Position numbers and translations under genes: made by a program | Source of the DNA: Pseudomonadota bacterium | Lineage (GTDB): Bacteria > Pseudomonadota > Gammaproteobacteria > Burkholderiales > JABEVD01 | Reading direction: 5' to 3' | DNA length: 64,000 bases | Assembly (NCBI GenBank): GCA_021802545.1 | Contig: JAJZRS010000004.1 | Location: 1-64,000, forward strand | The notes under the pieces: generated by a model | What the model was told of the DNA's origin: nothing | What the model saw: only the letters and a program-made list of their open reading frames with translations | Databases searched by the model: none | Shown: in pieces, positions 1-64,000 of the stretch | How the letters are laid out: each line of letters begins with the position of its first letter | Numbering within the stretch: position 1 is the first letter of the stretch

Positions 1-15
1 AATTTATGATACAAA

Positions 16-37
16 GTTAGCGAACGCTATCGCCAAC
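16..37 (-). terminator. Hairpin downstream of tRNA-Arg
   Basis: Read on the minus strand, GTTGGCG and CGCTAAC can form a 7-bp stem (one G-T pair) around an 8-base loop, followed by TTTG. It lies 12 bases past the CCA end of tRNA-Arg, where a terminator would sit. The T-run is short, so this is tentative. Confidence 0.3.
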
Positions 38-48
38 CTACAGTAATT

Positions 49-125
49 TGGTGCGCCCGGAGAGATTCGAACTCCCGACCCCTTGGTTCGTAGCCAAGTA
101 CTCTATCCAGCTGAGCTACGGGCGC
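49..125 (-). tRNA. tRNA-Arg (anticodon ACG)
   Basis: The minus strand reads GCGCCCG at the 5' end, pairing with CGGGCGC at the 3' end, then discriminator A and an encoded CCA. The D-arm (AGCTCAGCTGG), the anticodon arm CTTGG-CTACGAA-CCAAG with anticodon ACG, and the T-arm GGGAG-TTCGAAT-CTCTC region are all present, for 77 nt in total. Wobble A34 would normally be deaminated to inosine to read CGU/CGC/CGA. Confidence 0.97.
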
Positions 126-160
126 AATCTGTGAATTATAACGAAAAAAGAAAAGCTTTG

Positions 161-484
161 CTACCGCTCCTCGGCGACCACCCCGTACTCGACGGCCGAT
201 CTGGCGTAAAAGAGCGGTATGCCTGCGTCCCGTATGGCCGAGAGAAGCTTGCCCACTTCCTCCTCGCTCGCCACGAACACCACTTCGACGGCCAGATCTC
301 CCGCGAGCTCGAAGAAATGCTCCTCGTGCAGCACGCCGTGCTTGCCGTAGCCTGCGATGGCCTTGAAGGCTGAGCCGCCCTGGATGCCGAGCCGCTTCGC
401 TTCTTCCAGCAGCCATTCGTAGACGAGAAGGTGTTTGTGCTTCCTGTTCTCGTGGACGAAGAATCTGAGACAGATGCCTTGCAT
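161..484 (-). CDS. DUF190 family PII-like protein, CrcB partner
   Basis: A 107-residue protein resembling the DUF190/COG1993 family: small cytoplasmic proteins with a PII-like fold that are very often encoded next to CrcB. Visible family features are the LLEEAKRLGIQGGSAFKAIAGYG block (about residues 24-46) and a VEVVFVASEEEV segment before the C-terminal helix. It lies 14 bp downstream of crcB on the same strand, so the two are probably co-transcribed. The biochemical role of the family is not settled; a regulatory or ligand-sensing role for the fluoride channel is inference from context only. Confidence 0.8.
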   Translation of the reverse strand: MQGICLRFFVHENRKHKHLLVYEWLLEEAKRLGIQGGSAFKAIAGYGKHGVLHEEHFFELAGDLAVEVVFVASEEEVGKLLSAIRDAGIPLFYARSAVEYGVVAEER

Positions 485-498
485 TTCCCCTCCCTAGT

Positions 499-885
499 CT
501 AAAGCGTTCTTCTGATCAGATTGACGGTCAGCATGCCGAGCGCCGTCATGGCGAACGAGCCGAAAAGATGGACTCCAGCCTCGACGCTTCCCCAGAAATA
601 TTCGGAACGCGAGAAAGCTGTCACCACCTCGGCCGAAAAAGTGGAAAAGGTGGTGAGCCCCCCCATGAATCCGGTGATCACGAAAAGCCTGGCCTCGGGG
701 GGAAGCGACGAATGTGAAAAGAAGGCGATGGCCACCCCGACGAGATAGCCTCCCAGCAGGTTCGCCGCCAATGTCCCGAGGGGAAGCGAAGGAAAGACCG
801 GGTTGAACAGGACGCCGAGCCCCCAGCGCAGCCACGCGCCGAAAGCCGCCCCCAGCCCCACGGAAAGAAAGCCGTATATCCCCAT
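499..885 (-). CDS. crcB: CrcB/Fluc fluoride ion channel
   Basis: A 128-residue, four-helix membrane protein of the CrcB (Fluc) family, which exports fluoride across the inner membrane as a dual-topology dimer. Hallmarks are an early GAAFGAWLRW segment (residues about 12-21), TLAANLLGGYLVG (about 38-50) with the family Asn, and GFMGGLTTFSTFS (about 72-84), the helix break that contributes Phe and Thr to the fluoride pathway. The length is normal. The start is preceded by AAGGGAAGGG. DUF190 follows in the same operon. The short leader holds no fluoride riboswitch. Confidence 0.93.
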   Translation of the reverse strand: MGIYGFLSVGLGAAFGAWLRWGLGVLFNPVFPSLPLGTLAANLLGGYLVGVAIAFFSHSSLPPEARLFVITGFMGGLTTFSTFSAEVVTAFSRSEYFWGSVEAGVHLFGSFAMTALGMLTVNLIRRTL

Positions 886-915
886 CCCTTCCCTTTTTAG
901 AAAAGTTCCGGGGAA

Positions 916-921
916 ATTATA
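916..921 (-). promoter_or_regulatory. Candidate -10 box for crcB
   Basis: The minus strand reads a perfect TATAAT here, 30 bases upstream of the crcB start and just past the PepSY stop codon. No good -35 hexamer was found 16-18 bases upstream, so the promoter is only a possibility. If used, it gives a leader of about 25 nt. Confidence 0.3.
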
Positions 922-924
922 ACA

Positions 925-1224
925 TCAGTCGTCGTCTTCCTCGGTTTCCCTGCTGTTCTGCAGCACTTTTCCCGAAGAAGCATCCACCTGCACCTCGTGC
1001 GTCACATGGTGCGCACGGATGTCGAACGCATAGTGCAGCCTGCCATGCCTCTTCTCGAGCGACTCCTCGACGATCGTGCCTGGATAGGCCTTGAGCGCGA
1101 TCGCTTTTGCCCGGTCCATCTTGATGTCCGCATTCGCTTCGTAACGGCTTCCATCGTAGGCTTGCGCATTCAGCGCTGCCAACGAAGAAATAGCCAGGAA
1201 TACCGCAGTTGCTTTGCCTTTCAT
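925..1224 (-). CDS. PepSY domain periplasmic protein
   Basis: A 99-residue protein with a cleavable signal peptide (residues 1-22, ending AQA) and a PepSY domain: KMDRAKAIALKAYPGTIVEE and an H-YAFDIR...THEVQVDASSGKVL stretch, which is the usual helix plus sheet pattern. It ends in an acidic tail (ETEEDDD). Its start overlaps the stop of the cytochrome b561 gene by 4 bp (ATGA), so translation is coupled. PepSY proteins paired with b-type cytochromes are common; a role in electron transfer or metal handling at the inner membrane is inferred from context. Confidence 0.8.
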   Translation of the reverse strand: MKGKATAVFLAISSLAALNAQAYDGSRYEANADIKMDRAKAIALKAYPGTIVEESLEKRHGRLHYAFDIRAHHVTHEVQVDASSGKVLQNSRETEEDDD

Positions 1225-1799
1225 TGATGCTCCTTCATGTCGTGTTCAAATCCGGGCAGCATCCGTTTCAATGCGTCGTCCCGCCAATACAGATGGTGCA
1301 GCATGGCAGCGGCCGCATGAAACAGGATGAGCCCTATCAATAGGTCACCTGCCAGCTCGTGAAAGTTCCTGATGGGCAGCGCATAGGGAAGCCATTTGTC
1401 TTCATCGAGCAATACGGGAAGGTGAAATCCGAGAAAGTCCACCGCCTTCCCCTTGCTCTGAAGGGCCAGCACCCCAAGAGCCGGAATGAGCGCCATCATC
1501 AGATAAAGGACGGCATGCATGAGGGTTGCAGCTTTTTTCTGCATCGGGGATGGCTGCGGCGTGATCGGCGGAACGGGTCGCATCATCCGCCAGCAGAGCC
1601 TGATCCAGAAAAGAGAAAAAACGAGCAGCCCGGCCTGCATGTGCAGATAGACCAGCTCGTGCTTCAGCTTGCCTTTCGGCAGAAATCCCTTGAATTCCAT
1701 GAGCGCCAGGGCCGAGATCACCAGGAACGCCATGCCCCAGTGCAGGACCCTGTACACCCTTCCATAGATAGCGCGTTCGCTCGTTGTGCCCCGTTTCAT
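1221..1799 (-). CDS. Cytochrome b561 family membrane protein
   Basis: A 192-residue, four-helix di-haem b-type cytochrome of the bacterial b561/CybB family. Candidate haem-ligand histidines lie in helix 1 (YRVLHWGMAF), helix 2 (LVYLHMQAGLLVFSLFWIRL), helix 3 (LMHAVLYLMM) and helix 4 (NFHELAGDLLIGLILFHAAAA). The family passes electrons from quinol or a periplasmic donor. It is the first gene of a two-gene operon with the PepSY protein, and the electron partner is not visible. The start is the first ATG, which fits the normal length and N-terminal topology. Confidence 0.88.
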   Translation of the reverse strand: MKRGTTSERAIYGRVYRVLHWGMAFLVISALALMEFKGFLPKGKLKHELVYLHMQAGLLVFSLFWIRLCWRMMRPVPPITPQPSPMQKKAATLMHAVLYLMMALIPALGVLALQSKGKAVDFLGFHLPVLLDEDKWLPYALPIRNFHELAGDLLIGLILFHAAAAMLHHLYWRDDALKRMLPGFEHDMKEHQ

Positions 1800-1810
1800 T
1801 TGAGCGTTAT

Positions 1811-1840
1811 TTTATCGCGCGCGAATTAGAACTTTGTTAA
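1811..1840 (-). promoter_or_regulatory. Candidate sigma-70 promoter for cytochrome b561/PepSY
   Basis: The minus strand reads TTAACA, an 18-base spacer, then GATAAA, ending about 11 bases upstream of the b561 start. The hexamers are imperfect and the leader would be very short. It is listed because no better signal exists between 1800 and the SIR2-like gene at 1985. Confidence 0.35.
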
Positions 1841-1984
1841 ACCCGCAATGAAAGGGCGTAGCGGCTGTCAGGCGGGACCGGATGCAGCATCAGGGCGCTG
1901 GTTGCAGCTGATGAGAAACTTGATAGACTAACCAAACGAAAATACATCTATTCCTTAATAAACGTGTTTGGCCGATGAGTAGCC

Positions 1985-2914
1985 ATGATAACTTCGGAAA
2001 CTGTATTTGTTTTAGGAGCGGGCGCTAGCATTCCTTATGGATTTCCATCAGGGATCGAGCTTCGCGAAGAGCTGTGTAAGGTCGGCACTGCGGGGTTACC
2101 CATCTCCGATACGTTAATGGTGTGCGGCATTTCGAATAACGAAACTGGGCTATTTGCTAGTGCTTTTCGCGATTCCCGAATTGGGTCTATTGATGCATTC
2201 CTCTCAAGACGTAATGAATTTGTCGATATAGGGAAGCTCGCAATAGCTGCTGTTCTCTGTGCACGAGAAAATCCCAGGATATTTGACTACTCTAACATTG
2301 AGGACGATTGGTACTTTGCTCTATGGAATGCAATGGTAGCAGACGTTCATCAGGCTGATGATCTTGTGCTTAATAAAATTAAGATTATTACCTTTAACTA
2401 TGATCGATCTTTGGAATATTACCTTTTTACAGCGATCCGAAATACGTTTGGTTTAGCTGAAGTCGATACATATTCAATTCTACACAAGATATCCATTAAG
2501 CATGTATATGGGCAGCTTGGAGAATTTCCAGAGCATCCCTTCCAGGTTAGCAACAGCCCCTCTATAGTAGAAGCTGCTGCAAATGGAATTCGTATAATTC
2601 CCGAAGATCGAGAAAATAATGATGTAACAATTCGAGAAATAAGAGCATGGCTAAGTAGCGCCAGAAATATATGTTTTTTGGGTTTTGGGTTTGACTCGCT
2701 GAATATTCATAGGCTTGAGTTGAGTTCAATTATTGCCGAAAAGTTTCAAATAGGGCGCAGAGACCAGAATATTTATACCTCAGGTTATGGTAAAACCTCA
2801 TCTGAACTTTCTATGATTCGTAACAGCATTTATGGGGGTTTGACTAATTGGTATCCTGTAGAAAATGAGAAAAGCCTCATGACACTTCGTAATAACGCCC
2901 ATCTCCTAGCATAA
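1985..2914 (+). CDS. SIR2-like NAD-binding domain protein, orphan
   Basis: A 309-residue protein. Its N-terminus FVLGAGASIPYGFPSG (residues 8-23) is the nucleotide-binding loop of SIR2-like (SIR2_2 type) proteins. FNYD (about 137-140) and a KHVYGQLGE segment (His about 173) match the Asn-Tyr-Asp and catalytic His positions, and FLGFGFDSLN (about 232) matches the later Rossmann motif. No signal peptide or membrane segment is seen. Many stand-alone SIR2-like proteins deplete NAD during phage infection, so a defence role is plausible but unproven. The gene is visibly more AT-rich than its neighbours (frequent ATA, TTA, AAT codons), is not in an operon, and lies beside duplicated tRNA-Ser 3' ends, which suggests horizontal acquisition. 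Confidence 0.7.
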   Translation: MITSETVFVLGAGASIPYGFPSGIELREELCKVGTAGLPISDTLMVCGISNNETGLFASAFRDSRIGSIDAFLSRRNEFVDIGKLAIAAVLCARENPRIFDYSNIEDDWYFALWNAMVADVHQADDLVLNKIKIITFNYDRSLEYYLFTAIRNTFGLAEVDTYSILHKISIKHVYGQLGEFPEHPFQVSNSPSIVEAAANGIRIIPEDRENNDVTIREIRAWLSSARNICFLGFGFDSLNIHRLELSSIIAEKFQIGRRDQNIYTSGYGKTSSELSMIRNSIYGGLTNWYPVENEKSLMTLRNNAHLLA

Positions 2915-2976
2915 AATCAATCCTCATGTTACTTATGCAGGTCTTTTTACTTAAACCAAATTCGGGATGAATACGA

Positions 2977-3033
2977 CAATGAAAAACGCCCCTTTTCAGG
3001 GGCGTTTTTTTACTTGGCGGAGAGAGAGGGATT
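2977..3033. repeat. Duplicated tRNA-Ser 3' end plus terminator, copy 1
   Basis: This block repeats the one at 3149-3203 almost exactly: CAATGAAAAACGCCCC, a TTTTCA loop, GGGGCG and a T-run, then the 19-base TGGCGGAGAGAGAGGGATT, which is the 3' end (CCA, acceptor, part of the T-stem) of tRNA-Ser on the minus strand. The match stops inside the T-loop. A partial tRNA 3' end in direct orientation is what integrases leave at attachment sites. Confidence 0.8.
2983..3011. terminator. Bidirectional Rho-independent terminator
   Basis: AAAACGCCCC and GGGGCGTTTT form a 10-bp stem around TTTTCA, with a T-run on each strand. It sits 68 bases after the SIR2-like stop codon and probably ends that transcript. 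It is the duplicate of the terminator that follows tRNA-Ser. Confidence 0.75.
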
Positions 3034-3071
3034 GTGACGGTCTTGCTTTCGGCAATACCTCCATCCCTGCG

Positions 3072-3148
3072 GGACCGCCCTACGGGCGTCCTCCGGCATC
3101 CTCACACTGATCGGATGCCTCCGCGAACCCGAGGGTTCTCATCCCTCG
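3072..3148. other. Cluster of three hairpins between tRNA-Ser end copies
   Basis: Three consecutive inverted repeats fill the gap between the two terminators: GGACCGCCC/GGGCGTCC (3072-3091, one bulge), GGCATCC/GGATGCC (3095-3119) and CGAGGG/CCCTCG (3130-3148). The last resembles the tRNA-Ser T-arm read in the opposite orientation (CGAGGGTTC then ATCCCTC). No coding capacity is credible here. It looks like degenerate tRNA-derived or REP-like repeat DNA. Confidence 0.5.
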
Positions 3149-3203
3149 CAATGAAAAACGCCCCTTTTCAGGGGCGTTTTGTTTTGGCGGAGAGAGAGGG
3201 ATT
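3149..3203. repeat. tRNA-Ser 3' end plus terminator, copy 2 (intact side)
   Basis: This is the partner of the block at 2977-3033. It holds the real tRNA-Ser terminator and overlaps the last 19 bases of the functional tRNA-Ser. The two copies differ mainly by a 2-base length change in the T-run spacer. Confidence 0.8.
3155..3180 (-). terminator. tRNA-Ser terminator
   Basis: A 10-bp stem, AAAACGCCCC/GGGGCGTTTT with a six-base loop, lies directly downstream of the CCA of tRNA-Ser on the minus strand. T-runs on both sides make it potentially bidirectional. Confidence 0.75.
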
Positions 3204-3277
3204 CGAACCCTCGGTAAGGCTATAAACCCTACGCTCCCTTAGCAGGGGAGTACCTTCGACCACTCGGCCATCTCTCC
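3185..3277 (-). tRNA. tRNA-Ser (anticodon GCT)
   Basis: The minus strand reads GGAGAGA at the 5' end, pairing with TCTCTCC at the 3' end, then discriminator G and an encoded CCA, 93 nt in total. The anticodon arm is CTCCC-CTGCTAA-GGGAG with anticodon GCT, followed by the long variable arm expected of tRNA-Ser (GCGTAGGGTTTATAGCC region) and the T-arm CGAGGG-TTCGAAT-CCCTC. It serves AGC/AGU codons. Its 3' end is duplicated at 3015-3033. Confidence 0.97.
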
Positions 3278-3312
3278 GAAGGCGGCTAGAATAACCCTTC
3301 AGGGTCAAAAGG

Positions 3313-4539
3313 TCAAACTTCCTGTTCCAGATGGAAGGCCTTGTGCAGCACCCTGACGGCAAGCTCCAGATACTTCTCGTCGATCACCACCGAGATCTTG
3401 ATTTCGGAAGTCGAGATCATCTGAATGTTGATGCCTTCCTCGGCCAGCGTCCTGAACATCTGGCTCGCCACGCCGACATGGGAGCGCATGCCGACGCCGA
3501 CGACCGATACCTTGGCAATGCGGTCGTCGCCCAGGACGTCCTTGGCTTCGAGGTGCCCCTGCACCCCTTTCAGGATGCCGATCGCCTTCTCGAAATCGTT
3601 CTTGTGGACGGTGAAGGAAAAATCGGTCGTCCCTTCCACGCCGACGTTCTGGATGATCATGTCGACTTCGATGTTGGCGTCCGCAACCGGCCCCAGTATC
3701 TGGTAGGCGATGCCCGGCTTGTCGGGCACGCCGCGAACGGTGATCTTCGCTTCGTCCCGATTGAAGGCGATACCGGAAATGATCGGCTGTTCCATTTTGC
3801 TCTCTTCCTCGAAAGTGATCAGCGTGCCCTCCCCCTCTTCCTCGAAGGAAGAAAGCACGCGAAGTTTGACCTTGTATTTTCCGGCGAACTCGACCGAGCG
3901 GATCTGCAGCACCTTCGATCCCAGGCTCGCCATTTCCAGCATTTCCTCGAAAGTGATGGATTTCAGTCGCTTGGCCTTCGGCTCTATCCTGGGATCGGTG
4001 GTGTAGACGCCGTCCACGTCCGTGTAGATCTGGCACTCGTCGGCCTTCAATGCCGCAGCAAGCGCAACCCCGGTCGTGTCGGAACCGCCGCGACCCAGGG
4101 TCGTGATATTGCCGTCGCCATCCACGCCCTGGAATCCGGCCACCACGACGACAAAACCCGCATCGAGGTCCGCGCGCATCTTCTCCTCGTCGATGGCCAG
4201 TATCCTCGCCTTGGTGAAGGCGCTGTCGGTAAGCACGCGCACCTGTGCGCCCGTATAGCTTTTCGCCTTGAGCCCCATCTCCATCAGCGCCATGGACAGC
4301 AGCGCGATCGTCACCTGCTCGCCGGTCGAAACCATCACGTCGAGTTCCCTGGGATCGGGCTTCGCCTGGATCTCTTTCGCCAGCGCGATGAGCCTGTTGG
4401 TTTCCCCGCTCATGGCCGACACCACCACCACGATCTGGTGCCCCTGTGCCTTGAACTTGGCGACACGCTGCGCGACGTTCCTGATGCGCTCAGGACTGCC
4501 GACAGAAGTGCCTCCGTATTTCTGAACGATGAGTGCCAT
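3313..4539 (-). CDS. lysC: Aspartate kinase
   Basis: A 408-residue monofunctional aspartate kinase, which phosphorylates L-aspartate as the first step to lysine, threonine, methionine and diaminopimelate. The N-terminal kinase domain opens with [11 protein letters not shown] (residues 4-14) and contains the [21 protein letters not shown] region (about 136-156). Two C-terminal ACT domains (from about residue 265, [14 protein letters not shown], and from about 345, [19 protein letters not shown]) form the allosteric lysine/threonine site. Length and start are typical. tRNA-Ser follows on the same strand, an arrangement I associate with betaproteobacteria. Confidence 0.97.
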
Positions 4540-4581
4540 GTTTGTTCTTGAAAATTCGCGATTCTACCTGAAAATCGGCGC

Positions 4582-5424
4582 TCAGAAGAATATTTTGACG
4601 GGAAGGCCTGCCATTTTGATCTCTTCCCCGAAGGCATCCATCCATTCCTTCGATACCGGGGACAGTCTTTCCGCTTCGGGCTGAAGCGGCTTTCTGGCAA
4701 GGCCGTAAAGCAGCACGCCCTGCACTTCCTTCGCCATGGACGAGACGAACTCGATATAGGCTTCCCGTTCCGACCTTGAGGGCGGGTTTCCGTCGAGCTG
4801 GAACATGCAGGTCTGCAGCCATGTCGGGCAGAGGGAAGCGGCAATGCCGAGATTTTCCCTGACCCGCTCGTTCGAGATCGACGTGTCGTTGAGCCTGCTT
4901 CTGCCTTCGACGGTTGCGCTGTCGAACTTGAACCAGATCTCCCCGTTTCTGGAAGCCATTTTCTTCAAGCCTTCCCTCACGTGCGGCTTGTGGACAAGGC
5001 TTCCGTTGGTGATCAAGACCAGCTTCACGTCAAGCGGCAATTCCGATTCATCGATCACTTCTCCGATCACTTCGACAACGCTGTCGAAGTCGGATGCGCT
5101 TGTCGGCTCCCCGTTCCCCGATATCGCAATGTCGTTGATCCTTCTGAGACCTTCCGGCACCCGCTCGCTCATGAAGCTGCCGTGAAGCAGTTCGTGGAGA
5201 AATCCGGTCAGTTCGTTCTCGAGCAATTCAAGGTCGATTTCAGGCGCCGAGCCCAGCTTCAAATCGGGGACCTGGCAATAGATGCAGCGCCAGTTGCAGG
5301 CGTTGTTCGGATTGAGGTTGATGCCGATCGATACCCCTCCCGAGCGGCGCGACACGACGGGATAGACGTAAGTCAGCCCGGCGCTGCTTCTGCTGTGTTC
5401 ATGGGTATTCAGGGATTGCGGCAT
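4582..5424 (-). CDS. Radical SAM protein, COG0731-like
   Basis: A 280-residue radical SAM enzyme. The iron-sulfur motif is C43-x3-C47-x2-C50 (NACNWRCIYC), preceded by SRRSGGVSIGINLNP, which recalls the SRR..GxSLGID lead-in of COG0731 (TYW1-like) proteins. AISGNGEPTSASDF is the usual SAM-binding GGEP-like strand, and VLITNGSLV follows it. The substrate is unknown. The gene is divergent from queD with a short gap. QueE also uses CX3CX2C, but this protein is longer and lacks an obvious QueE N-terminus, so I do not call it queE. Confidence 0.75.
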   Translation of the reverse strand: MPQSLNTHEHSRSSAGLTYVYPVVSRRSGGVSIGINLNPNNACNWRCIYCQVPDLKLGSAPEIDLELLENELTGFLHELLHGSFMSERVPEGLRRINDIAISGNGEPTSASDFDSVVEVIGEVIDESELPLDVKLVLITNGSLVHKPHVREGLKKMASRNGEIWFKFDSATVEGRSRLNDTSISNERVRENLGIAASLCPTWLQTCMFQLDGNPPSRSEREAYIEFVSSMAKEVQGVLLYGLARKPLQPEAERLSPVSKEWMDAFGEEIKMAGLPVKIFF

Positions 5425-5453
5425 GGCTCGTCGGAAATAAAGGTTTCACGCAA

Positions 5454-5462
5454 TGGTATAAT
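5454..5462 (+). promoter_or_regulatory. Extended -10 promoter candidate for queD
   Basis: TGGTATAAT combines the TGn extension with a consensus -10 hexamer, 31 bases upstream of the queD start. There is no recognisable -35, which an extended -10 promoter can tolerate. Confidence 0.45.
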
Positions 5463-5493
5463 TGCTCACCGTAAATCCAAATGCAAGCCGAAC

Positions 5494-5934
5494 ATGCTGA
5501 TCACAAGACGCCTGGAATTCGATTCGGGGCACAGAATCCCCAACCACAAGAGCCAGTGCAGGCACCTTCACGGGCACCGCTACGCCATCGAGGTCACGCT
5601 CTCCGGAAAGATCATCGAAACGGAAGGGGCGTCCGACCAGGGCATGGTCATGGATTATTCGGACGTCAAGGACATCGCCAAGAGAGAACTCGTCGACCTG
5701 TGGGACCATGCCTTTCTCGCCTACAAGAACGACCATGATCTGCTGAAATTCCTGGATTCCATTCCCGGGCACAAGACTGTCGTTCTGGACAAACCGCCCA
5801 CTGCGGAAAATCTCGCGACCATCGCCTTTTCCATGCTAGACGCCGCCTATGCGGAAAAAGGGCTTGTCCTCGAACGGGTGAGGCTCTTCGAGACGCCGAA
5901 CAACTGGGCCGATGCGATGAGAGCATCCGGTTGA
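5494..5934 (+). CDS. queD: 6-carboxy-5,6,7,8-tetrahydropterin synthase (QueD)
   Basis: A 146-residue QueD/6-pyruvoyl-tetrahydropterin synthase homologue. It converts dihydroneopterin triphosphate to 6-carboxytetrahydropterin, the second step towards queuosine and other 7-deazaguanines. The zinc and catalytic residues are visible: H13 (FDSGH), then C22-x3-H26-G-H28 (CRHLHGH), the CxxxHGH signature. WDHAFL and PTAENLA are also conserved, and RLFETPNN carries the substrate-binding Glu. The ATG at 5494 gives the family N-terminus (MLITRRLEFDSGH); longer in-frame readings run back into the divergent radical SAM gene and are rejected. Confidence 0.93.
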   Translation: MLITRRLEFDSGHRIPNHKSQCRHLHGHRYAIEVTLSGKIIETEGASDQGMVMDYSDVKDIAKRELVDLWDHAFLAYKNDHDLLKFLDSIPGHKTVVLDKPPTAENLATIAFSMLDAAYAEKGLVLERVRLFETPNNWADAMRASG

Positions 5935-5959
5935 TTTCCCCCATGCCGCTGTCTATGAT
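5931..5959 (+). promoter_or_regulatory. Sigma-70 promoter for the GGDEF-EAL gene
   Basis: TTGATT, a 17-base spacer, then TATGAT, ending 31 bases before the ATG at 5991. The -35 overlaps the queD stop codon, so the gene can be expressed independently of queD. Confidence 0.6.
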
Positions 5960-5990
5960 AGAACGATTCTAAATCAGCGCAGCCGTTTTC

Positions 5991-8471
5991 ATGGGTAATC
6001 CGCTCAGCATCCTGATTGCAGGCTCATCGGCAGACCTATCTTCGACCATCGCCCAGGTCCTGCAGGCAGGCGCAGACCTGCGCTTCGAAAAAGCGGCCAG
6101 CATCGAAGCACTGGATGCCGCCCTGTCCAATGCATCCTGGGATCTCGTCGTGTGCGACGGATCATCGCTCGACATCCGTGCCGTCCTGGCGCTTGACGCG
6201 AAACCCGACCTCGTTTTTGTCATGGACGAAGACAAGGACGCGGTGCTCGCCGTGCTCAAGGCGGGGGGCAGTGTCGTATTGAGGACGCGCCTCATGGATC
6301 TCGCGGACAAGGCGAGATCGCTTTCCGAAAGAGGACTTGTTCACAAGAAAGACATTCTGAACGCATTCGAGGCAGCCGAGCGGGAAACCGATTTCCTTGC
6401 CGCGCTCGCCGAGAATCTGGCAAAAGCCCTCGAAGTCGGCAGCGCTTTCATCGGCATGCCCGCAGGCGATGGCCGCGTGCGCATGCTGTCCCTCTGGTCG
6501 GACAAGCAAATCCAGCCATTCGAATACGACGTCCATGACAGTCCTTGCGCCAATGTCCTGCGCGGCGATGAATGCTTCGGGAAAGCGGAGCACTTCGTAT
6601 CCAGCAAGATGCTGGCGAAGCTCTCCGCCAAACACTATTTTGGCCTGCCGATTCTCGACAGATCGAAACAGCCGATCGGCCTCATCGCAGTCGCTTGCAG
6701 CGCCCCCGTCGACCATGTGATCGAGCATCTGCCTGCCTTTCGCACCATCGCATCCCGCATCGCACCAGAAATCGAGAACCGCCGCATCCGTCATTTGCTG
6801 GAAAGAATGGATGAGGAATCCAGGATAGGACATGACCTCGCCGGCATGGCGCATATCGACCTCGATGGAAACTGGCTGAAGGTCAGCCCGAAACTTTGCG
6901 ACATGCTGGAGCTGAGTGAAGGCGAGATTTGCGCCACGGGATTTCACGCCGCCGTCCATCCTGACGATCTCGCCAAACTGATCGACGCACAGGCGAAGCT
7001 CCTGACCGGCAAGTGCAATCGCATCTCCACGGAACTGCGCCTGAAGAAGCGGGGCGCACGGGACCTGCTCGTCAGCCTTTCCCTCGCCCTCCTCAGGGAA
7101 GCAGGCGGCCGGCCGCGCCGGCTGGTCGCCGTCGCGGAAGACATCGAACGCATCAGGAAAGCAGAGGAACAGCTCCGCTTCCTTTCCAGCCATGACCTGC
7201 TCACCCGGCTGCCGAACCGGCGTCATCTCTTCGATGAACTGGCAAGGAAGCTTGCAGCGGCGGAAAAGCTGGGGCAACAGGTCGCCATCCTTTGTCTCGA
7301 CATCGACAGGCTGGGCAAGGTCAACGAAGCGCTGGGGCACGAAGCGGGCGACAGGATGCTCGAGCTGTGCGCACAGCATATCGCGGGATGCAGCGCTCAA
7401 GCCGATCTGGCCGCAAGACTCAGCAGCGACGAATTCGTCATCGTTCTTCCCAATCCCGAATCGAAGGAAGCTCTCGCCAGCTTCGCTGAAGACCTGCTTT
7501 GCGCCATTTCATCGCCTGCTCGCTTCGGTGAAATCGATTTGTCCGTCACGGGCAGCATCGGCCTCTCCGTTTACCCGGACGATGGAAACGACATAACGAT
7601 GCTCATCGGCAAGGCCAATACGGCCATGCTTTGCGCCAAGTCCGCAGGAAGAAACCATTACCAGTTCTACAAAAACGGCATGATGACCGGAACGGTGGAG
7701 CATCTGGCGCTGGCGGGAGACCTGAAGCATGCGCTGGAACGCGACGAATTCATCCTGCATTACCAGCCCCAGGTCGACCTCGGCACGGGCATGATGACCA
7801 CCATCGAAGCCCTGCTGCGCTGGAATCATCCCGAACGGGGCATCATCCTGCCATCCGAATTCATTCAGCTCGCTGAAGAGACGGGGCTCATCGCCCCTAT
7901 CGGCAAATGGGTGCTCGATGCCGCATGCAGGCAGGCGAAGTACTGGCGTGACAGAGGGATGGAAATCAGCATGGCCGTCAATCTTTCGGCAGTGCAGTTT
8001 TACAGGCAGGATCTGGTGGAGCTTGTCGCGGATGCGCTCGACCTCTCGAAACTCCCGCCCGAATGCCTCGAACTCGAAATCACCGAAAATGCGGTCATGC
8101 AGGACGCCGAAGAAGCGGCAAGAACGCTTGGAAAATTGAAAGCCATGGGCGTCAGGATTTCAATCGACGATTTCGGAACGGGATATTCGAGCCTGAATTA
8201 TCTTCGCACATTTCCCGTGGACAAGATCAAGATCGACCATTCCTTCATCGATGGCATCGCCTCGAACCCGGAAAATGCAGCGCTCACCCGGAGCATCATC
8301 GCGCTCGCCCACAGCATCAAGCTTTCCGTCACTGCTGAAGGCGTCGAGCATGCCGGGCAGCTCGAACTGCTTTCAACCTGCGATTCGATACAGGGCTTCT
8401 ATTTCTGCCGCCCTCTGTCGGCGGAATCGCTGCAACGGATAATCGAGTCGAACGCGCGTCTCATCGCTTGA
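5991..8471 (+). CDS. REC-like/GAF/PAS/GGDEF/EAL c-di-GMP protein, likely phosphodiesterase
   Basis: An 826-residue cytoplasmic signalling protein. Domains in order: a receiver-like domain (about 6-115) in which I could not confirm the phosphoacceptor aspartate, a GAF-like sensor (about 125-265), a PAS domain (about 285-400, with a FHAAVHPDD motif), GGDEF (about 400-560) and EAL (about 575-820). The GGDEF signature is degenerate, SSDEF at 478-482, so cyclase activity is unlikely. The EAL domain looks catalytic: EALLRW from 606, ELEITEN, and DDFGTGYSS at about 726. It is therefore predicted to hydrolyse c-di-GMP, with the SSDEF domain perhaps acting as a GTP sensor. Its 3' end overlaps the convergent SPOR gene by 11 bp. 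Confidence 0.92.
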
Positions 8472-9273
8472 CGGCGATCGCGGCAATACCCAGCTTCTTG
8501 GCCTCTTCAAGCGCAGCGTTGCGGCTCGCATAGCGCCCTGCCCTGATCCTGGCCTCCAGCACCGCATTCACGCCCTTTTTCTTGAGCTCTGCGGCAAGCG
8601 CCTCGGCATGCTTTCTGGAAGAAAAATCCCCGATCTGAAGCGTATAGCCTTTCGCGAGGGCAACCGGATTCCCGCCCAATGCCTTCTTTTCCTTTTCCGC
8701 GCTTGCCTTGTCCGGATAGGATCCGGCCAGCACGCGGTAGTCGATCGAAGGGGTCAATCCTTTCTTCTTCAGCATGGAAACCATCTTTTCGCTGTTGGCG
8801 CTTGACGAGAACACGCCGAACTGCAGCGCAAAGTCTCCCTTGATTTCCGTCTTCTTCGCCTCGTGCCGCTTCTTGGCGACTTTTTCAGCCGCTTTTTCAA
8901 CTGGCTTCTTTCTTTCAACAGCCTTCTTTTTAGGCTTCGCTTCCGGGGCGACATTGTGGACAGATGGCGGTGGAGGCGTCTCAACCGGATGACTCACGAC
9001 CGGTTCGGGCGGCGTTGCTGCCGCAGGAATTGACGCGGCTTGCGGCGCCGGCACCGGTGCCGATTCCGGCTTTGGCTGCAGAACAGGCTTGGGCGGGGCC
9101 TTGGGTAGGGGTGCGGGAGGCGCGGGAGGCGCCACTTTCTGTGGCGGCGTGCTCGAACTGAAATGCTCGACGAGGGTGAGTACAAGAATCGCCACCACAA
9201 TCAGCGAAACCGCGATGATGATCCTCGTCAACAATTTCGACTTGAGCGCAGAATTCTCGTTTTGTTCGATCAT
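8461..9273 (-). CDS. Inner-membrane protein with two SPOR domains, last gene of the MSHA locus
   Basis: A 270-residue protein with a short cytoplasmic tail, one transmembrane helix (about residues 17-37), a long Pro/Ala/Lys-rich linker (about 40-140) and two tandem SPOR-like domains ([20 protein letters not shown]... and [20 protein letters not shown]...). SPOR domains bind denuded septal peptidoglycan. Its ATG overlaps the mshN stop by 4 bp, so it is translationally coupled to pilus genes. A role in anchoring or localising the pilus machine in the wall is inference. The same architecture occurs in cell-division and DamX-like proteins. Confidence 0.82.
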
Positions 9274-10292
9274 GGTTTGTCCGTTTTCTTGATCGCCCTG
9301 ATTTGCTGATCCGAAAAGGCGCGCAATTCAGGAGTCAGGTTTTTTATCGACAGGGCCTGCGTGAACGCATTCTCCGCTTCTTGCACCCTGCCTTCCTTCT
9401 CGAGGGAAATCCCCATTCCGACCCACCATTTTCCGTCAGACGGCACCTGCTTCAGCGCCATGCCGAAATATTGGACAGCCTCGGCATGTTGCCCTGCTCT
9501 TTGCAACAATACGGCATAGAAGCCGTAAAACTCGGCATCATTCCCGGCATGGGGCAGCGCGCGCTTCAAGGTATCGAGGGCGGACTGGTTGTCGCCTGAC
9601 TCCACCTGGAGACGGGCGAGCGTCGTTGAAAAGTCCACCTGCCCGGGATCCAGCTGCAATCCCGCCTGCAGCACCTCTTCCGCTTCCCCGTAGCGCTTCT
9701 GCTCGATCATGAGACCAACGAGCACCCGGCGCGCCAATGCATGGCCCGGGTTGAACCGAAGCGCAGCTCGAAGATTGCTTTCCGTTTCGGCAAGCCTGCC
9801 CTGCTGCAAAAGCCCAAGCGCCTGCTGGTAATGATACTCGGACTGCTCCGCCGGGGAAACCTCTTTGACCAGCTTGGTGGGCCGCTTTTCCTGCACAGCC
9901 GCCGCCTCCTCGGCAGGTCTCTTCTCTTCTGAACTGATCTTGGCACGCTGCTCAGGCTCAGGCGATGGCCTGACCTGCTCGGGTTTCGCTGCGACAGGCG
10001 CAGTCACCGGACTGATTGGCGCTGCCGCAGGCTGTGAAATGGCCTGGGACTTGGGCGCGACCTGCAATTCCGGCAATTTCTGCGCGACAGGATGCCGCGC
10101 AGCCTTCCAATGCGAGCCGAAATAGTAGCCTCCAGCGATTACGGCAGCCACCGCAAGCGCAACCGCAGCCATCCTGGACAAATGACGCGGCTTCACCTGA
10201 TCGTCGACGGCATGAACCTCTTTGGAAAGCGCACGGTCAACGGGCTTGTGATGCTGCTCCAGTTCCTTGAGCATCTGATTGATGAGGCTCAT
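9270..10292 (-). CDS. mshN: MshN-like TPR pilus biogenesis protein
   Basis: A 340-residue protein beginning MSLINQMLKELEQ, the typical MshN/GspB-like N-terminus. A single membrane helix follows (about 41-60), then a Pro/Ala/Glu-rich linker and TPR repeats (about 180-320, for example YHYQQALGLLQQGRLAETE and NPGHALARRVLVGLMIEQ). It likely works in the periplasm with the MshM ATPase and MshL secretin. The start at 10292 overlaps the mshM stop by 4 bp; upstream in-frame sequence belongs to mshM read in another frame and is excluded. Confidence 0.88.
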   Translation of the reverse strand: MSLINQMLKELEQHHKPVDRALSKEVHAVDDQVKPRHLSRMAAVALAVAAVIAGGYYFGSHWKAARHPVAQKLPELQVAPKSQAISQPAAAPISPVTAPVAAKPEQVRPSPEPEQRAKISSEEKRPAEEAAAVQEKRPTKLVKEVSPAEQSEYHYQQALGLLQQGRLAETESNLRAALRFNPGHALARRVLVGLMIEQKRYGEAEEVLQAGLQLDPGQVDFSTTLARLQVESGDNQSALDTLKRALPHAGNDAEFYGFYAVLLQRAGQHAEAVQYFGMALKQVPSDGKWWVGMGISLEKEGRVQEAENAFTQALSIKNLTPELRAFSDQQIRAIKKTDKP

Positions 10293-11197
10293 GGCGCCAG
10301 TACCCAGGCCATGAATCCGCCCATTCCGGCAAGCGCAAGCGCCCCCAGCACCCACCATTTCCAGCGCGCATCCCGCTTTGCCTGCCACACCGAAGGCGTA
10401 TCCTCCGCCGCCATGTCGACCATGGCCGCGTCGACCTTGTGCCTTCCCTTGCCATAGCAGAGCATCAGCGATTTGTGGGCAATGATGTTGATCAGCCTCG
10501 GCACGCCCCGGCTTGCCTTGTAAAGCTTCTTCACCGCATCGCTTCCGAAAGGCTCCTCCCCTCGATAACCGGCGATGCTGAGACGCTGATTGACGTAATA
10601 ACGCGTCTCCTCTTCGGTGAGCAGCCTCAGCCTGTACTGGAAGGTGATGCGCTGGTTGATCTGCCTCACCGATTCCTGTGACAGCTTCTGGTCCAGTTCC
10701 GGCTGGCCGAACAGCACGACCTGAAGCAGCTTCCTTTTCTCCGTTTCCAGATTGGTCAGGAGGCGCAACGCTTCGAGCGTCTCGAGCGGCATCGCCTGCG
10801 CTTCGTCGATGCACAGCACGGCCCCCTTGCCGCTCCTCGCGATTTCCATCAGATGCATCGTCAGTGCGCTCAGCAGCTGATGCCGGTTGACATCTTCGCC
10901 GATCGGCATCTTCAATTCCTCGGCCAGCGCATATTGCAGCGTCTGGGGATCGAACTGGGGATTGGGTATATAGGCCGTTGTGTAGGCATCCGGGTCCAGG
11001 CTCGCCAGGAATTTCCTGCACAAAATGCTTTTCCCGGTTCCCACCTCGCCCGTGATCTTGATGAACCCTTCACCCCCTGCAATCGCGACAAGCAGCGTAT
11101 TGAGCGCTTCCTGATGGCAGCCGCTGGAAATGAAGAAATGCGTGTCGGGTGTCAGGCTGAACGGCGCCTCCCCCAGCCCGAAATGTTCCAGATACAT
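10289..11197 (-). CDS. mshM: MshM-like AAA ATPase (ExeA/GspA family)
   Basis: A 302-residue ATPase opening with MYLEHFGLGEAPFSLTPDT, the ExeA/MshM family signature. Walker A is GEVGTGKS (about 49-56) and Walker B is AVLCIDEAQAM (about 130). A hydrophobic segment near the C-terminus (about 278-300) probably anchors it in the inner membrane. The family helps insert or assemble secretins through peptidoglycan. It starts directly after mshL and overlaps mshN by 4 bp. Confidence 0.92.
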   Translation of the reverse strand: MYLEHFGLGEAPFSLTPDTHFFISSGCHQEALNTLLVAIAGGEGFIKITGEVGTGKSILCRKFLASLDPDAYTTAYIPNPQFDPQTLQYALAEELKMPIGEDVNRHQLLSALTMHLMEIARSGKGAVLCIDEAQAMPLETLEALRLLTNLETEKRKLLQVVLFGQPELDQKLSQESVRQINQRITFQYRLRLLTEEETRYYVNQRLSIAGYRGEEPFGSDAVKKLYKASRGVPRLINIIAHKSLMLCYGKGRHKVDAAMVDMAAEDTPSVWQAKRDARWKWWVLGALALAGMGGFMAWVLAP

Positions 11198-12916
11198 CTA
11201 TCCTCCGAAATCGTTGGGCTTGTCCATTTTTCGGATTCTGTGTTGCGTTTCCAGCATGTCCTGCGACCAGTCGTTCTGGTCCTTCACCACGGTCGCCTTC
11301 AGCAAAATGACGAGTTCGGTCTTGGCAAGCGACTTGCTGTCCTGCCCGAAAAGGCGGCCCACCCCGGGAAGGCCGCCGAGACCGGGCACCTGGGAGCGGT
11401 TCGTGGTCGAATTCTGGGTCATCAGCCCGCCTATGGCGACGATCTCCCCATCCCTTGTGCGGACGATGCTGTCCGTTTCGCTGACGCTGCTCACAGGCGT
11501 TGGCAGATTCATCGTGCCTATGGCGCCCCCGAGGTTGATGCTCTGGGTGGTCTGGGTGACATGGCTGACGGAAGGATGGATATGCAGAATGATATTGTTG
11601 TTTTCGTCGATCTCGGGCGTCACGTCCAGCATGATGCCGGAAAAGAAGGGCTGAAGCGTGACGTTCGGCGTCGTGGTGGCGGCGCCGCCAACGGCCGATG
11701 TGATGGTGCTGGAAACGTTGGTGACGAAGAGCTGGTCCGTGCCGACCTTGAGTATGGCGCTCTGGTTGTTCAGGGTGGCGATGCGCGGGCTGGACAGCAC
11801 ATGCACGGTACCCTGGCCTTCGAGAAAGGAGAGCAATGACGCAAAGCTGCCGGTCTGGAAAGCGACGCCCATCAATGTGCCGAGCGGACTGGCCGCAGCG
11901 GACAATCCATTGGACAGGTTGGTTCCTGGCGTGCCGGAGGCGGGTGAGCCTGTGCCTGAAAGATTGCCCAGCGGCGTAAGCGTGACGCCCGGAGCGAGCT
12001 GTCCTATGGAGAGCCGGCTGTTCGGGCCCGTCTTGAAGGCGGCCCAGTTGATGCCCGCCTGATAGGCATCGCTGAGCTCCACATCGATGATCTTGGCTTC
12101 CAAAATCACCTGGCGCTCGACAGAAAGCTGGGATGCCTTGAGAAATTGCGCAACATTGCGCAATTCGGCAGGCATGGCCCTGATCACAAGCACTCCGGAT
12201 TGCGGATTGACCACAACCTTGCGTCCGCCTTCCGTCCCGATGATGGCGTTCAATGCCGAAGTCAGGTCGCGCCAGAAATCCGTATCGGATTTCGTCGATA
12301 TCCTTCCGCTTTCAAGGGATTGAGTCCCCGCTCCCGTTGACTGCAGGGCGGGCGTCGTCGCGACCGTCCCATAAGGACTGCCCGCATTCGGCGCATCGCT
12401 CACCGACCCGGACAGGACGCGGATCGTGGAAGTGCCGGTGCGCTTTCCCGTCAGATAGTTCACCTTGAATACCCTGGTCTGCATGGAAACCGGCTGGATG
12501 GAGATGGTGTTGCCGTCGACCTGATATTCGTAGCCGTACAGATTGCGGATGGCATCGAGCGCCTGGAAGAGCGTCACGTCTTTCAGATTGACGGAAATCG
12601 TGCCGGTGATATCGGGATGCAGGAGCAGGTTGTAGCGCGTTCCCGAGACGATGCCCATGAACACTTCCTTGGCGGGCGCGTCGCTGACCACCAGGTCGAA
12701 TCTCGGTTCGACGGGATGACCGCTTGCTGCCGGCATTTCGATTTTCAAAGGCGGAAGCAGCGCATTGGCCACTGCAGCGGCTGGCACTGCAGCCTGCGCC
12801 TGTTTGGGAGGGGGAACGAGCGCCTTGTCGATTTCCCGGGCCGGTTCGCCGTATTTGGCCGGATTGCCGGCGCACCCTGCCAGGACAAGAACAAAGCAGG
12901 TGAGGAGGAGTCTCAT
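11198..12916 (-). CDS. mshL: MshL outer-membrane secretin (lipoprotein)
   Basis: A 572-residue secretin that forms the outer-membrane pore for the MSHA pilus. It has a lipoprotein signal with lipobox LAGC (Cys about 15), a secretin/STN N-domain (ISVNLKDVTLFQALDAIRNL, about 105-124), further N-domains, and the secretin beta-domain with VLSSPRIATLNNQSAILKVG (about 373-392) and the typical VPGLGGLPGVGRLFG lip motif (about 505-519). The ATG overlaps the mshK stop by 4 bp. Confidence 0.95.
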   Translation of the reverse strand: MRLLLTCFVLVLAGCAGNPAKYGEPAREIDKALVPPPKQAQAAVPAAAVANALLPPLKIEMPAASGHPVEPRFDLVVSDAPAKEVFMGIVSGTRYNLLLHPDITGTISVNLKDVTLFQALDAIRNLYGYEYQVDGNTISIQPVSMQTRVFKVNYLTGKRTGTSTIRVLSGSVSDAPNAGSPYGTVATTPALQSTGAGTQSLESGRISTKSDTDFWRDLTSALNAIIGTEGGRKVVVNPQSGVLVIRAMPAELRNVAQFLKASQLSVERQVILEAKIIDVELSDAYQAGINWAAFKTGPNSRLSIGQLAPGVTLTPLGNLSGTGSPASGTPGTNLSNGLSAAASPLGTLMGVAFQTGSFASLLSFLEGQGTVHVLSSPRIATLNNQSAILKVGTDQLFVTNVSSTITSAVGGAATTTPNVTLQPFFSGIMLDVTPEIDENNNIILHIHPSVSHVTQTTQSINLGGAIGTMNLPTPVSSVSETDSIVRTRDGEIVAIGGLMTQNSTTNRSQVPGLGGLPGVGRLFGQDSKSLAKTELVILLKATVVKDQNDWSQDMLETQHRIRKMDKPNDFGG

Positions 12917-13263
12917 GGTTTTTCCTTCGCCGATCGCTTGATCACGCCTGGGAAGAGTTTCAGCGTCGTCAATTCGCCCCCCATCCGCACCGTCACCTCT
13001 CCTTCGCCGATCCCCACCAGCATGCCGCCTTCGAATGTTTCGCCGAGCAATACCGTCTTCCCGTCGATGATCGCAGCCTTGCGATGCGGCGAAATCAGTA
13101 TGGATTGCAGCACCGGACCGGAAGGTGCACTGGCTATGCGCTTTGCTGCCCCCACCTCCATCGGTGGGCGCGTCGGGTCAGGCAGGGTTTCGGCATGAAT
13201 CCGGCCGGAAACCAGCAAGAGGAACACCAATGCAGCCCTTCTACCCTTATTCGAAGCAATCAT
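12913..13263 (-). CDS. mshK: MshK-like pilus biogenesis protein
   Basis: A 116-residue small exported protein with a signal peptide (about 1-24, ending IHA) followed by LPDPTRPPMEVG, the DPTRPP motif typical of MshK and PilP-like or GspC-like periplasmic partners of secretins. I chose the ATG at 13263 because it makes a 4-bp ATGA overlap with mshJ, as at every neighbouring junction; the ATG at 13275 would add four residues. It likely bridges the inner-membrane platform and the MshL secretin. Confidence 0.82.
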   Translation of the reverse strand: MIASNKGRRAALVFLLLVSGRIHAETLPDPTRPPMEVGAAKRIASAPSGPVLQSILISPHRKAAIIDGKTVLLGETFEGGMLVGIGEGEVTVRMGGELTTLKLFPGVIKRSAKEKP

Positions 13264-13925
13264 ACACTCAACCATGCCTTATTCAAACTCAGCGTATAGA
13301 GCGTCAGCGTCAGGGTGGTTTTGGGATAATCGCCCGCACGCATCGTGATTCCGCCCCAGAACACGCGCCATGGAAGATGCTCGACCGATGTCAGATAGTT
13401 CAGCAGATCGCCGTATCGGCCCTCCACTGTAATCTGGACGCCGTGCTTGTACAGCAATGAGGTTTGCTTGTCCTGCGCCTCTTTCTCGACAAGCATGTTT
13501 GCAACCGGCAATGTCTTCATGGCGACAAGACGGAGGTTGCTGTTGCGCGCCAGCAGATCTTCCAGAAGCTTGCCCATCTTGTCCGGCGCGACCAGATTTT
13601 GCTGCATGCCCTGCAGGGAAGCATCCATTCCAGCCAGCTTCTGCCTCAGCGCTTCAAGCTTTCTGCGGTTTTCCTCGTCCGGATCGACATTCTGGCGGGC
13701 CTTGAGCGCCATGATCTGGTCATCGATCGCCTTCGTCTTGCTTTTCGATTCGCGGATCTGGATTGAAAAGCGTTTCTGCTCTTCACCGACCGAGGACAAA
13801 AACAGCGCATCGGCTACGAGAAACACCATCCCTGCCGCCATGGAGAAGAACAGCAGGCGTTCGCGCAGGCTCAATGCATCGAACCATATCGTGATTCGAC
13901 GAAGGCTGATGATCCATTCCCTCAT
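13260..13925 (-). CDS. mshJ: MshJ-like (PilO-type) alignment protein
   Basis: A 221-residue bitopic inner-membrane protein. The N-terminal helix (about 24-44, LLFFSMAAGMVFLVADALF) is followed by a coiled coil (about 50-110, many Lys/Glu/Gln/Arg) and a small alpha/beta domain (VEGRYGDLLNYLTSVEHLPW), which is the PilO/GspM layout. It would pair with the MshI2 PilN-like protein to align the pilus motor with the secretin. It overlaps both neighbours by 4 bp. Confidence 0.85.
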   Translation of the reverse strand: MREWIISLRRITIWFDALSLRERLLFFSMAAGMVFLVADALFLSSVGEEQKRFSIQIRESKSKTKAIDDQIMALKARQNVDPDEENRRKLEALRQKLAGMDASLQGMQQNLVAPDKMGKLLEDLLARNSNLRLVAMKTLPVANMLVEKEAQDKQTSLLYKHGVQITVEGRYGDLLNYLTSVEHLPWRVFWGGITMRAGDYPKTTLTLTLYTLSLNKAWLSV

Positions 13926-14518
13926 TTTCCCGCTCCATTCGATTGCAGCGCGAACTCGAGATAATCGGCCGCCTTTTCAGGCAACTGCATCTCGAGGGAA
14001 GCGAACGTGATTCCCCGCATCACTTCCTCCTTGTCCAGGCGGTTGATGTAGACCGGCACAAGATCGGGACTCAGCGTTCTTCCCTGGATATCCATTTCAC
14101 GTCCCTGGATGGAAAAACCGGTCAGCCACAATCCCGGCACGATCTGGCGGGCAAAGGCTTCCATGTAGCGGGAATAGCCGTGAATGTTGTCCAAGTTGCC
14201 GCTCTTCAGGATGGCCAGCGCGCGGTCGCGGTCCTTGATTTCCGTCTCAAGCCTCGCAACTTCGGCAACAAGTTGCAGATCCTTCTGCCTGGGCCTGTAG
14301 GACTCGGCCAACTGCGCAAGCTGTGCCTGTTTCAATGCCTGAGTCTTGAGCGCATCCACAGCAGCCTTGCCCAGCGCATCTGCCTGATAGGCTGAAATGG
14401 CATAGTAGAGCAGCATGAGGACGAACAGCGCGCCCAGTACCAGAAGCATGCCGACGAAAGACAACACTTTGCGCTTCTCGGCGAACTCGGGATTGAGGAG
14501 ATTGATTTCCTGGCTCAT
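13922..14518 (-). CDS. PilN-like MSHA biogenesis protein (MshI2)
   Basis: A 198-residue bitopic protein beginning MSQEINLLNPEF. The INLLNP motif binds the PilM-like partner in the PilN family. One membrane helix (about 19-40), a coiled coil (about 65-105) and a C-terminal fold with LTGFSIQGREMDIQGRTLSP complete the PilN layout. It sits between the PilM-like mshI and the PilO-like mshJ with 4-bp overlaps on both sides, matching the pilMNO order. Confidence 0.85.
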   Translation of the reverse strand: MSQEINLLNPEFAEKRKVLSFVGMLLVLGALFVLMLLYYAISAYQADALGKAAVDALKTQALKQAQLAQLAESYRPRQKDLQLVAEVARLETEIKDRDRALAILKSGNLDNIHGYSRYMEAFARQIVPGLWLTGFSIQGREMDIQGRTLSPDLVPVYINRLDKEEVMRGITFASLEMQLPEKAADYLEFALQSNGAGK

Positions 14519-15426
14519 GATGCGGCCTCGCGCAACGCGCCGCCCAGGAGCAGGAAATAGCGGGATTGCTTTTCCTGCGACAGGGGTTCCGGAAACTCGA
14601 ACAATTCGTTCAGATCCGCCATCTGCACGGGAATGTAGAGATTCGAGGAGAAATACTCCAGCATCCCCGCAGCACCAGAAAGCGGGGCAAGAATCAGCCT
14701 CGACATCGGTACGGCATGGTACTGCCTGTCGAAATAATCGAGGGAGCGCTGCAGTTCCAGCGTGATTCGCTCGAGCTGCCTCTTCCCCTCATCTCCTTCT
14801 TCAAGATTCAAAGCGGCATCGATTCGCCTCGCAAGATACAGTTCCCCCTTGCAGCTGAAAGTCAGCAGACCGCCTTCCTCCGAGATGGAAAGCATGGCTA
14901 TCCCTTTGTCGCCGTCCGCCATCAGCGACGCGATATTGCGCTGCGCAACCTCCGGGATATCGATTGCCGAAAGAGGCAAACCCATTTCCGCGAACACCTT
15001 CATCTTTTCCCGGATGATCTCGTTCCTTGCGGCGACCACGATGAGCGATTGCCCCTTGCCGTCCCTGTCCGCAGGTATGTCGAGCGAATCGATCGTTGCC
15101 TCTTCGATGCTGTAATCGATCAGATCCTTGATTTTCCAGCGAACAGCCTGCTTCATTTCAGCTTTCGGAACAGCCGGCACATCGGATGAAAACAGATGAT
15201 ATTCTTCGGCATTCAAGAGACATGAAACAGGGTAGCGGTTGAAATGCCCAGCAGCCTTGAAATCGGTCAGAGAGAAAGTATCGCACAGGGTGACCATGGG
15301 CTTGCCTGTGGCTGTTCTTGCGGCATGGACAAGAAGAAGCTCGTCCGCGCGAATTCGGGCGGCCAACCATCCTCTCCCCCCCTTCGGATTTTCGAAAAGG
15401 GGCTGAAGCCTCGGAAAGCTCATCAT
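14515..15426 (-). CDS. mshI: MshI-like (PilM-type) cytoplasmic protein
   Basis: A 303-residue protein with an actin-like PilM/MshI layout: AVRWKIKDLIDYSIEEATIDSLDI (region about 95-120) is the MshI hallmark, and LSISEEGGLLTFSCKGELYLARRID (about 180-205) is the second actin-like subdomain. It would form a cytoplasmic ring that grips the PilN-like protein. Two consecutive ATGs exist (15426 and 15423), and a TTG at 15462 would extend it by 12 residues. The ATG is preferred, with a weak GAG ahead of it. It starts the block of assembly genes 44 bp after mshQ. Confidence 0.82.
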   Translation of the reverse strand: MMSFPRLQPLFENPKGGRGWLAARIRADELLLVHAARTATGKPMVTLCDTFSLTDFKAAGHFNRYPVSCLLNAEEYHLFSSDVPAVPKAEMKQAVRWKIKDLIDYSIEEATIDSLDIPADRDGKGQSLIVVAARNEIIREKMKVFAEMGLPLSAIDIPEVAQRNIASLMADGDKGIAMLSISEEGGLLTFSCKGELYLARRIDAALNLEEGDEGKRQLERITLELQRSLDYFDRQYHAVPMSRLILAPLSGAAGMLEYFSSNLYIPVQMADLNELFEFPEPLSQEKQSRYFLLLGGALREAAS

Positions 15427-15470
15427 GTTTCTCAATTTATACTCATAACCTATTGCAGTCAATAGATTTT

Positions 15471-18400
15471 TCAGTAAATTTCGCGCAAATAGATGAACTT
15501 GCTTCCATACAGGCCGAACGTTTCGCGCCCCATGCCTGGCAGCCAGGGAATGGTCGAACTCAAGTCTACGCTGCCCACGCCCGAAGGCGTCGGATTGGGC
15601 TTCGTAAGCACGATGCTTCCCTTTCCCGATGCGAGCGTTCCCCCGCCCTGTATCGTGGTGGAAATCGATGCTCCCCCGCCTGCTTGCAGGGAAAAATTCG
15701 AACCGGACAGCGAGGTGCAGTTATCGAATGTATTGGGAATGTAATAGCTGCCATTCCAGTACTGGGCCGCAACGTTGACGGGAAGCGGGAGCAATTCGGA
15801 GCCGTAGGCGTTGTCGATCTGCATGCGTCCGTAACGCAGCATGGTCGAAGTTGAAAGCGCTGAAGAAGAGCCGCTCACAGGAACGCCATTGAGTTTGGTG
15901 ATCAGGACGCCATCCACGTCATTGACCGATGTCTTCAGGGCGAAGCTGTCGTAAGGGCCGTCGGGAGACGACAGCCTTGCGAAACTGTAGGCGGCACCGC
16001 TTGCCAGATACTGTCCGTTTGCCCAGGAAAATGCCGGGAGCACGGGACTCAGGCGTCCGCTCAAGGACACTGGCGCTCCCGCATTGTCGCCCGTGACGGC
16101 AAGCGTCGCCAGACAGGAATTCGGCGAACAAAGCCCCGAGAAATTCCCGCCTGTCGTATAGCGGGAAAGAACGGAACCCGTGCTGCTTGCGGCAGAGACA
16201 GCAAGATTGATGCCGAGCTGAGGCTGTCCCATGTACGTGAAGCCGTTGCAGGCGGGCGTCAGCGTCGCAATGACTTCGTAATGGTCCGGGCGGAAGCGCC
16301 CCAGCGGGCCGAGCGCCGGGCTGCCGATGTTGCAGCCGTATCTGCCGCCGCTTGCCGCATTCGACGGACTGTTGAGCACGCAGTCCCCCCCCGCGCCATG
16401 ATTGACGCCCCCCACCACCCCCGTCACCTGATCCACTTGAGTGAAAGTCGGGTCGTGGACCGCATTGGCATTGAAGAGAATCGTGCCGACATCCTGATAC
16501 TGGAACGTGCCTGAAGAAATGCTGCCGGAAGCTGCAGGAAAAGATCCAGTCAGGAGCCCCAAGGTCGAGATCGCCACGCCGTTATGGTCGGACACCTTGG
16601 TCGCATCGATCACCGGCGTGCCATCATAACCTGCGCTTATGCCGGAATTTGCGGTCAGATTATAGTTCGCCCCCGAGGCAAGGTTGTTCGACGAAGGATT
16701 CAAGGGGGTCGTCGTGGAAAGTGAAAACTGCTGTGGACGTATCGCAAAATCGTCGGAAGAGCAGACCGGCTGAGTGCCTGACACGACGCGCACCCTGACG
16801 TCCCTTGCCGCATTGGGGTAGGAAAAGGAAAAGGTTCTCCTGCCGTTGTCGGCATTGACGAAGGTATAGCTCGTCGGGGCAGTCAATCCCGTATTCGTGT
16901 CCGCGCAGTTTCCGCTCGATGCCGCCGGATTGACCAGTGAAACCGAGACCGTTCCCCTGTAACGCGTATTGACCGTCCCGCCAGAGACGGCGAGCACGTC
17001 AAGATTGAAGCCCGTCCCTGAAAGCTTCGTATAGATGGGCGTCGATGGATTCTGGCCGACTTCCACCGCATCGAAACAGCTGGATGCGAAAGTGAGATTG
17101 CAGGGAGATCCGCTCGGCCCGCCCACGCAGACGGTCGGATTGGGGGCCGAGGCGCTCGCCCCCAGCGTATAAGTCGTCCCGGTCGCACCTGATATCGTCA
17201 CCTGCGCCTGACCGCCCGTGAAGGTGACCGGGTTGGCCGACCAGGTCGCCCCCGTCGGTGTTGCGGTGAGGTTGGCCGTCACGCTGCCCAGGTAAGCGAC
17301 GCTGCAGTCCGCATTGCCGCAAGCCTTGACGGTGACATCGTCGGCGCCGCATGCCGTGCCGCTGTGGTCGAGCTCGATGTGGTCCAGGGAAACCGTCTGC
17401 ACGCTGGTCGAACAGGCAGTGAAGCTGGATATCTCATGGATGTTGGTGGAGGCGCCGGACGCCCCGGTGAGGGAAATATACCACTCGGTTGGCACGGGCG
17501 CCTGCCCGGTCACCGCCTTGGCATCAAAAGGCGAGATCAGATAGACATACCCCGACCCCGTGTCGCGTTCGACCGAAACCCAGGCGTGGATGCTGTCGGA
17601 ATAGTCAACCGTGACGCGGTAGCGGTATCCGGGACCCGAAGTCATGAGATGCTGCTGGGTCACAAAGTCCCTGTCTATGCCGATGGGCAGCGTGCCCGTC
17701 CCGGTGATGTAAGCGTAGCCCGTATAGCCGGAGCCCGAACCGCGTATGGCCACGGCTTCAGGAGTGAACCCGGGAGCCGCCCCTCCCGTTCTGCCCTCCG
17801 TATTGTTCGAATAATTGCCGTATTCGTCGATTCCCACGCCTATCCAACCGCCTGCGAATCCGGGATGGGTGGTGTCTCCTCCCAGCGCCACCTGCTTGGG
17901 CGCATAGCCCAGGGAGCCGCCGAATGCGCCGACGGCGGGCGATTGGGATGCATCCGACAGGATGACGGCAATGCCGTCTGCACCCGGATCGGTTCCGCCA
18001 TAGGCATAGTCCGTGAATTCGACCACGATCTTGTTGCCGTAAAGCTTGGTGAAGGTCGCGTAGGTGGCAACCCCGGTGCTTGCATCGGTCAATCTGAGCC
18101 TGTTGTTGATGGCGATCGGGTTGCCGAACGTGCCGCCTGCGTTGCCGACAGTCCAGTGGGCCAGGTCAGTGAAATTGTCCGAATTGCACACCAAGCCGGT
18201 GCCGATGATGTTGAAGGGATCGCTGGTTGCGTTGGGCAGCCCGGAACTCGATGCGACCAGGGTATAACCCGTTCCTCCCGCATTGATGGAAAGATCGGAA
18301 AACGTGGCGGTTCCTGCTGAAGCGGGTATGGCAAGCGTACCGCTCAGAACCCCCCCTCCCGGATTCGAGCCTATCGCCATCGTCACGGTTGCGGAAGTCG

Positions 18401-19019
18401 CAGACAGGTTGCCGTAGGCGTCTATCAACTGGACCGCGACAGGCGGACTGATCGTTGCGCCGCCGTTGGCATTGGTCGGCTGCTGCGAAAAGACGAGATG
18501 CGTGGGTGCCCCGCCGACTTCCGTCAAGGTGCCGCAATTGGATCCTGCGGGCGCACCGTTCAAGACAGCCGTTCCCGAAAGGGTGATGTTGCCGTTTGAC
18601 AGCGGCGTACCCGAATTCGGCCTCACCTGGATATTGCTCCAGGTGATGCTGTTGTATACGCCGCTGCTCGACCTTCGGGTAATCGTGAAGACGATCTGGG
18701 TCGAGCTGATCGAGGTAAATGAAATCGCCAGATTCCTGTTTCCAGATCCGCCACCTCCGAGTCGGGTCACGGTCGCGACGGGCGTGGCAGCCGTGTTGAA
18801 GGAAAAACCCGAAGGCGCATTGAACACGACGGTGCCGAGCGACGCTTCTCCGGTCGCAGCTTCGCTGTATACGGGGCCTGTCAAGGTCGTCCAGGTCGCC
18901 GTGCCGCTCGCGATGTTGGTGTCGGCGGAAATCGCCCCGCCTCCTGTTGCGGGGGTCAACGTGCCAGCGAGAGCTGCGGCCGGCAGAAGCATGCAGGCAA
19001 GCACGAGGAGTGTGCGCAT
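15471..19019 (-). CDS. mshQ: MshQ-like giant surface protein with lectin-like domain
   Basis: A 1182-residue exported protein. The signal peptide (1-19, ending ALA) fixes the start at 19019; the longer in-frame reading crosses mshP. After an N-terminal beta region comes an Ig-like segment (about 170-270, VAVQLIDAYGNLSATSATVTM), a legume-lectin-like domain (about 275-530, VEFTDYAYGGTDPGADGIA and GWIGVGIDEYGNYSNN) and a long MshQ-type C-terminal region resembling DUF6701 (about 535-1182) with many Cys pairs. It is the last gene of the pilin block and probably sits at the pilus tip or outer surface as an adhesin, a role inferred from PilY1-like positioning. Confidence 0.85.
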   Translation of the reverse strand: MRTLLVLACMLLPAAALAGTLTPATGGGAISADTNIASGTATWTTLTGPVYSEAATGEASLGTVVFNAPSGFSFNTAATPVATVTRLGGGGSGNRNLAISFTSISSTQIVFTITRRSSSGVYNSITWSNIQVRPNSGTPLSNGNITLSGTAVLNGAPAGSNCGTLTEVGGAPTHLVFSQQPTNANGGATISPPVAVQLIDAYGNLSATSATVTMAIGSNPGGGVLSGTLAIPASAGTATFSDLSINAGGTGYTLVASSSGLPNATSDPFNIIGTGLVCNSDNFTDLAHWTVGNAGGTFGNPIAINNRLRLTDASTGVATYATFTKLYGNKIVVEFTDYAYGGTDPGADGIAVILSDASQSPAVGAFGGSLGYAPKQVALGGDTTHPGFAGGWIGVGIDEYGNYSNNTEGRTGGAAPGFTPEAVAIRGSGSGYTGYAYITGTGTLPIGIDRDFVTQQHLMTSGPGYRYRVTVDYSDSIHAWVSVERDTGSGYVYLISPFDAKAVTGQAPVPTEWYISLTGASGASTNIHEISSFTACSTSVQTVSLDHIELDHSGTACGADDVTVKACGNADCSVAYLGSVTANLTATPTGATWSANPVTFTGGQAQVTISGATGTTYTLGASASAPNPTVCVGGPSGSPCNLTFASSCFDAVEVGQNPSTPIYTKLSGTGFNLDVLAVSGGTVNTRYRGTVSVSLVNPAASSGNCADTNTGLTAPTSYTFVNADNGRRTFSFSYPNAARDVRVRVVSGTQPVCSSDDFAIRPQQFSLSTTTPLNPSSNNLASGANYNLTANSGISAGYDGTPVIDATKVSDHNGVAISTLGLLTGSFPAASGSISSGTFQYQDVGTILFNANAVHDPTFTQVDQVTGVVGGVNHGAGGDCVLNSPSNAASGGRYGCNIGSPALGPLGRFRPDHYEVIATLTPACNGFTYMGQPQLGINLAVSAASSTGSVLSRYTTGGNFSGLCSPNSCLATLAVTGDNAGAPVSLSGRLSPVLPAFSWANGQYLASGAAYSFARLSSPDGPYDSFALKTSVNDVDGVLITKLNGVPVSGSSSALSTSTMLRYGRMQIDNAYGSELLPLPVNVAAQYWNGSYYIPNTFDNCTSLSGSNFSLQAGGGASISTTIQGGGTLASGKGSIVLTKPNPTPSGVGSVDLSSTIPWLPGMGRETFGLYGSKFIYLREIY

Positions 19020-19024
19020 GATTT

Positions 19025-19441
19025 TCACTGGAAGCTCACCCGTATCTGGCGCTCGACATAGTCCATGCTCCCCGCGATGCCAGGGCAACTCCCCGCATTG
19101 GGATGATTGCAGGCAGTCGAGGTGATGCGGTAGATCGTCACTGGCGGATGCGCGTTTCCATTCGTTGTGGATGCGCAATTCACGGTCACGGTATAAGAGC
19201 TCAATGTCGGGGCGGGCGGCACGATCGAAGTCGAAGCGACGCAGGAATGATTGATCAGCTCCATGTACGCCCCCCATTCGATCCCCGCCTTCGCGGCCTG
19301 GTAGGCACGCGCCCCTTCGACATCCATGGCGGAAGTCGTATGGCTCACAGTCGAGATATAGACCATTGCCGCCCCCAGGACGGCCAGCATCACGATCAGG
19401 AAAATGGCGCTGGGCAGGGCAAATCCCCTTTTTTCATTCAT
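19025..19441 (-). CDS. mshP: MshP-like minor pilin
   Basis: A 138-residue minor pilin. The prepilin-like N-terminus MNEKRGFALPSAIFLIVMLAVLG has the Gly-Phe cleavage site but no Glu at +5, as in MshP and PilX-type proteins, followed by QAAKAGIEWGAYM. It is predicted to join a priming complex with MshC, MshD and MshO. It overlaps mshO by 4 bp and ends 5 bases before the mshQ start. Confidence 0.88.
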   Translation of the reverse strand: MNEKRGFALPSAIFLIVMLAVLGAAMVYISTVSHTTSAMDVEGARAYQAAKAGIEWGAYMELINHSCVASTSIVPPAPTLSSYTVTVNCASTTNGNAHPPVTIYRITSTACNHPNAGSCPGIAGSMDYVERQIRVSFQ

Positions 19442-20268
19442 GGCGTGTTGTCCACATGGACCTGCTCGAACAGGGTGACCGACCCCGCATGCGCATTATC
19501 CGGATTCAATAGGGTGAGCCCGAGCCCGACAAGGCCGCTTCTGATGTTGGCCATGCTGGAATAGGAAAAGACGCAATTCGCAACCCCTGTTGCGAGCAGT
19601 GCCGAGCTTCCCCCTGAAGGGGGCACGGGCTGTGCGGGCGAAATCGCGTAATTCCAGTAACGGGTCAGGTTGCCGTTCGAACAGCCATAAGTCACGGGCG
19701 TCGACACCGTCATGAACCGATGCCCTGGCGAAGGCAACGAGGGGGACTCCAGCGCAAAAGGATTGGAAGACAGGGTCACCGTGCTGCCCGAGACGCCGGC
19801 CACGGACGCGCGGTTGTTGCAGGCCGACCCTGAACAATAGGCATCCGCAGGAGGCAAGCCTGACCCGAGATTGTAGACGACGACCGATTCTCCGGCGGAC
19901 GGCAGGTCCAATCCGATCACATCGAAAGTGGTATCGGCGGGATTGGAAAAATCGAGGATATGGCCCGAGGACGGATTGTCTTCCGCGGCAAGATAACGCC
20001 CCCCGGCTGACGTGAGCAGCAGCTCGATATAATGCCCTGTTGCGTCCACCCTGACGCTGTTGGGAAGCGCGAGCCTCAAGTCTCTCGTCATCCTTTTGAG
20101 CGCAGTATCGGCAGCATCAGCCAGATCGGCGCGCGCTGCGGTGTCCACATACCCCTCAACCGGTTTTGTCACGAACACGGCCACCATCGCCGCGATGATG
20201 CCCGCAATCACGATTGCCACCACCATCTCCACAAAGGTAAAGCCGCCGTTTTTCCTGTTGTCGCTCAT
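19438..20268 (-). CDS. mshO: MshO-like minor pilin
   Basis: A 276-residue minor pilin with a class III/IV-type prepilin leader: NGGFTFVEMVVAIVIAGIIAA gives cleavage after Gly, with Phe+1 and Glu+5. The C-terminal globular part contains several Cys (AYCSGSACNN), probably disulphide-bonded in the periplasm. Predicted pseudopilus-tip component. It overlaps mshD by 4 bp and mshP by 4 bp. Confidence 0.9.
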   Translation of the reverse strand: MSDNRKNGGFTFVEMVVAIVIAGIIAAMVAVFVTKPVEGYVDTAARADLADAADTALKRMTRDLRLALPNSVRVDATGHYIELLLTSAGGRYLAAEDNPSSGHILDFSNPADTTFDVIGLDLPSAGESVVVYNLGSGLPPADAYCSGSACNNRASVAGVSGSTVTLSSNPFALESPSLPSPGHRFMTVSTPVTYGCSNGNLTRYWNYAISPAQPVPPSGGSSALLATGVANCVFSYSSMANIRSGLVGLGLTLLNPDNAHAGSVTLFEQVHVDNTP

Positions 20269-20846
20269 GGCATGAAATTGGGCGCATAGCGGGTCCTGTA
20301 TCCTTCCAGGGTCACGCTCCCGCCGCTGTAGCTGACCGTCACGGCGAGCCTCAACACATTGGTCGAGGCAGGTGAGGCGCCGGATGCGATACCTCCCAGG
20401 GTTTCCGGCGTCTCAAGCAATGTCGCCGAATAGCCCGCAGGAATCAGCGTTGCATTTCCCGTGACGTCCCCGACGATGGGCTGGGGGACGCCGTAAGCGG
20501 CCACGTAGTCATTGACGTTGTCGTAAGGTCGCGTGTTGCCCGGTTCAGGCCCTGCATTTTCGACGATTGATGCGCATCCGTTTGTTCCCACGAAAGCGCC
20601 TGTCGCGGTAAGGAAATTGGCGTCCTGAGGATCGCAGTAGGTAAATCCCGACATCTCCACTTCCTCGAGAAGCGCTTCGGCAACGGCGAGCGCCTGTTTG
20701 CGCAGCTGTGGGTCCGCGCTGCGGCTCGCCGTGTAGTTCATCACGAGCAGCACGCTGGAAGCCGCAATGCCGATGACCACGATGAAGACCACGAGTTCGA
20801 CCAGGGTCAGGCCGGATTGGCGAGACGCGCCGCCCTCAATGCACAT
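20265..20846 (-). CDS. mshD: MshD-like minor pilin
   Basis: A 193-residue minor pilin; the prepilin motif RQSGLTLVELVVFIVVIGIAA starts near residue 8. I chose ATG 20846, which has GGAG about 7 bases upstream on the minus strand and overlaps the mshC stop by 11 bp, over the start at 20888, which adds 14 residues inside mshC. Two Cys (FTYCDPQDANF and NGCASI) may form a disulphide. It overlaps mshO by 4 bp. Confidence 0.87.
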   Translation of the reverse strand: MCIEGGASRQSGLTLVELVVFIVVIGIAASSVLLVMNYTASRSADPQLRKQALAVAEALLEEVEMSGFTYCDPQDANFLTATGAFVGTNGCASIVENAGPEPGNTRPYDNVNDYVAAYGVPQPIVGDVTGNATLIPAGYSATLLETPETLGGIASGASPASTNVLRLAVTVSYSGGSVTLEGYRTRYAPNFMP

Positions 20847-21288
20847 ATCCAGTCTCCGGCTCGACGGTGATTGCGCGCGAATAGCCATTGACCAGTATCG
20901 ATGCTGAAGAAGAAGGTCTGCCGAGCGAATCGAAGCTCAAGTTTGCGGGCAACGACGAGAATGCCGCGCTTCCTGGCGCTGTAACGGTGAAAGGCGGATT
21001 GCCGGTCGGACCGGCAAGCGGAGTATCGCAGGTTCCCGGACTCGTCGATGCGATGGTCAGGGTCACGCTGTTCGATGAGAAGGCAACGCATACCGTGCGG
21101 CGCTCCGCAATCGCGGCTTTCTGCGCATAGCGCAGGATCGCCAGCGCCTCATCATGGAAACTGCGCGCATCGTATGCGCTGCGGTCTATAATGCGCGGCA
21201 CGGCCACCACGGCAATGATGCCGACGATCACCATGGCCAGGACCAGCTCGATCATGGTGAAGCCGGCTTGATGCGTTCCATGCTGCAT
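20836..21288 (-). CDS. mshC: MshC-like minor pilin
   Basis: A 150-residue GspH/FimT-like minor pilin: HQAGFTMIELVLAMVIVGIIA supplies the prepilin cleavage site and Glu+5. Start 21288 is preceded by GGAGGG at good spacing; upstream in-frame sequence is Cys/Arg-rich and reads antisense-like across mshA, so it is rejected. The globular domain has two Cys (RRTVCVAF, SPGTCDTP). It follows the major pilin by 23 bp. Confidence 0.88.
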   Translation of the reverse strand: MQHGTHQAGFTMIELVLAMVIVGIIAVVAVPRIIDRSAYDARSFHDEALAILRYAQKAAIAERRTVCVAFSSNSVTLTIASTSPGTCDTPLAGPTGNPPFTVTAPGSAAFSSLPANLSFDSLGRPSSSASILVNGYSRAITVEPETGYVH

Positions 21289-21311
21289 CAAGCCGCCCTC
21301 CGCTCCGAAGA

Positions 21312-21695
21312 TCAGTTCGTTCCGTGCGCGATGAAAGTCGTATTTGAAGTTACAGAATTGTCGGCCGCATTGGTATAGGTCAGCGTACAGGTTGCGGTTC
21401 CTCCGGCAGCAACGGGCGCAGAAGTAATGACATATTCCGACGTCAGCCCGCCATCCAATGCACCCGACACATCCCCACAATAATGTACTGGGATGCCGTA
21501 TCCGGTACTCAGTTGGCGCGCCGCCTTGTTGATGGCGGATGCCGCAGCGAGCGCCCCGGCAACACCCTTCACGGCCGAATTCGCTGCGTCCTGCCGCATA
21601 TCGATGTATTTCGGCAACGCTACCGCAGCCAGAATGCCTAGAATGACAATCACGATGATGAGTTCGATCAGGGTGAAGCCTTGTTGCTGTTTCAT
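21312..21695 (-). CDS. mshA: MshA-like major type IV pilin
   Basis: A 127-residue type IVa pilin with a very short leader, MKQQQG then FTLIELIIVIVILGILAAVALP, the archetypal pilin helix with Glu+5. ANSAVKGVAGALAAASAINKA is typical of MshA. Two Cys (VHYCGDVSG, GTATCTLTYT) should form the D-region disulphide. The 3' half is rich in Ser/Thr (for example NSVTSNTT), giving possible O-glycosylation sites for the oligosaccharyltransferase encoded just upstream. A strong AAGGAG sits 6 bases before the ATG. No second pilin (mshB) is present. Confidence 0.92.
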   Translation of the reverse strand: MKQQQGFTLIELIIVIVILGILAAVALPKYIDMRQDAANSAVKGVAGALAAASAINKAARQLSTGYGIPVHYCGDVSGALDGGLTSEYVITSAPVAAGGTATCTLTYTNAADNSVTSNTTFIAHGTN

Positions 21696-21709
21696 TGCGC
21701 TCTCCTTGG

Positions 21710-21736
21710 ATTATGAATCTGCAGCCTATTTTTCAA
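21710..21736 (-). promoter_or_regulatory. Candidate promoter for mshA
   Basis: The minus strand reads TTGAAA, a 15-base spacer, then CATAAT, ending 14 bases before the mshA start. The spacing is short. A separate strong promoter would be expected for the major pilin, since it must be made in excess of the assembly proteins. Confidence 0.35.
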
Positions 21737-21764
21737 TTTTACAACATTTTTACTTTGAAATTTC

Positions 21765-23510
21765 TTAATGTTGCGAATCAATCCTGAAGCGCTTTCCATA
21801 TTCTTCATCAGCCTTTGAAACGAGCGCAGAGAACTGCCCGGGATATTGCTTCGCAAGCGCCATCAGCTGTTTTCTTTCCTCCGGAAAGCTTTCCGGATAC
21901 GACCAGATCGCCATGCTCATTACCTTCCCGGCCTGAGCTTCATTTCCGGAGAGTGCAAGAAGCTTCGCCTGCCGGTAAGCCACCGAGGGAATGGGATGGA
22001 AACGGAAAACATCGCCGTTCAGCCTGAGCTTTTCCGCAAGATGATCGGAATTGATTTCGATCATGGGCGTCAAGGCCAGTTCGGCATAGGGATGCATGAT
22101 GGAATACTGTCCGACTTGCAGAAGTTCGCTCTTCTCCCGTTCTGAAAAAGAGATGAGCTGCTCACCACGCCTTTTGGTTATCGCCTCCTCAACCCCCCGA
22201 TAATCCGCGATCATCTGGTAAAGCGAAAGCCCGCCAAGAATCAGCATCGATGCGGCAACAGGGCGCCGCAGACCGATCTTCCAGGACGTATTGTCGAGCA
22301 TGCCTGCAAGGGTTGCAAACAGGCCGAGAAAATAGGCATACCAGAGCGGATATTCAACAAAACTGTGCAGGCTCAGCACGGCAAGGACAGCGTATGCCCA
22401 CCACAAGTCAGCGCTTGCTTTTCTATAGAACAGCTGCCTGATCCAGGAGAAGGCGGTCCAGAAAAACAGCAAAAGCCCTGCCACACCCGTTTCTGCAGCA
22501 AGCTGCATCACGATGTCATGGGCATTGCCCACAGGTCCGACAATCAATGGATCCCTCAGGGCAGGGCCCAGGCTGAAATGCTGCCAGCCATATTGCCCGA
22601 ATCCTGCGCCGAAGAAGGAGTGTAGGATGAAAATGCGCCATGCTTCATGCCAAAGATGCAGCCTGATGTTGCCATTGACGGCTTGCGTCAGCAGGCGACC
22701 GCCTGACGTCACATGGTCTTCCGTAACGGAGAACCAGGGTATCTGGACGACAAGATTCATGAAGAAGAACCCGAAAAGAAGCGACAAACCGTAGGTTGCA
22801 AGCTGCGCATACGCCTTGTCCTTCCTCCGGAACAGCCATCCGATTGAAGCGGTCGAAACAAGATAAAGCCATGCGCTTCTCGAGCCGCTCAGCACGAGGA
22901 CAAAGAGCAAGGGGAGAGCGAGGAGCGCGACCAGCCATTTCCGCCATGACAGGCGGAAATGAATCAGTCCGAGGGAAACCAGGCCCAGCGAAACATAGTC
23001 CGCAAAATGGTTGGGCTGGGCAAGATTGCCGTAAACTGCAGCAAAACGCTCGACCATGACGAATTGAGCGAAAAAGGTGTGCCAATGGTAGCGCTGAATC
23101 AGCCCTGCAAGCGCGGAAAGCTCGCCCCCCAGAAGCAGGCAGGAGGCCAGCACGATGGCCAAGCGATCGAGCCCGAAGATCTGCCTCAATGATCTTCCGA
23201 CGACAGCCATGAGCGCTGCCCACAACAAATAAAGGCAGAACAGCAGCGCCTGTCCGAAATAGGGGATTTTCCCCATGAAATACTGAAGGAGGACGATCGC
23301 GATCATCCCCGTGGGCAACAAAATGACGCGCGGCACTTCAGGGAACTCCCAGAAGCGCTTGGCGACGAAAAGCATCATGGAAAAACAGCCCAGGAGGGCT
23401 GCGATCCATTCCGCATAAAATGTCGTAATGGGATAGTGATGGGGCGCGTAGAGAAACGGCACGACCCACGTCAGGCCGACGAAAGCAAGGCTGATATGGG
23501 AAATCTTCAT
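21765..23510 (-). CDS. PglL/PilO-type O-oligosaccharyltransferase (Wzy_C family)
   Basis: A 581-residue polytopic membrane protein. About ten hydrophobic helices lead to AVYGNLAQPNHFADYVSLGL (about residues 172-191), the PglL-type motif with Gln-Pro-Asn-His, then a periplasmic loop ending in VGPVGNAHDIVMQLAAETG (about 335-353), the Wzy_C loop with the catalytic-type His. A C-terminal soluble region follows (about 440-581). The family moves lipid-linked glycans to Ser/Thr of proteins, often pilins, in the periplasm. It lies between mshF and mshA, 4 bp after the mshF stop, so MshA is the obvious candidate substrate. An O-antigen ligase is the alternative, less likely here. Confidence 0.85.
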   Translation of the reverse strand: MKISHISLAFVGLTWVVPFLYAPHHYPITTFYAEWIAALLGCFSMMLFVAKRFWEFPEVPRVILLPTGMIAIVLLQYFMGKIPYFGQALLFCLYLLWAALMAVVGRSLRQIFGLDRLAIVLASCLLLGGELSALAGLIQRYHWHTFFAQFVMVERFAAVYGNLAQPNHFADYVSLGLVSLGLIHFRLSWRKWLVALLALPLLFVLVLSGSRSAWLYLVSTASIGWLFRRKDKAYAQLATYGLSLLFGFFFMNLVVQIPWFSVTEDHVTSGGRLLTQAVNGNIRLHLWHEAWRIFILHSFFGAGFGQYGWQHFSLGPALRDPLIVGPVGNAHDIVMQLAAETGVAGLLLFFWTAFSWIRQLFYRKASADLWWAYAVLAVLSLHSFVEYPLWYAYFLGLFATLAGMLDNTSWKIGLRRPVAASMLILGGLSLYQMIADYRGVEEAITKRRGEQLISFSEREKSELLQVGQYSIMHPYAELALTPMIEINSDHLAEKLRLNGDVFRFHPIPSVAYRQAKLLALSGNEAQAGKVMSMAIWSYPESFPEERKQLMALAKQYPGQFSALVSKADEEYGKRFRIDSQH

Positions 23511-23514
23511 CGAA

Positions 23515-24024
23515 TCAATGCCCAAACCACGAATAGGGGCTGATCGGGACGAGCCTTGCGCCGACGAACCCTCTGTAATTTTTTGCATTGTAATTCAGAT
23601 CGACGTGAAACCGGATCCACTTGTGCCCGTCGCCGCGAAAATGCGCGCTTCGCTTCACCAGATAAACCAGGCTGCCGTCCTTGAGATCGTAATACCAGCT
23701 GCCTTCAGGCGCTTCGCCTGTCTGAGGATCATATAGTTCGCCGACATAATTGACGGGCTTTGCAGCCAGCCAGTCCACGGGGTTGCGTCTTTCGAGCTGT
23801 TGAAACTTTCCTTGTTCGCCTTTCGTTATCCAGTCCGCTAGCTTCAAGTTCATGCTGGTATTGATCATGTTCACGGTCTGCCGCATCGAAGCTTCCTCGA
23901 CGACCTCCTGGTAATAAAGCATCCTGCTGAAAAAGAAGCCCATCAGGATGGCGATCAACGAGAGGGAAAGGATCAGTTCGAAAAGCGTGAAGCCGGCGCA
24001 ATCGGCTTTCCTGACCAAGGTCAT
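23515..24024 (-). CDS. mshF: MshF-like prepilin-type protein
   Basis: A 169-residue protein with a prepilin-like N-terminus (CAGFTLFELILSLSLIAILMG) and an amphipathic helix leading to a small globular domain, matching MshF by layout and position after mshG. The ATG at 24024 forms a 4-bp overlap with the mshG stop and has GAAGGG upstream; the start 36 bases earlier lies inside mshG. Its role in pilus assembly is not well defined. Confidence 0.82.
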   Translation of the reverse strand: MTLVRKADCAGFTLFELILSLSLIAILMGFFFSRMLYYQEVVEEASMRQTVNMINTSMNLKLADWITKGEQGKFQQLERRNPVDWLAAKPVNYVGELYDPQTGEAPEGSWYYDLKDGSLVYLVKRSAHFRGDGHKWIRFHVDLNYNAKNYRGFVGARLVPISPYSWFGH

Positions 24025-25247
24025 CCCTTCGGATGCAGCGCGGCGTGCCCAAGATCCCAAAGCGGAAGATAGACGCCGAGCGCCAAGATCAGCACGAGTA
24101 TGCCCAATCCCACGATGAGGAGCGGTTCGATCTTTGCGCCCAGGTTCGCCACTTCGTATTCCACTTCGTGTTCGTACATTTCAGCGACCTCGTGCATCAG
24201 ATCGTCGACCTGCCCGGTCTCCTCCCCCACTGCGATCATCTGCAGCACGACAGGATTGAAAATGCCGGCATTGATTGCGGTGCGCAAAATGCTCTCGCCT
24301 CGCTCGACGCCGCTGCGCATGCCTTCGATGCGCTCAGAGACATAGGCATTTTCCACGACCTGCGCAACGACGGAAAAACCCAGAACGATGGGGACGCCGC
24401 TTTGGCTGGCGAGCGAAAAGCTGCGCGCAAAACGCGCCAATGTCGCCTTCCTGATGATTTCCCCGACGACTGGTAGACCCAGCTTGAATTTATCCCATTG
24501 ATATCTTCCCCGAGACGTGCCGACGTAAAATCGGAAAGCATAGACGCACGCCATTCCCCCCGCCAGCATCAGGGGCCAGAATTTCACCCAGAAATCGGAG
24601 AAAGCGATCAGGAGCCGCGTAATCGCCGGCAGGCCAACATGAAAGCCCGAATAAACCTTGGCGAAAACCGGAATCACGAACAGGTTGACTACCACAAGCG
24701 CGACAAGCAGGGCCGCGATCACGAAAGCGGGATAGCGCAGCGCAGAACGGATCTGTTCCCGGGCACGATGCTCGAATTCCAGATAACGATAAAGACGCAA
24801 AAAAACCTCGTCCAGCATCCCGGTCGTCTCACCCACTCTCACCATGTTGACGTAAAAAGGCGAAAAAATCTGCGGCTGACGGGAAAGCGACACCGAAAGT
24901 TCACGCCCGCTGTCCAGATTCCCCCTCACCGACGCGATCGCTGCCGCGAACGCCTTGTTGTGCATGGATTCCTGAAGCCCCGAGAGCGCCCTGAGAATCG
25001 GAACGCCAGCCTTCAGCAAAGTATGCATCTGGCGGCTGAACAGCATGAGATCCACCTGGCTCACCTTTTCCCTGACGAAGAACCCCAACCAGTTTTTTTT
25101 CGAGCCGAAAGACACAGCATTGATTTCAACGGGGGTGACGCCTTCCCTGTACAGCTCGTCCGCGCAGGCGCCTGCGCTTTCCGCATCCAGCGCGCCTTCC
25201 ACTGTTTCGCCTTGGGCATTGCGCCCCTTGTAGCTAAAATGCGTCAT
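24021..25247 (-). CDS. mshG: MshG inner-membrane platform protein (PilC/GspF family)
   Basis: A 408-residue platform protein with two T2SSF domains (about 70-190 and 270-395). Conserved elements are FSRQMHTLLKAGVPILRALSGL (about 68-89) and the second-domain FARSFSLASQSGVPIVLGFSV; three membrane helices include LVALVVVNLFVIPVFA and a C-terminal LLIVGLGILVLILALGVYL. It couples the MshE motor to pilin polymerisation in the inner membrane. It lies 5 bp after mshE and overlaps mshF by 4 bp. Confidence 0.95.
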   Translation of the reverse strand: MTHFSYKGRNAQGETVEGALDAESAGACADELYREGVTPVEINAVSFGSKKNWLGFFVREKVSQVDLMLFSRQMHTLLKAGVPILRALSGLQESMHNKAFAAAIASVRGNLDSGRELSVSLSRQPQIFSPFYVNMVRVGETTGMLDEVFLRLYRYLEFEHRAREQIRSALRYPAFVIAALLVALVVVNLFVIPVFAKVYSGFHVGLPAITRLLIAFSDFWVKFWPLMLAGGMACVYAFRFYVGTSRGRYQWDKFKLGLPVVGEIIRKATLARFARSFSLASQSGVPIVLGFSVVAQVVENAYVSERIEGMRSGVERGESILRTAINAGIFNPVVLQMIAVGEETGQVDDLMHEVAEMYEHEVEYEVANLGAKIEPLLIVGLGILVLILALGVYLPLWDLGHAALHPKG

Positions 25248-25252
25248 GGCAT

Positions 25253-26956
25253 TCAGTCTTCATACTGGCTGCTGACCCGCATTGCCTCGGCCACCGTTGT
25301 CTTGCCGGAAAATGCCAATTCCGCCGCATAATGGCTCAAGGTACGTCCCTCCATCTGTTCGATTGCTGCCTGCATGAACTCGGCGGGATCATGATGATTG
25401 GCCGTCTCAGCCAATTCCTTGGTCATCTCCAGCATCTCGTATACCCCGGAACGTCCCTGGAATCCCGATTCGTTGCAGTGCGAACAGCCCTTTCCGCGCA
25501 TGTAACTGCCTTGCTCAAGCTCGCCGCCCCTCACCTGTTCGAGCCATGCCACCTCGTTCGGTTTCGGCGCGTAAGGCTCGGAACAGCTCTCGCAGTTGAT
25601 GCGCAAAAGACGCTGCGCCAGCACGACATGCAATGAACTTGCCACCATATAGCGCGGCACACCCATGTCCATGAGGCGCACAGGGGTTGAGGCCGCATTG
25701 TTGGTGTGCAATGTCGAAAACACCATGTGTCCGGTCATGGCCGCCCTGAGGCCGATCAGCGCTGTTTCCTGATCGCGCATCTCCCCCACCAGGATGATGT
25801 CGGGATCCTGGCGCAAAACCGAACGCAGCACTCTTCCGAAGGAAAGATCGATCTTCTCGTTGATCTGGATCTGATTGATTCCGGCAAGGTGGTATTCCAC
25901 CGGGTCCTCGACCGTGATGATATTGGTTTCCAGATTATTCAGCTCCGTGAGCGCTGCATAAAGCGTGGTCGTCTTGCCGCTTCCCGTGGGGCCTGTGACG
26001 AGCACCATGCCGTTCGGGCGGTGGATGATTTGTCTGAACCGCTCCAGCATCTCGGGCGGCATACCCAGGCGCTCCAGCGTCAGCATGCCGCGGCTCAGGC
26101 TCAACAGACGCATGACCACCGATTCGCCATACTGGGTGGGCATGGTCGAAATTCTCACGTCGACAATCTGGTCCCTGACCCTGAAATTGAAACTGCCATC
26201 CTGGGGAAGGCGCTTCTCTGAAATATCGAGTCCTGAAATCAGCTTGAGACGAAGCGCCAGGGCAGGCGCAATTTTGCTTTCAGCTTCGGTCTCGAGATGC
26301 AGCACGCCATCTATCCTGAAGCGTATCTGCAGACTGTGTTCCATGGGTTCGATGTGGATGTCGGATGCACCAGCCAGTGCCGCCGCCTCGAAAACAGTCT
26401 GGAGCAATTTCACGACAGGGGCATCTTCCGCGCCCGCACCGATCGGCAAGGCGCCGAAATCGACCAGACCTTCGCCAAGATCCTTGTTGAGTTCGTGCGC
26501 AAGCCCGCTGATCTGCTCGGTGCGCTGGTACATCCTGTCTATGGTCTGCACCAGCTGATCTTCATTCACCACTGCAAGGTCGACGTCGCGCTTCAGACCC
26601 CTCGATATCTCGTCGTAAGCGAACAGGTCGGTTGGATCGGCCATCCCAACCAGCGCCTTGTAATCCATATCTTCCAGAACAATGGCGTGAAAACGCCGCG
26701 CCAGGATCTCCGGCAAAAGATGCACGGCTTCCGGCCTCAAGGGATAGAACTTGAGATTGACGTAAGGAATCTTGAGCTGATCTGCAAGCACCCGGGAAAT
26801 CTGGTCTTCAGTGACGTAGCCATGCTCGACGAGCACCCTTCCCAGCCTGTTGCCGCTTTCGCTTCGTTCGACAAGCGCAGCATCGAGCTCCGCCTGGTCG
26901 ATCAACCCCTGCTTCAGCAGAATTTCCCCGAGCCTCGTTTTTTCCGGTCTGGCCAT
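25253..26956 (-). CDS. mshE: MshE pilus extension ATPase with c-di-GMP-binding MshEN domain
   Basis: A 567-residue GspE/PilB-family ATPase that powers MSHA pilus extension at the cytoplasmic face. The N-terminus has two tandem MshEN motifs, starting RLGEILLKQG (residue 8) and RLGRVLVEHG (residue 37), each with downstream Leu spacing; this motif pair binds c-di-GMP in Vibrio MshE. Walker A is GPTGSGKT (about 319-326), Walker B lies near IILVGEMRDQET, and a zinc-type Cys quartet (CESC...CSHC) is near the C-terminus. It is the first gene of the MSHA locus. Extension should therefore respond to c-di-GMP made by the adjacent cyclase. Confidence 0.96.
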   Translation of the reverse strand: MARPEKTRLGEILLKQGLIDQAELDAALVERSESGNRLGRVLVEHGYVTEDQISRVLADQLKIPYVNLKFYPLRPEAVHLLPEILARRFHAIVLEDMDYKALVGMADPTDLFAYDEISRGLKRDVDLAVVNEDQLVQTIDRMYQRTEQISGLAHELNKDLGEGLVDFGALPIGAGAEDAPVVKLLQTVFEAAALAGASDIHIEPMEHSLQIRFRIDGVLHLETEAESKIAPALALRLKLISGLDISEKRLPQDGSFNFRVRDQIVDVRISTMPTQYGESVVMRLLSLSRGMLTLERLGMPPEMLERFRQIIHRPNGMVLVTGPTGSGKTTTLYAALTELNNLETNIITVEDPVEYHLAGINQIQINEKIDLSFGRVLRSVLRQDPDIILVGEMRDQETALIGLRAAMTGHMVFSTLHTNNAASTPVRLMDMGVPRYMVASSLHVVLAQRLLRINCESCSEPYAPKPNEVAWLEQVRGGELEQGSYMRGKGCSHCNESGFQGRSGVYEMLEMTKELAETANHHDPAEFMQAAIEQMEGRTLSHYAAELAFSGKTTVAEAMRVSSQYED

Positions 26957-26990
26957 AAGCTACGTGATTGGACTCGCGCGTTGTAGAACC

Positions 26991-27019
26991 ATTCTACGCC
27001 ACGGTAAATAGTCAGACAA
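26991..27019 (-). promoter_or_regulatory. Sigma-70 promoter for the MSHA locus (mshE)
   Basis: The minus strand reads TTGTCT, a 17-base spacer, then TAGAAT, ending 34 bases before the mshE start. It lies in the 123-base divergent region shared with the GGDEF gene; no comparably good plus-strand promoter was seen there. Confidence 0.6.
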
Positions 27020-27079
27020 TGGCAGGTGACTCCCATTTCTGCTACGCTACCGGAATTGGGTAGCCAGTCTGCTTTAAAG

Positions 27080-28867
27080 ATGAAGAAGCTCACCAACCCG
27101 TCAGAAATCGCCCGGGAAGCGCTCAAGCTTCTCGCCACGCGCCGCATCGTGCCGACGCCGGATCATTACCGCACGATCTACAACGAGATTGCCGGCATCG
27201 ACGAATCCGAACAGGAAATCGGCAAGATCCTCGATCGCGCACTCCAGTCATCCACTTCCGTTTCTCCAGAAATCGCCCAGGCAGCCAAGCTGCTCAGGAA
27301 ATCCCTGGTCGAAAAGGACTGGAAAAATGTCGAATCCGCCCTCTCAAGCCTCTTTCATGGCTATCCGACAAAGGAGCCGCTTGCCTGGAACAATTTGATC
27401 CGCGAATTTCTGCGCGCATGGGAAACGAAGCACGTGAACTGGACGACGGCCCAGAAACGCGACGGACTCGAGGTCGTGCTCAACAAGTTCGGCTCGAACC
27501 CCGATGCGCTCTTCCAGAAGCTTCAATCCCTGTTCAAGTCCTGGTCAGCAAGCGCGGTATCGACAAGCGAACTCACCGAAGGAGAAATTGCTGATTTCGA
27601 CGAAAAGCCGGTCGTCAAAAAGTCTGATGAACTGAAGACCAAGGAAGACATTGCTGAGGTCATGCGCGATCTTCTTGCCCAGGCGCTTTCCATCGGCATG
27701 GTCTCGCTCCTTGCCAATACGCCTGACCTTTCCCAGGAAGCGGAAAGACTTTCCAAGAAATCGAGAGCAGCCTATGACGCGAACTCGGTGAGCGAATTGA
27801 CCTCAAGCCTCAAGCAGTTCTGGTTCAAGCTCGAAATCAGGTCGGGCGACGAAGCAGAGATCCATGAGGGACTTCTGAGGTTGCTGCGCCTCGTCGTCGA
27901 CAACATCAGCGAGATCGTCTTTGACGATCAGTACCTGCAGGGCCAGATCGGGGTGGTCAAGGAAATCATATCCAAGCCCATCAGGCTCGGTGTTCTGGAT
28001 GACGCTGAACGAAGCATCAAGGCAGTGATCTACAAACAAAGCGCCCTGAAGCACAGCATCAACGAAGCGAAATCCAGCCTCAAGAACCTGATCTCCAGCT
28101 TCATCGACAGGCTGGGCGAATTCTCAGAAAGCACGGGGGATTACCACAGCAAGATCACCGCCTATTCGGAAAGGCTGCGAAAGTGCGACGACGTCGCCCA
28201 GTTCACCTCGATACTCGACGAAGTGCTGTCGGAGACGAAAGCCATTCAGATTGACACCCTGCGCTCGAGAGAAGGCATATTGTATGCGCAGAACAAAGTG
28301 AACGAAGCCAACCAGCGCATCATCGAGCTCGAAGCGGAACTCGAGAATCTCTCGGAACTGGTGAGGGAAGACCAGCTCACGAGAACCCTCAACAGGCGCG
28401 GGATGGAACAGGCATTCGAGCGCGAGGTTTCCCGCGCGAGGCGCCGCAATTCGCCGCTTTGCATCGCCGTGCTCGACATCGACAACTTCAAGCAGCTCAA
28501 CGACACGCTGGGGCATCAGGCAGGGGACGACGCCCTCGTCCACCTCGCGACAGTCATCAAGGAAACGGTCAGACCGAACGACGTGGTGGCGCGCTTCGGC
28601 GGAGAGGAATTTCTGATCATCCTGCCGGATTCGGAGATCAATGATGCGCTTCAGGCCGTCACGCGCCTGCAGCGCGAGTTGACCAAGAAGATTTTTCTGC
28701 ACAAGAACGAAAAGCGGGTCATCACCTTCAGCGCCGGCGTTGCGCTCATGGCACCCAATGAAACCCAGCACAGCCTGATCAAGCGGGCGGACGAAGCCAT
28801 GTACCAGGCCAAGAAAAGCGGAAAAAACAGGGTGGTTCCTGCCTTGATGGTCAAGAGCGGCACGTAA
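27080..28867 (+). CDS. Diguanylate cyclase (GGEEF) with helical N-terminal region
   Basis: A 595-residue soluble protein. The N-terminal 430 residues are mostly helical with no recognised sensor domain; the stretch at about 330-430 looks like coiled coil. The C-terminal GGDEF domain (about 435-595) begins at EDQLTRTLNRRGMEQAFERE and carries an intact active site GGEEF at 507-511 and an RPND inhibitory I-site at 498-501, five residues upstream. It should therefore make c-di-GMP with product feedback. The start ATG 27080 gives MKKLTNPSEIAREAL; an in-frame ATG at 27026 is possible. It is divergent from mshE. Confidence 0.9.
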   Translation: MKKLTNPSEIAREALKLLATRRIVPTPDHYRTIYNEIAGIDESEQEIGKILDRALQSSTSVSPEIAQAAKLLRKSLVEKDWKNVESALSSLFHGYPTKEPLAWNNLIREFLRAWETKHVNWTTAQKRDGLEVVLNKFGSNPDALFQKLQSLFKSWSASAVSTSELTEGEIADFDEKPVVKKSDELKTKEDIAEVMRDLLAQALSIGMVSLLANTPDLSQEAERLSKKSRAAYDANSVSELTSSLKQFWFKLEIRSGDEAEIHEGLLRLLRLVVDNISEIVFDDQYLQGQIGVVKEIISKPIRLGVLDDAERSIKAVIYKQSALKHSINEAKSSLKNLISSFIDRLGEFSESTGDYHSKITAYSERLRKCDDVAQFTSILDEVLSETKAIQIDTLRSREGILYAQNKVNEANQRIIELEAELENLSELVREDQLTRTLNRRGMEQAFEREVSRARRRNSPLCIAVLDIDNFKQLNDTLGHQAGDDALVHLATVIKETVRPNDVVARFGGEEFLIILPDSEINDALQAVTRLQRELTKKIFLHKNEKRVITFSAGVALMAPNETQHSLIKRADEAMYQAKKSGKNRVVPALMVKSGT

Positions 28868-28949
28868 GTGGCACGATTCATGCTGAATCTGGGGTCATGC
28901 GCATTGACAATACCAATAAACAGGATTCACCAAAGAAAACCGGAAAAAA

Positions 28950-28968
28950 TTGCCGCCCTCCACGGCAA
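28950..28968 (-). terminator. Terminator-like hairpin in the pseB leader
   Basis: On the minus strand TTGCCG, a 7-base loop, CGGCAA and TTTTTT look like an intrinsic terminator, but no minus-strand gene ends here. On the plus strand the hairpin lies in the 160-base leader of pseB without a T-run. A TTGACA hexamer at 28904-28909 has no clear -10 partner. No other feature is seen in this intergenic region. Confidence 0.3.
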
Positions 28969-29027
28969 CATATTCCGATTCCACCATCCGAGTTTTCCAA
29001 AACCTGCACACTCAAGGTAATCAGACC

Positions 29028-30038
29028 ATGCTCAAAGACAAATCTATCCTGATCACCGGCGGAACCGGTTCATTCGGCAAGGCCTTCGTCAAAACCGTCC
29101 TCGACCGCTATCCAACCATCAGGCGTCTTGTGGTTTTTTCGCGTGACGAATTGAAGCAGTTCGAGATGTCCCAGGAATTTTCGACGGAAAAATACCGCGG
29201 GCTGCGCTACTTCATCGGCGATGTGCGCGACGAAGCAAGATTGCGCCGCGCCGTCGAAGGCATCGACATCGTGGTTCATGCAGCCGCCATGAAACAGGTG
29301 CCCGCCGCCGAATACAACCCCTTCGAATGCATCAAGACCAACATACTCGGCGCGCAAAATCTCATTGAAGCCTGCCTGGACAGCAAGGTGCAGAAGGTCG
29401 TGGCCCTGTCCACGGACAAGGCTGCCGCCCCCATCAATCTCTACGGCGCAACGAAGCTCTGTTCAGACAAGCTCTTCATTGCCGCGAACAACATCCGCGG
29501 TAATCGCGATATACGCTTCAGCGTGGTTCGCTACGGCAATGTCATGGGAAGCCGAGGTTCCGTCATTCCCTTCTTCCTCGAAAAAAGAGCGAGCGGAAGC
29601 CTGCCGATCACGGATCCCGCCATGACGCGCTTCAACATCAGCCTTCAGGAAGGCGTGGACATGGTGCTCTGGTCGATCGAGAACGCATGGGGCGGGGAAG
29701 TCCTGGTGCCCAAGATTCCTTCCTATCACATCACGGATGTCGCGAAAGCCATCGGCCCCGAATGCGAGCAGACTGTCATTGGGCTGCGACCAGGCGAAAA
29801 GATCCACGAGGAAATGATCACCGCAAGCGACAGCTTCAACACCGTCGACCTCGGCGATTACTACGCGATCCTATCTTCCAGCGGGAGCTACACGCTTGAC
29901 GAATATTGCGCAAAAACTGGCGCAAAGCAGGTCGAACCGGGATTCAGCTATAGCAGCGGCAACAACGAGCGCTTCCTGAGCGTTTCAGAACTGAGTGCGC
30001 TGATCCGCGAGCATGTCGATCCCACTCATGGAGCGTGA
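29028..30038 (+). CDS. pseB: UDP-GlcNAc 4,6-dehydratase (inverting), PseB
   Basis: A 336-residue extended SDR enzyme, the first step to pseudaminic acid: UDP-GlcNAc to UDP-2-acetamido-2,6-dideoxy-beta-L-arabino-hex-4-ulose. The nucleotide-binding loop is ILITGGTGSFGKAF (about 7-20). HAAAMKQVPAAEYNPFE and STDKAAAPINLYGATK (catalytic Asp-Lys and Tyr-x3-Lys) match the FlaA1/PseB family, as does the normal length. The start 29028 has AAGG upstream and fits the family; in-frame sequence from 28950 has no supporting signal. First gene of the cassette, 3 bp before pseC. Confidence 0.95.
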   Translation: MLKDKSILITGGTGSFGKAFVKTVLDRYPTIRRLVVFSRDELKQFEMSQEFSTEKYRGLRYFIGDVRDEARLRRAVEGIDIVVHAAAMKQVPAAEYNPFECIKTNILGAQNLIEACLDSKVQKVVALSTDKAAAPINLYGATKLCSDKLFIAANNIRGNRDIRFSVVRYGNVMGSRGSVIPFFLEKRASGSLPITDPAMTRFNISLQEGVDMVLWSIENAWGGEVLVPKIPSYHITDVAKAIGPECEQTVIGLRPGEKIHEEMITASDSFNTVDLGDYYAILSSSGSYTLDEYCAKTGAKQVEPGFSYSSGNNERFLSVSELSALIREHVDPTHGA

Positions 30039-30041
30039 TGT

Positions 30042-31199
30042 ATGATCCCGTACGGCAGGCAGCATATCAGCGAGGACGACGTTGCAGCTGTCCTCGACGT
30101 GCTGAATTCTGACTTTTTGACCCAGGGCCCCGCCGTGCCCGCCTTCGAAAAAGCCGTGGCCGACTATTGCGGCGCAAGACATGCCCTGGCGACCAACAGC
30201 GCGACCAGCGCACTGCACATTGCCTGCCTCGCGCTTGGCGCGGGAGCAGGAGACATCGTCTGGACGAGCCCCATCACCTTCGTCGCATCATCCAACTGTG
30301 CGCTTTATTGCGGCGCTGGCATCGATTTCGTCGACATCGATCCCGAAACCTGCAACATGAGCTTAGACAAGCTCGAAACAAAGCTTGAAGCAGCGGAAAG
30401 GGAAGGCAAGCTCCCCAAAATCGTCATTCCGGTGCATTTCGCAGGGCAATCCTGCGAAATGGAAAAAATCGCCGCGCTTTCCGGGAAATACGGCTTCAAG
30501 GTCATCGAGGACGCCTCGCATGCCATCGGCGGCAGCTACCGTGGCGAACCCATAGGCTCCTGTCGCCATTCCGACATCACTATCTTCAGCTTCCATCCCG
30601 TCAAGATCGTCACGACGGGCGAAGGCGGCATGGCATTGACCAACGAAGCGCCTCTTGCCGAGAAAATGGCGCTGCTCCGCAGCCACGGCATCACACGGGA
30701 TCCGGACTTCATGACCCATGCGCCCGACGGTCCCTGGTATTACCAGCAGATCGAACTCGGGTTCAATTACAGGATGACGGACATCCAGGCTGCGCTCGGA
30801 AAAAGCCAAGTGAACCGCCTCGACGAATTCGTATCAAGGCGCAACAGGCTCGCTGAGCGATACGACGATCTCCTGAAGGCATTGCCATTGATGCCGCTCG
30901 GCCGGCATCCCGACGCCTATTCGGCCTACCATCTATACACGGTCAGGTTGAAGCTCGATGCCATCAGAAAAAGCCATCTCGAGGTATTCGAGGGACTCAG
31001 AAAAAGCGGCATAGGGGTCAACCTCCATTACATTCCCGTCCATACGCAGCCCTATTACCGGAAACTGGGATTCGACTGGGGCGACTATCCAGAGGCCGAA
31101 AACTATTACAGGGCGGCCATCACCCTGCCGCTATACTACGGACTGACCGAAGCCCAGCAGGACGAGGTCGTCGCATCGCTCAGGAGGCTTTTGAAATGA
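30042..31199 (+). CDS. pseC: UDP-4-amino-4,6-dideoxy-AltNAc transaminase, PseC
   Basis: A 385-residue PLP aminotransferase of the DegT/DnrJ/EryC1 family, here of PseC type (MIPYGRQHISEDDVAAVLDVLNSDFLTQGP). The PLP lysine is K188 in FHPVKIVTTGEGG, and VIEDASHAIGG supplies the PLP-contacting Asp. It aminates C4 of the PseB product using glutamate. GGAG sits 8 bases before the ATG, and its stop overlaps the pseF start by 4 bp. Confidence 0.95.
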   Translation: MIPYGRQHISEDDVAAVLDVLNSDFLTQGPAVPAFEKAVADYCGARHALATNSATSALHIACLALGAGAGDIVWTSPITFVASSNCALYCGAGIDFVDIDPETCNMSLDKLETKLEAAEREGKLPKIVIPVHFAGQSCEMEKIAALSGKYGFKVIEDASHAIGGSYRGEPIGSCRHSDITIFSFHPVKIVTTGEGGMALTNEAPLAEKMALLRSHGITRDPDFMTHAPDGPWYYQQIELGFNYRMTDIQAALGKSQVNRLDEFVSRRNRLAERYDDLLKALPLMPLGRHPDAYSAYHLYTVRLKLDAIRKSHLEVFEGLRKSGIGVNLHYIPVHTQPYYRKLGFDWGDYPEAENYYRAAITLPLYYGLTEAQQDEVVASLRRLLK

Positions 31200-31897
31200 A
31201 CATCGCCGTCATTCCGGCAAGAGGAGGGAGCAAACGCATCCCGCGCAAAAACATCAAGCCTTTCGCGGGAAAACCGATGATCGCGCATGCCATCGAAGCC
31301 GCCAAGGAATCCGGACTGTTCGATCATGTGGTGGTCACGACCGACGACGAGGAAATCGCGGGCATATCGCGCCAGCTTGGAGCCGAAACCCCTTTTGCGA
31401 GGCCGCCGGAACTGGCAGACGACCATACTCCGACCGTCCCCGTGGTCGCCCACGCCATTCAAACCTGCCAGTCGCTCGGTTGGGATGTCGACTATACCTG
31501 CTGCATCTATCCGGGCGTACCGTTCATCCGCATCGAAGACCTCAGAGGCGCATTCGAGCTTTTGAAGCGCTCCGGCAAGGACTTTGCCTTCCCGGTGACC
31601 GAGTTTCCGTCAGCCATCCAGCGCGCGCTCAGAAGGCTTCCAGACGGGTCCATGCAGCCATTCTATCCGCAATATGAAATGACCCGAACCCAGGATCTCG
31701 AGCCGGCCTATCACGATGTGGGGCAGTTCTACTGGGGAAAAAGCGACGCGTGGCTTTCCGGAAAAAGAATCCACAGCAACGGAATCGGATTGCCGATTCC
31801 GAGCTGGCGCGCAGTCGACATCGACACTCCAGACGACTGGGTGCGGGCGGAGATACTTTACAAACTGCTGAAAGAGGAAAATACCAATGGGGGCTGA
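31196..31897 (+). CDS. pseF: Pseudaminic acid cytidylyltransferase, PseF
   Basis: A 233-residue CMP-sugar synthetase of the NeuA/PseF family; it activates Pse with CTP to CMP-Pse, the donor for glycosyltransferases. IAVIPARGGSKRIPRKNIK (residues 3-21) is the nucleotide-binding signature. RPPELADDHTPTVPVV and the DVGQFYWG motif are typical of PseF rather than NeuA. It overlaps pseC by 4 bp and the methylase by 11 bp. Confidence 0.95.
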   Translation: MNIAVIPARGGSKRIPRKNIKPFAGKPMIAHAIEAAKESGLFDHVVVTTDDEEIAGISRQLGAETPFARPPELADDHTPTVPVVAHAIQTCQSLGWDVDYTCCIYPGVPFIRIEDLRGAFELLKRSGKDFAFPVTEFPSAIQRALRRLPDGSMQPFYPQYEMTRTQDLEPAYHDVGQFYWGKSDAWLSGKRIHSNGIGLPIPSWRAVDIDTPDDWVRAEILYKLLKEENTNGG

Positions 31898-32513
31898 ATA
31901 CAGAACAGAACAGGAAACATTCTGGGCAGGAGAGTTCGGCAACGAGTATTTGAAAAGAAATCGCGGAGCCGAATGGATCGCGGCCAACCTTGCATTCTTC
32001 TCAAAAATACTCTCACGGACCGAAAAAGTCGGTTCGGCGATCGAATTCGGCGCCAATATCGGACTCAACCTGATTGCACTCAAGCAGCTTCTTCCCCATG
32101 CGGAATTATCGGCAATAGAAATCCATGAGGGCGCGGTAAGGGAGCTTTCCAGCCTCGGCTTCGTCAAACCCTACCATCAGTCTATTCTCGATTTTTCCCC
32201 TGACTACGAAAGAGACTTTGTCCTGATCAAGGGCGTGCTGATCCACATCAACCCCGACATGCTTCCAGAAGTCTACGACAGGCTTTACGCGTCGAGCGGA
32301 CGCTACATCTGCGTTGCGGAATATTACAATCCCGCGCCCGTCACGGTGAATTACCGCGGCAATGCAGACAGGCTGTTCAAGCGCGACTTCGCTGGCGAAA
32401 TGCTCGACAGGTTCAGCGATTTGCAGCTGCTGGATTACGGTTTCGCCTATCATCGCGACCCGAAATTTCCCCAGGACGACCTGACTTGGTTCCTTATGGA
32501 AAAACGCCGATGA
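31887..32513 (+). CDS. Pseudaminic acid biosynthesis-associated methylase
   Basis: A 208-residue SAM-dependent methyltransferase resembling the small family that accompanies pse clusters (Pse_Me-ase type). It opens with EYRTEQETFWAGEFGNEY, has the SAM loop AIEFGANIGLNLIAL (about 51-65) and a later LIKGVLIHINPDML motif. The acceptor is not known; methylation of a Pse derivative is inference from location between pseF and pseG. GAGG lies about 10 bases before the ATG. It overlaps pseG by 4 bp. Confidence 0.85.
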   Translation: MGAEYRTEQETFWAGEFGNEYLKRNRGAEWIAANLAFFSKILSRTEKVGSAIEFGANIGLNLIALKQLLPHAELSAIEIHEGAVRELSSLGFVKPYHQSILDFSPDYERDFVLIKGVLIHINPDMLPEVYDRLYASSGRYICVAEYYNPAPVTVNYRGNADRLFKRDFAGEMLDRFSDLQLLDYGFAYHRDPKFPQDDLTWFLMEKRR

Positions 32514-33985
32514 AAATCGCCATTCGTGCCGATGCCTCGATCGAGACGGGCAGCGGTCACGTCATGCGTTGCCTGGCTCTTGCTGAAGCGTTGCGCGACA
32601 GAGGGGGGAAGATCGGTTTCGTCAGTCGTGAAAGGAAGGGAAACCTGAGCGATCTAGTAGAAGCCCGGGGGTTTCGTGTCGCCAGGATTCCGGAAACCCC
32701 GGATGATGGATGGGAGCATGACGCATCGCTCACCCTTTCCGCCCTAAAAGATTGGGGAATGGTCGAATGGCTGATCGTTGATCATTATGGAATCGACGCG
32801 AGATGGGAATCAGAGCTCAGGAATAGCGCGAAAAGAATCATGGTGATAGACGACCTGGCCGACAGGGTTCACGACTGCGATCTGCTGCTCGACCAGAACC
32901 TGCAGGGGGGCACGGAGGACCGTTACAAGGATCTGGTTCCTCCCCAATGCATCAGGCTGCTTGGCCCAAAATATGCGCTTCTCAGGCCGGAATTCGCAAG
33001 AATCAGGGAGACGCTGAGAATGCGTGACGGGAAAGTCAGGCGCATTCTGGTTTTTTTCGGCGGCAGCGACCCGAGCAATGAAACCGCCAAGGCGCTTGAA
33101 GCGATCCAGCTGCTCGACAGACCCGACATTGCGATTGACTTGGTTGTAGGCAGCTCGAATCCGCGCCGTGATGAAGTCAAGCAGATTTGCGAATCGCTCC
33201 CGAATGCGGCATTCCACTGCCAAGCAGGCAACATGGCCGAACTGATGGCCGAAGCCGACATTTCAATCGGTGCAGGGGGCAGTGCCATGTGGGAACGATG
33301 TGCGCTCGGTCTGCCCACCCTCGTCGTCTGCGTCGCGGAAAACCAGTTATCTGGCAGCACTGCGATGGCCGAAAAGGGCTGCATTCTCTATCTCGGGAAA
33401 AGCAGCGAGGTCAACGCCGCTTTGCTGCGCAGCGCGCTGGAGGTTGCATGCGCATCGCCTCATTTGCTGATCAACATGGGGCGCGCAAATGACCAACTCG
33501 CCGACGGACGCGGCGCAAATCGCATCGCCGACCGCCTCGTGCAAAAACCGATCGCTCTGCGCGAAGCGACCCAAAAAGACTGCGATTCCCTGTACCATTG
33601 GCGCAACGACGAAGAGTCGAGACGATTTTCAAGCAATCCCGACCCCATCCTTTATGAAAATCATGTCGAATGGTATAAGAACGCCATGAATGACCCCGAT
33701 CGCCTGATTCTGATCGGTGAAACGGACCATGCTCCGGCAGGCGTTGTCAGGTTCGATCGCGAGGATTCACGAGCCGTCATATCCGTCTACCTTGTTCCCG
33801 GAAAAATGGGCAAGGGACTGGGGACCCGTCTCATTGAAGAGGGGGTTCGCTGGATAGAAGGCCGCTGGCCAGTCAAAACGATAGACGCCCTGATAGACAC
33901 GAGGAATCATGCTTCCATCGCTGCTTTCGAAAAAGCCGGTTTCCTGGAGCGGCAATGCATCTACTCGAAAACCGTGAGGGCATGA
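32510..33985 (+). CDS. pseG: PseG-PseH fusion: nucleotide-sugar hydrolase and N-acetyltransferase
   Basis: A 491-residue two-domain protein. Residues 1-335 are PseG, a GT-B-fold hydrolase that releases UDP from UDP-2,4-diacetamido-2,4,6-trideoxy-beta-L-altropyranose; IETGSGHVMRCLALAEAL and SIGAGGSAMWERCALGLPTL are diagnostic. Residues about 345-491 are a GNAT acetyltransferase (LREATQKDCDSLYHWRNDEE, then YLVPGKMGKGLGTRLIE with the acetyl-CoA loop), matching PseH, which acetylates N4 just before the PseG step. No separate pseH is present, so the fusion supplies both activities. ATG 32510 forms a 4-bp overlap with the methylase stop. Confidence 0.92.
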   Translation: MKIAIRADASIETGSGHVMRCLALAEALRDRGGKIGFVSRERKGNLSDLVEARGFRVARIPETPDDGWEHDASLTLSALKDWGMVEWLIVDHYGIDARWESELRNSAKRIMVIDDLADRVHDCDLLLDQNLQGGTEDRYKDLVPPQCIRLLGPKYALLRPEFARIRETLRMRDGKVRRILVFFGGSDPSNETAKALEAIQLLDRPDIAIDLVVGSSNPRRDEVKQICESLPNAAFHCQAGNMAELMAEADISIGAGGSAMWERCALGLPTLVVCVAENQLSGSTAMAEKGCILYLGKSSEVNAALLRSALEVACASPHLLINMGRANDQLADGRGANRIADRLVQKPIALREATQKDCDSLYHWRNDEESRRFSSNPDPILYENHVEWYKNAMNDPDRLILIGETDHAPAGVVRFDREDSRAVISVYLVPGKMGKGLGTRLIEEGVRWIEGRWPVKTIDALIDTRNHASIAAFEKAGFLERQCIYSKTVRA

Positions 33986-33987
33986 TC

Positions 33988-35031
33988 ATGCACATTTCAA
34001 ACAGAGAAATCGGGAAAGGCGCCGCTCCTTTCATCATCGCCGAAATGTCCGGCAACCACAATCAATCGCTCGACCGTGCACTGGAAATCGTCGAAGCTGC
34101 AGCAAAATCCGGCGCGCACGCGCTCAAAATCCAGACCTATACCGCAGACACCATGACCCTGGATCTGGAAGAAGGCGAATTCTTCATCTCCGACCCCAAT
34201 TCGCTGTGGAAGGGAAAATCCCTGCACAAGCTTTACCAGGAAGCCTACACGCCATGGGAATGGCATGGGCCGATCCTCGATGCGTGCAGGAAGCTCGGCA
34301 TGATCGGATTCTCGACGCCCTTCGACGAAACCGCTGTGGATTTCCTGGAAGAGCTCGACGTGCCCTGCTACAAGATCGCCTCTTTCGAGAATACCGATTT
34401 GCCCCTGATCAGGAAAGTGGCTTCCACGGGCAAGCCGATGATCATCTCGACGGGCATGGCGACCGTTGCCGAACTCGACGAGACCGTGCGCGCGGCGCGG
34501 GAATCGGGATGCAAGGATCTCGTCCTCCTGAAATGCACCAGCACCTATCCGGCAACCCCCGAAAACACCAACATTCTGACCATCCCTCACATGAGGGAGC
34601 TCTTCGGATGCGAAGTCGGGCTTTCCGACCATACCATGGGTATCGGCACGGCACTGGCTTCGGTCGCGCTCGGCGCATCCATCATCGAAAAGCACTTCAC
34701 CTTGCGACGGGCTGACGGCGGCGTGGATTCAGCTTTTTCAATGGAGCCCGAAGAAATGCATGCGCTCGTCGTCGAATCAGAACGGGCATGGCAATCCCTG
34801 GGCAAGGTGAGCTACGGTCCGACGAAGCAGGAAAGCCAGTCGCTGGCCTACCGACGCTCGCTCTACTTCGTCAGAGACATGAAGTCAGGGGATACGATCA
34901 CAGCCGACGATATCCGAGCCATCCGCCCAGGCTTCGGATTGCCGACCAAGTATCTCCCGATCCTGCAGGGCAAGCGCGTCACACGGGATGTCAGGAGAGG
35001 CACGCCCGTGAACTGGGAGCTCTTCGGCTGA
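33988..35031 (+). CDS. pseI: Pseudaminic acid synthase, PseI
   Basis: A 347-residue NeuB-family synthase that condenses phosphoenolpyruvate with 6-deoxy-AltdiNAc to give Pse. It has a TIM barrel (IAEMSGNHNQSLDRALEIVE, FDETAVDFLEELDVPCYKIAS, LKCTSTYPATPENTNI) and a C-terminal SAF domain (MKSGDTITADDIRAIRPGFG). Two in-frame ATGs exist: 33982 overlaps the pseG stop (ATGA), but GAGGG lies only one base before it, whereas 33988 has the same GAGGG at a 7-base spacing, so 33988 is chosen. The next gene overlaps by 1 bp. Confidence 0.95.
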   Translation: MHISNREIGKGAAPFIIAEMSGNHNQSLDRALEIVEAAAKSGAHALKIQTYTADTMTLDLEEGEFFISDPNSLWKGKSLHKLYQEAYTPWEWHGPILDACRKLGMIGFSTPFDETAVDFLEELDVPCYKIASFENTDLPLIRKVASTGKPMIISTGMATVAELDETVRAARESGCKDLVLLKCTSTYPATPENTNILTIPHMRELFGCEVGLSDHTMGIGTALASVALGASIIEKHFTLRRADGGVDSAFSMEPEEMHALVVESERAWQSLGKVSYGPTKQESQSLAYRRSLYFVRDMKSGDTITADDIRAIRPGFGLPTKYLPILQGKRVTRDVRRGTPVNWELFG

Positions 35032-35993
35032 TGAAGGTATTGATCGTGGGGCTGGGACAGATCGGCATGGGATACGACATTCAGCTCGATCCTGAAAAGT
35101 TCGTTTATTCCCATGCCCGTGCCTTCGATCATCACCCGTTTTTTCACCTCAGCGGCGGCGTGGATCCCGAACAGCAGCGTCGTGAGGCGTTCGAGCAAAC
35201 CTATCGTTGCCCGGCTTACCCTGAGATCGAAACCGCCTTGCGCGACCAAACGCCCGACCTGGTCGTCATCGCCGCTCCCACGCAGCTTCATTGCCAGACG
35301 CTGCTGCAGATCCTGAAAATCTGCCGCCCGCGGGCAATATTGTGCGAAAAGCCGCTTTCTTACGATCTGGATGAAGCCCGAACAATGACGAAAGCGTGCC
35401 AGGATGCCGGCGTCAGCCTCTTCGTGAACTACATCCGCCGCTCCGACCCCGGCGCAGTCGAAGTGCACAGGCGCATCGAAGCAGGCGAAATCGGCACGCC
35501 CGTCAAAGGCGTTGTCTGGTACTCGAAAGGATTTCTCCACAATGGATCGCATTTTTTCAATCTGCTTGAATACTGGCTGGGAAAAATGCTCAATTGGAAG
35601 CTGATCGACCGCGGAAGAAATTGTGACGGCATCGACCAGGAACCGGACGTCCGGCTCTCCTTCGAAAAAGGGAATGTCGTATTTCTTGCGGCCAGGGAAG
35701 AAGATTTTTCCCATTATACCGTCGAACTGCTTGCGCCCAACGGCCGCCTCCGCTACGAGCAAAGCGGCAGGCAGATCCAGTGGCAACAGGCCTTAAGGCA
35801 TGCGGAACTGAAAAACTACACCGTTCTGGACGACAGGATCGAAAACATAAAATCCGGTCTGGATCGCTACCAATGGCATGTCGCGGAGCAGCTGTCGCGC
35901 CATTTCAATGGGCAAAAGGGGGACATCTGCACCGCAGCGGATGCCCTTCTCACTCTGGAAAACATGCATAGGATTCTTGAACATGGACAATGA
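35031..35993 (+). CDS. Gfo/Idh/MocA family NAD(P)-dependent sugar dehydrogenase
   Basis: A 320-residue oxidoreductase. The N-terminal Rossmann loop is VLIVGLGQIGMGYDI (about 3-17), followed by the conserved CEKPLSYDLDEA (about 103-114, the EKP motif with catalytic-type Lys) and a C-terminal substrate domain containing GSHFFNLLEYW (HxxD-like position). The substrate is unknown. It starts at a TGATG junction with pseI and overlaps the aminotransferase by 11 bp, so the two proteins are probably made together and act in sequence on a sugar or cyclitol. It is not a standard Pse enzyme. Confidence 0.85.
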   Translation: MKVLIVGLGQIGMGYDIQLDPEKFVYSHARAFDHHPFFHLSGGVDPEQQRREAFEQTYRCPAYPEIETALRDQTPDLVVIAAPTQLHCQTLLQILKICRPRAILCEKPLSYDLDEARTMTKACQDAGVSLFVNYIRRSDPGAVEVHRRIEAGEIGTPVKGVVWYSKGFLHNGSHFFNLLEYWLGKMLNWKLIDRGRNCDGIDQEPDVRLSFEKGNVVFLAAREEDFSHYTVELLAPNGRLRYEQSGRQIQWQQALRHAELKNYTVLDDRIENIKSGLDRYQWHVAEQLSRHFNGQKGDICTAADALLTLENMHRILEHGQ

Positions 35994-37257
35994 AAAACTG
36001 GCCCTCCTGGGCGGACCGAAAACCATTGCGAGCCCTTTCAGGCGATACAATCCCATCGGAAAAGAAGAGCTCGATGCCGCCCAATCCGTCATCGAAAGCG
36101 GCGTGCTGTCCAAATTCATCGGGGCCTGGAACGAAGACTTTTACGGCGGCCCGAAGGTCAAGGAATTCGAAAGGCAATGCGAGCATTATTTCGGCGTCAA
36201 ACACGCCGTCACCGTCAATTCATGGACTTCCGGCCTGATTGCCGCGGTCGGAGCGATCGGCATCGAACCTGGCGACGAAGTGATCGTCAGCCCCTGGACG
36301 ATGTGCGCAAGCGCCACAGCCATCCTGTGCTGGAATGCCATTCCGGTTTTCGCCGACATCGAACCCGACACTTTCTGTCTCGATCCGGCCTCAGTGGAAG
36401 CCAACATCACGCCCTATACGAAAGCCATCATGGCCGTGGACATATTCGGTCATTCGGCAAACATGGACGCGCTCTTGGATATCGCCGATCGCCACGGGCT
36501 CAAGGTCATTTCGGATACCGCACAGGCTCCCGGGGCATTCTACAAAGGCAAATATGCTGGAACGCTGGCCCATGTGGGCGGCTACAGCCTGAATTATCAC
36601 AAGCATATCCATACGGGCGAAGGCGGAATCCTCGTCACCGATGACGACGAAATCGCGGAGCGCCTCAGGCTGATACGCAACCATGCGGAAGCCGTCGTCG
36701 CCGGCAAGGGGGTCGCCGACCTTTCCAATATGGTGGGCTACAATTTCCGCCTGGGGGAAATCGAATGCGCGATCGGCATCGAGCAGCTCAAAAAGCTGCA
36801 AGGCTACGTTGCCAGCCGCCAGAAGGCGGCCGAAAAGCTTTCCGCCGGACTGCAGGGCCTGAAGGGGCTGAGAACGCCCGTTGTCGAACCGGACTGCACC
36901 CACGCCTATTACGTCTACCCGATGGTGCTTGACGTCGACACCGTGCCCCGCGCCAGAATCATCGAGGCGCTGGCCGCAGAAGGGGTGACCGGACTGGCCG
37001 CAGGCTACGCCAACCTGCATCTTCTTCCCATGTACCAGAAGAAGATCGCCTACGGCTCTAAAGGATTTCCGTGGACGTCCGATATCTGCCATCGTAACGT
37101 CAGTTACGAAAAGGGAATTTGCCCGGTAGCGGAACACCTGCATGAATCGAGCTATATCGGATTTGCGATGTGCATGCATGAATTGACGGATGAGGATGTG
37201 GCGCTGATCGTGAAATCCTTCCGAAAAGTGTGGCAGAACCTGGAATCTCTGGTTTAA
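35983..37257 (+). CDS. DegT/DnrJ/EryC1 (StsC-like) aminotransferase
   Basis: A 424-residue PLP aminotransferase. LALLGGPKTIASPFRRYNPIG near the N-terminus and K207 in LNYHKHIHTGEGG (PLP lysine) place it in the DegT family, closer to the subgroup that includes inosose or 3-keto-sugar aminotransferases than to PseC. VISDTAQAPGAFY is the PLP-Asp motif. It is about 40 residues longer than PseC, with a C-terminal tail (ICHRNVSYEKGICPVAEHL). Coupling to the upstream dehydrogenase suggests oxidation followed by amination of a hydroxyl, giving an amino sugar or amino-cyclitol; the substrate is unknown. Confidence 0.85.
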   Translation: MDNEKLALLGGPKTIASPFRRYNPIGKEELDAAQSVIESGVLSKFIGAWNEDFYGGPKVKEFERQCEHYFGVKHAVTVNSWTSGLIAAVGAIGIEPGDEVIVSPWTMCASATAILCWNAIPVFADIEPDTFCLDPASVEANITPYTKAIMAVDIFGHSANMDALLDIADRHGLKVISDTAQAPGAFYKGKYAGTLAHVGGYSLNYHKHIHTGEGGILVTDDDEIAERLRLIRNHAEAVVAGKGVADLSNMVGYNFRLGEIECAIGIEQLKKLQGYVASRQKAAEKLSAGLQGLKGLRTPVVEPDCTHAYYVYPMVLDVDTVPRARIIEALAAEGVTGLAAGYANLHLLPMYQKKIAYGSKGFPWTSDICHRNVSYEKGICPVAEHLHESSYIGFAMCMHELTDEDVALIVKSFRKVWQNLESLV

Positions 37258-37266
37258 CGCGCCGCC

Positions 37267-38136
37267 ATGGAATCGATCGAGCTAAATGATTTGCCCCGCT
37301 ACAACGGCTGGATCGCAGAGCTGCTGGGGGGCGAACGCCAAAAGCGGATCAAGAACCCGGAGCAGATTTCGAGGGAATTCGGGCTGGAGAAATGGGGAGC
37401 GCTGCTGTCGAAGTGGCAAGAACAACCTTGCGGCGTCGATACCGTAAGGCATTGGGAATGCGCTCCGGAAACCAGGCTTGCCGTCTGGCTTGATGGCAAG
37501 CCGGCGCTGATGAGCGCTGCAGAAGCCCACGAACATTACCTCAATGTCATCGAAGACGCCTTGCTCGACAGCCCCGCCGACCACCTGATCGAAATCGGCT
37601 GCGGCTACGGCTCGATCCTGTTCGGATTGTTGCAGCGAGGCCGCATCCGATACGATTCCGTCCTGGGCCTGGAATACACCCCCCAAGGGGAGGAGATGGC
37701 GCGATGCCTTGCGAACTGGCACGGGTACGACGCCACCATAGGGCACGGCGATTTTTGCATGGAGACGATTACCGACCAGGAAACCTTGCCCGGAAGCGAC
37801 ATTTTCACATCATTCTCATTCCATTATCTGCACGATTCAAGATCGGCGCTCGACAATCTCATCAGGCTTCGCCCAAAAAGGGTGATCCATTTCGAACCCA
37901 TCTTGCAGCATTACGACGAACAGACGATATCCGGTTTGCTGCAGCGCAAGTACCTGGAAATCAACGACTACAATGCAAGCCTCCGAACGGAACTTGGGAA
38001 TCTCGAAAGCGCCGGCAAGGTCGAAATCATCAAGGAATCCCCCTTGATTTTCGGGAAGAATTTCCTGCTTCCAGCCTCAATGGTCGCCTGGCGCCCCACC
38101 TTTTCCTCAACTTCTTCAAGCCAAATCCATGAATGA
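37267..38136 (+). CDS. Class I SAM-dependent methyltransferase
   Basis: A 289-residue predicted methyltransferase. HLIEIGCGYGSILFGLL (about 109-125) is the SAM motif I; VLGLEYTPQG gives the acidic residue of motif II, and HYLHDSRSALDNLIRL is a later helix. The N-terminal 100 residues have no recognised domain. The acceptor is unknown; position within the glycan cassette suggests O- or N-methylation of a sugar. The Shine-Dalgarno site is weak, 9 bp after the aminotransferase stop, and it overlaps the next gene by 8 bp. Confidence 0.75.
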   Translation: MESIELNDLPRYNGWIAELLGGERQKRIKNPEQISREFGLEKWGALLSKWQEQPCGVDTVRHWECAPETRLAVWLDGKPALMSAAEAHEHYLNVIEDALLDSPADHLIEIGCGYGSILFGLLQRGRIRYDSVLGLEYTPQGEEMARCLANWHGYDATIGHGDFCMETITDQETLPGSDIFTSFSFHYLHDSRSALDNLIRLRPKRVIHFEPILQHYDEQTISGLLQRKYLEINDYNASLRTELGNLESAGKVEIIKESPLIFGKNFLLPASMVAWRPTFSSTSSSQIHE

Positions 38137-39022
38137 CTCCGGAAGAGCCGCAATCGTGGCTCACGATGCAGGCGGCGCTGAAATACTCAGCAGCTACGTG
38201 ATGCGCAACAAGCTCGATTGCATTTTCGGACTGGAAGGCCCGGCAAGAAAGATTTTCGAGCGCAAATTGGGGCCCATTGAAATCGTGCCGCTGGAAGAGG
38301 CGGTTTCGGGAGGAGATTATCTATTGAGCGGAACGGGCTGGACCGACTTTGAGATCAGAGGCATCAAGCTGGCACGAACGCAAGGCAAGCGCTCGATCGC
38401 CTTCCTGGACCACTGGGTGAATTATGTGGAGCGCTTTACCCGCTCGGGAGAAACCGTGCTGCCCGACGAAATCTGGGTCGGCGATACCATGGCGATGGCC
38501 ATGGCCAATGAAGCCTTTCCTTCAACGAAAATCCGCCTGGTCGAAAACCCCTACTTCCAGGACATCAGGGATGATATCGAGTCGATCCAAAAGAAACCGG
38601 CCGAATCGAAAAAAGGGATCGAGGTGCTCTATGTATGCGAGCCTTTCCGCGAACCGGCGAAAAAGCAATACGGGGACGAATATTATTGGGGATACGTCGA
38701 AGAAGACGCTCTTCGATATTTCCTTTCGAACATCAAGAAACTGGGCAGCAATATCGAAAGAATACTGATCCGCCCACACCCATCCGAGCCCGAAGGCAAG
38801 TACGACTGGGTGAAGGCCGAATTCGATCTGCCGATCGAGATCGGAGGAAATGGAACCCTGTTCGAGGAGCTGGCAAACTGCGATGTCGTCGCAGGTTGCC
38901 AATCCATGGCCATGGTGGTCGGCCTCATCGCCGGAAAAAGAGTCGTCTCCAGCATTCCGCCGGGGGGCCGTCGATGCGTGCTGCCGCACCGTGAAATCGA
39001 GCATTTATCCAAAATGCCATGA
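38129..39022 (+). CDS. Uncharacterised protein, possible GT-B glycosyltransferase
   Basis: A 297-residue cytoplasmic protein that I do not recognise with confidence. It opens with AIVAHDAGGAEILSSYV, has an internal RSIAFLDHWVNYVERF and ends with ILIRPHPSEPEGKYDW and ELANCDVVAGCQSMAMVVGL, a C-terminal pattern seen in GT-B enzymes of capsule and sialyltransferase-like families. The gene is the last of the coupled cassette, so transfer of Pse or the amino sugar to flagellin is an attractive but unproven role. The length is short for a complete GT-B protein, and the C-terminus stops soon after the nucleotide-binding region. Confidence 0.5.
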   Translation: MNDSGRAAIVAHDAGGAEILSSYVMRNKLDCIFGLEGPARKIFERKLGPIEIVPLEEAVSGGDYLLSGTGWTDFEIRGIKLARTQGKRSIAFLDHWVNYVERFTRSGETVLPDEIWVGDTMAMAMANEAFPSTKIRLVENPYFQDIRDDIESIQKKPAESKKGIEVLYVCEPFREPAKKQYGDEYYWGYVEEDALRYFLSNIKKLGSNIERILIRPHPSEPEGKYDWVKAEFDLPIEIGGNGTLFEELANCDVVAGCQSMAMVVGLIAGKRVVSSIPPGGRRCVLPHREIEHLSKMP

Positions 39023-39034
39023 TCAAAACTGCGA

Positions 39035-39063
39035 TTGGCAAGCCCTGATGCGTGGCTTATAAT
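39035..39063 (+). promoter_or_regulatory. Sigma-70 promoter for the TPR glycosyltransferase gene
   Basis: TTGGCA, a 17-base spacer, then TATAAT, a near-consensus promoter 13 bases after the previous stop codon. The transcript should start near 39070, before the GAGGGGAG ribosome binding site at 39091-39098. Confidence 0.7.
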
Positions 39064-39119
39064 TTTCCAATCGGCTTAAATTCGATAACTGAGGGGAGAC
39101 TATTATTAAAGAAAATTCC

Positions 39120-42056
39120 TTGCTCAAGAAAGCACTTGCCGAGCACCAGTCGGGGAGGCTGAAGGAAGCCGAAGTGTTGTATCGGCAGGCGCAACGCAAA
39201 TTCCCCAATGACGCCAATATCCTTTACCTGCTCGGGACGCTCTACTCCCAAATCGGCAAGAACGAAGAATCCATCAAGATTCTCGGCCAGGTGATTGCGG
39301 CAAATCCCAAACACCCTGAATCATGGAACAGCATCGGTTTGGCGAAGATGGCGCTCGGCAAGCAGGACGAGGCCATGGACTGCTACAAGCGGGCCATCGA
39401 AATCAATCCCGACTATTCCGACCCGCGCTGCAATATCGCAACCATCCTCATTGCCAGGAATCGGCTTGATGAGGCTGAGAAGTATGCCCAAGAGGCGGTC
39501 GATCTGAGCCCGAATTCAGACGTTGCCTATTTCAACCTCGGCGAAATCATGAAGCTGAGGGACCGATTTGAGGAAGCGGCTCAATACTACAGGCGCGGCG
39601 TGGAGATCAACCCGAATTCTGAAGTAGGGTTCAACAACCTCGGATCCATCTACAAGTCGTGGGGGCGTTACGAGGAAGCTTACGACTGCTTGAAGCGCGC
39701 CCTGGCACTCAAACCCGACATGTATTCGGCTCAATCCAACCTGGGCGGCGTTCTCGAAGAACTCGGCAGGTTCGATGAGGCCAACGAAGCCTACCAAAGA
39801 GCGATCGAAATCGATCCCGAAGATGTAACCGCCCAATGGAACCGTTCGCTGCTCTATCTGAAGCAGGGAATGCTGAAAAAGGGCTGGGAAGCCTACGAAA
39901 ACAGGTACGGCATCGACAAGGCCAAGCAGATTTTTCCCTATCCGGTATGGGACGGCTCTCCGCTCGATGGCAAGAGGCTTCTCGTCTACGCCGAACAAGG
40001 TCTGGGCGACGAAATCCTGTTCGCTTCCTGCATTCCTGATCTCCTTGCGACAGGCGCGCAATGCGTGATCCATTGCGACATCAGGCTGGAATCGCTTTAT
40101 GCGAGATCCTTCCCTCAAGCCATCGTGAAAGGGGCCTTGCGCAACGCGACCGGGTGGCTTTCCACTGTTCCAAAAATAGATCTCCAAGTATCCGTGGGCA
40201 GCCTGCCCAGGTTCTTCCGTCCGAATCTGGAGAGTTTCCCTGAAAAGGCCGATTATCTGGTCGCCGACCCGGTCAGGGTCGACTACTGGCGCGCGAGAGT
40301 CGCCGAGCTCGGTCCTGGGCTCAAGATCGGAATTTGCTGGCGAAGCGGACTGAAAACCGGGGAGCGCTTCAAGCATTACACGCAGCTCACCCAATGGGGG
40401 GAGATTTTTGCCATTCCCGGATTGCATTTCGTCAATCTGCAGTACGACGAATGCTCGGAAGAGCTGAAGGAAGTGAAGGACAAGTTTGGCGTGGAAATCG
40501 CCAACTTCACCGATCTCGACCTCAGAAACGAGCTGGATGAAACTTCCGCGCTCATCAAATCGCTGGACCTGGTGATTTCGGCAAGTACCGCGCCGGTGGA
40601 ATTCGCCGCGGCCCAGGGGGTGGAAACTTTCCGCCTTGAAATCCACACGCCTTCATGGACTTCCCTCGGCACGGACAGAATGCCCTGGCACCCGCTGGAG
40701 AAGTCGTTCCGCCAGCCCACGCAAGGCGACTGGGACACCCCGCTTTCCCTCATCGCCCAGGCGCTGCGCGATAAGCTCCGCGGGCATGAGGCGATTTTCG
40801 AATACGTGCAGCTTCCTTCCAAGGCCGAAATCGCCGTCGACGGATCTTTTGATGACATGGCCACTTATGTGTTGAAGGAGCAGCTCGGCTGGTTCGATCC
40901 CGAATACGGATTCTTCGTCGATCAGACAAAACCAGAAACGAAGTTCGTGGATGCTGGAGCCGGAATCGGTGCCTGGTCGGTACCGATCAGCTGGAAGGGC
41001 GGGAAATCCTGGGCTCTGACGCAAACAGCAGCGGAAACCGGTTTCATCCTGAATTCCAGGAAAAAAAATGGCCTCGACAAGAAGATCGACGTGGCCATCG
41101 CCTACGGCATATCGCTCGACTTTCTGCTCAACCGTTACGGGCTGGAGGATATCGACCTCATCAGGGTGGATCAGGCTTTCTCCACCCCTGATCTCGTCGA
41201 CAAGGGCAAGCGGTTCTTCTCGATCAATTCACCGCTCGTCCTTTTCGGAATCCGCCCCGGAGGTCAATTCGATCTTTCTCTCGCCGAGCGATTCCTTGAC
41301 GCAGGATACAAGCTCTTCCGTTATGTTTCAGGCTTGAATCTGCTCGTTCCCTTCAGCGGGACGCAGGAGCTGGACGCCTTCTCTCTCAACCTTTTTGCGT
41401 GCAAGGAAGACCGTGCAGAGCAATTGGAGAAGGAGGGGAAGCTGATCAGAACAATTCCTGCAGTCGAAAACTTGCCAGGCATCGACCAGACACTCTGGCA
41501 GGAATACTTCAAGACTTTGCATTATGCGGAAGACCTGGCTCAGGGATGGGACAAACCAGACCAGACCGCCTGGGAAGTCTACTGGATGGCGCTCAATCTT
41601 TTCGCCATGGCAAGGTCGCCAGAGAAGAACATGGGCGAGCGCTATGCATGCCTGAAAGCTTCATCGAGCATCATGGAAACGCTGGTCAAGGACGCCGCCA
41701 ACCTGCCCAGGCTCGCGAGCCTCTCCAGAATCCTCAGCGATTCGGGCAGGCGAGAGATCACCGTTCATGTGCTGAATCACATGCTGAGCATGCTCGAGTC
41801 CGGCACTTCCCTGAATGAACCCTTCCTCGCCCTGGCGGAAAGCTATGAGAAAACCGATCCGGGCGTGAAGCATGCCGAATGGTTCGTATCCATGCTCCTG
41901 GAGCAAAGGGAGCGGTTGCGCGCCTTCTCCAGTTTCTTCACCGGCAACGAGTCCCTGCCAGTATTGGAGGACATCGGGCAGTCAGGGTTTTTGAGCGAAG
42001 ACATGGCAAGACGCCTGGCCCTGCTCGTGAAAAGATTCGAAGCTTCGCAAGCCTGA
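39120..42056 (+). CDS. TPR, glycosyltransferase-like and FkbM-like fusion protein
   Basis: A 978-residue protein with three parts: TPR repeats (about 1-260, for example GRLKEAEVLYRQAQRKFPND), a GT9/GT41-like C-terminal glycosyltransferase segment (about 270-560, with LLVYAEQGLGDEILFASC and ISASTAPVEFAAAQG), and an FkbM-like methyltransferase fold (about 590-790, FVDAGAGIGAWSVPIS) whose SAM loop is less canonical. A helical tail completes it. The TPR part probably binds a protein acceptor such as flagellin. There is no ATG: TTG 39120 is listed, but the GAGGGGAG at 39091-39098 is ideally spaced for an ATT at 39105, which would add five residues (start-K-E-N-S). It lies between the Pse cassette and fliC. 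Confidence 0.8.
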   Translation: MLKKALAEHQSGRLKEAEVLYRQAQRKFPNDANILYLLGTLYSQIGKNEESIKILGQVIAANPKHPESWNSIGLAKMALGKQDEAMDCYKRAIEINPDYSDPRCNIATILIARNRLDEAEKYAQEAVDLSPNSDVAYFNLGEIMKLRDRFEEAAQYYRRGVEINPNSEVGFNNLGSIYKSWGRYEEAYDCLKRALALKPDMYSAQSNLGGVLEELGRFDEANEAYQRAIEIDPEDVTAQWNRSLLYLKQGMLKKGWEAYENRYGIDKAKQIFPYPVWDGSPLDGKRLLVYAEQGLGDEILFASCIPDLLATGAQCVIHCDIRLESLYARSFPQAIVKGALRNATGWLSTVPKIDLQVSVGSLPRFFRPNLESFPEKADYLVADPVRVDYWRARVAELGPGLKIGICWRSGLKTGERFKHYTQLTQWGEIFAIPGLHFVNLQYDECSEELKEVKDKFGVEIANFTDLDLRNELDETSALIKSLDLVISASTAPVEFAAAQGVETFRLEIHTPSWTSLGTDRMPWHPLEKSFRQPTQGDWDTPLSLIAQALRDKLRGHEAIFEYVQLPSKAEIAVDGSFDDMATYVLKEQLGWFDPEYGFFVDQTKPETKFVDAGAGIGAWSVPISWKGGKSWALTQTAAETGFILNSRKKNGLDKKIDVAIAYGISLDFLLNRYGLEDIDLIRVDQAFSTPDLVDKGKRFFSINSPLVLFGIRPGGQFDLSLAERFLDAGYKLFRYVSGLNLLVPFSGTQELDAFSLNLFACKEDRAEQLEKEGKLIRTIPAVENLPGIDQTLWQEYFKTLHYAEDLAQGWDKPDQTAWEVYWMALNLFAMARSPEKNMGERYACLKASSSIMETLVKDAANLPRLASLSRILSDSGRREITVHVLNHMLSMLESGTSLNEPFLALAESYEKTDPGVKHAEWFVSMLLEQRERLRAFSSFFTGNESLPVLEDIGQSGFLSEDMARRLALLVKRFEASQA

Positions 42057-42066
42057 TATATGAAGC

Positions 42067-42086
42067 AAGGGGCGGTCCCGCCCCTT
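42067..42086 (+). terminator. Terminator-like hairpin after the TPR gene
   Basis: AAGGGGCG, loop GTCC, CGCCCCTT form a perfect 8-bp stem 10 bases after the stop codon. The following bases are CAAAAATATTTT rather than a T-run, so termination may be weak. It separates the TPR gene from the fliC promoter. Confidence 0.5.
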
Positions 42087-42108
42087 CAAAAATATTTTCA
42101 ATTTCCTC

Positions 42109-42136
42109 TAAAGTTTTCCCCAAGCTTCTCCGATAA
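42109..42136 (+). promoter_or_regulatory. Sigma-28 (FliA) promoter of fliC
   Basis: TAAAGTTT, a 12-base spacer, then TCCGATAA. The enterobacterial flagellar consensus is TAAAGTTT-N11-GCCGATAA, so both boxes match (8/8 and 7/8) with one extra spacer base. Transcription would begin near 42143, giving a leader of about 59 nt to the fliC ATG. Confidence 0.88.
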
Positions 42137-42201
42137 CTGTCTCAAAGGCGCGCGAGAATTTCGTCCGCTAGAGACCAACCCTATCAATTGGGAGAATTAA
42201 A

Positions 42202-45200
42202 ATGCCATTCTATGTCAATACGAACATCGCGTCGCTGACCGCGCAGATGAATCTGACGAACACCCAGAATTCACTCGCAACTTCCCTGCAGCGCCTCTCC
42301 TCCGGTCTCAGGATCAATTCCGCAAAGGACGACGCTGCAGGTCTTGCGATCTCCCAAAGGATGAGCGCCCTGATCGGCGGCCTCAACCAGGCGCAAAGAA
42401 ATGCAAACGACGGCATCTCGCTGGCTCAGACCGCGGAAGGCGCGCTCGGCACCATCGGCACCAACCTTCAGACGCTGCTGACGCTGGCAGTGCAATCCTC
42501 CAACAGCACCAATACCTCGATCGACCGCGCAGCGATCCAGACCCAGGCGGCCCAGATCATCGCGCAGATCGACCAGACTGCTGCAACCACACAGTTCAAC
42601 GGCGCCAACCTGCTCGACGGTTCCTTCCAGAACATGGCATTCCAGATCGGCGCTGACGTGGGACAGACGACCTCGATCTCGATCAACAGCGCGAGGGCAT
42701 CCAACCTGGGAAGTACCCAGTCGGCCTCCCTTACCGCTTACAACAACGGCACTGCCCTCTCGCAGGGCGACCTGACGATCAACGGCACGACGGTCGGCCC
42801 TTCGCTTGCAACCTACGACAACGCCTCCTACGCGAACAACGCGGACAGCGCGATCGCCAAGGTCGCAGCGATCAATGCGGTGACCTCGCAGACCGGCGTG
42901 ACCGCCATGGTCAACACCAACATCGCAGCAGGCGGTGCCCAGACGGCTGGTGCCAGCACCGGAACGCTGACCATCAACGGCGTTCAGACCGCAACGATCT
43001 CCACCTCGGGATCCGCCTCCGCTGACCGCCTGGCGGTGGTCAACGCGATCAACGCGATTTCCGGCAAGACCGGCGTCACCGCAGTCGACACGGGGCTTGC
43101 AGCCACCGGTATCCAACTTCAAGCGGCAGACGGCAGGAACATCACCTACAGCTTCAACGGCGGTCTGACCGGCGCAACCACCGGACTCACGCACATCACA
43201 GGCGGCACCATGCAGTCGGCCGCCTCCGCCCTGCTGCTCAACGGCGTCAACGGCGTATCCGCAGTGACGGCATCGAACGCCCTTGCCGGCACCACTGCAA
43301 CCAATGTCCTGGTCGGCGTGACCGCTACAACCGGTACCGCAGCCTCGCAAATCAACGTGGTCATCAACGGCGTATCGCTCGGCGTCTACACGCTGACCGG
43401 CACGGCAAACACCGACATGGGTGCAATACAAAACCTGATCAACACGAGCTCGACCCTGGCCGCCCTCGGCGTCACCGCGGTCACGAACAGCGGCGCGCTC
43501 AACGTGGTCTCCACGCAAGGGTCCGTCACGGTCAAGATCGCATCGATCGCCGGCAGCACGACCAGCCTCAGCAACGTCGGAATGGCCGGCGGAGCGACCA
43601 CTTTCGGCTATGTGGCAGGCGGGCCTGCAAGCCTGGCAGGGGTTGCAGCGATCGGCGGCGGTGGCGGCGCGACCACGATGAATTTCTCCGTCAACGGCGT
43701 CGCCATAGCCATCACGCTCAGCAACGTTTCCGCCAACAACGTCACCGCGTTCATCAATGCGGTCAACACGAACACCACCCTGTCCGGACTGGGCATCACC
43801 GCATCGCTCAATGCAAACGGCGGCGCGAACCTGACCGATACGCAAGGCACGCTCAGCATAAACAACTCTGGCGGCCTGACGCTGAGCTGGGTCGGCCTGA
43901 CCGGCGGATCCGGTACCAGCGTGAGCGTCACAGCAGTCAATGCGGTCTCCACCCTGACCATCAACAACGTCCAGGTGAATGTCACGATGAGCGGCACGCT
44001 GTCGACAGACGTCGCCCACGCAGTCTCCCTCGTCAACGCCAACACCAGCCTGGCTGCCCTGGGCATCACCGCGACGGTAGATGCAACGACAGGCGGGATC
44101 GACCTGAAATCCACGCAGGGCGACATCATCGCGAGCGGAACGACTGGACAGTTGCTCGGCATGACTTCCGGATCGGTGGGCGTGCCCAACAGCCAAGTGC
44201 TCGGCACCACCGCACAAAACGTGCTTTCCGGTGCGACGCTGGCCGCCGCAACGTCCAATGACCAGCTGAACTTCTACATCAACGGCGTCCATTTCGCGCT
44301 GAGCCTGACCGCCACTTCCGCGACCAACGAAACCAACGCCATCGCGCTGATCAATTCCCAGACGGGCGTAACGGGCGTCACGGCTGCCGTGAATGGAACC
44401 ACCGGCGGGATCGATTTGACCTCCACCACCGGATCGGTCAACGTCTATTACGACACCGTCAACTCAACCGGCAACGCAAGCCTGGGCAACATCGGCATAA
44501 CGGGAGGCAGGGGTTCCTCGACGGCAGGCGGCGCAGGGCAGCTCACCGGCATCGGCGCAACGGCTGGCGGCGCTGGCAGCCTGGTGAACTTCAGCATTGC
44601 CGGCGTCGCGCTGTCGCTCACCTTGACCGGAACATCTGCAACCGACGTCGCAGCAGCCGCATCCCTGATCAACGCAAGCGCGTCCCTTGCAGCCCTCGGC
44701 ATCACCGCCTCGGTGAATTCGCTGAACGGCGGGCTGAACATCAAGGATACGCAAGGCGGATTCACGATCACCAACAACGGCACTGGTGCCGGCTCCCTGA
44801 ACAATATCGGTGTGGCAGCAACAGGTACCGCTGCGGTCACCGTCCAGGCCGACGCGGTCGACAACATTGCCATCAGCGGCGTGAACATCGCAGTCACGCT
44901 TTCCGGCACGCTGAGCACTGACGTCGGTCACGCAGTTTCCCTGATCAACGCCAACACCAGCCTGCAAACGCTGGGCATCACCGCCACGGTGAATGCGAAC
45001 GGCGGTATCGACCTGACCAGCACGAGCGGCGCCATCACTTCCTCGGGCACGTCGAACACCCTCGGCAACGTTCTGCTCGGCATGACCCAGGGCTCTGCAT
45101 CCGCGCCCAACAACGTGTTCACTGTCACGGTCAACGGACAAGCGATCTCGATCACGCTGACGGCCAGCACGATCTCCGTCAATGTCCAGCACGCAGCCTC

Positions 45201-46914
45201 CCTGATCAACGCGCAGACGGCTTCGACCGGCGTAGCGGCGACCTACAACGCGACCACGAACGGCCTCGACCTGACCTCGACCACCACCAGCGGCGTTACC
45301 GCATCCGGATCGATCACCGCCTTCGGCATGGGCTCGACCAACAGCGGCACGGCGAACAGCGTGGTCAACCTCAGCATCAACGGCACAGCCATCGCAGTGA
45401 CGCTCACCGGGGTGTACTCAACCGACGTCCAGCATGCGCAGAGCCTGATCAACGCGCAGACAGTGCTGACAGGAGTTTCGGCATCGATCGTCAACGGAGA
45501 AATCAACCTGAACGCCAACACGCTGGCAGGCGTCAATGTCACCAGCACCGCAAGCGCAGGCGCATCCGTAGGCAATGTCGGCCTGGTAGCAGCAACCACG
45601 GCAGGCACGACCGGCGCCAACATCAGCTTCTCGATCAACGGCCAGGCCCTGACCTACACGCTGACCGGCGTGCAGTCGACCGACCTGAATGCGGCCGCAT
45701 CCCTGATCAACTCCTTCTCCAACGTGACCGGCGTGAGCGCCACGCTCTCGCTCGACGGCATCTACCTGAGCTCGCTCAACGGCAATGCTGTCACGCTGAC
45801 GGGAGGAACCGGCACGGCGACCCTGCTGAATCTCGGCTTGAAATCCGGCGCAACTGCAGTCGCTGCCACCTCGCCAGTCAACTACTACGGCACCTACTCG
45901 CTGAGCTCCTCCAGCGCCATCACCATCGGCGGCGGAACGGGCATCGCCGACTCGGGCATGGTCGCAGGCAGCTACAACACCCAGACAGCCTATGCCACTA
46001 CGGCAACGGGAAGCAGCACTGCCTTCACCTCAGGCGACTTCACGATCAACGGCATCATGGTCGGATCGTCTTCCGCCAACTCGGACACGGCATCGACAAC
46101 GGGCAATGCAGCAAGCGCGATAGCAAAGGTTGCCGCGATCAACTCGGTTTCTTCGCAGACCCACGTGACCGCGACGGTCAATGCCAACATGGTCGCAGGC
46201 TCGGCGCAGACAGCTGCAGCATCGAGCGGTACCCTGACCATCAACGGCATCACGACAGGAACGATCACGACCGGCGGCGCCAATGCAACCTCCGACAGGC
46301 TGTCCGTGATCACGGCGATCAACGCGATCTCCGGTCAGACGGGAGTTGTGGCTTCCGACAGCGGTTCCGCTGCGAACGGCATCAACCTCACCGCTGCAGA
46401 CGGACGCAACATCGTCTTCAGCTACGGCGGAACGCTGACCGCATCGAGCACTGGCCTGTCCACAAACACCAGCACCCACTACGGCACGTTCTCGCTGTCT
46501 TCCGCATCGCAGTTTACCGTGGCGCAGGGAACCAACAGCGTGGACTTGACCGCAGAAGGCATGCTGGCGGCAGGCACCTACGGAGCGGGCAAGACCGGCG
46601 GAGCGCTTTCGAACCTCGATCTGTCTACCGCTCAGAACGCGACCAACGCGATCACCGCGATCAACAACGCGATCAACTCGGTCAACACGATCCGCGCAAA
46701 CCTGGGTGCGATCCAGAACAGGTTCACCAACGTCATCACTTCCTTGCAGAACACGACGACGAACCTGAGCGCTGCGAACAGCCGTATCATGGACGCGGAC
46801 TTCGCTGCGGAAACGGCCAACCTGTCCCGCTCGCAGATCCTGCAACAGGCAGGTACCGCGATGCTGGCCCAGGCGAACCAGCTTCCCAGCTCTGTGCTCA
46901 GCTTGCTGAAGTAA
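42202..46914 (+). CDS. fliC: Giant flagellin
   Basis: A 1570-residue flagellin, about three times the usual 270-550. The conserved D0/D1 ends are intact: residues 1-180 (MPFYVNTNIASLTAQMNL, LSSGLRINSAKDDAAGLAIS, QRNANDGISLAQTAEGAL) and about 1474-1570 (NTIRANLGAIQNRFTNVI, ILQQAGTAMLAQANQLPS). The 1290-residue middle is Ser/Thr/Gly/Asn-rich, without Cys, and built of repeated Flagellin_IN-like modules (INGVxxxLTLTGTSATD...SLINAxTxLxxLGITA). GGGAG precedes the ATG. Exported through the flagellar type III system with FliS, and a likely target of the adjacent Pse cassette. Assembly of such a long surface domain would give an unusually thick filament; this is inference. Confidence 0.96.
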   Translation: MPFYVNTNIASLTAQMNLTNTQNSLATSLQRLSSGLRINSAKDDAAGLAISQRMSALIGGLNQAQRNANDGISLAQTAEGALGTIGTNLQTLLTLAVQSSNSTNTSIDRAAIQTQAAQIIAQIDQTAATTQFNGANLLDGSFQNMAFQIGADVGQTTSISINSARASNLGSTQSASLTAYNNGTALSQGDLTINGTTVGPSLATYDNASYANNADSAIAKVAAINAVTSQTGVTAMVNTNIAAGGAQTAGASTGTLTINGVQTATISTSGSASADRLAVVNAINAISGKTGVTAVDTGLAATGIQLQAADGRNITYSFNGGLTGATTGLTHITGGTMQSAASALLLNGVNGVSAVTASNALAGTTATNVLVGVTATTGTAASQINVVINGVSLGVYTLTGTANTDMGAIQNLINTSSTLAALGVTAVTNSGALNVVSTQGSVTVKIASIAGSTTSLSNVGMAGGATTFGYVAGGPASLAGVAAIGGGGGATTMNFSVNGVAIAITLSNVSANNVTAFINAVNTNTTLSGLGITASLNANGGANLTDTQGTLSINNSGGLTLSWVGLTGGSGTSVSVTAVNAVSTLTINNVQVNVTMSGTLSTDVAHAVSLVNANTSLAALGITATVDATTGGIDLKSTQGDIIASGTTGQLLGMTSGSVGVPNSQVLGTTAQNVLSGATLAAATSNDQLNFYINGVHFALSLTATSATNETNAIALINSQTGVTGVTAAVNGTTGGIDLTSTTGSVNVYYDTVNSTGNASLGNIGITGGRGSSTAGGAGQLTGIGATAGGAGSLVNFSIAGVALSLTLTGTSATDVAAAASLINASASLAALGITASVNSLNGGLNIKDTQGGFTITNNGTGAGSLNNIGVAATGTAAVTVQADAVDNIAISGVNIAVTLSGTLSTDVGHAVSLINANTSLQTLGITATVNANGGIDLTSTSGAITSSGTSNTLGNVLLGMTQGSASAPNNVFTVTVNGQAISITLTASTISVNVQHAASLINAQTASTGVAATYNATTNGLDLTSTTTSGVTASGSITAFGMGSTNSGTANSVVNLSINGTAIAVTLTGVYSTDVQHAQSLINAQTVLTGVSASIVNGEINLNANTLAGVNVTSTASAGASVGNVGLVAATTAGTTGANISFSINGQALTYTLTGVQSTDLNAAASLINSFSNVTGVSATLSLDGIYLSSLNGNAVTLTGGTGTATLLNLGLKSGATAVAATSPVNYYGTYSLSSSSAITIGGGTGIADSGMVAGSYNTQTAYATTATGSSTAFTSGDFTINGIMVGSSSANSDTASTTGNAASAIAKVAAINSVSSQTHVTATVNANMVAGSAQTAAASSGTLTINGITTGTITTGGANATSDRLSVITAINAISGQTGVVASDSGSAANGINLTAADGRNIVFSYGGTLTASSTGLSTNTSTHYGTFSLSSASQFTVAQGTNSVDLTAEGMLAAGTYGAGKTGGALSNLDLSTAQNATNAITAINNAINSVNTIRANLGAIQNRFTNVITSLQNTTTNLSAANSRIMDADFAAETANLSRSQILQQAGTAMLAQANQLPSSVLSLLK
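42760..43212 (+). repeat. Flagellin_IN pair, N-terminal copy inside fliC
   Basis: Residues about 187-337 of the flagellin hold two Flagellin_IN units (DLTINGTTVGPS... and TLTINGVQTATIS...DRLAVVNAINAISGKTGVTA). The same pair, with the same order and internal landmarks (SAIAKVAAIN, QAADGRNI-type), recurs at 46012-46440. Confidence 0.85.
43303..45860 (+). repeat. Nine tandem 75-110-residue modules inside fliC
   Basis: Between residues about 368 and 1219 I count nine diverged modules, each with a strand such as NFSxNGVxxxxTLTGTxxTD, a helix such as AxSLINAxTSLAALG, a strand ITAxVNxxxGGxxLxSTxG and a short variable tail. They are homologous as protein but have drifted at the DNA level, so recent slippage is not implied. 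Confidence 0.8.
46012..46440 (+). repeat. Flagellin_IN pair, C-terminal copy inside fliC
   Basis: Residues about 1271-1413 repeat the N-terminal pair at 42760-43212: DFTINGIMVGSS, SAIAKVAAINSVSSQT, TLTINGITTGTI, DRLSVITAINAISGQTG, LTAADGRNIVFSYGG. The two pairs bracket the nine-module array. Confidence 0.85.
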
Positions 46915-46930
46915 TCTAAATGGCTACGGG

Positions 46931-46961
46931 TATCCCGATTGGTGCTATACTGGTCGGGATA
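46931..46961 (+). other. Hairpin between fliC and flaG
   Basis: TATCCCGA and TCGGGATA form an 8-bp stem around a 15-base loop 16 bases after the fliC stop, with no T-run after it. It may stabilise or partly terminate the fliC message. TGCTATACT inside the loop resembles an extended -10 that could drive flaG-fliD. Confidence 0.4.
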
Positions 46962-46985
46962 TTCCGTCGTTTAAGGAGATAAATC

Positions 46986-47342
46986 ATGGGCATTTCATCC
47001 ATCACCATGAGCGGCGCAAGTCAGGCGGCGGATTTACAACCTACGCCCCCAGCACCATCTGCGGCCGGAAACGCTTCCGCATCTGGAGCTGCCTCGCAGC
47101 CACAGAACGGGGAACCGACGCAGGCTCAGCTGAACCACGCGGTGAACCAGATCAACGACGTGATCCAGACTTCCAACAAGGACGTGCTGTTTTCCGTGGA
47201 CAACCAGAGCGGCCGCTTCGTCGTGAAAGTCATGGACACGCAAACCAACGAAGTCATCCGCCAGATCCCGAGCAAGGAAACGCTCGCTATCGCGGATGCG
47301 CTCGGCAAGCTTCAGGGAATCATCCTCAAGCAGCAAGCCTAA
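46986..47342 (+). CDS. flaG: FlaG family flagellar protein
   Basis: A 118-residue FlaG protein: a low-complexity N-terminus (Ala/Pro/Ser) followed by the conserved domain LNHAVNQINDVIQTSNKDVLFSVDNQSGRFVVKVMD and EVIRQIPSKETLAIADALG (region about 50-113). FlaG influences filament length in several bacteria, probably at the filament base or cap. AAGGAG precedes the start at good spacing; fliD follows 9 bp later. Confidence 0.92.
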   Translation: MGISSITMSGASQAADLQPTPPAPSAAGNASASGAASQPQNGEPTQAQLNHAVNQINDVIQTSNKDVLFSVDNQSGRFVVKVMDTQTNEVIRQIPSKETLAIADALGKLQGIILKQQA

Positions 47343-47351
47343 GGAGGGACC

Positions 47352-50096
47352 ATGTCCACTTCTTCCACGGGCCTCGCCAACGTAGGCTCCTCGATCCTTG
47401 GAGCGACAGGCGTTTCTTCGCCCGGAATAGGGTCAGGGCTCGATGTGAACGGCATCGTCTCCAAGCTGATGAACGTCGAGGCGCAGCCCATCGTCCTGCT
47501 GCAGAACCAGCAGTCGAGCTACCAGACCCAGCTCTCCTCGATCGGCAGCGTCAGCAGCGCGCTTTCCCAGCTTCAGGGCGCGATGGGCGGTCTGACCAAC
47601 CTCTCCAGCCTCCAGTCGATGAGCGCGACGCCCTCCAATTCGAGCGTCGTCACCGCAACGGCTGGCTCGCTCGCCACTGCCGGAAGCTACAACATCGGCG
47701 TGACGACCCTCGCCCAGGCGCAAACCCTGGTCGCTGCAGGGCAGGCTAACACCACTTCAGCAATCGGGTCCGGGTCTTCGACCACCCTGACGTTCTCGTT
47801 CGGCACGACGACGGGAACAGTGACCACCGGCGTCTACCAGGCTGGCACGACCTTTTCCCAGGATCCCACCCAGCCGACCAAGAAGGTCACCATCGACAGC
47901 ACGAACAATTCCCTGACCGGGATCATGAACGCGATCAATGCCGCGAACATCGGCGTGACGGCCACCATCGTCAACGACGGCACTGGCACGCCCTACCGGC
48001 TTGCGCTCACTTCCTCGTCGGGCGCTGCCCACAGCATGGAAATCGCAGTTTCCGGGGACACCACGCTGCAAAGCCTCCTGAACTTCAATCCGACGCAGAC
48101 GGCAGGATCCGGGCAGAACATGACGGAATCCGTCTCGCCCAAAAATGCCGCCTTGACCGTGAACGGGCTTAGCATCACGAGCGCATCCAACTCGGTTACC
48201 GGAGCGATTTCAGGCGTCACGCTGAATCTGACCGGAACGGGTTCGTCCAGCCTCAACGTGGCCTACAATTCTTCCACCGTCCAGAGCGCGATACAGAATT
48301 TCGTCAACGCCTACAACACCGTCAACAGCACGATCAATACCCTGACGGCCTACGATCCTTCGACGAAGACGGCAGGTCCCTTGCTCGGAGATTTCGCCAC
48401 CCTCTCGGTTCAAACCGGATTGAGGGGCGTGCTTTCCCAGCCCCTGACAGGGCTTGGAAACAAGAACATCACCACTCTTGCCCAGCTCGGCATCACATTC
48501 CAGAAGGATGGCTCGCTTGCCTTCGACACGACTGCATTTGCAAGCGCAGCGGCAAGCAATCCTTCCGAGATCGCAGCGATGTTCGCGCCGATCGGCCAGC
48601 CCACCGACAGCCTGATATCCTATGCCACTTCGACAAGCAAGACGCAGGCAGGAAGCTATGCAGTCACCGTATCGCAACTTGCCACCCAGGCGAATGAAAC
48701 GGGTACTGGCACGGTAGGCGCATCGACGGTCATCAGCACGGGATCGAACGTCGTCACCAATGCCAGCATGGCGGCAGCAGGCGCAGTCACCGATCTCGGC
48801 GCGAATTCAATCAGCTTCGGCGTCTCGGTGGGCGGAGGTGCCGTCAACACCGTCACGGTCAACGGCCTTTCCACAGGATCGAGCTTCAACGCGAAGCTCA
48901 ATGCGGCCGACATCGCGAATGCAGTGAATACGAATGCATCGGTTGCGGCTGCCGGACTCGTCGCATCGGTCGATTCGAACGGAAACCTTAATTTCGCCAC
49001 CTCCAACGGACAATCAGTTGCATTCTCGGCCTTCACAGGCGGCACATTCACTGGGATGAGCGGGCTCGGAACAGGGCTGTCAAACAGCTTCTCGGCAGCC
49101 GGCGCAATGACCAATGCAGCAGAAACCGACACCATCACCGTTGCAGGCGTGCCGCTCACCGTGACCGCAACCGGCACGGCGACAACCGATGCATCCGCAT
49201 TGCAAACGGCCATCAATGGGAATGCCACCCTGCAATCCATGGGAATCACAGCAGCGCTTTCATCGACAAACAATTCTGTGGTGATCACGGCATCCGACGC
49301 AAGGGCAGTCAGCCTTGCCATCACGCCCGGCACGAACGGCACCAACACGCTGGCTTCCTGGGGTTTTTCATCAGGCACGGCAAGTGAAGCAGCGTTGTCG
49401 AAATACAACAACACATTGAGCCTCAGCGTGGATGGCTACAGCACGACCGTGACCCTGGCGCCCGGCACCTATAGTCAGGCTAATCTCGCCTCGCTTGTCC
49501 AGTCGGCGATCAACGGCGACTCGACGCTCTCAGCCGCGAATTCTTCTGCGTCGGTTGCAATCAACGGCAGCAACAATGCGATCATCACATCCAACCGCTA
49601 CGGCGCTTCATCCAGCGTATCGGTGACGGCGGGCGGCGGCGCATACGCCCTGATCGGCACTTCAGGCTCATCCACTGCAGGGCTTGATGTCGCGGGCACT
49701 ATAAACGGCACCGCCGCAACAGGTTCCGGGCAATTCATGACGGGCGCTGCCGGAACCCCGACAGAAGGGCTCGAGCTGCAGGTCAAGGGCGGATCGACGG
49801 GGTCGAGGGGAACCGTGAACTTCTCGCTCGGCTATGCCGACCAGCTCAACAATACGATCACCGACTACCTGTCGAGCACTGGGGTCGTCACCACGGCGAC
49901 GAACAGCATCAACACCAACATCCAGAGCATCAATTCGCAAATCTCGACCATGTCGCAGCATCTCGTGGATGTACAGAACCAGTACCTGGCCCAATTCCAG
50001 GCGCTGGACACAATCATTGCCCAGATGACCACCACCGGCAACTATCTGACGCAGCAATTCACCTCAATGAGCTATACCCAGAAAAATTACGGATAA
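47352..50096 (+). CDS. fliD: Flagellar filament cap protein FliD, enlarged
   Basis: A 914-residue FliD, versus about 450-700 in most species. The FliD N-domain is at about 20-115 (GSGLDVNGIVSKLMNVEAQP) and the C-domain coiled coil is at about 820-905 (QSINSQISTMSQHLVDVQNQ). Between them lie repeated Flagellin_IN-like units (LTVNGLSITSASNSVTGAISG, AETDTITVAGVPLTVTATGT, NNTLSLSVDGYSTTVTLAPG) in an insertion near residues 415-770. It caps the growing filament and folds flagellin monomers, so enlargement alongside the giant FliC is notable. AAGGAGG sits 5 bases before the ATG. Confidence 0.95.
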   Translation: MSTSSTGLANVGSSILGATGVSSPGIGSGLDVNGIVSKLMNVEAQPIVLLQNQQSSYQTQLSSIGSVSSALSQLQGAMGGLTNLSSLQSMSATPSNSSVVTATAGSLATAGSYNIGVTTLAQAQTLVAAGQANTTSAIGSGSSTTLTFSFGTTTGTVTTGVYQAGTTFSQDPTQPTKKVTIDSTNNSLTGIMNAINAANIGVTATIVNDGTGTPYRLALTSSSGAAHSMEIAVSGDTTLQSLLNFNPTQTAGSGQNMTESVSPKNAALTVNGLSITSASNSVTGAISGVTLNLTGTGSSSLNVAYNSSTVQSAIQNFVNAYNTVNSTINTLTAYDPSTKTAGPLLGDFATLSVQTGLRGVLSQPLTGLGNKNITTLAQLGITFQKDGSLAFDTTAFASAAASNPSEIAAMFAPIGQPTDSLISYATSTSKTQAGSYAVTVSQLATQANETGTGTVGASTVISTGSNVVTNASMAAAGAVTDLGANSISFGVSVGGGAVNTVTVNGLSTGSSFNAKLNAADIANAVNTNASVAAAGLVASVDSNGNLNFATSNGQSVAFSAFTGGTFTGMSGLGTGLSNSFSAAGAMTNAAETDTITVAGVPLTVTATGTATTDASALQTAINGNATLQSMGITAALSSTNNSVVITASDARAVSLAITPGTNGTNTLASWGFSSGTASEAALSKYNNTLSLSVDGYSTTVTLAPGTYSQANLASLVQSAINGDSTLSAANSSASVAINGSNNAIITSNRYGASSSVSVTAGGGAYALIGTSGSSTAGLDVAGTINGTAATGSGQFMTGAAGTPTEGLELQVKGGSTGSRGTVNFSLGYADQLNNTITDYLSSTGVVTTATNSINTNIQSINSQISTMSQHLVDVQNQYLAQFQALDTIIAQMTTTGNYLTQQFTSMSYTQKNYG

Positions 50097-50107
50097 GGGA
50101 AACCATC

Positions 50108-50545
50108 ATGTATACGAACCTGGCAACAAGCTACACCGACGTCGGCATGGAAACCGGCGTTGCTGCGGCCGATCCGCACAAGCTGATCCTCATGCTTTTC
50201 GACGGCGCGCTGCTCGCCATCACGAAGGCACGTTACTTCATGCTGTCCGGGGAAATTCCGCTGAAGGGGCAATCCATTTCCCACGCCATCACGATAATCG
50301 AGAACGGTCTCAAGGCCGGCCTCGACATGAATGCCGGCGGCGAAATCGCCAAGAATCTCGCCTCCCTCTACGACTACATGACCCTGCGCCTGCTCCACGC
50401 CAACCTGAAAAACGACGTGGATGCCCTGGACGAAGTCGCCAAGCTCCTCAAGGACATCAAGGGTGCATGGGAGTCGATCGCCCCAGCTCCTTCAGCCATT
50501 GAACAGGTCGCACCGCAAAGGGTGAACAGCTACGGCAAGGTCTGA
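50108..50545 (+). CDS. fliS: Flagellin export chaperone FliS
   Basis: A 145-residue helical chaperone: YTDVGMETGVAAADPHKLILMLFDGALLAITKAR is the FliS signature, slightly N-terminal of a four-helix bundle. It binds the C-terminal D0 region of flagellin in the cytoplasm and prevents premature polymerisation. It follows fliD by 11 bp and is 1 bp before fliT. Confidence 0.95.
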   Translation: MYTNLATSYTDVGMETGVAAADPHKLILMLFDGALLAITKARYFMLSGEIPLKGQSISHAITIIENGLKAGLDMNAGGEIAKNLASLYDYMTLRLLHANLKNDVDALDEVAKLLKDIKGAWESIAPAPSAIEQVAPQRVNSYGKV

Positions 50546-50546
50546 G

Positions 50547-50828
50547 ATGGGCGGTGCGGCCGAATATCAGAAGATACTCGGGATTTCCGAAAAGATGCTC
50601 AGCGCGGCGAAGAATGGCCGCTGGGATGATCTTGCGCCGCTCGAAAAGGAATACACCGATGCTGTGCTCGCCAATTCCCCCGACGAAACGGTATCGCCGG
50701 ACCTGGTCCGCTCGATACTCGACAACGATGCGAAAATCAAGGAGTTGATCAAGGCCAGGATGGAAGATCTTGCGGGCGCTCTGAGCAGCGTCAGCCAGGC
50801 CATCAAGGTTAAGAAGGCCTACCGTTGA
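50547..50828 (+). CDS. fliT: FliT-like flagellar export chaperone
   Basis: A 93-residue helical protein directly after fliS, in the FliT position, with the FliT-like sequence YQKILGISEKMLSAAKNGRWDDLAPLEKEY at about 7-36. FliT is the export chaperone for FliD. Sequence families at this size are weakly conserved, so the call rests partly on position. It overlaps the downstream FliK-like gene by 4 bp (TTGA). Confidence 0.8.
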   Translation: MGGAAEYQKILGISEKMLSAAKNGRWDDLAPLEKEYTDAVLANSPDETVSPDLVRSILDNDAKIKELIKARMEDLAGALSSVSQAIKVKKAYR

Positions 50829-51823
50829 ACCCGCTGGATGCGCTTTCCAAGATCGCCCTGCTGAGCCAGTCCCTGGACAGGACGTTCACCGCACCGAGCG
50901 ACGCCAAGCTGCCGCAGCTCGAAGTAGGCCAGGCGGTGAACGCCAAAGTCGAGGAAGCGCTTCAGAACGGCAATTTCAGGGTCACCATAGCAGGCCAATC
51001 GCTGCAGATGAGCCTGCCTCAAGGCACCAAGGCAGGCGACACGATCAGGCTCATTGTGGTGGAGAAGGAGCCCAGGCTCACCTTCAAGCTCGACCTGCCC
51101 CAAGGTACGCAGGAAACCCAACTGAGCCCGGCAGGACGCCTCATTTCCCAAATCCTTCCCGATGCCGCCAAGCCAAGTCCTCCCCTGACCAGCTCAAGCC
51201 CCGTTCTCCCTTCTCCTCTTGAAGCGCCGAAAGCGATCGCCCATGCCCTGCAAAGTACGCTTTCGGAGAGCGGACTCTTCTACGAATCGCATCAGGCGCA
51301 ATGGGTCATGGGCGAGCGCTCCCTCGACCAATTGAAGCTGGAACCGCAAAACCTGCCTCAGGCGGCGGAAAAAATTGCCGCCACCGACATGACGAAATTG
51401 CCGCTCAAGCTGAATCAAGCGCCCGACAATCCGCCGCTCAAGGCAGACGGCATCGTCAAGCACGACATGCTTCCAGTCGTTCGCCATCAGATCGAAACGC
51501 TGGAAACCCGCGAATTCAACTGGACTGGCCAGATCTGGCCGGGGCAGAACATGGAATGGCAGGTCAAGGAGGACGGCCATCGCAATTCTTCCGCTTCAGC
51601 AATTGAGCCGCCTGCATGGAATTCACGCCTTCGCCTGACGCTTCCCGCGCTTGGAGAAGTGGATGCAGGCTTGCGGCTCGCCGCATCCGGTGTGCAAATC
51701 ACGATCAAGGTTGAGAAACCCGAGGCCGAAAGCCGGATGAAGGAGCAAGTCCAGCAGCTGCAAACCGCGTTGCAGGCGAACGGGATACAGCTGCTTTCGA
51801 TAGCGGTGAGGCAGCATGGCTGA
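50825..51823 (+). CDS. FliK-like hook-length control domain protein
   Basis: A 332-residue soluble protein starting with TTG, overlapping the fliT stop by 4 bp; AAGAAGG lies 7 bases upstream. The N-terminus (PQLEVGQAVNAKVEEALQNGNFRVTIAG) is OB-like, the middle is Pro/Gln-rich, and the C-terminus (RLRLTLPALGEVDAGLRLAASGVQITIKV) resembles the FliK C-terminal (Flg_hook) domain. A separate, classical fliK is at 60953, so this is a paralogue. Its pairing with the FlhB-like gene downstream suggests a role in export specificity. Function is inferred. Confidence 0.75.
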   Translation: MNPLDALSKIALLSQSLDRTFTAPSDAKLPQLEVGQAVNAKVEEALQNGNFRVTIAGQSLQMSLPQGTKAGDTIRLIVVEKEPRLTFKLDLPQGTQETQLSPAGRLISQILPDAAKPSPPLTSSSPVLPSPLEAPKAIAHALQSTLSESGLFYESHQAQWVMGERSLDQLKLEPQNLPQAAEKIAATDMTKLPLKLNQAPDNPPLKADGIVKHDMLPVVRHQIETLETREFNWTGQIWPGQNMEWQVKEDGHRNSSASAIEPPAWNSRLRLTLPALGEVDAGLRLAASGVQITIKVEKPEAESRMKEQVQQLQTALQANGIQLLSIAVRQHG

Positions 51824-52085
51824 GGAGCCGCGCCAATCTGCGGTTGCCATCGCCTACCACGCCGGCGACGTCGCCCCCAAGGTGGTCGCCAAGGGACGCG
51901 GAATCGTCGCCCAAATGATCATCGAACGCGCCAAGGAAGCAGGCATCTATGTGCATGAATCCAAGGAACTCGTCGCGCTCCTGATGCAGGTCGACCTGGA
52001 CGACCGCATTCCGCCCGAGCTTTACCTCGCCGTCGCCGAGCTTCTCGCCTGGCTCTACCGCCTGGAACGGGAAAACAAGCGGTAG
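51816..52085 (+). CDS. FlhB C-terminal-domain homologue (FlhX/FhlB type)
   Basis: An 89-residue protein homologous to the cytoplasmic C-terminal domain of FlhB/YscU export switches: AIAYHAGDVAPKVVAKGRGI, IYVHESKELVALLMQVDLDDRIPPELYLAVAELLAWLY. The NPTH autocleavage motif and all membrane helices are absent, so it corresponds to the released FlhB-CCC fragment. Such stand-alone homologues can substitute for part of FlhB in other bacteria. It overlaps the FliK-like gene by 8 bp, a fitting partner because FliK acts on FlhB-C. Confidence 0.88.
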   Translation: MAEEPRQSAVAIAYHAGDVAPKVVAKGRGIVAQMIIERAKEAGIYVHESKELVALLMQVDLDDRIPPELYLAVAELLAWLYRLERENKR

Positions 52086-52132
52086 TCGGGCATTTACGCT
52101 ACAATCCATCATCGCCAAACGCAATATAGAAC

Positions 52133-52882
52133 ATGCAAACGAACCATCAACCCAAACTCGAGCCGAGTTCCGTACCCAAGAACAGCGACTATTATGTCCA
52201 TTCGAAGACGGAAATTCTGTCCATTCTCAGGGAAGTGCAATCCTCCCGGGAAACGGCGGCTCTTTTCTATGCGGGCAACCAGTCGATGCTGACCTCAGTG
52301 CTGAAGGTGGTTCCCGCCAAGGAAGTGCTTTATCTGGACTGCAACATCAACGAGGATTTGAACAACAAGGTGGCTTCGAGCCCCAAGGTCATCTTCGTTT
52401 CTTCGGCGCGCAGCATCAAGGTCCAGTTCGACGTCTCCAAGATAGAACGGATCTCTTTTGAGGACCAGCCTGCCTTCCGCATCGATATACCCAAATCACT
52501 GCTGCGGCTGCAAAGAAGGGAGTATTACCGCATCGAGACGCCGGTCAACAATCCGCTGATCTGCTCGATTCCCCAGAAAGAAGGCCATGTCGACGCCGTC
52601 GTCGTCAATATCAGCGCAGGCGGGATCGGCGTCGTGATGAGCTACGGCGAGAAGCTGCAGCAAGGCGAAATCTTCAAGGACTGCAAGATTGTCCTGCCCG
52701 ATATAGGCGAAGTGACCGCGACAATTCAGATCAAATCGGTCTGGGAAGTCGTCATGAAGAACGACCTCGTCAAGCATATGGCGGGATGCGAATTCATCGA
52801 GATGCGCGAGCAGGCCAAGAACCTGACCCAACGCTACATCATGAAGGCGGAAAGGGATAGAAGAGCGGCGCAGGATGATTAA
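52133..52882 (+). CDS. ycgR: YcgR flagellar brake protein with PilZ domain
   Basis: A 249-residue protein with an N-terminal YcgR domain (about 15-115) and a C-terminal PilZ domain (about 120-235). The c-di-GMP-binding motif is RREYYRIETP (R-x3-R, about 125-134) followed by NISAGGIGVVM ((D/N)xSxxG). When bound to c-di-GMP it would slow the motor by contacting FliG or MotA. TACAAT at 52100-52105 is a possible -10 with no clear -35. It converges on fliE with overlapping stop codons (4 bp). Confidence 0.93.
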   Translation: MQTNHQPKLEPSSVPKNSDYYVHSKTEILSILREVQSSRETAALFYAGNQSMLTSVLKVVPAKEVLYLDCNINEDLNNKVASSPKVIFVSSARSIKVQFDVSKIERISFEDQPAFRIDIPKSLLRLQRREYYRIETPVNNPLICSIPQKEGHVDAVVVNISAGGIGVVMSYGEKLQQGEIFKDCKIVLPDIGEVTATIQIKSVWEVVMKNDLVKHMAGCEFIEMREQAKNLTQRYIMKAERDRRAAQDD

Positions 52883-53202
52883 ACCGACATGTTCATGATG
52901 TCGTTGTAGGCGGTGACCAGCCTGTTTCTGACCTGCACCATTTCCTGAAAGGAAATATTCGCCTTTTGCACCGAGAGCATCACCTCGGTCAGGTCCGCGC
53001 TGTTGTTCCCCGAACCCGTTTCCATCGCCTTGGCCAGCTTCTCGGGTTGCTGCTGAAGTGCATTCACCTGGTCTATGGAATTTTTCAGAACTGAAGCGAA
53101 GTCGCCACCTTGCGGGCTAGCCGCATCTGGCGCTTTTCCACTTGCAGCGCTGGACGCAGCCTTCAGCTGACTCAGCATTGCGTCTATTCCGGAAAGGTCC
53201 AT
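52879..53202 (-). CDS. fliE: Flagellar hook-basal body protein FliE
   Basis: A 107-residue FliE, the adaptor between the MS ring and rod. DFASVLKNSIDQVNALQQQPEKLA (about 38-61) and LTEVMLSVQKANISFQEMVQVRNRLVTAYNDIM (about 72-104) are the family blocks. I chose ATG 53202, which has GAGGAG upstream at 6 bases; the longer reading adds 12 unsupported residues. It is normally the first gene of fliEFGHIJ, but here it is on the opposite strand from fliF, after flrC, with its own sigma-54 promoter. Confidence 0.95.
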   Translation of the reverse strand: MDLSGIDAMLSQLKAASSAASGKAPDAASPQGGDFASVLKNSIDQVNALQQQPEKLAKAMETGSGNNSADLTEVMLSVQKANISFQEMVQVRNRLVTAYNDIMNMSV

Positions 53203-53230
53203 GTCAGTCTCCTCAATTTCCCAAAATACA

Positions 53231-53246
53231 AGCAACAATCATGCCA
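53231..53246 (-). promoter_or_regulatory. Sigma-54 promoter for fliE
   Basis: The minus strand reads TGGCATGATTGTTGCT: GG, ten bases, GC, matching TGGCACG-N4-TTGC with one difference. It overlaps the end of flrC and lies 28 bases before the fliE ATG, and it would be activated by FlrC. Confidence 0.85.
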
Positions 53247-53247
53247 G

Positions 53248-54534
53248 TCACTCCTTGCTCTCCAGCCTGTATTGCTGAAGCTTGTACCTGAGCGTCCTTT
53301 CGCTGATGCCCAGCTTCTGCACTGCCAGCTTCCTGGAGCCGTTAACCGAGGCAAGTGTTTCCATTATATGCTTTTTCTCGAGAGATTTGATATCTTCCGC
53401 CTTTTCATCCGCCCTCTCTTCAGCAATCAGCAGATCGGCCGCTTCGATTTCGGGTCCCGTCGCAAGGATGGAAGCGCGCTGGATGACGTTTTCAAGCTCC
53501 CTGATATTGCCCGGCCAGGCGTGCCGCGCAAGAACCGCCTCGGCAGATGAAGAAAGCTTGGGGCCGCCCTCGATCCGGCTGGCGAAATAACGCGCCAGCG
53601 GCACGATGTCGGCAGGATGCTCGCGCAAGGGAGGGATATGGAGCGGAATGACATTCAGGCGGTAGTACAGATCCTCCCTGAAAGCGCCCTTTGCGACGAT
53701 TTCCGCCATGTCCCGGTTGCTCGTCGCAAGCACCCGGATGTCGAGTGCTATCGCCTGCCTGCCGCCCACACGCTCGACTTCCCGCTCCTGGAGCACGCGG
53801 AGCAGCTTGGCCTGCAGACCAAGCGGCATCTCCGAAATCTCGTCGAGAAGCAATGTCCCCCCCTGGGCCTGCTCGAACTTGCCGGCCTGGGGCTGGGTGG
53901 CGCCGGTGAAAGCCCCTTTCTCGTAGCCGAAAAGGGTCGCCTCGAGCAGGTTCTCAGGAATCGCGGCGCAATTGATCGCAACGAAAGGCTTGTCCGCTCT
54001 CGCAGAATTGCGGTGAATGAAGCGCGCGAACACTTCCTTGCCTGTCCCGCTCTCCCCCGTCAGCATCACGGTCGCAGAGGATTTGGCCACCCGCTTCGCG
54101 AGCGCAAGCAGCGCCTCGATTTTCGGATCCTGCGCGATCATTCCGGAATGGTCGTCATAGGGAACGGCAAGCTGGTACCGCTCGACGTATTCGATCAGGC
54201 TGGAAGGCTCAAAGGGTTTGAGCAGGTAGTCGCAAGCGCCTGAGCGCATTGCACCCACCGCCTTTTCGACATCGCCGAAAGCGGTCATCAACACCACCGG
54301 TATGCCAGGAAAAACGGTGCCGATTTCCTTCAGCAGCGTATAGCCGTCCATCGGCTTCATGCTGACATCGCTCACCACCAGCCCGACCTTCTCCTGCTTG
54401 AGCAGCGCGAGGGCTTCGGTGCCGTCCTGCGCGGAAATCACGGGATATCCGGCAAGCTCGAGCGTCGCCTCGATCGCCTCCCGAAGGTCGCGATCGTCCT
54501 CAACGATCAGAACGGGCAATTTCGTATCACTCAT
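53248..54534 (-). CDS. flrC: FlrC/FleR-like sigma-54 flagellar response regulator
   Basis: A 428-residue NtrC-family activator. Receiver domain (about 8-118: LIVEDDRDL, phosphoacceptor Asp in LVVSDVSM, LLKPFEP), AAA+ domain (about 130-365) with Walker A GESGTGKE and the sigma-54 contact loop FGYEKGAFTGATQ, then a Fis-type HTH (AVQKLGISERTLRYKLQQYRL). Phosphorylated by the adjacent FlrB kinase, it would open sigma-54 promoters such as those before fliE and fliK. It overlaps flrB by 8 bp. The master activator FlrA/FleQ is not in the window. Confidence 0.95.
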   Translation of the reverse strand: MSDTKLPVLIVEDDRDLREAIEATLELAGYPVISAQDGTEALALLKQEKVGLVVSDVSMKPMDGYTLLKEIGTVFPGIPVVLMTAFGDVEKAVGAMRSGACDYLLKPFEPSSLIEYVERYQLAVPYDDHSGMIAQDPKIEALLALAKRVAKSSATVMLTGESGTGKEVFARFIHRNSARADKPFVAINCAAIPENLLEATLFGYEKGAFTGATQPQAGKFEQAQGGTLLLDEISEMPLGLQAKLLRVLQEREVERVGGRQAIALDIRVLATSNRDMAEIVAKGAFREDLYYRLNVIPLHIPPLREHPADIVPLARYFASRIEGGPKLSSSAEAVLARHAWPGNIRELENVIQRASILATGPEIEAADLLIAEERADEKAEDIKSLEKKHIMETLASVNGSRKLAVQKLGISERTLRYKLQQYRLESKE

Positions 54535-55708
54535 CGATCAATTCTATCCTCAAGAGGTCACTGTCTGACGGCGCAGATTTCATCGGCAAATCCAGTTCGA
54601 ATTCGCTGCCCGAACCTGCCGCCGACCTGACCCTGATATTGCCGCCATGCGACTCGACAACGCCTCGCACGATGGCGAGCCCGAGTCCTGTCCCTTCCTG
54701 GCGGGTGGTGAAGAAGGGTTCGAAAAGACGGTCCTGCAATTCCCGTTCGACCCCCATTCCCTCGTCCTTCACGGCAAGATGCACGCGGTCTTCTTCGCGC
54801 CATGCGCGCAGTTCGATTTTACCCCCCTTGTTCGAGGCCTGCATTGCATTTTCCAGCAGATTGAGCAGCGCGCCATTCAGCGCCTTACTCCCCCCCTTCA
54901 ATACGGCACCATCGCTTTGATCCTTCACTTCGAATTCGAGTCCGCGCGACTTCATCTGAGGCTCGATCACCTGCTGCAGTTCTGCAAGCAGGCTGGACAC
55001 CTGAACATCCTCCTCACCAACCGTCTCCCCCTTGACGAAAAGCAGCATGTCCTTGATCAATTGCTCGAGATGGCGAAGCCTTGCCAGCGATCTATCGGCG
55101 AATTTCGTGCGCTCCTCCTGAGGCAGGTCGGCCTTGCCCAGATGGGACGTGTACAGCATTGCAGAGGCAAGCGGCGTGCGCAACTGATGCGCAAGGCTGG
55201 CCGCCATTTCCCCCATAGCAGACAAGCGCCGATTGCGCTGCATGCGCATCTTCATGTCGTGCGCCTCGGAGATGTCCTGGATCATCAGGATCTGCCCGTC
55301 GGACGCGCCCAGTTCGCTGCTCACGATGCTGAACCGCCGCCTCTCGCCGGAGAGCCATTCGCCCGGCGTCGAAGTCCGGGTCAGCCGCACGGCATCACTC
55401 CACTTTTTTCCCAGGATATCCTTGCCGAACATGGCGATCGCCGCCGGGTTCGCCTCGATCACGGCAGCTGAGGAATCGAGCACCACGACGCCTCCGGGGA
55501 GCGCTGCAAGTATCAACCCAAGCCGCTCTGACAGCGCTTCCTTCTCTAGAAACTGGCTGCGCAGCTCGCCGTTGGCCACGGCAAGCTCCTGCGTCAACTG
55601 AACGACGCGCTGCTGCAATTCCTGATAGGCTTGGGAAAGATGATCGGAAGCCTGCATGAAGATCGAAAAGGCTTCCTCGAGCTGCTGCTTGTTTCCCGGT
55701 GTAGAATC
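54527..55708 (-). CDS. flrB: FlrB/FleS-like PAS histidine kinase
   Basis: A 393-residue cytoplasmic sensor kinase. An N-terminal coiled coil (about 10-55) leads to a PAS domain (about 60-160, VVVLDSSAAVIEANPAA), the HisKA phosphoacceptor LAHQLRTPLASAML (about 173-186) and an HATPase domain with NLLENAMQASN, DEGMGVERE and GTGLGLAIVRG. No transmembrane segment is seen, so it senses an internal cue such as basal-body completion. ATG 55708 is preferred over an upstream TTG at 55732. It is divergent from fliF. Confidence 0.92.
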   Translation of the reverse strand, partial: DSTPGNKQQLEEAFSIFMQASDHLSQAYQELQQRVVQLTQELAVANGELRSQFLEKEALSERLGLILAALPGGVVVLDSSAAVIEANPAAIAMFGKDILGKKWSDAVRLTRTSTPGEWLSGERRRFSIVSSELGASDGQILMIQDISEAHDMKMRMQRNRRLSAMGEMAASLAHQLRTPLASAMLYTSHLGKADLPQEERTKFADRSLARLRHLEQLIKDMLLFVKGETVGEEDVQVSSLLAELQQVIEPQMKSRGLEFEVKDQSDGAVLKGGSKALNGALLNLLENAMQASNKGGKIELRAWREEDRVHLAVKDEGMGVERELQDRLFEPFFTTRQEGTGLGLAIVRGVVESHGGNIRVRSAAGSGSEFELDLPMKSAPSDSDLLRIELIDE

Positions 55709-55806
55709 CATTTTTTCATGTAAAATATCCAATCGAAGAACATGATACCCCTTATGCCGGATATTTTTAAGGTGCGTGCCCAGTTTAAGCCATTAGGTAC
55801 AAAAGC

Positions 55807-57435
55807 ATGGCTGTAGACCAGCCCTCTTTGATGTCGCAGCTTCAGGTGCTGAGCCGCCTGTCGATGCAGCAGAAAATGGGACTGATGGTGGCGGTCGCCG
55901 CGATCATCGCGATCGTCGTCGGCGCCTGGCTGTGGGAAACCACGCCGGATTACCGCGTGCTTTACAGCAATCTTTCCGACAAGGATGGCGGGGCAATCAT
56001 CGCCTCTCTCCAGCAGATGAATGTTCCGTACAAATTCGCCGAAGGCGGGGGTGCTCTGCTCGTCCCGGCCGACAAGGTGCACGAAACCCGCCTCAAGCTT
56101 GCGACCCAGGGGCTTCCCAAGGGCAGCCTGGTCGGATTCGAGCTGCTGGACAACGAAAAATTCGGCACGAGCCAGTTCCAGGAGCAGGTCAATTACCAGC
56201 GCGGCCTGGAAGGAGAACTCGCCAGGACGATACAATCCCTCTCCCCCGTGCAAAGCGCAAGAGTGCATCTGGCCATACCCAAACCGTCGGTGTTCGTCCG
56301 GGATCAGGAAAAACCCAGCGCCTCGGTTCTCCTCAACCTCTATCCCGGCAAGTCCCTTGACGAAGCCCAGGTTACCGCCATTGCGCATCTCGTCTCGAGC
56401 AGCGTCCCCGATCTTTTGGTGAAAAACGTGACCATCGTCGACCAGAACGGCAATCTCCTGAGTCAACCCGTCGACGAACTGCTGGCCAGCGGAATGAATC
56501 CCGGGCAACTCAAATATCTCCAGGAAACGGAAAAGAGCTACATCAAGCGCATCGAGGACATATTGACGCCGGTCGTGGGTGCGAACAACGTGCGCGCACA
56601 GGTCACGGCCGACCTCGATTTTTCGCAGGTCGAGAACACCTCGGAGACCTACAAGCCGAACCAGACCCCGTCCGCCGCCACCGTGCGCAGCCAGCAGGTC
56701 TCCGAAACCTCCTCCACCAGCGAACAGAAGGCAAGCGGCGTTCCAGGCTCCCTTTCCAACCAGCCGCCCGCACCTGTGAGCGCGCCGGTGTCCGAGCCGG
56801 CGAATCCGACCGCTCCCACGAAACCGACTTCGACGAGCGGCAATACGTCGAACATGCAAAAGGATTCGACCACCAATTACGAGGTCGACAAGACGATCCA
56901 GCACATCAAGAATCAGATTGGCGGCATCAAGCGCCTGTCCGTCGCTGTCGTTGTCAATTACGCAAAGGTCGTCGACCCGAGCAAGAAAACCGTCACCTAC
57001 AAGCCGCTTGCGCCCAACGAAATCAAGCAGATCACCGATCTCGTCAAGGACACGATGGGATTCGATGCAACGCGCGGAGATACGCTGAATGTCGTCAATA
57101 CGGCCTTCACCGCGCCTGCGGTGGAAGTCATCCCGCCGCTTCCCTGGTACAAGCAGCCTGAAGTCATTTCGCTTGCCACGCTGATCGGCAAGAACCTGGT
57201 CATTGCGGGCGCGGTGCTCTACCTGATACTCGGCATCATTCGCCCGGCGCTCAGAAACATCAAGCTCGACGCTGCCGCCGTCGCCGAAGCGAAAGCGGCA
57301 GCAATGGCGCAGCAGCATATACCGCAGGCAACCCGCCATGACGAAGAAACGACGGAAGCCGCCAGGAGTCTGGCGCGCCAGAATCCTCAACTCGTTGCCA
57401 ACGTGATCAAGGGTTGGGTGTCCGGAAATGAATGA
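55807..57435 (+). CDS. fliF: Flagellar MS-ring protein FliF
   Basis: A 542-residue MS-ring protein with two membrane helices (about 25-47 and 453-478) and a periplasmic YscJ/FliF domain: YRVLYSNLSDKDGGAIIASL, ETRLKLATQGLP, YQRGLEGELARTIQSLSPVQSARVHLAIP. The FliF_C region (about 250-440) has a Pro/Thr-rich linker. The C-terminal tail (LARQNPQLVANVIKGWV) binds FliG. It overlaps fliG by 8 bp. No sigma-54 site was found in the divergent region with flrB, so its promoter is unidentified. Confidence 0.97.
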   Translation: MAVDQPSLMSQLQVLSRLSMQQKMGLMVAVAAIIAIVVGAWLWETTPDYRVLYSNLSDKDGGAIIASLQQMNVPYKFAEGGGALLVPADKVHETRLKLATQGLPKGSLVGFELLDNEKFGTSQFQEQVNYQRGLEGELARTIQSLSPVQSARVHLAIPKPSVFVRDQEKPSASVLLNLYPGKSLDEAQVTAIAHLVSSSVPDLLVKNVTIVDQNGNLLSQPVDELLASGMNPGQLKYLQETEKSYIKRIEDILTPVVGANNVRAQVTADLDFSQVENTSETYKPNQTPSAATVRSQQVSETSSTSEQKASGVPGSLSNQPPAPVSAPVSEPANPTAPTKPTSTSGNTSNMQKDSTTNYEVDKTIQHIKNQIGGIKRLSVAVVVNYAKVVDPSKKTVTYKPLAPNEIKQITDLVKDTMGFDATRGDTLNVVNTAFTAPAVEVIPPLPWYKQPEVISLATLIGKNLVIAGAVLYLILGIIRPALRNIKLDAAAVAEAKAAAMAQQHIPQATRHDEETTEAARSLARQNPQLVANVIKGWVSGNE

Positions 57436-58423
57436 CGACGGACTCAGCAAGAGCGCCATCCTGCTGCTCTCACTCGGCGAAGATGAAGCGGCCGAAGTCA
57501 TGAAATTTCTCGGTCCCAAGGAAGTGCAGAAGATCGGCACCGCAATGGCTGCGCTTTCCAACGTTTCGAAAGAAACGATCAACAACGTATTCTCGGAATT
57601 CTATGATGCGGCGGGCGACAAAACCACGCTCGGCATGGGATCCGACGCATACATCCGCAGCGTGCTCAAGAAAGCCCTGGGGGACGACAAGGCGGCCGGC
57701 CTCATCGACCGCATCCTGCAGGGCGGCGACACCAGCGGCATCGAAGCGCTGAAATGGATGGACGCCTCGACGGTGGCCGAGCTGATTCACAACGAGCATC
57801 CGCAGATCATCGCGACCATACTCGTCCATCTCGAATCGGATCAGTCCGCGGAAATACTCAGTCATTTCACCGAGCGCTTGAGGCACGACACGCTGCTCAG
57901 GATCGCAACGCTCGACGGCATACAGCCGACCGCGCTCAAGGAACTCAACGACGTGATGTCCAAGCTGCTTTCCGGCGGCACCAATATCAAGAAGGCAGCC
58001 CTGGGCGGCGTGAAAGTCGTCGCCGACATCATGAACTACATGGGCGGCGGACAGGAAACAGCGGCCATCGACAATATCAGAGACCTCGATCCCGATATGG
58101 CGCAGCAGGTTCTGGACGCCATGTTCGTGTTCGAGAACCTGATCGACGTCGACGATCGCGGCATCCAGCTTCTGCTGCGCGAAATACAGTCCGAATCGCT
58201 GATCATCGCCCTCAAGGGGGCATCCGAAGAATTGCGCGAAAAGATCTTCAAGAACATGTCGCAGCGCGCTGCAGAAATGATGCGCGATGACCTAGAATCG
58301 AAGGGGCCCGTCAGGATCAGCGAAGTCGAATCCGAACAGAAGGAAATCCTGAAGGTCGTCAGGCGCCTCGCCGACGAAGGCCAGATCATCCTGAGCGGAA
58401 AGGGAGAAGAAGGTTTTGTCTAA
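57428..58423 (+). CDS. fliG: Flagellar motor switch protein FliG
   Basis: A 331-residue switch protein; it binds FliF by its N-terminus, FliM in the middle (EHPQIIATILVHLESDQSAEIL, the EHPQ motif at about 122) and MotA by the C-terminal charged helix (VDDRGIQLLLREIQSESLIIALKGAS). Length is normal. It overlaps fliF and fliH by 8 bp. Confidence 0.97.
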   Translation: MNDDGLSKSAILLLSLGEDEAAEVMKFLGPKEVQKIGTAMAALSNVSKETINNVFSEFYDAAGDKTTLGMGSDAYIRSVLKKALGDDKAAGLIDRILQGGDTSGIEALKWMDASTVAELIHNEHPQIIATILVHLESDQSAEILSHFTERLRHDTLLRIATLDGIQPTALKELNDVMSKLLSGGTNIKKAALGGVKVVADIMNYMGGGQETAAIDNIRDLDPDMAQQVLDAMFVFENLIDVDDRGIQLLLREIQSESLIIALKGASEELREKIFKNMSQRAAEMMRDDLESKGPVRISEVESEQKEILKVVRRLADEGQIILSGKGEEGFV

Positions 58424-59054
58424 GCCAGTCATCCCGAAGGAACAACTGACCGCCTACCAGCGTTGGGAGCTGGAATCGCTTGACGAATCGGCAAAGGAAC
58501 CGGGGATCACCCTGCCTACTGCGGAGGAGATCGAGCAGATCCATAAGAACGCCCATCAGGAAGGATACACTGCCGGGCAGGCAAACGGCTACCAGGATGG
58601 ATTCAACCGGGGCATTGCGGCCGCAACCGAGAAAGCGAACCAGCTCCAGACTGTTCTTTCCAACCTGAACAACGAGATGCAAAGAATGGATCAGGAAGTG
58701 GCCGACGACCTGCTTTCCCTGTCGCTCGCCATTGCAAAGCAGGTGCTGCTTCAGTCGCTCGAAGCCAAGCCTGAAATGCTGCTTTCCGTCATCAGGGAAT
58801 CCATTGCCAACCTGCCGCCTTTCAACCAGCATGCAAACCTCCTGCTGAACCCGCTCGACGCCGCTCTCGTCAAGGAACATATGGGCGAGCAGCTCGGCCA
58901 TACGGGCTGGAAGATCATTGAAGACGGACGCATCGAGCGCGGCGGATGCAGGCTTGAAACATCGGGAAGCCAGATGGATGCATCCTTATCCAGAAGATGG
59001 GAGAGAGTGGTTTCCGCCATCGCCCAGGACAATTCATGGCTGACCCAGGATTAA
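58416..59054 (+). CDS. fliH: Flagellar assembly protein FliH
   Basis: A 212-residue FliH, the regulator of the FliI export ATPase. It starts with TTG at 58416 (S-K-P-V-I-P), with GGGAGAAGAAGG upstream and an 8-bp overlap with fliG; no ATG fits. Gly-rich helix heptads [20 protein letters not shown] (about 49-68) are the FliH hallmark, and the C-terminal domain binds FliI. It overlaps fliI by 19 bp. Confidence 0.94.
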
Positions 59055-60445
59055 TTTCCCATAACGGGCGCTGGAAGAGCTATCTGAAGGAATGCTCGAA
59101 CCTCGCATCCAACGCCGAACCTCTGCAGATCACGGGCCATCTTACCAAAGTCGCCGGGCTCGTCGTCGAGGCGGTGGGACTGCAGCTTCCCGTGGGCAGC
59201 GATTGCACCATACTTTTGCCCGAAGGCAAATCCGTGGATGCGGAAATCGTCGGTTTTTCAGGCAACAAGATCTTCATGATGCCGACCCATGACGTGCAGG
59301 GGCTTGTCCCCGGCGCGAAAGTCGTCTCTGTCGAATCCCCGCCGGAAAAACCGCGTGTTGGCGCGCCGAATTATCCAAGAAGGCGGATTCTCGATCATAC
59401 CAAGCAGGTGCCCGTTGGATTTTCCCTGCTCGGACGCGTGCTGGACGGTACCGGGCGCCCGCTGGACACGCTGGGCCCCCTGCATAACGTGCAAAACGCC
59501 ACCCTGCAGAGCAGGCCGCTCAACCCGCTCGACCGGGAACCCATCAGCGCACCGCTCGATGTCGGCGTCAGGGCGATCAATGCGCTGATGACGGTGGGAC
59601 GCGGGCAGCGCATGGGATTGTTTGCCGGCAGCGGGGTGGGGAAAAGCGTCCTGCTCGGCATGATGGCACGCTATACCAGCGCTGAAATCATCGTGGTTGG
59701 ACTGATCGGCGAACGCGGCAGGGAAGTCAAGGAATTCATCGAGCACATCCTGGGCGCGGCAGGGCTCGCCAGATCTGTCGTCATCGCAGCCCCTGCAGAC
59801 ACCTCGCCCTTGCTGCGCCTTCAGGGGGCATCCTACGCGACCACCGTGGCGGAATATTTCAGAAACCAGGGCAAGCATGTCCTCTTGATCATGGATTCCC
59901 TGACACGCTTTGCCATGGCGCAGCGCGAAATCGCCCTCGCCATAGGCGAGCCGCCGGCCACCAAAGGCTATCCGCCTTCCGTTTTCGCCAAGCTTCCCCA
60001 GCTGGTCGAGCGCGCAGGCAACGGCCCGAAGGGAGGCGGATCGATCACCGCATTCTATACTGTCCTCACCGAAGGGGACGACCAGCAGGATCCCATTGCC
60101 GACAGCGCTCGCGCGATCCTGGATGGCCACATCGTGCTCTCCAGGAGCCTTTCCGATCAGGGCCATTACCCATCGATCGACATCGAGGCCTCCATCAGCC
60201 GCGCATTCACCAATCTGGTCTCGAACGACCACATCGACATGGTCAGGCGCTTCAAGCAATACTATTCCAGGTATCAGCGAAACCGGGATCTCATCAATGT
60301 CGGCGCTTATGCTCAAGGAACGGATCCTGAACTCGACCGCGCCATCATGCTTTACCCGAAATTCGAGAGTTTCCTTCAGCAAAAAATGCTCGAGAAGGAA
60401 ACCTATCTGGACAGCGTCAACAAGCTGGCGCAGCTCCTCCAGTAA
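59036..60445 (+). CDS. fliI: Flagellum-specific ATPase FliI
   Basis: A 469-residue AAA/F1-beta-like ATPase that energises export. Walker A is [16 protein letters not shown] (about 199-214), the Walker B region is [18 protein letters not shown], and [16 protein letters not shown] is conserved. The ATG at 59036 gives the normal length and overlaps fliH; an in-frame ATG at 58997 would add 13 residues inside fliH. It is followed 3 bp later by fliJ. Confidence 0.97.
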
Positions 60446-60448
60446 GCG

Positions 60449-60901
60449 ATGAACAAATCCTTCCGTCTTCAACCGCTGATCGAGCTCGCCAGGCAGGAAC
60501 TGGACAATGCAGTAAAGAAGCTCGGGGAACTCAATCGCCAGAAACAGGAGATCAGCAGCAAGCTCAACATGCTCATGCAATATCGCCAGGAATATCAAAT
60601 CCGTTTCGAAGAAGCGGTGAAGCGCGGCCTGAATCAGACCGAATGGCAGAATTTCCAGCATTTTTTCTACAAACTGGATGAGGCCATCGATCTCCAAAAG
60701 CGTACCCAGCAGGAGTTCACCCTGGTCGTCGAAGCGGGGCAGATCGAATACCAGGAGCGCCAGAAAAAACTGAAATCCTTCGAAACGCTCGCCGAACGAC
60801 ATTTTGCGGCGGAAGCTGCCAAGGCCGCGCGTAAGGAACAGAAGGAAATGGACGACTTCTCGAACAAGTCCTACCTCAGAAAGCTGCGCAACGAAGATTG
60901 A
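60449..60901 (+). CDS. fliJ: Flagellar export protein FliJ
   Basis: A 150-residue, almost entirely helical coiled-coil protein (LIELARQELDNAVKKLGELNRQ..., ETLAERHFAAEAAKAARKEQKEMDDFS). FliJ is the central stalk of the FliI hexamer and an escort for export chaperones. The sequence is weakly conserved; position after fliI and length fix the call. Confidence 0.93.
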   Translation: MNKSFRLQPLIELARQELDNAVKKLGELNRQKQEISSKLNMLMQYRQEYQIRFEEAVKRGLNQTEWQNFQHFFYKLDEAIDLQKRTQQEFTLVVEAGQIEYQERQKKLKSFETLAERHFAAEAAKAARKEQKEMDDFSNKSYLRKLRNED

Positions 60902-60903
60902 GT

Positions 60904-60919
60904 TGGCTCGGAAATTGCT
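60904..60919 (+). promoter_or_regulatory. Sigma-54 promoter for fliK-fliL-fliM-fliN
   Basis: TGGCTCGGAAATTGCT: GG, ten bases, GC, matching TGGCACG-N4-TTGC with one change in the -24 box. It begins 3 bases after the fliJ stop and ends 33 bases before the fliK ATG. It is a likely FlrC target. Confidence 0.85.
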
Positions 60920-60952
60920 TGATGCCTGTCATCTATCATCACAGGAAAAGCT

Positions 60953-61930
60953 ATGCCGGCCATACCCGCAATCCAAAGCGCTCCGCAGAGTAACGATGCG
61001 CAATCCGCATCGCCCCCAGCAGGCGGCGGCGATTCCGATTTCAAGTCGATGTTGCACTCGGAAATGAGCCAGTCGAAGGCGCAGGGCGAGGCAACTGCTC
61101 CTGCAAAGCCTGAAAAAACAGCCAAGACCTCCAATCCAGCCGAGGAACTCCTGGCGGCGGCTAAAGACAAGGCGGGAAAAAAGAAGGACGACAAGCAGGA
61201 TGTGACAAACGCACCGTTTCCCCTGCCGCCTTCGCCTCCGCCGCTCCTCAAGGAGCAGCATCTTGCTTCCCTGGAAAAGCATGTCAAGGCAAAGGAGACC
61301 GGTCCCCTGCAGGGCGTGTCTTCGCCCCTTTCGGCAAAAACGCAAAAAAACATCGTCAAGGCGGCAGACTTTGCCCAGCAAAGCGGCAATATTTTGCCGC
61401 ACAAGGACAAATCCGATCACGCCACGAGCGAAAAACCCGTGCTGCCCCAGTCGGACAAGATTTCGGAAAACACGCTGCAAGCCCTCCCTCAACTCAACGA
61501 GACGAAATCCGCAGCGAAGATCTCGGTAGCAGCCCCCGTCGCAAGTCCTGCATGGGGAAACGAGGTCGGGCAGAAGATCGTCTGGATGAGCCAATCGGAC
61601 CAGCATGTGGCGGAACTGCACCTCAACCCGCCCAACCTCGGCCCCATGGAAGTGAAGCTGACCGTGAACGGCGATCAGGCGACGGTCCAATTCGTTTCCC
61701 AGCATCACGAGGTTCGCGCAGCCCTGGAATCGGCCTTGCCCAGGCTGCGCGAAATGATGCAGGACAATGGCATCTCCTTGGGCAATGCCACTGTCGATTC
61801 GGGCGCTTATCAGCAATCGTCGTTCGATCAGCAGCAACGCCCGAGACAGCAGCAGAGTTCTTTCTCGCTGCAGACGAATATCCCGGTCAGGGTCAGCTCG
61901 CTGATGGGCGCAATCGACACTTTCGTCTGA
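60953..61930 (+). CDS. fliK: Flagellar hook-length control protein FliK
   Basis: A 325-residue FliK. The N-terminal two thirds are Pro/Ala/Lys/Ser-rich and unstructured, as expected for the ruler. The C-terminal domain (about 200-290) is diagnostic: HVAELHLNPPNLGPMEVKLTVNGD and HHEVRAALESALPRLREMM. It is secreted during hook assembly and switches FlhB specificity. The GQ-rich end (QQSSFDQQQRPRQQQSS) is low-complexity. Expression starts from the sigma-54 promoter just upstream. Confidence 0.93.
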   Translation: MPAIPAIQSAPQSNDAQSASPPAGGGDSDFKSMLHSEMSQSKAQGEATAPAKPEKTAKTSNPAEELLAAAKDKAGKKKDDKQDVTNAPFPLPPSPPPLLKEQHLASLEKHVKAKETGPLQGVSSPLSAKTQKNIVKAADFAQQSGNILPHKDKSDHATSEKPVLPQSDKISENTLQALPQLNETKSAAKISVAAPVASPAWGNEVGQKIVWMSQSDQHVAELHLNPPNLGPMEVKLTVNGDQATVQFVSQHHEVRAALESALPRLREMMQDNGISLGNATVDSGAYQQSSFDQQQRPRQQQSSFSLQTNIPVRVSSLMGAIDTFV

Positions 61931-61948
61931 GCAAAATGCAGCAGGCTA

Positions 61949-61976
61949 TTGATGATTGCCGACAGGATGCTATGAT
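61949..61976 (+). promoter_or_regulatory. Sigma-70 promoter candidate for fliL
   Basis: TTGATG, a 16-base spacer, then TATGAT, 35 bases before the fliL ATG. This gap (61931-62011) is the longest in the fliF-fliO run, which supports an internal promoter. Confidence 0.55.
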
Positions 61977-62011
61977 AGGCGTAAATTTCATTGATTCGAC
62001 GAAATTAAGTA

Positions 62012-62509
62012 ATGGCAAAAGGCGAAGCGGCACTAGACGAGGATGACGACGAGGAAGGCGTCGCCCCCAGGAAACGAGGCAAGCTCCTGTTGATCGTTGT
62101 CGCCTTGCTCGTGCTTCTCTTGCTGGGCGGCGGCGCTTATTGGTATTTTGCCGTCCACAGCAAGGCGAACGGAAAGGCGGCGGCTGCGCAAGCCGATGTG
62201 CCGCCGATCTACAGCAAGCTGGAACCTTTCACGGTCAATCTCAAGGACCCCGGCGTCGCGATGCAAACCGCCATCACCCTGAGGGTAGCCAGCGACGATG
62301 TCGATGCCAACGTCCAGCTGCGCATGCCGGAAATACGCAATCAGATTCTGCTCATTCTTTCCAATCAGCAGTCGGCCGACCTGATGACCGAGGCTGGCAA
62401 GGAAAAGCTCGGCAACGAAATCGAGGTGGCCGTCAACAAGATACTCAAGGCCAAAACCCCGAAAGCAGGAGTAGACAAAGTGCTGTTCACCTCTTTCATC
62501 ATACAGTGA
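62012..62509 (+). CDS. fliL: Flagellar basal-body protein FliL
   Basis: A 165-residue bitopic protein with an acidic N-terminus (LDEDDDEEGV), one transmembrane helix (about 25-46) and a periplasmic SPFH-like domain (YSKLEPFTVNLKDPGVAMQTAITLRV). FliL rings surround the stators and stabilise torque. Length is typical. It is followed by fliM 4 bp later. Confidence 0.94.
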   Translation: MAKGEAALDEDDDEEGVAPRKRGKLLLIVVALLVLLLLGGGAYWYFAVHSKANGKAAAAQADVPPIYSKLEPFTVNLKDPGVAMQTAITLRVASDDVDANVQLRMPEIRNQILLILSNQQSADLMTEAGKEKLGNEIEVAVNKILKAKTPKAGVDKVLFTSFIIQ

Positions 62510-62513
62510 CGCC

Positions 62514-63518
62514 ATGAGCCAGGATTTCCTGTCACAAGATGAAGTCGACGCCCTGCTGAAGGGGGTCACGGGAGAAGTAGACGAGTCCCCGGAAGACGGC
62601 AGTGATGCCACGGGCGTCAGGTCCTACAACATCGCGACCCAGGAACGCATCGTGCGCGGCCGCATGCCGACGCTGGAGCTCATCAACGAGCGCTTTGCCA
62701 GGCTTTTCAGGGTCGCACTCTTCAATTTCCTGAGGCGCAGCGCCGAAATTTCGGTAGGCCCGGTGCGCGTCATCAAGTACAGCGAATTCATCCGCAACAT
62801 GCCCGTGCCGACGAACCTGAACCTGATCAAGGTCAATCCGTTGCGCGGTACGTCCCTGTTCATTTTCGATCCCAACTTGGTTTTCCTCATCGTCGACAAC
62901 CTGTTCGGCGGCGACGGGCGCTTCCACACCCGCGTCGAAGGACGCGATTTCACGCCGACAGAACAGCGCGTGATCATGCGTCTCCTGGAAGTCGCTTTTG
63001 CTGAATACGAAAAATCCTGGTCGCCCGTGTTCAAGATCCAGATCGAATACCTGCGTGCCGAAATGAATACCCAGTTCGCCAACATCGCAACCCCCAACGA
63101 AGTCGTGGTTGCCACCACGTTCACCATCGACCTCGGCAACAACAGCGGAGAGTTCCACGTCTGCATGCCTTATTCCACGCTCGAGCCGATCAGGGACACG
63201 CTCTCGAGCACCCTGCAAGGCGATCAGATGGAAGCCGACACGCGGTGGGTGAAGCTGCTTTCAAAGGAAATCCAGCAGGCCGAAGTCGAACTGGTCGCGA
63301 ACCTGAGCGAAGTGCCGGTCACATTGGGACAGATTCTGAACATGAAGGAAGGCGACATCATCTCCCTCGACATACCCGAAGCCATCATTGCGCAGATCGA
63401 CGGCGTTCCCATCCTGGAATGCAAATACGGCGTTCTGAATGGCCAGTACGCGCTCAAGGTCAACAAGATACTGGGCAACTCCGACAGCGATACCTCTGTA
63501 GGCGCACACCATGGCTGA
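62514..63518 (+). CDS. fliM: Flagellar motor switch protein FliM
   Basis: A 334-residue C-ring protein. DFLSQDEVDALLKGV (residues 3-17) is the CheY-P-binding helix, ATQERIVRGRMPTLELINERFARLFR leads the middle domain, and the C-terminal SpoA domain (from about 255) binds FliN. It is present in many copies at the cytoplasmic switch. It overlaps fliN by 8 bp. Confidence 0.97.
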   Translation: MSQDFLSQDEVDALLKGVTGEVDESPEDGSDATGVRSYNIATQERIVRGRMPTLELINERFARLFRVALFNFLRRSAEISVGPVRVIKYSEFIRNMPVPTNLNLIKVNPLRGTSLFIFDPNLVFLIVDNLFGGDGRFHTRVEGRDFTPTEQRVIMRLLEVAFAEYEKSWSPVFKIQIEYLRAEMNTQFANIATPNEVVVATTFTIDLGNNSGEFHVCMPYSTLEPIRDTLSSTLQGDQMEADTRWVKLLSKEIQQAEVELVANLSEVPVTLGQILNMKEGDIISLDIPEAIIAQIDGVPILECKYGVLNGQYALKVNKILGNSDSDTSVGAHHG

Positions 63519-63936
63519 AGATCCGAACGACGACTGGGCTGCAGCCATGGCCGAGCAGGCAGCAAGCTCTCCCGAAGACGACTGGGGCGCAGCCATGGCC
63601 GAACAGGCCGCATCTCCCCAAGTTTCGCCCGCTTCTTTCGAACAGCTCACGAATACGGCGCAGCAGACGATCGCCCACGATCTGGACATGATTCTCGACA
63701 TCCCTGTCCAGTTGACCGTGCAGCTTGGCCGAACAAAAATTGCCATCAGGAGCCTTCTGCAGCTCGCGCAAGGCTCGGTGGTCGAGCTCGACGGGCTTGC
63801 CGGAGAACCCATGGATGTGCTCGTCAACGGCTGCCTCATTGCACAGGGAGAGGTTGTCGTCGTCAACGAAAAATTCGGGATACGGCTCACCGACATCATC
63901 ACCCCCTCCGAGCGCCTGAAAAAACTGAACAAATGA
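63511..63936 (+). CDS. fliN: Flagellar motor switch protein FliN
   Basis: A 141-residue C-ring protein. The C-terminal SpoA domain (about 60-138: LDMILDIPVQLTVQLGRTKI, LAQGSVVELDGLAGEPMDVLVNG) is canonical. The N-terminal 37 residues contain a tandem duplication of DDW(A/G)AAMAEQAAS. It overlaps fliM by 8 bp and fliO by 4 bp. Confidence 0.96.
   Translation: MAEDPNDDWAAAMAEQAASSPEDDWGAAMAEQAASPQVSPASFEQLTNTAQQTIAHDLDMILDIPVQLTVQLGRTKIAIRSLLQLAQGSVVELDGLAGEPMDVLVNGCLIAQGEVVVVNEKFGIRLTDIITPSERLKKLNK
63529..63621 (+). repeat. Tandem duplication in the FliN N-terminus
   Basis: A 48-base unit at 63529-63576 (GACGACTGGGCTGCAGCCAT and onward) is repeated as 45 bases at 63577-63621 with a few synonymous and one Ala/Gly change. 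It encodes two copies of a DDWxAAMAEQ motif that occurs once, in diverged form, in the FliN of E. coli. Confidence 0.85.
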
Positions 63937-64000
63937 GATTCAGATTCATCCCTGCGCTAGCTCTGGCAATCCCTGTCCCGGCGCTGGCCGCCCCTGTCCA
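63933..64000 (+). CDS. fliO: FliO, N-terminal fragment (runs off the window)
   Basis: Only 22 codons are visible: MRFRFIPALALAIPVPALAA, a hydrophobic signal-peptide-like start. The ATG overlaps the fliN stop by 4 bp. FliO, an export-apparatus assembly protein, is the usual gene after fliN; the call rests on position and hydrophobicity. Confidence 0.7.
   Translation, partial: MRFRFIPALALAIPVPALAAPV

Follow-up and report, generated by a model that had tools for sequence, protein, structure and literature searches.

The flagellin gene fliC in the window analysed here, a stretch of 64,000 nucleotides from a Burkholderiales genome, encodes a protein of 1570 residues, which raises the question how the other parts of a flagellum are matched to such a subunit. 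In the two species tested in PMC6248924, filaments made of giant flagellins are 30 nm thick or more, in line with the thick filaments foreseen in the initial annotation of this locus, and Thomson 2018 asked there whether other components of thick flagella are correspondingly large. The present genome is a concrete case for that question: hook, FlgK, filament and cap proteins are all enlarged with respect to ordinary-sized congeners and would form correspondingly thick structures. The initial annotation had recognised the giant, Cys-free flagellin with canonical ends and Flagellin_IN-like modules, had credited it with a glycosylation cassette of its own, which does not hold, and had missed the enlargement of FliD, FlgE and FlgK. 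We consider it likely that the genome encodes a motile, FliA-controlled flagellum with an outer surface enlarged by repeats that are shared between parts. The features on which this reading is based are collected in Table 1.

Table 1. Features of the flagellar locus in order of position. Coordinates are those of the window; C7 positions follow the same contig numbering and lie outside it.
Feature	Position	Strand	Remarks
Pseudaminic acid pathway	28950..35031	+	upstream of fliC; NCBIfam
PseB, PseC, PseF	starts 28950, 30042, 31196	+	NCBIfam, over cut-offs
Methyltransferase-like gene	start 31887	+	between PseF and PseG-PseH
PseG-PseH fusion, PseI	starts 32486, 33955	+	PseG and PseI over NCBIfam cut-offs
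TPR protein, 978 aa	39120..42056	+	adjoins fliC here and in G007, G002, G004
Sigma28 (FliA)-type promoter-like site	42109..42136	+	TAAA, spacer 16, TCCGATAA; 11/12 consensus bases
fliC, giant flagellin, 1570 aa	42202..46914	+	single unbroken frame, ATG 42202, stop 46914
D0/D1 N-terminal half, aa 1-150	42202..42651	+	89% identity to G007 flagellin
Resident outer domain, first half, aa 160-378	42679..43335	+	common to relatives
Nine-bead array, aa 379-1219	43336..45858	+	missing from 5/5 congeners with fliC read
Bead b	43336..43602	+	own-bead profile
Bead c	43669..43929	+	own-bead profile
Bead d	43930..44190	+	own-bead profile; 63% identity to bead g
Bead e	44251..44520	+	own-bead profile
Bead f	44572..44835	+	own-bead profile
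Bead g	44836..45111	+	own-bead profile
Bead h	45112..45357	+	own-bead profile
Bead i	45358..45606	+	own-bead profile
Bead j	45607..45858	+	own-bead profile
Resident outer domain, second half, aa 1220-1483	45859..46650	+	common to relatives
D0/D1 C-terminal half, aa 1484-1570	46651..46911	+	Pfam Flagellin_C
flaG	46986..47342	+	Pfam
fliD, enlarged filament cap, 914 aa	47352..50096	+	FliD_N and FliD_C (Pfam)
FliD insert, aa 485-682, two flagellin-type beads	48804..49397	+	missing in FliDs of 5 congeners
fliS, flagellin chaperone	50108..50545	+	Pfam
fliK, hook length control, 332 aa	50825..51823	+	Pfam
flgL, 403 aa	C7:66113-67324	-	Flagellin_N match; outside window
flgK, 1504 aa	C7:67336-71850	-	FlgK_D1 and Flg_bbr_C; just outside window
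flgE, 965 aa	C7:76143-79040	-	FlgE rod, D1, D2 and C-terminal domains; outside window

The canonical ends are recognised by Pfam far above the curated cut-offs, as Flagellin_N at residues 5-142 (E 5.9e-38) and Flagellin_C at residues 1484-1569 (E 3.5e-26). With D0/D1 intact and more than 1000 residues (1580 when taken as a stop-to-stop open frame), the protein belongs to the giant flagellins. It has a mass of 152 kDa, a pI of 4.5 and not a single Cys; residues 161-1440 consist for 16% of Thr, 12% of Ser, 9% of Asn, 15% of Ala and 13% of Gly. Promoter-like sites were scored against a 12-base sigma28 consensus. The score of the fliC site was not reached by shuffles of the upstream stretch (maximum 10, n=200), and sites with 10-11 of the 12 bases lie at about the same place 5' of fliC in G007, G002, G004 and G008. 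Both flagellin ends, this site and the flaG-fliD-fliS neighbourhood identify the gene as fliC. Beyond fliK follow a gene for a YcgR-type PilZ protein, a regulator pair and then fliF, fliG and a flagellar-type ATPase gene. Antisense to fliC runs an open frame of 673 aa (42271-44292, - strand), probably a shadow of biased codon use.

The beads are about 85 residues long and of the Flagellin_IN type, with pairwise identities of 28-63%; d and g form the closest pair and differ at 31/27/41% of first, second and third codon positions. Against a profile of which they are the seeds the nine beads score 98-118 bits, where shuffled proteins reach at most 18.7 (n=100). Flagellin_IN itself (PF07196) scores 20.0 bits on the whole of FliC, against a curated cut-off of 22.7, and matches five of the nine single beads at E <=0.1 (best 2.1e-5). 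The IN-like modules of the initial annotation are real, and its estimate of a module region of some 1290 residues was too generous: residues ~160-378 and ~1220-1480 belong to the resident outer domain, which is also present in G007, G002 and G004. Only 3.1% of the residues in the array are D, E, K or R. In a phylogenetic tree the nine beads form one group, with a support of 91/83 that is below the tool's star mark, and the resident halves group with the halves of relatives (95/97), apart from the beads. An origin of the array as an expansion of the resident outer domain is not supported, because of this separation.

An AlphaFold2 model of three beads, based on an 11-row alignment, predicts separate beta-beta-alpha-alpha-beta-beta domains (mean pLDDT 77, pTM 0.44). 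VIA-align superposes the bead on flagellin D2 and FliD D2/D3 domains (2zbi, 4nx9, 8erm, 5h5w) with an rmsd of 2.4-3.1 over 75-82 residues and Z scores of 5.2-7.1 (flagellin D2: 2zbi 7.1, 4nx9 6.8; FliD D2/D3: 5h5w 6.5), and on the Campylobacter hook 5jxl with Z 5.0, values below 8 that may mean only a common arrangement. The best match is a phage tail sheath domain (8kee, Z 10.0). For the bead models every Foldseek E value exceeded 0.01. Among PDB sequences the bead profile matched solely the FliD 6iwy (E 3.7e-4), on which VIA-align gives Z 5.0 but an rmsd of 12.5 over 137 residues. The bead fold thus resembles flagellin D2 and FliD D2/D3, where one or two such domains occur as opposed to nine in tandem here.

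The nearest relative, G007, has a flagellin of 681 aa, and the FliCs of four other congeners measure 506-673 aa from the start Met. Since the array is absent from all five readable congener genes, by parsimony it was most likely gained on the branch of this genome. An ordinary fliC was not found in congeners G003, G005 and G006. A survey of the order detected flagellin at E 1e-30 in 175 of 300 genomes; among the matches listed, those above 1000 aa come from this genome (1580), G179 (1054 and 1038) and G025 (1104 and 1400). Among 398 genomes drawn from the phylum, the own included, the bead profile at 1e-6 finds the own genome and one further genome with a weak match. Within the range of these searches, giant flagellins are as rare in the host's group as had been supposed. 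Joined matches of up to 6.7 kb in relatives turned out to consist of adjacent flagellin genes, ordinary or moderate in size. G025 has three large flagellin frames in a row (1104, 910 and 1400 aa; G025:C2:582000-600000), adjoining a FliD of 970 aa.

A separate normal flagellin gene, with the giant gene silent, had been named as the case that would overturn the reading of fliC as the filament gene. In the 2.77 Mb genome, which is 99.98% complete, Flagellin_N matches three genes: the giant fliC, flgL and an orphan of 267 aa that consists of D0/D1 only (L035:7821-8621, - strand, contig C27); a second ordinary flagellin gene was not found in this search. The filament could be built from this minimal flagellin, with the giant fliC accessory or silent, and the small gene does have both Flagellin_N (2.6e-25) and Flagellin_C (1.5e-7) matches. 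It shares, however, 36% identity with the D0/D1 of the giant, no flagellar genes were recognised by eye among the neighbouring frames, and no sigma28-like site precedes it, the best score of 8/12 being the commonest among shuffles and hence at chance level. The giant, on the other hand, has a promoter-like site, an operon and a strongly conserved N-terminal D0/D1 half. Relatives of the orphan occur in G001, G005, G006 and G008, hence also in two genomes, G005 (only 82% complete) and G006, where neither an ordinary FliC nor a full FliD was found. The orphan therefore appears to be a poor candidate for the filament, and we regard an orphan-based filament as very improbable. G006, which lacks an ordinary FliC, a full FliD and FlgK in our searches, does have an FlhA-type gene.

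Enlargement is not restricted to the filament. FliD, FlgE and FlgK all carry their family domains at both ends, and each is longer than in congeners. The FliD frames of five congeners measure 689-704 aa, and the extra stretch of about 200 residues contains two beads, to which the flagellin bead profile gives 29.0 and 55.8 bits (shuffles at most 18.7, n=100). In a BLAST comparison with 140 FliC-type and 75 FliD-type frames, the second inserted bead is closest to beads of its own FliC (50.8, 50.1 and 50.1 bits), the best match outside these being the giant flagellin of G179 (45.8 bits); the first is equally close to the G179 giant-flagellin family (45.4) and to the own FliC (45.1). BLAST thus speaks for a copying of the insert from the FliC array in the case of the second bead alone, and the bead tree leaves the insert unplaced. 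The next bead, residues 683-780, is of ancestral FliD type, with 48-56% identity to the five congeners. In the FliD model the body is predicted confidently and most of the insert has a pLDDT below 50; the second inserted bead shows the same strand-helix order, at lower confidence.

From the start Met, FlgE measures 487 aa in G001, 493 in G008, 491 in G004 and 487 in G007, the stop-to-stop frame of 539 in the latter including 52 residues before the likely start. FlgK frames measure 869 (G001), 919 (G008), 867 (G004) and 867 (G002) aa, that of G007 being cut by the contig end. FlgL stays at the size of the nearest relative (407 aa in G007) while the other parts are enlarged; elsewhere its frames are longer, not shorter (440 in G004, 489 in G002, 553 in G008, 558 in G001). 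The extra length of FlgE and FlgK contains an Ala-rich repeat of about 79 aa, in seven copies in FlgE and nine in FlgK, scoring 57-130 bits each (shuffles at most 23.9, n=50). Congeners have a single copy in FlgE (G001, G004, G007, G008) and in FlgK (G001, G002, G004, G007, G008, the last with an additional partial one), full copies scoring 40-79 bits; none above 10 bits was seen in the incomplete FlgE of G002. At 1e-5 the repeat profile finds the own genome only among the 398 phylum genomes, a sample that cannot have included G001, whose match is 3e-12 in a separate search. Conceivably, an older and longer array shrank in the five congeners. PDB matches of the repeat to TAL effectors were dismissed as composition, not kinship, because many Ala-rich repeats are summed and no single stretch passes alone.

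Most of the repeats pair by position between both genes: E2-K2 at 60% (99/95), E3-K3 at 67% (98/99), E4-K4 at 75% (93/94), E6-K8 at 64% (85/32) and E7-K9 at 62% (92/83). Two of the seven FlgE repeats are unpaired, E1 being nearest to K9, and E5 showing 53% to K4 and 52% to K5. Paired repeats differ mostly at third codon positions (E4-K4 15/14/62%), a bias such as purifying selection would leave and which is weaker for the flagellin beads. The middles of FlgE and FlgK align over 588 aa in this genome with 58% identity; G001 gives the same identity over 211 aa, and G008 gives 38% over 255 aa. Outside the repeats the FlgE outer domain has 77% to G001 before the array and 74% to G008 after it, as against 60% and 48% to its own FlgK. 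A gene conversion of the whole domain between this genome's flgE and flgK is not supported, since FlgE outside the repeats is nearer to congener FlgE than to its own FlgK; any exchange would therefore concern the arrays. In G001, the FlgE outer domain scores 202 bits with its own FlgK and at most 166 with other FlgEs. FlgE_D2 is found in FlgK of all six genus genomes with an FlgK match, the own included, and in none of the FlgK-sized frames of 16 other genomes with a match. This restriction to the genus suggests that a hook-type D2 entered FlgK before the arrays expanded.

Across the order, part lengths were compared as stop-to-stop frames in 30 of 60 genomes, the own included, in which both a FliD and a FliC match of E 1e-30 or lower are present; FlgK is available for 29 of them and FlgE for 18. 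Genomes missing a part were excluded, as were G001, G002 and G004 (less than 90% complete), FlgK of G007, truncated at its contig end, and the incomplete genes of G058; the FliC frame of 231 aa retained for G010 may be partial. FliC length correlates with that of FliD (Spearman 0.55; 0.50 without this genome), shows no correlation with FlgK (0.17, n=29) and correlates with FlgE (0.50, n=18) only when this genome is included (0.40, p 0.11 without it). A general law by which the other parts scale with flagellin length was therefore rejected, and the coupling of enlargement across the order appears only partial. Flagellins of 952 aa (G152) and 937 aa (G165) go along with FlgE of 492 and 445, FlgK of 649 and 705 and FliD of 506 and 456 aa, respectively. 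In 150 genomes searched, 102 of them with FlgK, this protein exceeds 1000 aa in this genome, G145 (1485) and G046 (1203).

Joint enlargement was compared in 16 genomes chosen for large parts or as congeners, not as a random sample, and FliC above 1000, FlgE above 700, FlgK above 1000 and FliD above 900 aa occur together in this genome only. The next is G179 (FliC 1054, FlgE 774, FlgK 982, FliD 609); G025 has an FlgE of 708 and a FliD of 970 but an FlgK of 506, and G046 enlarges FlgK alone (FliC 586, FlgE 419). G288 has an FlgK of 1076 aa. The middles of FlgE and FlgK share sequence in G179 (44% over 85 aa), and no such similarity was found at E 1e-3 in G145, G288, G046, G230 and G025. G145 (G145:C7:17000-31000) has an FlgE of 1034 and an FlgK of 1485 aa, whose mutually unrelated middles are highly charged (26% and 19% DEKR), along with flagellins of about 730 aa; hook and junction would here have become large by another route. 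In the literature covered, which includes few subscription papers, we found no report of a joint enlargement of FlgE, FlgK, FliC and FliD.

Judged by their sequences, hook, junction, filament and cap seem to have been enlarged in pairs sharing repeats, and since all four are enlarged in this way, the tail seems to have thickened as a whole. Nine independently folding Flagellin_IN beads would have been inserted into the resident outer domain of the fliC product and two beads of the flagellin kind into FliD, while one ancestral repeat within a shared hook-type D2 would have expanded in FlgE and FlgK, its copies largely in matching order in both genes. The unchanged D0/D1 cores would polymerise as usual, and the beads would therefore stack outside and project outward. 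If expressed, the resulting filament would be thicker, near-neutral, Ser/Thr-rich and probably glycosylated; hook, junction and cap would be of comparable girth, presumably mutually adapted, with the thicker hook and junction keeping the outer surface continuous. Low charge, the absence of Cys and the high Ser/Thr content would be favourable both for O-glycosylation and for exporting so long a chain unfolded. In PMC6248924 the Salmonella filament is 24 nm thick with a flagellin of 495 aa, and that of Bermanella was measured at 30 nm or more with 1020 aa. If cross-section area scales with subunit size, 1570 aa would give about 43 nm; the same rule gives 34 nm for Bermanella.

As described in PMC6248924, the giants of Bermanella marisrubri and Oleibacter marinus likewise exceed 1000 aa, are the sole true flagellins and carry an internal duplication of the surface region between intact D0/D1. 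They differ in having the Oceanospirillales arrangement of two tandem DE regions, joined in the largest by a DX insert, in place of nine tandem beads, their hosts are not Burkholderiales, and the enlargement of FliD, FlgE and FlgK seen here is for them an open question. In Campylobacter, according to PMC5691160, the hook subunit has an extra outer domain, and the hook shapes the outer domain of FlgK; here, unlike there, FlgK has a domain akin to hook D2 and both proteins carry tandem arrays of one kind of repeat.

Such arrays could also have grown neutrally: surface domains tolerate insertions, low-complexity repeats rich in Ala, Ser, Thr and Gly expand by unequal crossing-over, and four enlargements need no common function. 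This would agree with the nearly uncharged state of the FliC array, the FliD insert and the FlgE and FlgK arrays (1.5-4.5% DEKR), with the single hook-repeat copies that pre-exist in congeners and with the enlargement of FlgK alone in G046. We nevertheless think it rather unlikely, as this one genome has four of the five extracellular axial parts enlarged, the repeats of FlgE and FlgK mostly follow a matching order, and their third-position bias, weaker in the flagellin beads, resembles that left by purifying selection. It is similarly doubtful that the array serves mainly as an adhesive or glycan-bearing scaffold, for biofilm formation, mineral attachment, phage shielding or acid tolerance, with thickness as a by-product. 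The array is Ser/Thr-rich, Cys-free, near-neutral and close to a pseudaminic acid cassette, and the fold of its beads recurs in phage tail domains and in surface domains of flagellin; yet Pfam, applied to the whole protein and bead by bead, detected neither adhesin nor enzyme domains in it, and a scaffold leaves the larger hook, FlgK and cap unexplained.

The cassette itself argues against a scaffold as well. PseB, C, F, G, H and I are all represented, PseH as part of the fusion with 50.2 bits against an NCBIfam cut-off of 93.1, and G007 has the end of pseC, pseF, pseG/H, pseI and the TPR gene adjoining its 681-aa flagellin gene. Since it also lies beside this shorter flagellin, the cassette, real as it is, would belong with the locus and not with gigantism, and is not the giant's own as was claimed. 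As in known Pse flagellin glycosylation cassettes, PseB, C, F, G/H and I lie in order upstream of fliC; different from these, a flagellin glycosyltransferase belonging to a named family was not identified. The TPR protein, which matches no Pfam family past residue 260 (some 700 C-terminal residues), is a candidate for a flagellin-modifying enzyme; its gene was not seen in the few kb read upstream of fliC in G001 and G008, whose flagellins are shorter.

With the thickened tail as the preferred reading, the question how the parts of a multi-protein tube stay matched becomes directly testable, and the matching FlgE and FlgK arrays suggest that one route is recombination between the genes of adjacent parts. 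Perhaps, although we hold this more tentatively, girth is evolvable organelle-wide: if flgE and flgK copy repeats from each other and fliC and fliD share one bead type, the outer shells would stay matched while repeat number changes, so that the tail could thicken as a unit. Elsewhere in the window, at 21765-26956 on the - strand, a gene for a Wzy/PglL-type protein glycosylation ligase adjoins pilus-type T2SSF and T2SSE genes, possibly a second, pilin-directed glycosylation system.
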